NCBI GenBank assembly: GCA_020829485.1
Contig: JAIVFU010000091.1
Coordinates: forward strand, 1 to 26,300
Reading direction: 5' to 3'
Source: Nostoc sp. CHAB 5834
Lineage (GTDB): Bacteria > Cyanobacteriota > Cyanobacteriia > Cyanobacteriales > Nostocaceae
DNA: 26,300 nt
In this document: piece by piece, positions 1 through 26,300 of the stretch
Position numbering within the stretch: position 1 is the first letter of the stretch
Layout of the letters: each line of letters opens with the position of its first letter
The notes under the pieces: generated by a model
Databases searched by the model: none
What the model saw: only the letters and a program-made list of their open reading frames with translations
What the model was told of the DNA's origin: nothing
Made by a program: the position numbers and the translations under genes

Positions 1-1
1 G

Positions 2-139
2 ATGCAATGCTTGACCGAACAGCAAAATATAAGTTCGGGTGCGATTCTCGGCTTCTGGCACAAAGATATGACACTGTGCAGCTTTACCCAAGGGCATCTC
101 ACCGTGAAAAATCACCAGGGACGGGAAGCGATCGCCTGA
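2..139 (+). CDS. 3' end of an unidentified gene (partial)
   Basis: An open frame runs in from the left window edge and stops with TGA at 137-139, encoding about 45 residues that end in GREAIA. A HIP1 octamer (128-135) lies inside the last codons, as is common in cyanobacterial coding DNA. I do not recognise the family. The ATG at 2-4 may be internal, so this is treated as the C-terminus of a gene starting upstream. It could also be a chance open frame. Confidence 0.3.
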   Translation: MQCLTEQQNISSGAILGFWHKDMTLCSFTQGHLTVKNHQGREAIA

Positions 140-330
140 TTGAATTTTGAATTCACCAACAGGAGGGGGGAGAGATGCAAAGTTTTGTAAATATTATTGC
201 AAAAGTGCAGGCTTTATGGGTTTGATTTCCTGAACCCTGATTGTTTTGATGAGGAGTATAATCAATACTCTGTTGTAATTTAAATAAACAATACTTTAGC
301 TGGTGATCGCTACACATAATAAAAAAGAAA

Positions 331-1228
331 CTATATATTCTTTACCAAGTTATCTAAGGCTGACTTAGCTACCGATTCTGCTCGTGAAGATGTGATTTTC
401 TGGTAGCGCAAGGTAGTTTGGATATTTTCATGCCCCATCAGCGCCCGTAGCTCCTCAATCGCCATTAGTCCCACCCGCTCAGTCGCAAAGGTATGCCGCA
501 GATCATGCAGCCGAATGCCTTTGAGTTCATGGCTTTGGTTAATTGCTTTTCTCCAGTCTGCCAGAACTGCTTCATAACTTACTGGCGTTATAACTTTGGT
601 CGTTGGGTGCCCGGCGGTGAATAATGCCCTGGATGCGGAATGGCGATAATATTTGATATAGTCTTGTAAAGCAATTTCCGCATCTTCACGCATTAAACAC
701 CAGCGTTGTTTGTTACCTTTACCTACAACTTGGAACTTGCGTTGCTCCATATTTATGTGTGCTAACTAAGAGTGAAAGTAATTCTCCGATTCTGGCTCCA
801 CTTCGATGTAGCAAGCGGACTATCGTCTCCAGTCTGGCATTAGATTTTTTGACGTTTGCATACAAAATATCTAGCTGTGATGGCGTAAGATAGCGTATTA
901 TCTCGTCTGTCTTGTGTTCTCCCCGTTGTCGTTCCGGTTTCCTGGGACTTAAACGGCTGGCTGGGTTTGATTGAATGTAGCCGGAATCTACAGCAAAATT
1001 AAACAGAGCGCTGATTATCGCTTGATGGCGATTATGCGTTGTGTAGTTTAAATTATCTAAGCTTTGAAGATAATCCTTAAGTAGTTGACGGTCTACTAAT
1101 TCTACAGGTGTTTGTCCGTGTTCTTTGAGCAAAGATAGTAGCGTTTGCTCGTAAGATTTAAGTGTACTAACAGCTAATCCATCTCGTGAAAGAAATGCTG
1201 TAGTAACTTGTGCTAATGTAGTTGTCAT
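331..1228 (-). pseudogene. Tyrosine recombinase / phage-type integrase, frameshifted
   Basis: Two overlapping leftward frames together make one recombinase of about 299 residues, the normal length for XerC/D-like integrases. The first (1228 to 719) holds the N-terminal SAM-like core-binding domain and the first catalytic Arg (GARIGEL, R146). The second (to 331) holds the K-containing beta-turn (GKGNKQR), the HxxR box (HDLRH), the GH box and the nucleophile region (TTLRY). The join is at 763-770: dropping one base (C766 on the + strand) gives a smooth reading through LLSL-LAHINMEQRKF. The whole catalytic set is therefore present but split by a single-base shift, which suggests a recent knockout or a sequencing error. 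The gene is divergent from the HTH/zinc-ribbon gene at 1323, probably its former regulator. Which DNA it mobilised cannot be told. Confidence 0.85.
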
Positions 1229-1322
1229 ATTTCACTATTTTTTCGGCTAAAGGCAGTATATAATTTTCAAAAAACATATTTAAATAGAATAATTAAAAAT
1301 ATATATTAATACATACTTCATC

Positions 1323-1781
1323 ATGGACAATACCCCTCAACCCCAAGAATCGCTGGCAGAATACGTTAAAAGAATACGCACGAGCCTTTCGTTAAGTCAA
1401 ACTGAGCTGGCCCTAAAGGCAGGGATTCATCTTCAAAGTTTGGGTAAGATTGAACGAGGGATGACGACTAAGCTTAATAGTAAAAGTCAGCGTGGGTTAG
1501 CAATTGCATTGCAGGTTCCATCTGAGTACCTGGATGCGGTTGTCCGTGGGGTTGCTCTTGGGGCATCAGATGTTCTCAAATTTTGTCCCCACTGTTGGCA
1601 GCCTGGAACAACACTTGAAGATATTTGGTTGTCGCCACGCTCCAAGTTCTGTTTTCTGTGCGGGACTGGGTTACGTAATAGTTGCGCCAGGTGTAACGAA
1701 CCGATTACGTCGGTGAAATTCCGCTTCTGTCCTTACTGTGGTTTTCCCTACAAGGAGTCTGTTAATTCTGGTGTGACTTGA
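1323..1781 (+). CDS. XRE-family HTH regulator with C-terminal double zinc ribbon
   Basis: The protein has 152 residues. Residues about 12-70 form an XRE/Cro-type helix-turn-helix (SLSQTELALKAGIHLQSLGKIERG). Residues 88-139 carry four CxxC knuckles (C88/C91, C110/C113, C121/C124, C136/C139), a typical paired zinc-ribbon arrangement. It should bind DNA as a repressor, with the ribbon giving a structural or protein-contact role. It is divergent from the broken recombinase, 94 bp apart, the usual layout for a regulator controlling an integrase promoter. The ATG has no clear Shine-Dalgarno sequence; the leader is very AT-rich and translation may be leaderless. What it senses is unknown. Confidence 0.8.
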   Translation: MDNTPQPQESLAEYVKRIRTSLSLSQTELALKAGIHLQSLGKIERGMTTKLNSKSQRGLAIALQVPSEYLDAVVRGVALGASDVLKFCPHCWQPGTTLEDIWLSPRSKFCFLCGTGLRNSCARCNEPITSVKFRFCPYCGFPYKESVNSGVT

Positions 1782-1972
1782 ACTTCAAATGTATTCTGTT
1801 TATAGGCACAATGCAACTATAGCCTTGACCATTTAATGAAATTCACGCATTCAAAATGCTCTCATTAAGAATAAATAAAAATTTTGAATTAATTATCCTT
1901 CAAGGTCATTTCCAATTCGCTTTTTCCCATTCGCACTCTTGCTAACGCCCCGCTTTGCTAACGCAATTAACA

Positions 1973-1993
1973 CCCCACAACTGAAGTTGGGGG
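1973..1993. repeat. Hairpin 1, possible IS200/IS605-type end
   Basis: CAACT and AGTTG pair around a GA loop and the stem is extended by CCCC/GGGG with one bulged A. IS200/IS605 elements and derived MITEs carry subterminal imperfect hairpins of this kind. With the second hairpin about 150 bp away it could mark a small non-autonomous element, but no transposase or TnpB is present and the exact ends cannot be fixed. Confidence 0.35.
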
Positions 1994-2134
1994 CTTGAAT
2001 ATTGATACTACGTGTTTTGTTTTCTTTCATAATTAAAATTAGTTGCTCTGACTCCAAGGTGAATCAATTATCAATTACGTCCGCAATGGGCGAAAAAGCG
2101 AACTGCGAATTGCGAATTGTTTGGTCATTGCCCC

Positions 2135-2157
2135 CCACTGATTTTTTAAATCAGTGG
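2135..2157. repeat. Hairpin 2, perfect 10-bp stem
   Basis: CCACTGATTT and AAATCAGTGG form a perfect 10-bp stem with a TTT loop. It may be the second end of the putative IS605-type MITE beginning near 1970. It is not a classical terminator, because no T-run follows. Confidence 0.4.
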
Positions 2158-2324
2158 TGCTTCTAGGTGGTGGGTTTCAGAGCAAGCACTGATAGCGCCG
2201 GCGGCAAGCGAGTCCGCTCCTGCGTCGCGTCTTGCAAGTTTGAATTGTTTTGACATTTGGATCATGGATAACTGCAACCGCCTTGATGGTCAACCGTCTG
2301 GGAATACAAATTGCCTGCTTTAAA

Positions 2325-2612
2325 TTAACTACAGAAATCATCAACGCGGATATCGCGCCAGACATCAGAAATCTGCCAGCCAGAGTTGCCAACAGACTGT
2401 ACCGGAGGATTATCAAGCAATGGAATATAGTCAGGAACTCTAGGAAGAGGAGTAATTACAGGTTTCTCCTCAACCACAGGGGCAGTAGAATTGTCAGTAT
2501 TAGCTTGAAGAAGTTGGTCTTCTGCTTCTTCGATTAACTTCATCTGTCTCAGGGTAAGCTTGTCGGATTTTTTGATGATCTTCTTGGTATCTGTATCATT
2601 AGAAGTTTTCAT
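2325..2612 (-). CDS. Small orphan protein, unknown function
   Basis: The 95-residue reading starts at the ATG at 2612, preceded by GAGGG at a good distance; an in-frame ATG seven codons upstream has poorer support. The N-terminal half is charged and probably helical (residues about 10-38, rich in Lys, Leu and Glu). The middle is Pro-rich (VITPLPRVPDYIPLLDNPP) and the tail is GWQISDVWRDIRVDDFCS. It has no signal peptide or membrane segment. I do not recognise a family. The leader-like helix followed by a short tail with one terminal Cys recalls a peptide precursor, but no modifying enzyme lies nearby. Confidence 0.5.
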   Translation of the reverse strand: MKTSNDTDTKKIIKKSDKLTLRQMKLIEEAEDQLLQANTDNSTAPVVEEKPVITPLPRVPDYIPLLDNPPVQSVGNSGWQISDVWRDIRVDDFCS

Positions 2613-2919
2613 TGAATATTCCCTCGAAGGCATTGGTTTAAAATTTGTCTGAGTAAAGTTGCAAGAAGATAGGTATAAATAATTTGCACAGAATTAACAA
2701 GGTACACCAAATCGATGGAAAATACGAGTCCCTTGCTGAAGAATTTACCAATTGAGTACAAATTTCTTTTTCGTGCAGATGCTTTAGCACAATAGGAGGA
2801 CAGATGCTTTAAAGCGATCGCTTCTTGATCATGACTGTAGGTCAAAAATGTGATTGCGTTTTTGGCTCCTAATAAGCAGATAATGAAGGGTTAATAGTTC
2901 TCGCTGTGGAGGAACAGCG
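2613..2919. other. Intergenic leader region of the response regulator
   Basis: It separates the leftward small gene from the rightward response-regulator gene, so it must hold divergent promoters. A HIP1 site lies at 2814-2821. I see no clear RpaB-type HLR1 direct repeat and no strong hairpin. A weak leftward open frame (2609-2845) has no ribosome site or coding character and is not called. Confidence 0.4.
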
Positions 2920-3660
2920 TTGAGAAACTTATCAGGTGAGAAAGGCACAATCCTAGTAGTAGATGACGAAGCCAGCATCCGCCGAATTTTACAGACGCGT
3001 CTTGAGATGATTGGCTACAGCGTAGTGACAGCTAGTGATGGTGAAGAAGCTTTGTCAGCTTTTCGCTTGTTGACCCCTGATTTAATAGTTCTAGATGTAA
3101 TGATGCCAAAGCTGGATGGCTACGGTGTCTGTCAAGAATTACGGAAACAATCAGACGTGCCAATCATCATGCTAACAGCTTTGGCAGATGTAGCAGACCG
3201 AATCACTGGGTTGGAATTAGGGGCTGATGACTATATGACGAAACCTTTCTCACCCAAGGAACTGGAAGCTCGAATTGCCTGCGTACTAAAGCGACGCTCC
3301 TACAAAACTAATGTTAACGTTATTCCTAACTCTGGGATAATCCATGTGAGCAATCTCAAAATCGATATCAATAAGCGGCAAATTCATAAAAATGAGCAGC
3401 GTATTCGGTTGACAGGTGTGGAGTTTAGCTTATTAGAGTTGTTAGTTAATCATTCGGGAAAGATTTTTTCAAGGGTTGAAATATTACAGCAATTGTGGGG
3501 CTTTGTACCAGAGATGAATACAGACACTCGTGTGGTAGATGTGCATATCTCGCGGTTGCGGACAAAGGTAGAATCCGACCCCAACGACCCACAATTCATT
3601 ATCACAGCAAGAGGAAATGGTTATTTTTTCCCACGAATTGTTGAATCAGAACAGGAATAA
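2920..3660 (+). CDS. rpaB: OmpR-family response regulator, RpaB-like
   Basis: The 246-residue two-domain regulator has a receiver domain at residues about 9-125 with the acidic pair D15/D16, phospho-acceptor D59 (VLDVMMPKLDGYG), T86 and K108 (TKPF). The winged-helix DNA-binding domain at about 143-240 contains RLTGVEFSLLELL and VVDVHISRLR. The wording is very close to cyanobacterial RpaB, which controls light-stress and photosynthesis genes by binding HLR1 sites. Differences from the usual sequence, such as YMTKPF and a divergent linker at residues 124-140, suggest a second, accessory copy. The start is TTG, preceded by GGAGG at 2908-2912. An SDR gene follows 9 bp after the stop, so the two are probably co-transcribed. 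No histidine kinase is encoded here. Confidence 0.88.
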   Translation: MRNLSGEKGTILVVDDEASIRRILQTRLEMIGYSVVTASDGEEALSAFRLLTPDLIVLDVMMPKLDGYGVCQELRKQSDVPIIMLTALADVADRITGLELGADDYMTKPFSPKELEARIACVLKRRSYKTNVNVIPNSGIIHVSNLKIDINKRQIHKNEQRIRLTGVEFSLLELLVNHSGKIFSRVEILQQLWGFVPEMNTDTRVVDVHISRLRTKVESDPNDPQFIITARGNGYFFPRIVESEQE

Positions 3661-3669
3661 CAGAAAAAT

Positions 3670-4350
3670 ATGAGTAAGCTCATCTTAATTACAGGCATAA
3701 GTAAAGGTCTAGGTTATGCGATGACCGAGGGTTTTATTCAACAGGGGCATACTGTTATTGGTTGCGCCCGTTCATCAGATGCAATCGATAAAATACGCAA
3801 GAAATTTAGTGCTACCAACGATTTCACATCTGTAGATGTGGCAAGTGAACAGCTTGTAAAAAAATGGGCACTAGACGTACTTCAAAAATATGAACCGCCA
3901 GATATAGTGATAAATAATGCGGCGATTACCAATTATCTAGCACCTTTGTGGGATATACCATCTGAAGAATTTTCTGATTTAATAGATATCAATATCAAAG
4001 GAGTAGCGAATATAATTCGCCATTTCGTACCAGCAATGGTGAAAAAGAAACGGGGTATTATTGTTAACTTTAGTTCTGGCTGGGGACGTTCGACTTCACC
4101 CCAAGTTGCACCATACTGCGCTTCCAAGTGGGCAATCGAAGGATTAACTCGTTCTTTGGCACAAGAATTGCCAACTGGTATGGCAGCTATACCCCTGAAT
4201 CCAGGGATTATTCATACAGATATGCTTTCTATTAGCTTTGGAGAAGAAGCTGCTAATTATACACCCGTGTCCGATTGGGTATTGAAAGCTGTTCCGTTTA
4301 TTCTCAATTTAAAACCCAAAGATAACGGAATTCCCTTAACTGTACATTAA
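3670..4350 (+). CDS. Short-chain dehydrogenase/reductase (SDR)
   Basis: The 226-residue classical-type SDR has the NAD(P)-binding TGxxxGxG motif at residues 8-15 (TGISKGLG), the NNA motif at 82-85, the catalytic Ser near 135-136 (NFSSG) and YxxxK at Y149/K153 (YCASK). It should reduce or oxidise a carbonyl/alcohol with a nicotinamide cofactor in the cytoplasm; the substrate is unknown. It is slightly shorter than the usual ~250 residues, but its C-terminus (IPLTVH) resembles a normal SDR end. It lies 9 bp after the RpaB-like regulator, which suggests co-transcription and possibly a stress-related role. Confidence 0.88.
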   Translation: MSKLILITGISKGLGYAMTEGFIQQGHTVIGCARSSDAIDKIRKKFSATNDFTSVDVASEQLVKKWALDVLQKYEPPDIVINNAAITNYLAPLWDIPSEEFSDLIDINIKGVANIIRHFVPAMVKKKRGIIVNFSSGWGRSTSPQVAPYCASKWAIEGLTRSLAQELPTGMAAIPLNPGIIHTDMLSISFGEEAANYTPVSDWVLKAVPFILNLKPKDNGIPLTVH

Positions 4351-4360
4351 AGAGTGAATT

Positions 4361-4791
4361 TCAATTGCGTAGGCGTAGCCCGTCGTAGACATCGTTGCCG
4401 TTAGGAGCCGACAGTTGAATCATCTCAGTAAAACGTGAATACTTAACCGTATCAGTAGGGGGATAATCTGCCGACACTGCAATTAACCCAATCTTTATAT
4501 CCTCGAAATAAATCACACCCCCAATACGTCCTGCAATTTGGAAAGCTCCATGAAACAAATGATATCGAGCTATGTAGATCAGTAAAAAGTCACTAATCTT
4601 TATTGCCCTGCCAAACATCTGCTGACAAGTTTTTTGGAGGACAGCATCTAGGTATTCATTATCGGCAGGTTCACCCAAGTCAGTAAATTCTGGATATCCG
4701 CAAAATGATCCATGTAAAATAGCCAGATATCAGACAAGTCTGCGTCATTCGTCAGTTTTTGCTTAAGTTCTTGCAATCGGTCGATATTCAT
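4361..4791 (-). pseudogene. Hypothetical protein, frameshifted, 3' end overwritten by a repeat
   Basis: A leftward frame starts at the ATG at 4791 (MNIDRLQELKQKLTNDADL) and runs into a stop at about 4655. Shifting frame near 4693-4698 restores a smooth continuation (FADxPEFTDLGEPADNEYLD) to 4361. The joined protein would be about 143 residues. It has a soluble, mixed alpha/beta composition and I do not recognise the family. The last dozen residues (NDVYDGLRLRN) are encoded by a dispersed Nostoc-type repeat at 4367-4394, so the natural C-terminus has probably been lost. Both lesions point to a decaying gene. Confidence 0.6.
4367..4394. repeat. Nostoc-type GTAGGCGTAGCCC dispersed repeat
   Basis: The segment begins GCGTAGGCGTAGCCCGTCG and ends TAGACATCG. 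It matches the short repeat family scattered in Nostoc-type genomes (consensus close to GCGTAGGCGTAGCCCGCCG followed by a GATGC/CATCG end). It supplies the last codons and the end of the broken gene at 4361-4791. The family recognition is from memory, not from a search. Confidence 0.55.
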
Positions 4792-5000
4792 ATTGTGGAT
4801 ATTGAGGAGATGGGGTAAACAGACAGTTAAAAAGTTATCAATTATTTTTGCATTAATGGGGGATAAAGAATTGCCACCAAAGGGTTCTACTAAATGGTGG
4901 GGGACTTAGATTACGAGACTAGTGCTAGTGTACTATAAGATTTGTAGTTTAGGATTTAATTTGCTCGTGGCATAGTGCGTAAAAAGCGAGACTGCTTGTA

Positions 5001-5227
5001 GTGGAGCTACCGTTGGGACAAGAATCTGTCGATAGAACTAGGAAAATAATTCATGTTGATATGGATGCTTTTTACGCATCGGTGGAACAGCGGGACAACC
5101 CTAGCTACCGAGGAAAACCGTTAGTAGTCGGTGGCAGCCCGAATCAGCGAGGCGTAGTTGCAGCAGCCAGTTATGAAGCGAGGAAATTTGGGATTCACTC
5201 CGCGATGCCGTCAGTAACTGCGTTCAC
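5001..5227 (+). pseudogene. dinB: DNA polymerase IV (DinB) N-terminal fragment
   Basis: From a GTG start the frame encodes the beginning of a Y-family translesion polymerase: [18 protein letters not shown] (metal-binding Asp residues of the palm), then [30 protein letters not shown]. These are the first ~75 residues of a family usually 340-420 long. Homology stops at SVTA, directly before a MITE at 5228. The palm, thumb and little-finger remainder is not found on the other side of the MITE, so this is a truncated remnant and not a simple insertion. In the ORF the frame continues into the MITE and stops at 5297. Confidence 0.85.
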
Positions 5228-5350
5228 TAGACCTCTTGCAAAAATATATTTTTCCAACAGAGGGAAAAGAATAAAGGTTAAAGGGGAAGGATTATGAGTT
5301 TCTTTACCCTTTTCCCCTTCACCTTTACCCCGACTTTTGCAAGAAGTCTA
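5228..5350. mobile_element. MITE of ~120 bp with TA duplication
   Basis: Terminal inverted repeats AGACCTCTTGCAAAA (5229-5243) and TTTTGCAAGAAGTCT (5335-5349) match at 14 of 15 positions and are bounded by TA on each side, the target duplication expected for IS630/Tc1-mariner-type elements. The interior is itself imperfectly palindromic (AAAGGTTAAAGGGGAAGG against CCTTTTCCCCTTCACCTTT), so the element could fold into one long hairpin. It encodes no transposase and must be mobilised in trans. It abuts the broken dinB gene. Confidence 0.75.
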
Positions 5351-5426
5351 ATGTTTGCTTGCAAAGCAGCAAAAGCTAAACCCCGAATCGATACATCAGA
5401 GGAACAATATGTTAAGTCTGCAAAAA

Positions 5427-5469
5427 AAAGCTGGGTTTTTTCGCTATCAAGCCTAAAAAACCCAGCTTT
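5427..5469. terminator. Bidirectional terminator at the end of the lipoxygenase gene set
   Basis: A 15-bp perfect stem, AAAGCTGGGTTTTTT (5427-5441) with AAAAAACCCAGCTTT (5455-5469), surrounds a 13-nt loop. Read leftward, the stem ends in a U-rich tract (TTTTTTTT at 5422-5429) and begins 12 bp after the stop of the saccharopine-dehydrogenase-like gene, so it should end the seven-gene leftward transcript. It is also U-rich on the rightward strand. Confidence 0.85.
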
Positions 5470-5480
5470 CTTTTATATCC

Positions 5481-6533
5481 TTAGCTGAACCCGGTAACTC
5501 CCGGAATTTCAAGGACAAAATCTGCCCCATATACGGATGCAGGAGTCTGGAATCCTACCTTAACTTCGCCTTCAATCACCCGTTTGATAACTGCTACAGC
5601 CGCCAACGCCGTAAAATCGTATGCTTCCGGCCCTAAGAGCTTTGCAGTTACTTGTTGACCAGTTTCATCCTCAGCAATACCAATTACTCTAACTTGCCCC
5701 TTGGCTCGTTCTGCCGCCGTTGGCCCAGTGGGTAGAGTTTTAATTAGATTTGCTAAAGCACTTTGGAATAAAGACGAGTTAAATAACCATTCCAAATACT
5801 GGCTCGACTCCATCAAGAAGCGCACAGGATTAGGAAATACGGTATAAACCTCAATATTAGGAATACCCGTACTTTGGAAAGCAGTGATAATATCAGCACG
5901 CCAAGGGTTTGTTACTGCTGTCACGGGCCCATAACCAAAATCAACTTTACGTCTTTTCGATGCTGGGCGAGATGGGATGAGCTTACCTGCTTCTCGGACT
6001 ACCCCGATATGATGTAAAGTTGGCAGTACTGTATTTGCAGTTCCCTGAGATACACCGCCCATTGTTTCATAGATTAAAATCAGTCGCGTTGCAACTGCTA
6101 ATTTCTGTTTGAGATAAGCAGCTACACAATCAGTAGGGACAACTCCAAATCCCACACCAGGGAGAAGCATTATCCCTGCACTTTTAGCCTCAGCATCTCG
6201 TGCTTGTAGCGCCTGAAATTCAGGTACTTCGCCAGCTATGTCTAAATAATGAGTTTTAGTTTGCAGGCAAGCATCGACAAGTGGCTTTGAGGTTTTGGAG
6301 AAAGGCCCGGAGCAGTTGATGACAGCAATTATATCCTCAAGAGAGCTAGCGATCGCTTGCGAATCGTCTAAGCCAAAAACCCGAAAGTCCAAACTTAATT
6401 CCTTGGCTACTGCTGCTAGTGAACTTTGATTACGTCCAGCTAAAATTAATTCCAGTCCATTATTTTTAGCAGATTCAGCAATGAGTTTTCCAGCATAGCC
6501 AGTTGCACCATACAATAACACCCTTGATGTCAT
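5481..6533 (-). CDS. Saccharopine-dehydrogenase-like / trans-acting enoyl-reductase-type NAD(P) oxidoreductase
   Basis: The chosen ATG (6533) is preceded by GGTGA; a GTG three codons upstream is an alternative. The ~350-residue protein has an N-terminal Rossmann fold with VLLYGATGYAGKLIAE (GxxGxxG-type) and AGR near residue 35, followed by the domain II typical of saccharopine-dehydrogenase-like proteins (VINCSGPFSKTSKPLVDACLQTKTHYLDIAGE). Family members include trans-acting enoyl reductases as well as many uncharacterised cyanobacterial reductases. It has no signal peptide, so it acts in the cytoplasm. It is the last gene of the leftward set, 12 bp after the ABM-domain gene, and ends at a strong terminator. 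In this context a double bond or carbonyl of an oxidised lipid is a plausible substrate (inference). Confidence 0.82.
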   Translation of the reverse strand: MTSRVLLYGATGYAGKLIAESAKNNGLELILAGRNQSSLAAVAKELSLDFRVFGLDDSQAIASSLEDIIAVINCSGPFSKTSKPLVDACLQTKTHYLDIAGEVPEFQALQARDAEAKSAGIMLLPGVGFGVVPTDCVAAYLKQKLAVATRLILIYETMGGVSQGTANTVLPTLHHIGVVREAGKLIPSRPASKRRKVDFGYGPVTAVTNPWRADIITAFQSTGIPNIEVYTVFPNPVRFLMESSQYLEWLFNSSLFQSALANLIKTLPTGPTAAERAKGQVRVIGIAEDETGQQVTAKLLGPEAYDFTALAAVAVIKRVIEGEVKVGFQTPASVYGADFVLEIPGVTGFS

Positions 6534-6545
6534 TATTATCACCAG

Positions 6546-6854
6546 CTAGGAATTGTTCGCAATCTGCTGCCATAACCTGACTTCAGGTGGTTCAACTAAA
6601 AATTGTCCTGATTTTTCGTTCAAAGCTTTAATATACGACTGCTCTAAGTGTTGAGCCAAAATTTCCTGGCTGACCCAGTTTTCATGTAACAGAAACAAAG
6701 ATGGGTCGTCAACAGATTGGTGCAAATCGTAATTAATACAACCTTCTTCTGCAAGAGTGAGAGCTATTACAGGTTGAAATTCCTGCTTGAAATTGTCTTC
6801 CAAACCTGGCTTCACTTTTAGTCGAGCGGTGACGGTTACTTTCTGATTTGACAT
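6546..6854 (-). CDS. ABM-domain (antibiotic biosynthesis monooxygenase-type) protein
   Basis: The 102-residue single-domain ferredoxin-like fold protein reads VTVTARLKVKPGLEDNFKQEF, then EEGCINYDLHQSVDDPSLFLLHENWVSQEILAQHLEQSYI, the classic ABM/YgiN pattern with its central E-N-W and H-x-x-S elements. Family members dimerise and include cofactor-free quinol monooxygenases, haem-degrading enzymes and proteins with no known activity. A good Shine-Dalgarno sequence (GAGGAA) precedes the ATG. It lies 29 bp after the lipoxygenase gene and before the saccharopine-DH-like gene, clearly in the same transcription unit. It might act on a quinol or an oxylipin. Confidence 0.85.
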   Translation of the reverse strand: MSNQKVTVTARLKVKPGLEDNFKQEFQPVIALTLAEEGCINYDLHQSVDDPSLFLLHENWVSQEILAQHLEQSYIKALNEKSGQFLVEPPEVRLWQQIANNS

Positions 6855-6883
6855 TGTGATTCCTCTTTTTTACTAAAACTAAT

Positions 6884-8524
6884 TCAAGTATTAATGCTAT
6901 TAATAATTTCTGAAGGCTTGAAGTAGTTGTAAGGTATGGGACGAGTTTGATTTCTAATGTCTATTTGCCGTTCTATTTCATGCAAATTCTGTTGAAATTG
7001 CACCACAAATTCCTGCGCCAATGGGTCGGCAAACTCCTCATCATAAAAACCCAATTTGTCATAGTGGTACGATGTTAAAATCTCAGTCCACATCACCTGG
7101 TCGGCAGCTTGTTTAAAGGGAGGAAGTATCTTCATGATAGTTTCCAAATCCACACCCTTACTTTCTGGAATTGGGTGGTAGGCTGCATAGGGCATATTGG
7201 GTACAAAAGCCATATATTCGTACTGAGAAAAATTCAAAGCAGAGTGTAGAGGAGCGCATGTGAATACTACCACACTGATGATTTCAATCAGTTGTTCTAG
7301 AGTCTCAATCTTGGCTGGCATTCCCTTCACTCTACCACCATCTTGAGCCACTAATTCTCTAGCCCAATTTTGCAACTCATAGTCGTCACTGATATCCTGT
7401 GAGGTTTTGTAATAGAGTTGCAAGTATTCAGCCACAAACTTTTCAACGGCATTCCAAATTAATATGCCATCGTCTCGGAAAGGAAAGTGCGGTAAAATTT
7501 CTGGGTCATCCGTTCGGCGACTTTTTATTAACCGAGGGAAGGTAAACTTTTCCACACTCCATTCTTCATAAACTTTTGCCACAAATCCAAGAGACTCCGC
7601 CAATGAACCTGCCATAAACTCATCAACCGGGCCTCCAGGTTGTAAAAACTGAGTGCGTCCCAAATCGTTATCAAATAGCATGAAACGGAAGTGGGGTTTT
7701 AACAGTAAAGCGATGGGATGATTTTCTGCTAGTTGCCGCGCAGTGACAATCGCGAACGGAGCCATAACTGCATGGGTATAGGCGAAATGACTACCCAATT
7801 CTTGATGATTGCCATCAGCAATTTGAACGCAGGTTTTTGCCAAAAACCAATCTAAATGGGGGTCATCTGGTGTATAAATCACGCTTTTTGCGCCAGAGTC
7901 ATGATTAATCTGGATCGCAACAGGTACTAGAGAACCACCATTAGGACTATCATTACTTTGCCAGTAAAATAGAGCTTGTGGCTTGGGAAGATACTTTTTA
8001 ACATTCTCGTAGACACCACCTTTAATATCAGATAACAAAGGATAATCTAAGAAATACAGCTTGCCTTCCTTGAGTGCTTTTTCCAAAGTAAATTCTGTAC
8101 CTGCAACCTTCTGAAAATGTGCATCTGTGACAGCAAAATTATCAGGTAATACATCAATTTTTTGGATAGCTAATGGGTTCGCTCCAGAGAGTCGTTGTTC
8201 AGCAAAACAAGAGTCTGTTTTGTAATTTTTTATGACATCGGGTTTTGGTAGGAGTGACAAAAGTTCTTCATATTCTTCCAATTCATCCAATGGGTCTAAG
8301 AAGTTTCTGGCTTTAGCAGCTAGCATATTTGGTGCAAGAGTTGCCATACTTGCCAAACGTTTAACAGTATATTCAGCCGAGAAGATTTCCTTATGAGGAA
8401 CTTTATCAATTACTGGTAGAGGAGCTAGATAATCGTAATTAAATTTGTACTCTTCTCGATTTTTATCTAGCCAATTAATTCGGACATTAACATCAGGGTC
8501 TTTCTGTGGTAAATATGGTTTCAC
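6884..8524 (-). CDS. Lipoxygenase, catalytic-domain-only
   Basis: This is an iron lipoxygenase that dioxygenates polyunsaturated fatty acids to hydroperoxides. I chose the GTG at 8524 because GGAGA lies five bases upstream; the TTG at 8536 lies on top of that site. The 546-residue protein lacks the N-terminal PLAT domain, as in other bacterial mini-lipoxygenases. Visible iron ligands are H246 and H251 (HFAYTH, HxxxxH), H427 and N431 (HSALNFSQYE). The C-terminus, TRPIPYNYFKPSEIINSINT, matches the family end except that the last residue is Thr, not the nearly invariant Ile. The position aligning with the Coffa site appears to be Gly (LQPGGPVDE, G297), which often goes with R-stereochemistry. 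There is no signal peptide. It sits 94 bp downstream of a di-haem cytochrome gene and 29 bp upstream of the ABM gene. Confidence 0.93.
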   Translation of the reverse strand: MKPYLPQKDPDVNVRINWLDKNREEYKFNYDYLAPLPVIDKVPHKEIFSAEYTVKRLASMATLAPNMLAAKARNFLDPLDELEEYEELLSLLPKPDVIKNYKTDSCFAEQRLSGANPLAIQKIDVLPDNFAVTDAHFQKVAGTEFTLEKALKEGKLYFLDYPLLSDIKGGVYENVKKYLPKPQALFYWQSNDSPNGGSLVPVAIQINHDSGAKSVIYTPDDPHLDWFLAKTCVQIADGNHQELGSHFAYTHAVMAPFAIVTARQLAENHPIALLLKPHFRFMLFDNDLGRTQFLQPGGPVDEFMAGSLAESLGFVAKVYEEWSVEKFTFPRLIKSRRTDDPEILPHFPFRDDGILIWNAVEKFVAEYLQLYYKTSQDISDDYELQNWARELVAQDGGRVKGMPAKIETLEQLIEIISVVVFTCAPLHSALNFSQYEYMAFVPNMPYAAYHPIPESKGVDLETIMKILPPFKQAADQVMWTEILTSYHYDKLGFYDEEFADPLAQEFVVQFQQNLHEIERQIDIRNQTRPIPYNYFKPSEIINSINT

Positions 8525-8617
8525 GATTATCTCCAATTCGGTTTTTGAGCGGTTGCTAATAAATGATTAACGTCAGAAAATTACTAAATCACATCAGTAT
8601 TTAGGAAACAAATTTCA

Positions 8618-10051
8618 TTACAGACTTTTCAGATACTCAATCAAGGCTTTTTTATTCTCATCAGATAAATCAGTGCCATAAATATGTCCCTGATTTGAAT
8701 TAGCAGTTACCTTGGTATCATATTTAAAACCTATAGCTTTTGCTTCATCTCCCTCAGTAATAAAGCCAACTTTTTTCGGGTCGTAGACATCATATCCCCG
8801 ATAGAAAACTTGAGGACGATTCTCTGGTTTTTCTAACAAATCTTGTAGAGATGGGACTGAACCATTATGTAAATATGGCGCTCTTAACCATAATCCATCT
8901 AGGGAAACAGATACATACCCATTGGTTTTGCGTAAGTTTTTAAAGTCCCAAGGGTAGCCATCACCAAAATGATTGTAAGTATCCGCTCCTTCTTGCGTCC
9001 ACATATCTAACCGATGGCGGTCAGTTCCCACTTCTTCCACAGGGATAACAGTACCCGTTCTTTCCCCACCAAAAGCGTGACAAGATGCACAAGTATTAGC
9101 AAAAATTTGACTTCCTTTTGCAGCCACTTGCTCATCAATAGCAAATGGATATTTAGGAGGTGGTAGTTCTTGAATAAAATCTTCTACTCGTTGTAAATCA
9201 GCTACAGGAAGTGATTTTTTGGTAGCACCGTCACCAATTGCTCCAGTTTGAACAGTTTCTGTTAGTGAAGTTTCTAACCCATCCCAATGGAGTGCAAAGC
9301 CTTTGTGCATCTTTTGATTCCAAAGAGGCATCATATCAGAGTTGCCAATAGTGTTATCTTTAGGCAATTTTAAAGTATTGAATTTTACAGGATTAAAAGG
9401 ATCAATTCGACCAGGCCCCCAGTTAGGACGAGAATCTGTCCAACTATAATCTTCTTTTTGTTGCAGCAGTGCTTTCTTAGTTTGAGGAATTAGCACATAG
9501 CGATAAAGTAAATTTTCTAACCAGGAAAGGTTGTAATTATATTTGATTTCATCAAGGATATAATCTGCTGTAAATCTCGCATCACCAGCAGTTGCACTCA
9601 AAAATCGTAAATAGCCTTGTGAATCAAACTTATTAGCAGGAGCAGCGGCCACAATTATGGGTTTATCTTTCTCTGTTTTTCTATAAGTGGCAGTATGGCA
9701 AACAGCGCAGGTTATACCAACGCGAGGGAAGCCAATGGTTTTTTTCGTAAACCCAACTGGCATTTCTTTACCCTCTTCCCATGTGATTCCCAAGGAAGTA
9801 TAACCACCTGGCCCTGGTAATTTATCAGGAAATATTCGTGGTAGTACCAGCCAAATCCAATAGGGAACACCTTGCGCTTCTTCTGTGCCAATAGAACCAT
9901 ATTTAAAGTGTTCTTCAGGCGATTCATAATATGTGGGAACCTCTCGAAAAAGGTTGTACCATCCCACATACCCAACTACACCAGCTAAAAGGATCACAAT
10001 TAAAACAATGCTTGTGATTACCCTACCTATTTTATTTTTGAGTATTGTCAT
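8618..10051 (-). CDS. Membrane-anchored di-haem cytochrome c, CCP/MauG superfamily (copy 2)
   Basis: The 477-residue protein has one N-terminal membrane anchor (residues 11-33) and no obvious cleavage site, so the catalytic part should face the periplasm or thylakoid lumen. Two c-type haem sites, CAVCH (115-119) and CASCH (321-325), lie 206 residues apart. The C-terminal half has APYLHNGSVPSLQDLL (391-406), matching the distal-haem segment of bacterial di-haem peroxidases (APYMHNGSFxTL type). A WGPGRIDPFNP box (211-221) is shared with the paralogue at 10563. Possible jobs are hydroperoxide reduction or haem-peroxidase-like rearrangement of the lipoxygenase product. It lies 94 bp before the lipoxygenase gene. 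AAGGAG lies 12 bases upstream of the ATG. Confidence 0.9.
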   Translation of the reverse strand: MTILKNKIGRVITSIVLIVILLAGVVGYVGWYNLFREVPTYYESPEEHFKYGSIGTEEAQGVPYWIWLVLPRIFPDKLPGPGGYTSLGITWEEGKEMPVGFTKKTIGFPRVGITCAVCHTATYRKTEKDKPIIVAAAPANKFDSQGYLRFLSATAGDARFTADYILDEIKYNYNLSWLENLLYRYVLIPQTKKALLQQKEDYSWTDSRPNWGPGRIDPFNPVKFNTLKLPKDNTIGNSDMMPLWNQKMHKGFALHWDGLETSLTETVQTGAIGDGATKKSLPVADLQRVEDFIQELPPPKYPFAIDEQVAAKGSQIFANTCASCHAFGGERTGTVIPVEEVGTDRHRLDMWTQEGADTYNHFGDGYPWDFKNLRKTNGYVSVSLDGLWLRAPYLHNGSVPSLQDLLEKPENRPQVFYRGYDVYDPKKVGFITEGDEAKAIGFKYDTKVTANSNQGHIYGTDLSDENKKALIEYLKSL

Positions 10052-10139
10052 GGCACTCTTTTGCTCCTTTGCAGAAGAATCTGTTTGTAGTGCAGGAATA
10101 TATCTACACTAGACTAGGGATAAAATTAGGAGAATTGCT

Positions 10140-10550
10140 TCACTGGAATTGCAGCGATTGCATTTTGCTACGCATTGCTAGAGTCAGAAGAATTAGTTCC
10201 GCTAATCCAAAAAACAGGTCTACAAAGGCAATGGATAAAAATCCTTTATCTTGCCCAAAGAAAAGCACTGCACAAATGAAAAATGTTGAGCCAAAAGCTC
10301 TTGAAGGAAATATTGATATCCAGGCAGTTGCCTGATATCGGTACGGGTCAAGTGCCCCAGGAATATAAAATGCACTAATAATAAACAACAGCATTCCCGC
10401 AGCACGAACCCAGATAATTGGCTCTGGTATATGCATTTTAAGGAACGTCAGCATTAATTCCGGAAAGAAGCAAGAAGGAATGACAAAAAGCATATTAACA
10501 ATAATGCCAAGCCAAGTAACGCGACTAAACCATTTAGCGTAATTATTCAT
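10140..10550 (-). CDS. Four-helix integral membrane protein, unknown
   Basis: The 136-residue protein has four predicted membrane helices at about residues 10-32, 46-66, 78-100 and 105-126. A strong AAAGGAGAG lies just upstream of the ATG. It sits between the two di-haem cytochrome genes, 12 bp after the upstream one and 88 bp before the next. It contains no haem-binding CxxCH and no recognisable catalytic motif. It may anchor or partner the cytochromes, or carry electrons if it binds a quinone; that is inference. I do not recognise a named family. Confidence 0.8.
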   Translation of the reverse strand: MNNYAKWFSRVTWLGIIVNMLFVIPSCFFPELMLTFLKMHIPEPIIWVRAAGMLLFIISAFYIPGALDPYRYQATAWISIFPSRAFGSTFFICAVLFFGQDKGFLSIAFVDLFFGLAELILLTLAMRSKMQSLQFQ

Positions 10551-10562
10551 TTTTCTCTCCTT

Positions 10563-12029
10563 TTAAAGCTTTTTCATGTATTCAACTAGTGCATTTTTAT
10601 CTTCTGTAGGAAGATCGGTACCATATAAATGACCACTGTTACTATTTCCAGGTTTTGTGGTATCGAACTTAAAGTATTGCTTACCGTTTTCTACACCGAC
10701 ATCAGATACAAAGCCAACTTTTGCTCTGTCAATCACATCGTAGCCACGATAGAATTCTTTAGGTCTATTTTCTGGTGTTTCTAATAAATCCCGCAAGGTG
10801 GGGACTGAGCCATTGTGCAAATAAGGGCCACGTAACCAAACACCATCAAGGGGCATATTTGCATAGCCATTCGTCTTGCGGAAATTCTTAAAGCGCCACG
10901 AATACCCTGTATACAGAGTATTTTGGTTAGACATCGTTTTGTAGGTATATGAGTCAAGACGATGAGGGTCTGTGCCAATTTCTTGAATTGGGACAACTTT
11001 GCCTGTATATGCACCACCAAAAGCATGACAACTAGCACAATTGCTTTGAAAAAGCTGTTCTCCCTTCGCTGCTATAGTTTCGTTAACTTCGTAGGGATAT
11101 TTTGGTGGTGGTAGTTCCCATAACCAATCAGCAACTCTTTGAATTCGAGGTAAATCAATCGTTGTGGGTGTGACTCCAGCGCCTAAAGCTGCACTCTTAT
11201 TTCGTTCATCAACAGAAGTATTATTACCATCCCAATGTAACTGCAATCCCTCACGGGGTTTTTGATTCCAAACTGAGGGAAAATCAGAAGTACCAATCAG
11301 TTCATCCTCACGCAATTTATCCATTGGAAAATGGAATTGAATTGCTTTATAAGGATTAAAAGTATCTACTCTTCCTGGGCCCCAATCTGGTTGTTTTTCA
11401 ACGAAATTAAGTCGAGATCCCTGATTAATTAGTGCATCTCTAGTTTGAGGAATTGCAATGAAGCGATAAAGTAATTTTTCAATGGGATTAAGACCACCAC
11501 TGATTTTTTCAATTTCTGGCAACATCCGGTTAGCAGTAAAGCGCTCATCTACACCAACTGTTGATAAAAATTTGATATATCCCTGCAAATTAACCACATT
11601 AGCAGGCATTGCCGTGATGACTTGATGTTCGCTATTAGGGGTATTTCGCAGGGTTCCTGTATGGCATACAGCACAATTCAACCCAACTCGATCAATAAAG
11701 ATTCTGCGTTGCGAAAAACCTATAGGTAAATCTTTATCAGGTTCTTTGATAAATCCTAAAGAAGTATAACCTTTTCCAGGTAATTTATCTGGGAATAATT
11801 CTGGTAAAACTTTCCAAATCCAGTAGGGGATGCCATTGATGGGTTCGCTACCGATTGAACCATATTTAAAATGGTTTTCAATATCAGCATAATCCACTGG
11901 AGAGTTAGACAAAACAGGCCAAAGGAAAAATACTGCTACTGCTATAATACCTACAATTACAACCCAAATTCGCTGGAATACTCCCTTGATTGAGGTTGGA
12001 AGTAGGGTAGGGTTTGTTTGTTCAGTCAT
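10563..12029 (-). CDS. Membrane-anchored di-haem cytochrome c, CCP/MauG superfamily (copy 1)
   Basis: The 488-residue paralogue of the cytochrome at 8618 has a membrane anchor at residues 20-41, CAVCH at 119-123, CASCH at 331-335, WGPGRVDTFNP at 216-226 and GPYLHNGSVPTLRDLL at 401-416. The haem spacing is 212 residues. The two copies align over their whole length, for example KTNGY, FYRGYDV, KVGF and HLYGTDL against HIYGTDL, so they arose by duplication, but they are clearly diverged and may serve different steps. GGGGAG lies six bases before the ATG. It is preceded by the flavin-reductase gene (66 bp, with an intercistronic hairpin) and followed after 12 bp by the small membrane-protein gene. 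Confidence 0.9.
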   Translation of the reverse strand: MTEQTNPTLLPTSIKGVFQRIWVVIVGIIAVAVFFLWPVLSNSPVDYADIENHFKYGSIGSEPINGIPYWIWKVLPELFPDKLPGKGYTSLGFIKEPDKDLPIGFSQRRIFIDRVGLNCAVCHTGTLRNTPNSEHQVITAMPANVVNLQGYIKFLSTVGVDERFTANRMLPEIEKISGGLNPIEKLLYRFIAIPQTRDALINQGSRLNFVEKQPDWGPGRVDTFNPYKAIQFHFPMDKLREDELIGTSDFPSVWNQKPREGLQLHWDGNNTSVDERNKSAALGAGVTPTTIDLPRIQRVADWLWELPPPKYPYEVNETIAAKGEQLFQSNCASCHAFGGAYTGKVVPIQEIGTDPHRLDSYTYKTMSNQNTLYTGYSWRFKNFRKTNGYANMPLDGVWLRGPYLHNGSVPTLRDLLETPENRPKEFYRGYDVIDRAKVGFVSDVGVENGKQYFKFDTTKPGNSNSGHLYGTDLPTEDKNALVEYMKKL

Positions 12030-12073
12030 GAAACACTCCCCATATTGTCGAGATTATTTGTAAGCGAAATTGT

Positions 12074-12090
12074 CGATGCGATCCGCATCG
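12074..12090. promoter_or_regulatory. Intercistronic hairpin between flavin reductase and cytochrome genes
   Basis: CGATGCG (12074-12080) and CGCATCG (12084-12090) form a perfect 7-bp stem with a 3-nt loop, just after the flavin-reductase stop codon. On the leftward transcript no U-run follows, so it is more likely an mRNA-stability or processing element than a terminator. On the + strand a T-run does follow, but no rightward gene ends there. Confidence 0.45.
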
Positions 12091-12095
12091 CTTTT

Positions 12096-13490
12096 TTATC
12101 TAGATAAATTTGCCAACTGAGTTTCATGAAAGACTGACATTACTTCTTCCATCATCTCTTGATAACTATTGAAGCGATCCTGCTCGTAACAACCCAAGGG
12201 ATTTTCAATTACATTCAGCAGACATTTATTGCAATAAGTACAGGGTTTATCTGCTAGGTCTTTACCTGCTTGAAAAGATTTAACTAGGTCATTATTAGCA
12301 ATTAGAGTACGAGCCATTGTTACCCCATCACAATAATGATCATTTATTGCCTGACGAATATAAGAAGCTTGCTGTAAACCACCTGTACATAATACGGGAA
12401 TATTAACGTGCTTTTTAATTTCTCTGGAATCTAGTAAGTTTCTGCCTTGGTTCTCTATTAGTAGCTGCTTAATTTTCGGGTCTTTTACATCATCACCGCT
12501 AAATGCTTGAGGAGGCAATTGCTTTTTCACGCGATTCCATAAAAAATTGAAAATTGGATGCAAAAATGCTTTACGAAATAAAATGTAATTACGTGTGGTT
12601 TCGACTCCACTCGACAACATGGCATCATAAGTTCTAGTAATGACATCAAAATTAAAATCACCAATGGGATTGAGTGGGTGAGGAAATAAGCTACCAGTTG
12701 ACACATGGACGGCATCAGCCCCAGCTTCTTCTGCCCATTGACAAACTTGGATGGAATCTTCTATGGTATTACCTGGTTTTTCCCAAAAGGTAACGGCGTT
12801 ATTATAGTCAACGGCACTAATTTTGAATTGCAGATGAAAGTCGTTGCCTACTTCTTTGCGGATTGCTCTAATTACATCTAGCAAAAACCGCGCTCGATTC
12901 TCTAATGAACCACCATATTCATCTTGACGGTCGTTAATTCCAGAACTGAGAAATTGATTAAAAAGATATCCATTAGCACTGTGCAATTCTACTCCGTCCA
13001 AACCTGCCTCACGGGCACGTCTAGCACCATCGGCAAAGTATTGGATTGTTTCTTTAATCTCTGTTAGTGTCATCGCTTGACACAAAAAACCGTGGAATGG
13101 CTCAGTTTGGCTAGTGGAACTTAAGGCTTTTTTTCCTAAGTTTTCTACACCACCAATATCTTGCTGTCGCCCCGAATGACTTAATTGCAAAATAAATTTA
13201 CAGTCATATTCATGGACTCTTTCTCCTACTTTTCGCCAAAAAGGAATACGCTCATCACAGTTAATGGTAGCGTAATTGGGCATAATTCTTCCCCGGATGG
13301 CGACTGGGACAAAGGAACTAATAATCGCTCCTACACCACCACGAGCAAACTTTTCTTCCCAGTTGATTCGGGCTTGAGTACCTGAACCATCATAGTTATC
13401 CCATCTGCCAGAAATACTAGAGCGAAATATCCGATTTTTTACTGTGAGATTACGGAATCTCAATGGTTCAAAGATAATATCGTTTTCCAT
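12096..13490 (-). CDS. Old-yellow-enzyme / dienoyl-CoA-reductase-type NADH:flavin oxidoreductase
   Basis: The ATG at 13490 is preferred; an upstream TTG adds 11 residues without a ribosome site. The ~464-residue protein has an FMN-binding TIM barrel: FEPLRFRNLTVKNRIFRSSISG at the start, LQLSHSGRQ, and GVELHSANGYLFNQFLSSGINDRQDEYGGSLENR (about 166-200), the family signature with the active-site His. Near the C-terminus C417, C420, C423 and C434 (CTYCNKC followed by LGC) match the 4Fe-4S site of the 2,4-dienoyl-CoA reductase branch. Between VHVSTGS and IPVLCTGG it carries an insertion of about 50 residues with a hydrophobic stretch (YILFRKAFLHPIFNFLW). Such enzymes reduce activated C=C bonds, as in 12-oxophytodienoate or dienoyl-CoA. 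It is the first gene of the leftward set. Confidence 0.9.
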   Translation of the reverse strand: MENDIIFEPLRFRNLTVKNRIFRSSISGRWDNYDGSGTQARINWEEKFARGGVGAIISSFVPVAIRGRIMPNYATINCDERIPFWRKVGERVHEYDCKFILQLSHSGRQQDIGGVENLGKKALSSTSQTEPFHGFLCQAMTLTEIKETIQYFADGARRAREAGLDGVELHSANGYLFNQFLSSGINDRQDEYGGSLENRARFLLDVIRAIRKEVGNDFHLQFKISAVDYNNAVTFWEKPGNTIEDSIQVCQWAEEAGADAVHVSTGSLFPHPLNPIGDFNFDVITRTYDAMLSSGVETTRNYILFRKAFLHPIFNFLWNRVKKQLPPQAFSGDDVKDPKIKQLLIENQGRNLLDSREIKKHVNIPVLCTGGLQQASYIRQAINDHYCDGVTMARTLIANNDLVKSFQAGKDLADKPCTYCNKCLLNVIENPLGCYEQDRFNSYQEMMEEVMSVFHETQLANLSR

Positions 13491-13565
13491 GTGTTTCTCT
13501 GTCTTTATATATTGTTTCGGCAATAAAATTAGGTGTCAAAATTATTCGTAGCACTAACAGTCTCG

Positions 13566-13595
13566 CCAGAGAACTATTTTTTCTAGTGTCTCTGG
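13566..13595. promoter_or_regulatory. Leader hairpin upstream of the flavin-reductase gene
   Basis: CCAGAGAACTA pairs with TAGTGTCTCTGG around a TTTTTTC loop (two mismatched bases). It lies about 75 bases before the start of the leftward gene set, so it may be in its 5' leader and affect attenuation or stability. A T-run on the + strand side (TAGTTTTTTA) could also make it a rightward terminator, but no rightward gene ends there. Confidence 0.4.
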
Positions 13596-13856
13596 GAGAG
13601 TAGTTTTTTATGTCTACAAATCTACAGTGGAGGTTTTCGGATGGGAGCGCTAAGTATTAAGTTTTTGTTACTTAAATTTACTTAACCAGTTTCAGCATGG
13701 ATATTTATCCTTATTGGTTTTTACAGTTATATAAAGACTTTTACAATTTGTAAACCTACGGGATTTACAGAGCAATTCTTAAAAAAAGTGAAAATTTCCG
13801 TCTTTTATTTCTCTTAAAAGGTTAAGGCTACCTTAAAAGTAGCTAAAAGTAGCTGC

Positions 13857-13920
13857 TAACAATTTGTTACAAACTTAACCAAGTAGGTAGGAAATCGATA
13901 TAACTATAACAAATTGGTTA
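13857..13920. promoter_or_regulatory. Paired palindromic operator candidates
   Basis: TAACAATTTGTTA (13857-13869) is a perfect 13-bp palindrome and TAACAAATTGGTTA (13907-13920) is a near-perfect relative. Their centres are about 50 bp apart, close to five helical turns. Two like sites in phase within a divergent promoter suggest a dimeric repressor or activator. The regulator is not identified here. Confidence 0.4.
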
Positions 13921-13993
13921 TTGAACACCATTCTAAATTTACAATTTTTTAAATTTTTGATTTAGAAATATATAAAAGTTTATTGATGACGTT

Positions 13994-14023
13994 TTGCAAA
14001 TTTGTGTAGTAACTTTATATATA
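13994..14023 (+). promoter_or_regulatory. Candidate sigma70-type promoter for the rightward set
   Basis: TTGCAA (13994-13999) is followed, 16-18 bases later, by TATATA/TATATAA (14016-14023). It lies about 150 bases upstream of the secreted cytochrome gene. The match is only moderate and the region is AT-rich, so chance is possible. Confidence 0.3.
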
Positions 14024-14169
14024 ACGAACCTCAGTAAAGTACATTCTAAATCATCAAAATCTCCTCAGACTAAATCTGGAAAATGGGAAATTAGTGATGA
14101 AGCATTAGTGTACCTCTACAAACGTGAGGTGCAGTGGGAAAGGTTTAGGTGTTATGACCAGAGAGTTTT

Positions 14170-16179
14170 ATGAAAAAGACAAGTCTAATTTTTAAGGGCT
14201 GTCTGCTCCTCCTATTCGTGACTATGTTTATAGTCTGCGGCTTTTATGGAACGCCTACAGCTCTAGCTGATGAGTATAGTGAAATACCTACGTCCATAAG
14301 TATAGACTATTCGAGTACTGGTGTATCTGAATACCCTGATAATTGCGAGGGCATCGGTTATCTCCCAGAGTACACAAAGGAGAATTTGACAGATGCCGAG
14401 AAACGGGGTCGTTGCACTTGGTACTTATGGACTGGTGGTAATTCTAAGTACTATCGCGATTTAGCGAAGCGAACACATGGCGGTGTTGATTTGCTAAAGC
14501 TGATTGACTCGCGTATACATGACGAGCGATTGCAACGTTATGGCGCAATTAACGATCCTGGATGTGAAAAGGCGACAGCACCAGATGAATATGGTTTGTG
14601 GCTAGATAAGTGTAAAGATCCGCTCTCAACTGGCGTTATTGGGTTGCGTAAGTTTCAAAACCCCAACTTCGATCGGGCTAAATGGAACCCTGTTGAATAT
14701 GCGAAAACTTCACAAGTTGAGCCTCCCTACGTAATTGGCCAGTCCTGCGCCATCTGTCACGTAGCGTTAGATCCCCTCAATCCACCCAAAGACAAGGAAC
14801 ATCCAAAATGGGAAAACCTTGTAGCAGCATTGGGTAATCAGTACATTAAGGAAAATAAATTATTTGCATCCAGCGTTGGAGCAAATAGTTTTGTTAAGCA
14901 AGTACTTGATTCTCAAAGACCTGGAACTTCTGATACTTCTCGGATTGCCAGCGATCACATCAATAATCCGAATGCGATTAATGCCATTTTTAATTTAGGC
15001 GATCGCCCCACATATCCAGAGGTAATGAACGATGGTTCAACCAAGGATGTTAATCATATTCTCAAGGATGGTGCGGACTCTACAGGAGTGGCAAATGCCT
15101 CACTACGCGTCTACGTCAACATTGGGATGTGCGGCGATTACTGGACAAGTCTTCATGAGCCTTTATTAGGCAGAACTCCCCAAAAACCTTTTGATATCGA
15201 AAAGGCGCGGAAGGAGTGCGAAGGCTGGAGACAGACAGAAGCACGTATGGCTGATGCCGAAGCATTCTTGAAGACCATCCAGCCGATGCACCTAAAAGAT
15301 GCACCAGATGGTGAAAAGTTCTTGACTAAAGATGAAGAAGTTCTCAAACGTGGCAAACTAGTTTTTGCCAGCACTTGTGCTAGTTGCCATTCCAGCAAAA
15401 AGCCACCAGCTGCGATCGCAGCTGACCCCGAACAGGCTCAAAAATGGTACGAAGAGTCTGTACTCAGTAGTAATTTCCTCGACCACAACTTCTTGTCCGA
15501 TGACCAGCGTTATCCAGTTACTTTAATTGGTACTAATGCAGCGCGATCGCTAGGGACAAATGCCACGAAAGGGCATATTTGGGATCAGTTCTCGTCGAAG
15601 ACTTACAAAGAACTGCCTTCACCGGGTACTTTGACCCTGTACAACCCCTTCGATGAGAAAAAACCCATTGAATTTAAGATACCTGACGGCGGTTTGGGAT
15701 ATTACCGTACACCTTCACTAGTGAGCATTTGGGCAACAGCACCACTTCTTCACAACAACACACTAGGACTTTACAACGAAGATCCTTCAGTGAAAGGACG
15801 TATAGAAGCCTATACGGATGCGATAGAAAAGCTTCTGTGGCCTGAAAAGCGTGAGGGAATTATCAGCAGGACATCTCAAGATACTAAATTAGAGCTTCCC
15901 CCAGGAGATCCGAATCCGAGATTTAGGCTTCCTGTTCCGAAAGGTACACCTGTGAATTTGCTGGCAAGCATCAATATTAGAGAGGCGATTACATCTCTCA
16001 ATCTGAGTAACCTTTTCCAAGATTTGAAACCAGGCGGTGGAATTAAGGGTAAGTTAGCACGTGTGCTTTTAAGAGCTAACAAATCTCCTGACTTTGTAGA
16101 AGATGAGGGTCATTATTTTGGCTCAAATCTCCCAGATGAAGATAAGAAAGCCCTAATTGAGTTCGTGAAAACTTTCTAA
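14170..16179 (+). CDS. Secreted RoxA-like di-haem cytochrome c
   Basis: The 669-residue protein starts with a Sec signal peptide (MKKTSL..., hydrophobic core about 8-27, cleavage after ALA at 33). Haem sites are CAICH (193-197) and CASCH (403-407). In length, motif placement and spacing it resembles the rubber oxygenase RoxA (about 678 residues, CSACH and CASCH), a di-haem cytochrome that cleaves polyisoprene C=C bonds with oxygen. A distal segment, RTPSLVSIWATAPLLHNNTLGLY (513-535), is the counterpart of the peroxidase LHNG box, with Asn for Gly. Extra Cys residues (59, 82, 132, 148, 321, 350) may form disulfides. It should act in the periplasm or outside the cell. It is first in the rightward set, divergent from the lipoxygenase genes. 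A dioxygenase or peroxidase role on polyenes is inference; it may also be a plain peroxidase. Confidence 0.85.
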   Translation: MKKTSLIFKGCLLLLFVTMFIVCGFYGTPTALADEYSEIPTSISIDYSSTGVSEYPDNCEGIGYLPEYTKENLTDAEKRGRCTWYLWTGGNSKYYRDLAKRTHGGVDLLKLIDSRIHDERLQRYGAINDPGCEKATAPDEYGLWLDKCKDPLSTGVIGLRKFQNPNFDRAKWNPVEYAKTSQVEPPYVIGQSCAICHVALDPLNPPKDKEHPKWENLVAALGNQYIKENKLFASSVGANSFVKQVLDSQRPGTSDTSRIASDHINNPNAINAIFNLGDRPTYPEVMNDGSTKDVNHILKDGADSTGVANASLRVYVNIGMCGDYWTSLHEPLLGRTPQKPFDIEKARKECEGWRQTEARMADAEAFLKTIQPMHLKDAPDGEKFLTKDEEVLKRGKLVFASTCASCHSSKKPPAAIAADPEQAQKWYEESVLSSNFLDHNFLSDDQRYPVTLIGTNAARSLGTNATKGHIWDQFSSKTYKELPSPGTLTLYNPFDEKKPIEFKIPDGGLGYYRTPSLVSIWATAPLLHNNTLGLYNEDPSVKGRIEAYTDAIEKLLWPEKREGIISRTSQDTKLELPPGDPNPRFRLPVPKGTPVNLLASINIREAITSLNLSNLFQDLKPGGGIKGKLARVLLRANKSPDFVEDEGHYFGSNLPDEDKKALIEFVKTF

Positions 16180-16277
16180 GTACAGCTCCCGTGTTAAATG
16201 GTAGTGTTTTAAACCCAGAGAATTCGCTACGAATTAATAAAATGTTGTACTAAGACAACTTGTCTTGATATTCTGCA

Positions 16278-16306
16278 CTCGTTCCCAGATTAAATCTGGG
16301 AACGAG
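16278..16306. repeat. Long perfect palindrome, terminator-like
   Basis: CTCGTTCCCAGATT (16278-16291) and its exact complement (16293-16306) flank one central base, and six A's follow. It resembles the CGTTCCCAG...CTGGGAACG repeat that recurs in Nostoc-type genomes. It lies between the cytochrome and hydrolase genes. On the + strand no U-run follows, so it probably does not stop the transcript but could give partial termination or processing. Confidence 0.6.
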
Positions 16307-16340
16307 AAAAAATATTGATTAAATAACAAGGATATATATT

Positions 16341-17813
16341 ATGCAGTATTTACCAATCGTCTTCGTTCGTGGATATGCAGGTACACAAAAAGACGTTGAG
16401 CAAACAGTCAACGATCCCTTTTATGGATTCAATAGTGGTTCAACCCATATTCGAGTGGATGAGAAGGAAAATCCTCAGAAGTTTTTTTTCGAGAGTCCAT
16501 TACTGCGGCTAATGACCGATCATGGTTATCAACCGATTGTTGACAATCAGAATGTGAGCAATCAGATTAAAAGATTGTCCGCTCAACTTCATAAAACTAT
16601 TTGGATCTATAGATTTTATGATATATCTACACCTAGTTTTGGCTCCTCAAGTGTAGTCCGACAGGAGATGGAGGAGATAGCTAAGGGTTTAAAAAACCTG
16701 ATCCAGAATGTCAAAAAAACGACGGGTGCTGATAAAATTTATCTTGTCGCCCACTCGATGGGAGGTCTTGTTTGTCGCAGCTTGATTCAAAAGATTTATC
16801 CAGAACAAGGCGAGCAAGCTGCCGATAGCATTGACAAATTCTTTACCTACGCTACACCTCATGGCGGTATTTATTTTGAGATTGGGAGTGGCTTGCTAGA
16901 AAATCTGAGGGACAAGTTTCAATTGAATAATTCTGATGACTTTGGCCCTCAGCGGATGTATCAGTATTTAACACCTGATATCAAGCCAACGACTGAGTTA
17001 CCCGAAGACTTTCAGCTAGAAAAACTACAAAGTATAGAGAATGCTTTTTCGCCAGACCGCGTTTTTTCTTTGATCGGCACTAATGCACATGATTATGAAG
17101 AAGCTTTTGGTTTTTCACGTAAGTTTGTGGGAGTGAAAAGTGATGGTCTAGTTCAGATTGATAAAGCTTATATCGCGGGATCTCATCGTGCTTATGTTCA
17201 TCGATCTCATGGCGGACGTTATGGCATATTGAACTCCGAAGAAGGTTATCAAAACCTGCAACGATTTTTGTTTGGTGATATTCAGGTGAAACTGTCTCTG
17301 AGCAATGTTGAGTTACAAGACCTGGACAAGAATTTTTATCAACTGGAAACTAGGGTAGCTTTGCGTGGTCTTCCTATTCCTATATATGAGCAAGCGATCG
17401 CTCATTATTGCCCAATTACACAAGAGTTAACCCGAACAGATAAACCTGTTCCCCTATTTACAGCTTTCTTAATTCCAAGAAACTCAGCCAGTGATGATAA
17501 TACCTGTAGATATGCTCTGCGTTTAGCACTACATTCATTCACAAAACAAGAGACAAATTGGTTACGTGACAGTCATCTCGACCAAGTGCCTTTGTGGTCT
17601 GACTATCTAATTACTGATGTTGCCGAATCAAATAGCACTTATGAAGCTAAATACAGTTGGAATTCTAGAGAAAAAGAGCCAGTAACAAAGTTAAATCCGA
17701 CTTCCGAATCCAGTTCAGGTGTATATGTTGCGTATGTTTCCTTACCTGAACGTGGGCAAAAAGTATTAGGAACAAATGCGGCAGTTCGCTTGGAAATTTC
17801 CCAATGGAAATAA
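16341..17813 (+). CDS. Alpha/beta-hydrolase, lipase/esterase-like
   Basis: The 490-residue protein has an alpha/beta-hydrolase domain in residues 1-310: an oxyanion-region start (IVFVRGYAGTQKD), the nucleophile elbow AHSMGG (137-142, Ser139), a PHGG turn (173-176), a likely acid in KSDGLVQID (D268) and a likely catalytic His in VHRSHGG (H290). The set-up resembles lipases that act on acyl esters. Residues 311-490 form an additional C-terminal region, beta-rich by composition, that I do not recognise. There is no signal peptide. AAGGA lies eight bases before the ATG. Following the secreted cytochrome gene by 161 bp and divergent from a lipoxygenase, it could release polyunsaturated acyl chains from membrane lipids (inference). 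Confidence 0.82.
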   Translation: MQYLPIVFVRGYAGTQKDVEQTVNDPFYGFNSGSTHIRVDEKENPQKFFFESPLLRLMTDHGYQPIVDNQNVSNQIKRLSAQLHKTIWIYRFYDISTPSFGSSSVVRQEMEEIAKGLKNLIQNVKKTTGADKIYLVAHSMGGLVCRSLIQKIYPEQGEQAADSIDKFFTYATPHGGIYFEIGSGLLENLRDKFQLNNSDDFGPQRMYQYLTPDIKPTTELPEDFQLEKLQSIENAFSPDRVFSLIGTNAHDYEEAFGFSRKFVGVKSDGLVQIDKAYIAGSHRAYVHRSHGGRYGILNSEEGYQNLQRFLFGDIQVKLSLSNVELQDLDKNFYQLETRVALRGLPIPIYEQAIAHYCPITQELTRTDKPVPLFTAFLIPRNSASDDNTCRYALRLALHSFTKQETNWLRDSHLDQVPLWSDYLITDVAESNSTYEAKYSWNSREKEPVTKLNPTSESSSGVYVAYVSLPERGQKVLGTNAAVRLEISQWK

Positions 17814-18056
17814 ATAAGTGCTTGTTGTGTAGTCAGTGATTAGTTATGGTTACTTAGCACTTTTTAATTATTCTTTTTACAGAATAATCAAGCTTAAAGA
17901 ACGTTAGATTAATAATGGCTAATAACTAATGATTCATCAAAAACATGAGTGAAAAAAACGGAAAAATAAAGCCTATGTCTAGATAATATTTCTGGATTAA
18001 CACATAGTTATTTTCACCAGATGTCTATTTATTCAAGCTGTTAATAGAGGAAAATC

Positions 18057-18848
18057 ATGCAGACTAATCGCAAACAAACGGCTCTTATTACTGGTGCATC
18101 TGGCGGCATCGGTTATGAATTCGTGAAATTATTTGCTCAAGATGGTTATAATCTTGTGTTGGTAGCTAGAAGCGTGGACAAGCTGAATGAAATCGCCGAT
18201 GAATTTAAAAAGAAATTTGGCATTGATGTCAAAGTTATTTCCAAAGATTTATCTAACCCATCAGCCCCAGAAGAAATTTTTAGGGAGCTAGAACAAGCAT
18301 CAATCAGTGTTGATGTGTTGGTGAACAATGCCGGGTTTGCTACCTACGGATTCTTTTACGAAATAGACCTGAATGCTGAAATGCAATTGCTACAGGTTAA
18401 TGTTTTATGTCTGACACATTTAACCAAGTTATTTCTCAAAGGTATGGTTAAACGGGGGTCTGGAAAAATATTAAATTTAGCTTCCACTGCTGCTTTTCAA
18501 CCGGGGCCGCTGATGGCAGTATACTACGCTAGTAAAGCTTATGTCCTATCGTTTTCAGAAGCGATCGCTAATGAGTTAGAAGGTACAGGTGTCTCGGTAA
18601 CGGCGCTTTGTCCAGGCCCTACTGAATCTGGTTTTCAACAAAGAGCCGCAATGGAAGACTCAAAGTTGGTAAGCGGTCAAAAAATTATGACTGCGGAAAC
18701 AGTAGCTCAAATCGGTTATCGTGGTCTATTTGAAAACAAAACTGTTATAATTCCCGGAATTAAAAATAAGCTACTCGCTGAATCTGTAAGATTTACTCCC
18801 AGAAAGCTAGTGACTAAACTAGTCAGAAGTATGCAGGAAAGCAAGTAG
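18057..18848 (+). CDS. Short-chain dehydrogenase/reductase (SDR)
   Basis: The 263-residue classical SDR has TGASGGIG (12-19), VARS after beta-2, NNAG (90-93), the catalytic Ser in NLAST (S143) and YxxxK (Y156/K160 in VYYASK), then PGPTES. It belongs to the group often annotated as DltE-like or SDR of the 17-beta-HSD/ketoreductase kind. AGAGGA precedes the ATG. It lies 243 bp after the hydrolase gene in the same direction. That gap is AT-rich with only a weak hairpin (about 17868-17890), so it may have its own promoter. Oxidation or reduction of hydroxy/keto lipids would suit the neighbourhood, but the substrate is not shown by the sequence. Confidence 0.88.
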   Translation: MQTNRKQTALITGASGGIGYEFVKLFAQDGYNLVLVARSVDKLNEIADEFKKKFGIDVKVISKDLSNPSAPEEIFRELEQASISVDVLVNNAGFATYGFFYEIDLNAEMQLLQVNVLCLTHLTKLFLKGMVKRGSGKILNLASTAAFQPGPLMAVYYASKAYVLSFSEAIANELEGTGVSVTALCPGPTESGFQQRAAMEDSKLVSGQKIMTAETVAQIGYRGLFENKTVIIPGIKNKLLAESVRFTPRKLVTKLVRSMQESK

Positions 18849-18943
18849 CAGGTCGGCGTAAATAATTAAGGCAGGAGCAAGAGGGCAGGAGGCAGAGTTC
18901 TTTAATTTTGAATTTTGAATTGATTTCTCCCCCTGCTTTTTCA

Positions 18944-19192
18944 CTAATCCCCTTGTGGATGCTCATTCCACAAGGTTGTCAGTTCCCGTAAACTTTGATG
19001 ATTGCCATTACCCAAAATCAGATGATCTAGTACCGGAATGCCCAAAAGCTGCGCCCCTGATAATAGCTGACGCGTCAATTCTATATCTTCTTGGCTAGGT
19101 TCAAGATTCCCAGAAGGATGGTTGTGGGCAACTATTACCCGCGTTGCACCTTGACGAATAACTTCGCGAAAAATATCACGGGGAGAGGCTAG
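18944..19192 (-). pseudogene. radC: RadC-family (JAMM/MPN) protein, C-terminal fragment
   Basis: Reading leftward, the frame encodes [26 protein letters not shown] followed by [28 protein letters not shown] and ends WNEHPQGD. The HNHPSG motif and the downstream D are the metal-binding core of the JAMM domain of RadC, a conserved DNA-associated protein. Only about 82 residues of a ~240-residue protein remain. The 5' part ends exactly at the CTAG target site of the IS element, and no radC 5' part appears on the far side of it, so the gene was cut by the insertion and a later or associated rearrangement. Confidence 0.9.
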
Positions 19193-21002
19193 AACACCGA
19201 TTCATTAATCGTAAGAGCAGGTAAAAATCAAGTTGATTAGAAGTGGATACGGAAAGATAAAATCTGTAAAAAGCTTAATAAATAAGGATTATAACCAGTA
19301 GCGAGCGAAAGAGACATCAAATAGAAGTCGAAAGGAATAAAATACCAGGATTTCAGGTATATTTGATGTAAGGTAAGTGAGATAATACAGGAAATATACG
19401 TATGCGTCCTGAATATTGGCATCCACCACAAGAACTAAATGCATTAGAACAAAATATAGTCAAACGCATAAAAAGAGCAAAGCTATTTACATTTTTGAGA
19501 GAAATTCGTCATCAAATATTTAATGATGGATTTCAAGAGGAACTAAATAAACTTTATGCAGACACAAATAAAGGAAAACCACCAGTTCCACCAGCAAAAA
19601 TAGCATTGGTGACTATCTTGCAAGCTTATACAGGAGCATCAGATGCAGAAGCAATAGAAGCATTAATTATGGATAGAAGGTGGCAATTAGTGCTGGATTG
19701 CCTGGATTGTGAACAAGCACCATTTTCGCAAGCAACATTAGTGAGATTTCGGAGTGCGCTAATTATTCAAGGTCTTGACCGGAGATTAATTGAAAGAACA
19801 GTAGAACTAGCAGAAAAAACTCAAGGTTTTGGTTCAAGACAGTTACGAGCAGCACTGGATTCAAGTCCCTTATGGGGAGCATCAAAAGTAGAAGATACAT
19901 ATAATTTAATGGGACACGCACTCAAAAAAGCGATAGGCGTGATATCAAATCAACAGGGTAGGGGGTTGATAGAAATTGTCCAGTAAATAGGAGTAGACAT
20001 CATTGCTGGTTCTAGCTTGAAAGCAGCATTAGACTTAAATTGGGATGACCCAGAACAAAAAAAATTAGCATTGAATATTGTGCTTGATGCCTTAGAGCGA
20101 GTAGAAACTTTTGTGCAAGCACAGCCAAAAGAAACAGAACATCCTGTGGTTAATTCTTGTATGGAAACAGCAAGAAAAATTGAACTACAGGATGTAGAGA
20201 TTGATGAAAATGGTAAAAAGAAACTACGTTCAGGTGTAGCCAAAGAAAGACGTATTTCTATCGAAGATGAAGATATGAGACATGGGCGCAAAAGTCGTAG
20301 TCAGAAGATAGATGGCTATAAACGTCATGTTCTCAGAGATTTAGATAATGGACTAATTCGCGCCGTGGGAATTACTAAAGCCAATGCTCCAGAAGCATCA
20401 GTAACTGACAGTATTGAAGAGGATTTAAAAACGCAAGATATCAAACTATCTGAATTGCACATTGACCGGGCTTATTTAAGTAGCAAGTTAGTGAAAAATC
20501 GCCCATTAGAATTGACAATCTATTGTAAGGCTTGGCGTGTTCAAAATGGGATAAAGTTTAGTAAAAATGCATTTGTTTTGGATTGGGAGCATGGTACTAT
20601 TTCCTGCCCTAATCAAGTAACTTTACCTTTTACTGTCGGTGGTAAAGTTCAATTTCCACAGGAACTTTGTGCAAGTTGTCCTTTGAAAGACTCTTGCACA
20701 ATTTCACCACGCGGACGCAGTATTTCTATTCATGCAGAAGAAAAATTATTTCAAGAATTACGAGAACGTCAGCTAACTTCTATTGGTCGTGCCAAGCTTC
20801 GAGAACGTGTCAGTGTTGAGCATTCTTTATCTCATATTGGTCGATGGCAAGGTCAACAAGCTCGTTACGTTGGTTGTCGCAAAAATTTATTTGATCTTCG
20901 TCGTACTGCCGTTGTTCATAATCTTCATATCCTTGCTAAAATTTTTACTTCCTCTACTGAGTCTGCCACTGCTTTTCTCTGATTAATGAATCGGTGTTCT
21001 AG
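19189..21002. mobile_element. IS1182-type insertion sequence (1806 bp) with CTAG flanks
   Basis: Perfect 18-bp terminal inverted repeats, AACACCGATTCATTAATC (19193-19210) and GATTAATGAATCGGTGTT (20981-20998), are each bounded outside by CTAG (19189-19192 and 20999-21002), the apparent 4-bp target duplication. One rightward transposase gene fills most of the element, with a 209-bp non-coding left end. The duplication suggests a genuine insertion. The flanks, however, belong to different genes (radC on the left, an unrelated rightward gene on the right). Confidence 0.88.
19402..20982 (+). pseudogene. IS1182-family transposase with an in-frame stop
   Basis: Two stretches in the same frame (19402-19986 and 19987-20982) form one ~526-codon DDE transposase interrupted only by TAA at 19984-19986. 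The N-terminal half has the DUF772-like region, PPAKIALVTILQAYTGASDAEA, and a likely first catalytic Asp in ALDSSPLWG (D153). The C-terminal half has a likely second Asp (LHIDRAYLSS), a CASCPLKDSC zinc-like knuckle and the likely Glu (RVSVEHSLSHIGRWQGQQARYVG). The junction reads IEIVQ-stop-IGVDIIAGSSLKAALD, so one substitution such as CAA to TAA explains the loss. Unless the stop is read through, this copy is inactive, though it could be moved in trans. Confidence 0.88.
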
Positions 21003-21175
21003 CGATTGAAAAGCGGAAATTTGACCTTTCGGCGAACTTATTAGTTGAGTGGAATGAACTTCAAGAGCTAGGGTATGAAATTAACCAAGAGTTTTTACTA
21101 AGAGCTTGTGCATGGGTTCATATTCCCCATGCAATGTATTGGTGGTTAGATCGTGCGGATAGAGAGAGGAGGTAA
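21002..21175 (+). pseudogene. 3' remnant of an unidentified gene cut by the IS
   Basis: A rightward open frame enters from the IS edge and encodes about 58 residues (AIEKRKFDLSANLLVEWNEL... ending MYWWLDRADRERR). Its last codons overlap the strong ribosome site AGGAGG of the next gene, as in a real operon. Upstream the frame runs into IS sequence and a stop. The family is not recognised. Confidence 0.5.
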
Positions 21176-21179
21176 AGTA

Positions 21180-21374
21180 ATGAATAAGCAAAATTACAAA
21201 ATTAAGCTAGTTGGTGAAAGTGTATTTGGCGAGTGTCCACAGTTATGGAAAACACTGATTGAAGAGGCGCGATTGGGAGTGAGCAAAGACTGGGATTATG
21301 GCAAGAAATTAAAACTAGCTAGAAACATCTGCGTTGGAGATAGGTTTATTTATACGACGGAGAGGGTTGGGTAA
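21180..21374 (+). CDS. Small protein, unknown function
   Basis: The 64-residue protein starts at the ATG at 21180, with GGAGG a short distance upstream. It is rich in Lys and aromatics (MNKQNYKIKLVGESVFGECPQLW and GDRFIYTTERVG). It has no membrane segment or known motif. It follows the gene remnant by 4 bp and precedes the next small gene by 3 bp, so the three were probably one operon before the IS arrived. Confidence 0.55.
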   Translation: MNKQNYKIKLVGESVFGECPQLWKTLIEEARLGVSKDWDYGKKLKLARNICVGDRFIYTTERVG

Positions 21375-21377
21375 AAT

Positions 21378-21712
21378 ATGGAAGAACTAACACCAGAATT
21401 TTTTACTAGCTGCGGAATTGAGTGGAGAGATGATAATCCAAAGCAAAAAGAATGTTACGAAGGCGATATATTGGTTTTTATCGGTGGTGTTGAGTTTACA
21501 AATACTTTATCTGGAGGCTTCGGAGGCGAAAAAAATTAAAAGATTGGAATAATGAAATCTCTTTTTCCAATATCGAAGAACTAAGGCACGTTTATCGATT
21601 ACTAAATAACTGGAAAGAGTTAGAGATTAAAGAAGTTGAAGAAACGCACCTTTTTTGTGAGGATAGGTGTAGGACTTGGCTGAGTAGAACACTGGTGGTA
21701 GTAGGTAGATAA
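21378..21712 (+). CDS. Small hypothetical protein, split by a -1 shift at an A-run
   Basis: From the ATG at 21378 the zero frame encodes 53 residues (MEELTPEFFTSCGIEWRDDN... GGFGGEKN) and stops at 21537-21539. The -1 frame continues without a break for another 59 codons (KLKDWNNEISFSNIEELRHVYRLLNNW...) to a TAA at 21710-21712. The two frames overlap at a run of seven A's that reads A_AAA_AAT in the zero frame, and slipping back one base there gives exactly the long frame. It is either a gene disabled by an indel in the A-run or one expressed through slippage. The joined product is about 110 residues and its family is unknown. Confidence 0.55.
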
Positions 21713-21719
21713 AACAAAA

Positions 21720-21744
21720 CACCACTTCAATAATGGAAGTGGTG
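21720..21744 (-). terminator. Rho-independent terminator of the lectin-domain gene
   Basis: CACCACTTC (21720-21728) pairs with GAAGTGGTG (21736-21744), a 9-bp stem with a 7-nt loop. Read leftward the hairpin is followed by TTTTGTTTT, so it should end transcription of the large leftward gene whose stop is about 67 bp upstream. Confidence 0.75.
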
Positions 21745-21810
21745 TGATTGCCAAAAAAGAAAAAGTAGACAATTGCTAATGGAACCGACCACAGACTAAC
21801 TCAAAGCTTT

Positions 21811-23598
21811 CTACTGTTTATCGTTCGCCATGAAATTAGACCAGATTTTTTTACCATATTGATCACTAATGACTACTTCACCACTATCCTTTACGATTAA
21901 TCTGCAAGAATCGTGTTCACCTCTAGTATTTGATGCCCAAGTAGGAACGTTCTCTTCTGCATAGGTAACAAAATTACAATCTTTCTGCATATAACATCGC
22001 CATGCACGTTGTTGTCTTCGCTGAGATATCCATAATTCCTTGTTATTTACTCGGTCAAAAACAATTAAAACACCATTTAGATTATATGTAAGACTTATTT
22101 TGCCACTCATTGAAAGGAGATTTTGACCAGGTTCTAAATATTCACCCGAAAATAATGTATCAGTGACTAAACGCCATTTCAAGTATATATTTTCATGATG
22201 GTTGTTAGATTTTCCTGCATCAACAGGCTCTCCTGCATAAACTTTAGATCCGTTAGAGTCTAAAGTACTTCTCTGAAGTAGATGTCGTAAGATAAAGTAC
22301 CCTTTTTGATCCTTATAAGGATATGGATGTTTTGTAATAATAGGTTGCCACCTTAAATGATGATTATTATCGTCCAGTTTGCTCAGATAGAGTTTCCCTT
22401 TATCGCTAATACCATCTAAAACTAGACCACTTTCTTGATGCTGAAACATAAAATAAATTGTTCCCTTGTCATTTTTCTTAATCAGTTTCCATCTTTGCGC
22501 TTTTGCCTCTAGTGTTTTATAAAAGAGCGTTTTATATATCTCTTTGTGATTTGCCACATATACCTGCTTCTTTTCCCTACTTTGTGGAGGAAATAATAAG
22601 TAATCGAGAAAAATTTGAGGTGTTCCAGTTATAGGATCGTACCGGAAATGGCTTATATATTTTTCTGGATCTCTTTCCATCTTCATTAATTCTGAATAAT
22701 CTATTACAATCCTTTTAAATACAGAAGGCGCAACAAATGGATAATCATTACTTTCATTACTACCATCCATATAGCCAGTCAAAAATTTCTCATCTGGAAG
22801 ATGTTGCAACATTATAGGTGTATTCTGACACTCATCAAACTGGCTACATATTAATTTTGCATCATTTATAATGCGAAAATAAAAAGTTTCAAATTCTTCT
22901 ATAAATACAGGTGCTATTTGGACATTTTCTGTATTAATTAATTCTTCTTTATCCACCATAGTACTACGCTGTTTAGCCTTTTCTTTAATTTCACTATTAT
23001 AATATTCAGCTTCTTCTCTGACTTTTCTTTCTAAAACTATGGCTGTTACTAGAAAATATCTAGCGTGATTTACCAGAGAATCTAATTGATTAGAAAAATC
23101 AAATACATCAGTATAATCGTTTAATAATTTGTCTGCAAAATATTCAAGAACACTTGTATTTAAAACTACATTACTAGCTGTTAGCTCAATTATTAGCGCA
23201 CGACCATGTTCAAGAAGACTATTTTTATACAAAATTTCCTTGTATACATTTCGTTTATTTATATCATCTTTTAGCGACTTATCTATATACTCATTATATT
23301 TACCTAAATGACAAATTATAACATTTACATTATTAGTATAAGATCCCAATAATTGTAAGCTAGTAAGAAGGTCAAGCTTTTTGGATATAAGGTTGAATGA
23401 TGTTACTAACTGTTCTGATATTTTATTTACTTGTTGTCTAATCTCTTCTTTGATTTCTGTTGTTTTAGATTCACCAAAAATAAGCGCACCCAACTTTTGA
23501 CCAGATTCACCACCATATTCTTTAAGACCTTCTTTTAAAAATGTTTTACCAGCTTTTTCTGCAAAGGAAACAAGAAGTTTGCTAGCTGTTGTATTCAT
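21811..23598 (-). CDS. Large protein with helical N-terminus and two lectin-like domains
   Basis: The 595-residue protein has three parts. Residues 1-360 are mostly alpha-helical, with amphipathic or coiled-coil stretches near 45-80 and 185-215, and no signal peptide. Residues about 369-477 resemble a ricin-type beta-trefoil (QRWKLIKKNDKGTIYFMFQHQESGLVLDG, later RWQP, and KWRLV). Residues about 482-590 resemble a bulb-type mannose-binding lectin: Q538 K D540 C N542 F V544 T Y546 fits the QxDxNxVxY sugar-binding motif, with weaker copies at 503-514 and 569-578. Family knowledge suggests a carbohydrate-targeted protein, possibly a toxin or defence effector, but no enzyme motif is visible. A terminator follows. 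The AT-rich coding sequence suggests transfer. Confidence 0.6.
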   Translation of the reverse strand: MNTTASKLLVSFAEKAGKTFLKEGLKEYGGESGQKLGALIFGESKTTEIKEEIRQQVNKISEQLVTSFNLISKKLDLLTSLQLLGSYTNNVNVIICHLGKYNEYIDKSLKDDINKRNVYKEILYKNSLLEHGRALIIELTASNVVLNTSVLEYFADKLLNDYTDVFDFSNQLDSLVNHARYFLVTAIVLERKVREEAEYYNSEIKEKAKQRSTMVDKEELINTENVQIAPVFIEEFETFYFRIINDAKLICSQFDECQNTPIMLQHLPDEKFLTGYMDGSNESNDYPFVAPSVFKRIVIDYSELMKMERDPEKYISHFRYDPITGTPQIFLDYLLFPPQSREKKQVYVANHKEIYKTLFYKTLEAKAQRWKLIKKNDKGTIYFMFQHQESGLVLDGISDKGKLYLSKLDDNNHHLRWQPIITKHPYPYKDQKGYFILRHLLQRSTLDSNGSKVYAGEPVDAGKSNNHHENIYLKWRLVTDTLFSGEYLEPGQNLLSMSGKISLTYNLNGVLIVFDRVNNKELWISQRRQQRAWRCYMQKDCNFVTYAEENVPTWASNTRGEHDSCRLIVKDSGEVVISDQYGKKIWSNFMANDKQ

Positions 23599-23951
23599 AA
23601 CGGTTACTTTTTCAATATTTAAATAAAATGTGGATCACCAAGCGTACATATTAGTAAAATATTTATCTAAACAACCCAGCAATAACACGGATAATTTTAC
23701 AAGAATTATTTCACGCACGGGTAAACCTTTGCTTCCAAAAAATATTTGGGTAATTTCTTATAAGCAAGATTCTCATAGGCGAAGGGCTGAAGGGTGCGCC
23801 GAACTACCCTGAAAAGCTTGTCTGGTAAAGATTGTAACGATTTATGGTAAAAAGTTAGTCTACTTTTATCAATAAGGAGTACTTATTGAAAATATTACTT
23901 TCATTTTACCAAACATACTTACAAAATAATCTACAACAAGGCGATCAACGA
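23599..23951. other. Intergenic, no gene supported
   Basis: About 350 AT-rich bases lie between two leftward genes. A short rightward frame at 23630-23812 lacks coding character. AAGGAG at 23874-23879 stands before a TTG and a 28-codon frame (23887 onward), but that overlaps the next gene on the other strand. AATAAG and CTTATT around 23871-23887 make a small palindrome. Nothing else stands out. Confidence 0.4.
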
Positions 23952-24779
23952 TCATTCGTGTTCATTGCTCTTTAAATAACTGGAGAAAAAGATTTTACGA
24001 TCTCGCATTAGAAAATTCTTTTTCAGTAAGAGGTCGAGATGAAGGGCAAGACGAATTTTGTCAGGGTCTAATCTTTCAACACTTTTGCCCCGCCAACAGT
24101 TAGCCCCTGTTAGCTCCCAGTTGTAAGATTCGGTGTAGATATCTGCTATTACTGTCTTTGATGCCGCATTTTCAACTCCTGTGACTGAAGTGGGAATTTT
24201 CTGCTCTTTCTCATCAACTAAAAATAATTTGTATGCAGGCTGCATCTGTACGAGGCTGACAAAATACTTGATGATTTCTGGTACAGCTTGTTGAAGGGTA
24301 AGGCGATCTTCATCCAACGTGATTAACTGATCTTCTACTGTTGGGTATGAAAATAGGCGATCGCGTACAGAAATATTTATTACTCTCACCCCAAAGATGC
24401 CCAAGTTTTTCTGAAGCTGTTGAATGTTGTCTCGAACAGTGCGGTAAAGAAAAAGGTCAGTTCCAAAACTAGGGCCAAACATTTTACCCATGTTGTCATA
24501 AAACTTAGCCCCTTCTTTTACCTCTGCTGGGGCATCCAAGCACCAGCCTTTAGGGTCTGACAGAATGCGGCGAAGGATTTCTTCATCTTCATTGCTACCG
24601 TCACCAAGGTTAGCAAGAGATAAGTAAACCTGTTGGTTTAGTAAAGAGGGGTAAGTGAATTTGTGGCGTTCGGGATATTTTAGACAAATACAATCTTCCA
24701 GTAAGGCTGATAAACCTTCTGTGGTGAATAAGTTGGGATTGTCTTGGAGAAGTAGTTGGAAAACTGGTAGGGTAGACAT
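23952..24779 (-). CDS. Hypothetical protein downstream of an XRE regulator
   Basis: The 275-residue protein has a soluble, acidic-neutral composition and AGAGG before its ATG. The N-terminal part (MSTLPVFQLLLQDNPNLFTTEGLSALLEDCI) looks helical; the middle contains FGTDLFLYRTVRDNIQQLQKNLGIFGVRVINISVRDR; the C-terminus is basic (RKIFFSSYLKSNEHE). I recognise no domain. It is separated by 106 bp from the upstream XRE-type gene in the same direction. Together they may form a regulator/partner pair like a toxin-antitoxin or phage-type module, but no toxin motif is visible. Confidence 0.6.
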   Translation of the reverse strand: MSTLPVFQLLLQDNPNLFTTEGLSALLEDCICLKYPERHKFTYPSLLNQQVYLSLANLGDGSNEDEEILRRILSDPKGWCLDAPAEVKEGAKFYDNMGKMFGPSFGTDLFLYRTVRDNIQQLQKNLGIFGVRVINISVRDRLFSYPTVEDQLITLDEDRLTLQQAVPEIIKYFVSLVQMQPAYKLFLVDEKEQKIPTSVTGVENAASKTVIADIYTESYNWELTGANCWRGKSVERLDPDKIRLALHLDLLLKKNFLMRDRKIFFSSYLKSNEHE

Positions 24780-24885
24780 AACTATACCTCTTGTGGTGGT
24801 CTAGTTGAGGTGAGCGATCGCATAGCTTGCAGGCGGGCGGTCGCTTCAAATTATCATGCTTAGTTAAATAAACGCATTCATCAAG

Positions 24886-25155
24886 TCATTCTTGTTCTTC
24901 CTCGTCCTCATCCTCGTTAAATTCGACACCAAAAGTAACACCTAAAACAGCTTCTACTTTTCTGAGTGTTGCCAGAGGCAATGTTTTCATTTCTTCATTT
25001 TCAATGGCATACCAGTTTGGGGTACTCATTCCAGCCAAGGCTGCTAATTCTATAAGTGGACGTTTATCAACCTTTCTTGCACGTCGAATTTTTTCTCCTA
25101 ATCCAGGAACTTCCTTTTGAATACGCTTTTCAACCTTCATCAAACATGAACTCAC
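24886..25155 (-). CDS. XRE-family HTH regulator
   Basis: The 89-residue protein starts at GTG, with AAAGGAGGTGG directly upstream, a near-ideal ribosome site. The HTH is at residues about 19-70 (LGEKIRRARKVDKRPLIELAALAGMSTPNWYAIENEE) and the tail is strongly acidic (EFNEDEDEEEQE). Such proteins act as repressors or antitoxin-type regulators; the acidic tail may contact a partner protein. It lies upstream of the hypothetical gene at 23952 and downstream of a promoter rich in TTAGTAAA repeats, which fits autoregulation. Confidence 0.8.
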   Translation of the reverse strand: MSSCLMKVEKRIQKEVPGLGEKIRRARKVDKRPLIELAALAGMSTPNWYAIENEEMKTLPLATLRKVEAVLGVTFGVEFNEDEDEEEQE

Positions 25156-25687
25156 TAAACCACCTCCTTTATTAAGCCTTGGTTTAGGATTTATTTCTAC
25201 AAAGTAACACCTAGTGTTTACTAAGTCTGCTTTGTTTATATAAAGTAACCTTTAGTAAATATTAAGTCAAGATTTACAAATGCTAAGTAGCACTTTACAT
25301 TGAATATAAGGGCAAGGAAAGCGAACTGCCAGCACCCAGGACGCGAAAGAGTTCGCAAGTCAACCATTACAAACCAAGTCAAGCTAACATTCCAAGTCGA
25401 AACATAGTCTAGAGACATGATCACCGGGGTATAGCACAAGCTCTGTTGAGTGGGTAAAGAAGCCTGGAGAAGCAATCAACGGACATTCAGTTATAACAAT
25501 CATGAAGTTAAGACAAAGGCGATCGCACTCTGGGATTGCCCCAATCAGCAATCGTGTACAAGCGTATGCGATTGCACTTGGCACTGCCCAAGAATTGCGA
25601 TCGCCGTTTCACAGTAAACAGTTGTAATCAGGATGCAATCTTGTCTACAGCTATATGCTGTAATTTTACTTGGATGTTTGGGAGGAT
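25156..25687. other. Gene-poor stretch with an operator-like repeat block
   Basis: The first 110 bases form the promoter of the XRE gene and contain repeated motifs (listed separately). The remainder has two HIP1 sites (25518 and 25597) and a 41-codon rightward frame from 25503 without a ribosome site, which I do not call. No repeat array, RNA gene or clear terminator is seen. Confidence 0.4.
25201..25268. promoter_or_regulatory. Direct repeats upstream of the XRE gene, operator candidates
   Basis: Two 27-base units start at 25201 and 25242 (period 41). Both begin AAAGTAAC, contain a TAGT core and end TTTACTAAGTC or AAATATTAAGTC. They lie about 45-115 bp upstream of the XRE start. Spacing near four helical turns fits cooperative binding by the encoded HTH protein, which would make it autoregulatory. 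A third, weaker unit (TTTACAAATGCTAAGTAGC) follows at about 25273. Confidence 0.45.
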
Positions 25688-25888
25688 ATGAAACCAGAAA
25701 CAAGGGATGCACTACTGCAAGCTTACTTTGGACTGCAACGAGTAGTATTTGACTTGTATGCAGCCTCAGAAGCAGCTTTTGAAAATGATGACCTCAACGA
25801 CGCTAGTTTACTGGGGAGCAGGGCAGATAAACTATATGAAGAGGTAGAAAACCTGGACGTTCTGCTTATCGAAATGGAGGGAGAATGA
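25688..25888 (+). CDS. Small acidic helical protein, unknown
   Basis: From the ATG at 25688 the protein has 66 residues (MKPETRDALLQAYFGLQRVVFDLYAASEAAFENDDLNDASLLGSRADKLYEEVENLDVLLIEMEGE). It is strongly acidic and almost entirely helical. GGAGG lies only two bases upstream, which is tight; a TTG six codons earlier (25670) is an alternative. The stop overlaps the start of the next gene (ATGA), so the two are translationally coupled. The family is not recognised; such gene pairs are common near mobile cargo. Confidence 0.6.
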   Translation: MKPETRDALLQAYFGLQRVVFDLYAASEAAFENDDLNDASLLGSRADKLYEEVENLDVLLIEMEGE

Positions 25889-26064
25889 AAGACTTAAAAG
25901 CTAGAGCCAAAGAACTAGCTCATCAAGCCGCAGATTATAGTAGGCAAGCTGTACAAGTGTCGCCAAAAGACCGAGAACAAGGCAGAACTCTAATGCGGCA
26001 AGCCAGAGATGCCAGTAGACGCTGCCAAGTGCTGATTCAGGAAATACTTCGCCAGCAAAGCTAA
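25885..26064 (+). CDS. Small basic helical protein, unknown
   Basis: The 59-residue protein starts with an ATG that overlaps the preceding stop (ATGA) and has GGAGGGA upstream. It is helical and highly basic, with many Arg and Gln (MKDLKARAKELAHQAADYSRQAVQVSPKDREQ...), the charge opposite of the acidic partner encoded just before it. That suggests the two products may bind each other. It is too short to appear in a standard ORF listing. The family is not recognised. Confidence 0.55.
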   Translation: MKDLKARAKELAHQAADYSRQAVQVSPKDREQGRTLMRQARDASRRCQVLIQEILRQQS

Positions 26065-26079
26065 ACCACCATCCCGCCA

Positions 26080-26120
26080 CCTCATAAACATAAAGCGTTG
26101 TGTTTGAGGGGGCGCTTTTA
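26080..26120 (+). terminator. Terminator of the coupled small genes
   Basis: CCTCA-AACA pairs with TGTTTGAGG (26101-26109) through a 9-bp stem with a two-base bulge and a 10-base loop, followed by GGCGCTTTTA. It starts 16 bp after the stop of the second small gene. The U-run is modest. Confidence 0.4.
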
Positions 26121-26212
26121 CTTTCAGGTGAGTAATCTAATCTCACGGCTGCACACAGCGTAGCGCTCCCTAACCCGGATTTCTCACAAACTCGAAAAAA
26201 AGCGGGATCAAA

Positions 26213-26250
26213 AACTGCTAAAATGTATATATGGTAAGTATTTCAGCAGT
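26213..26250. promoter_or_regulatory. Inverted repeat and TATATA box before the last gene
   Basis: AACTGCT (26213-26219) and AGCAGTT (26244-26250) flank a GTATATATGG sequence that could be a -10 region, just before an ATG at 26258. The layout suggests a repressor site overlapping a promoter, but the repeats are short and chance is possible. Confidence 0.3.
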
Positions 26251-26257
26251 TATAAAC

Positions 26258-26300
26258 GATGATTCGACCCACAAGGCGATCGCTCCCAAAACAGTTCAGA
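26258..26300 (+). CDS. Start of a gene running off the window (partial)
   Basis: An ATG at 26258 opens a frame of 14 codons (MIRPTRRSLPKQFR) up to the right edge, with a HIP1 site inside. The ribosome site is weak (CAGCAGTT). No assignment is possible from so little sequence. Confidence 0.3.

Follow-up and report, generated by a model that had tools for sequence, protein, structure and literature searches.

A window of 26,300 nucleotides from Nostoc sp. CHAB 5834, by which we mean the whole stretch of DNA analysed, carries ten genes built around a core that recurs in at least 28 of 388 genomes of the order: an old-yellow-enzyme-type reductase (OYE), a di-haem cytochrome (CYT2), a small membrane protein (TM4) and a second di-haem cytochrome (CYT1), in that sequence, with a divergent third cytochrome (CYT3) and often a short-chain dehydrogenase (SDR). 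The core is joined by exchangeable front ends, made up of a fatty-acid dioxygenase, either a lipoxygenase of the module's own type (module LOX) or an alpha-dioxygenase (alpha-DOX), and a lipid hydrolase, which may be the alpha/beta hydrolase ABH, a patatin or another alpha/beta hydrolase. On balance, and with modest confidence, we read the set as a cyanobacterial module that processes oxidised fatty acids, by a route that is probably undescribed in bacteria so far; a search of the open-licence literature by title and abstract start found no description of the module, and subscription papers may say more.

The gene set and its conserved core

All ten genes listed in the initial annotation are intact open reading frames at the positions given there, seven pointing leftward (5481-13523, minus strand) and three rightward (14170-18848, plus strand). 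In coordinate order, the leftward genes begin with two accessory members of Nostoc type, a saccharopine-dehydrogenase-like reductase (SacDH, 5481..6542; 47.9 bits to PF03435) and a small antibiotic-biosynthesis-monooxygenase-type protein (ABM, 6546..6854; 64 bits to PF03992), and continue with a mini-lipoxygenase of the module clade in which a C-terminal Thr550 replaces Ile (LOX, 6884..8536; 213 bits to PF00305). The core follows, with CYT1 (8618..10051) and CYT2 (10563..12029), both membrane-anchored RoxA-like di-haem cytochromes, on either side of the 136-residue hydrophobic membrane protein TM4 (10140..10550), and then OYE (12096..13523), of FMN ene-reductase type with a CxxCxxC...C motif. 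TM4, the seventh leftward gene, did not appear in the title of the initial annotation; it has no Pfam or NCBIfam match and is supported by alignments. On the opposite strand lie CYT3 (14170..16179), judged by eye to be exported, the accessory ABH (16341..17813; weak DUF676, PGAP1 and lipase matches), present in Nostoc and in genome G379, and SDRb (18057..18848; 161.7 bits to PF00106), a short-chain dehydrogenase often placed behind CYT3.

The leftward genes are separated by 3, 29, 81, 88, 12 and 66 bp, a spacing compatible with a single operon, and a gap of 646 bp divides them from the rightward set. Promoter-like matches (32 against 34.2 expected, s.d. 6.9) and terminator-like matches (13 against 10.7, s.d. 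4.1) are both at chance level. Between the window and locus L011, dN/dS ranges from 0.06 to 0.19 across all ten genes, which points to purifying selection on every one of them. The genome of the window is Nostoc punctiforme-like: eleven relatives carry LOX at 92-98% identity to that of the window, and the gene order in these Nostoc loci is the same as far as each extends (L002 and L007 are short). L008 and L009 have no ABH, L010 retains 29 residues of it, and in L005 the CYT3 gene is split.

The wider comparison used 388 genomes drawn from the order, in which LOX (threshold 1e-20), CYT1 (1e-60) and CYT3 (1e-60) found matches in 151, 41 and 26 genomes, respectively; neighbourhoods of 4-20 kb were read for 39 of the 41 CYT1 genomes, with G327 and G029 left out. 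OYE and CYT2 share a locus in at least 28 of the 388 genomes, and throughout these 28 core loci the order OYE-CYT2-TM4-CYT1 is kept wherever all four genes are present. TM4 occurs in 21 of them, CYT3 in 18 and SDRb in eight, some loci ending before SDRb; CYT1 proper is present in 21 by our own reading, made because the CYT1 and CYT2 queries cross-match. In L099, TM4 is fused to a cytochrome (alignment). A draw across the phylum gave CYT2 matches in four of 292 genomes, each of which the order set had already included. The genes had been proposed to form one unit, and the set does behave as one; LOX is not a constant part of it. Nor are ABM and SacDH, the latter once counted among the pathway reductases, general members: among the core loci read, they are restricted to Nostoc and to G329, where they accompany the LOX remnant, and both are absent from L054, the core locus of G191.

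Dioxygenases and hydrolases beside the core

An intact LOX adjoins the core in five of the 28 loci, four of Nostoc type (G001, G002, G003 and G245) and one in G191, which is probably an Aliterella; G329 retains only LOX residues 490-550 (84% identity), beside a complete ABM and a SacDH that is truncated, and the other 22 loci show no LOX trace. Core-adjacent copies make up five of the 34 PF00305 genes in the CYT genomes against 0.15 expected, or two once Nostoc is collapsed (P 0.007), representing about two intact-LOX lineages. LOX has probably been lost in G379, since the CYT2 tree places this genome within Nostoc (support 89/82), yet it has no PF00305 gene. At genome level, any LOX co-occurs with CYT1 in 25 of 41 genomes against 126 of 347 others (P 0.0035, kinship ignored). 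A general link between lipoxygenases and these cytochromes was rejected, as the core is absent from 18 of 18 non-module LOX loci, of which L063, L064 and L071 either cover little sequence or place LOX close to an end; a partial match to OYE (35%) was seen in L060 and an SDR match (33%) in L062. Part of what the initial annotation named as refuting its reading is thus observed, with lipoxygenases lying apart from the cytochromes in these 18 loci; the module LOX stays beside the core in Nostoc and G191, and in G329 as the remnant. In the stretches read, plasmid loci L012 and L013 hold no core genes.

The module LOX is a lineage of its own, its eight rows forming one clade with support 100/100 in the LOX tree. 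Its best PDB match is CspLOX2 of Cyanothece (5mef/5med, 443 bits), and alignment with that enzyme places the iron ligands H250, H255, H431 and N435. In CspLOX2, the iron is also bound by the carboxylate of the C-terminal Ile569, according to the part of PMC5437038 consulted; the window LOX ends instead in Thr550, which leaves a C-terminal carboxylate. The C-terminal Thr (...INT) is found in 11 of 11 Nostoc loci, in L072 and L054 and in the G329 remnant. The LOX of 25 other genomes (46-54% identity) and an Acaryochloris plasmid copy end in Ile, Val or Met, and more distant LOX in Ile or in Gly (L013, L023); a Glu four residues after the second iron His in those 25 LOX is Ala in the module LOX. 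The other ligands being kept and dN/dS standing at 0.09-0.11, the module LOX is probably active. CspLOX2 (PDB 5MED, PMC5437038) and NpLOX2 of N. punctiforme (PMC10177866, PMC10487465) are, in the sections of these papers at hand, likewise mini-lipoxygenases without an N-terminal domain, from which the module LOX differs in its C-terminal Thr, the nearby Glu-to-Ala change and its placement within a cytochrome module. NpLOX2 has 547 residues (PMC10177866, in part), and to judge by length and species the window LOX is probably its orthologue. As excerpted, the review PMC10487465 describes NpLOX1 and NpLOX2 both as 13-lipoxygenases and reports more hydroperoxide in wounded cells.

A second, unrelated dioxygenase turns up repeatedly at this core. 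In another five core loci (G263, G089, G165, G059 and G285), a gene of the animal haem peroxidase family lies 2-7 kb away from the cytochromes, which accounts for five of the 63 places of this family in CYT genomes against 0.28 expected. The copy in G263 (L083) is a plant-type fatty-acid alpha-dioxygenase, scoring 413 bits to Arabidopsis 4hhr over residues 65-644 against 61 to COX-2, and the remaining copies share 56-100% identity with the query from G165. The family is shared with the plant alpha-dioxygenase and with two cyanobacterial alpha-DOX in PMC8720084, whose main text, on a term search, lacks the words cytochrome, operon, gene cluster and lipoxygenase. Alpha-DOX occurs in 35 of the 388 genomes, in nine of 41 with CYT1 against 26 of 347 others (Fisher P 0.006); five of those nine copies adjoin the core, where uniform placement would give 0.043. 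In the CYT2 tree, the five adjacent copies represent approximately three lineages (P 1.3e-5 for three), and these adjacency probabilities ignore relatedness and concern families picked after having been seen. The alpha-DOX of G342 is not adjacent to the core, and adjacency was not judged in G036, G350 and G272, where the core contig ends nearby; the contig-end positions in G036 and G350 hint at further cases, which are left out of the counts. In L080, a P450 lies between the SDR and alpha-DOX, and L082 carries a 97% copy in matching order. An alpha-DOX domain considered for the long CYT3 reading frame of L081 was rejected, Pfam returning nothing and NCBIfam only cytochrome matches in the C-terminal part.

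Lipid hydrolases are similarly interchangeable. Three of the 77 PF01734 patatins in CYT1 genomes lie near the core against 0.32 expected: one in G321, 67 bp behind CYT1, one in G191, immediately after LOX, and one in G140. The G191 patatin (L054) may be unrelated to the module because it reaches 164 bits to a CBASS phospholipase model with a cut-off of 200. PAT7, a membrane protein with a patatin-like domain, occurs in five core loci; of the four copies scanned, one is above the Pfam cut-off, two are below it and one has no patatin match. ABH5, an alpha/beta-hydrolase-like protein with a nucleophile-elbow motif seen by eye and no Pfam or NCBIfam match, occurs in six core loci, and its 15 genes in 24 core genomes (fragments merged by hand) include six adjacent to the core. 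In all, a dioxygenase (counting the remnant) or a hydrolase is present in 19 of the 28 core loci, and nine, several of them cut by contig ends, have neither, a tally that is partly circular, with the PAT7, ABH5 and alpha-DOX queries coming from core loci; the genome-wide counts are less so. Among 20 LOX-only control loci (354 kb), we found no alpha-DOX, P450 of the L080 type, patatin of either kind, ABH5 or ABH. The lipase-like hydrolase initially proposed as a pathway member is lost in some Nostoc, with other hydrolases taking its place elsewhere, and the oxidised-lipid role gains independent support from alpha-DOX and phospholipase or hydrolase genes beside the core in genomes without the module LOX.

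Di-haem cytochromes and the OYE reductase

Three di-haem cytochromes had been claimed in the window, and all three stand, at different distances from known families: CYT1 (188.1 bits) and CYT2 (189.8 bits; also by alignment) exceed the cut-off of 150 for NCBIfam NF040606, a di-haem cytochrome c peroxidase subfamily, and CYT3, at 45.2 bits, is more distant and falls below it. Their best match in both sequence and fold is the latex oxygenase RoxA (PDB 4b2n), at ~14% identity over the structural alignment, with no other di-haem peroxidase among the matches listed by VIA-align. An ordinary MauG/CCP class was rejected on this fold, so the CCP/MauG analogy drawn earlier is not the best one. Like RoxA, these proteins have two CxxCH motifs, an inter-haem Trp and a C-terminal His ligand, and C115-H119, C321-H325 and W256 are invariant in 20 of 20 aligned sequences. 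They differ from RoxA in being membrane-anchored, in gene context and in lacking F317, a haem-pocket residue described as essential in RoxA in the part of PMC4496055 at hand; at the ungapped offset from W256 (equated with RoxA W302), and assuming that register, the position is Ala271. Against the NCBIfam RoxA, RoxB and RoxC models, CYT1 scores 62-75 and CYT2 50-72 bits, short of cut-offs of 900-1000.

A precedent in chemistry is the oleate diol synthase of P. aeruginosa, 'FadCcp', in which PA2077 (10S-DOX) and PA2078 (7,10-DS) are two RoxA-like di-haem proteins that are encoded together and act on fatty acids and hydroperoxides (PMC4496055, as excerpted). By the same partial published description, CYT1 and CYT2 share the inter-haem Trp with RoxA and PA2077, the spacing of the haem motifs is 206 in CYT1 against 245 and 235 in the PA2077/PA2078 comparison, and the position of RoxA F301 is His in the module cytochromes and Gln in PA2077/PA2078; alongside its cytochromes the module has an OYE, a membrane protein and, as a distinct enzyme, a LOX or alpha-DOX. 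The initial annotation named no bacterial pathway of this composition; PA2077/PA2078 differ from it in composition, but as di-haem oxylipin enzymes they are already known in bacteria.

OYE combines an FMN barrel (PF00724, 217.7 bits) with four cysteines, C428, C431, C434 and C445, present in 16 of 16 aligned sequences and resembling the iron-sulphur cluster site of dienoyl-CoA reductase. No C-terminal FAD/NAD(P)H domain was found, the protein ending soon after the cluster; relatives use an ATG 12 codons further in. Because an NADPH domain is lacking, the electron donor is probably of ferredoxin type, feeding OYE via the iron-sulphur cluster. By eye, neither LOX nor OYE has an export signal, and both look cytoplasmic; the cytochromes must lie outside the cytoplasm. 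This split between compartments, not considered in the initial annotation, complicates the pathway.

A candidate route for oxidised fatty acids

The presence of two unrelated fatty-acid dioxygenases beside one core suggests that fatty-acid hydroperoxides, or their products, feed it, and the simplest substrate common to both versions would be a fatty-acid hydroperoxide or an aldehyde or ketone derived from it. In the route we propose, an acyl chain would be freed by the hydrolase and converted by the dioxygenase to a hydroperoxide, the 13-hydroperoxide if LOX corresponds to NpLOX2, or, in the alpha-DOX version, a 2-hydroperoxide and then an aldehyde. The product would cross the membrane, where at least one RoxA-like di-haem enzyme, with TM4 as a membrane partner, may isomerise, cleave or further oxygenate it, and OYE, probably ferredoxin-fed, would together with the SDR reduce the resulting enone or carbonyl. 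What makes this reading moderately probable is the combination of core order, adjacency of alpha-DOX, LOX and patatin, the LOX clade, the RoxA fold, the PA2077/PA2078 precedent and the fusion of TM4 to a cytochrome. Against it stand the nine core loci with neither dioxygenase nor hydrolase, the 26 of 35 alpha-DOX genomes without CYT1 at the cut-off, the non-adjacent copy in G342, the partial relatedness by descent of the adjacent loci and the selection of the families only once these loci had been inspected.

The same gaps invite another substrate. Polyisoprene is cleaved by RoxA, the one clear match in fold, while LOX is missing from most core loci and nine have none of the lipid partners tallied, so the core might act by RoxA-like oxidative cleavage on an isoprenoid or other lipid, such as a carotenoid, hopanoid, quinone or phytol, with the dioxygenases and hydrolases as separate neighbours. 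We regard this as unlikely, given that RoxA F317 is missing in the ungapped register, that the RoxA, RoxB and RoxC scores are far under their cut-offs and that fatty-acid dioxygenases of two unrelated kinds lie next to the core more often than chance predicts.

Passing a di-haem cytochrome c peroxidase model, as CYT1 and CYT2 do, would also suit detoxification, in which lipid peroxides would be turned into alcohols by the di-haem proteins acting as peroxidases, OYE and SDR would clear reactive enals and ketones, and there would be no dedicated signal. The reduction of reactive enals is a common activity in the OYE family; a peroxide-making enzyme encoded in the same gene run and a fold match to an oxygenase nonetheless make this quite unlikely. 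If LOX, ABM and SacDH had landed by chance behind a cytochrome operon unrelated to them, this would account for the absence of LOX from most core loci, the 18 non-module LOX loci without a core and the lack of ABM and SacDH in L054. Yet LOX stays with the core in Nostoc and G191, and in G329 a remnant of it does; the module LOX is a clade apart, united by its C-terminal change; and alpha-DOX is found repeatedly at that core. We therefore hold chance insertion to be very unlikely and return to the processing of oxidised fatty acids as the preferred reading.

Cyanobacterial LOX and alpha-DOX are known singly and the steps after the hydroperoxide are mostly open, so that the module names candidate enzymes for them. 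If the proposed route is right, RoxA-like di-haem chemistry reaches beyond rubber and P. aeruginosa oleate, and the module predicts an ene-reductase fed via an iron-sulphur cluster. A single core paired with two unrelated dioxygenases also constitutes a natural experiment.

The plant jasmonate route runs through LOX, allene oxide synthase, a cyclase and OPR. The module follows the same order of logic, from lipase and LOX to a haem enzyme and an OYE-type reductase, and differs in having di-haem RoxA-like proteins for the P450, no cyclase shown and an iron-sulphur OYE without an FAD/NAD domain. It is distinctly unlikely, if conceivable, that the module is a separately evolved octadecanoid (jasmonate-like) counterpart, in which LOX or alpha-DOX would be followed by RoxA-like enzymes in place of the P450 or catalase-like synthase, by a small protein of ABM or SnoaL fold as cyclase or isomerase and by an iron-sulphur OYE in place of OPR. 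The product would be an oxylipin, cyclic or of ketol type, that serves Nostoc in signalling or defence when wounded or in symbiosis. Two SnoaL-like genes of the polyketide-cyclase family do lie between CYT1 and LOX in L054, ahead of the patatin, and leave room for a cyclase step; among the loci scanned they occur only there, Nostoc having none at this place.

Departures from the core arrangement in other genomes

The di-haem cytochrome CYT1 has relatives at 58-61% identity in loci L088-L092, L096 and L113, around which neither the iron-sulphur ene-reductase OYE, nor CYT2 proper, nor CYT3 was found within the stretch read. In L099 (5846-11181), the hydrophobic membrane protein TM4 and a di-haem cytochrome are joined into one fused protein, and a GMC oxidoreductase/alpha-beta-hydrolase gene immediately precedes this fusion. 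CYT3 of L081 lies inside a 1225-aa open frame on the minus strand (1063-4740), the first half of which matched no family upon comparison with Pfam and NCBIfam. Two SnoaL-like genes, flanked by CYT1 and the lipoxygenase, are present in L054 (7918-8895).

Genes flanking the module in the window

A phage-integrase-type recombinase is encoded on the minus strand (331-1228) by two overlapping ORFs, one carrying the N-terminal SAM-like part and the other the catalytic part, apparently split by a frameshift. Between the upstream SDR and the module, a 98-aa ORF (5001-5297, plus strand) covers the beginning of an IMS (Y-family polymerase) domain and is probably a truncated DinB. Farther right, a 595-aa protein (21811-23598, minus strand) gives a weak, below-cut-off match to a bulb-type lectin near its C-terminus. 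An IS transposase (19402-20982, plus strand), consisting of two ORFs with DUF772 and DDE domains, lies immediately past the SDR and marks where the conserved block ends on the right.
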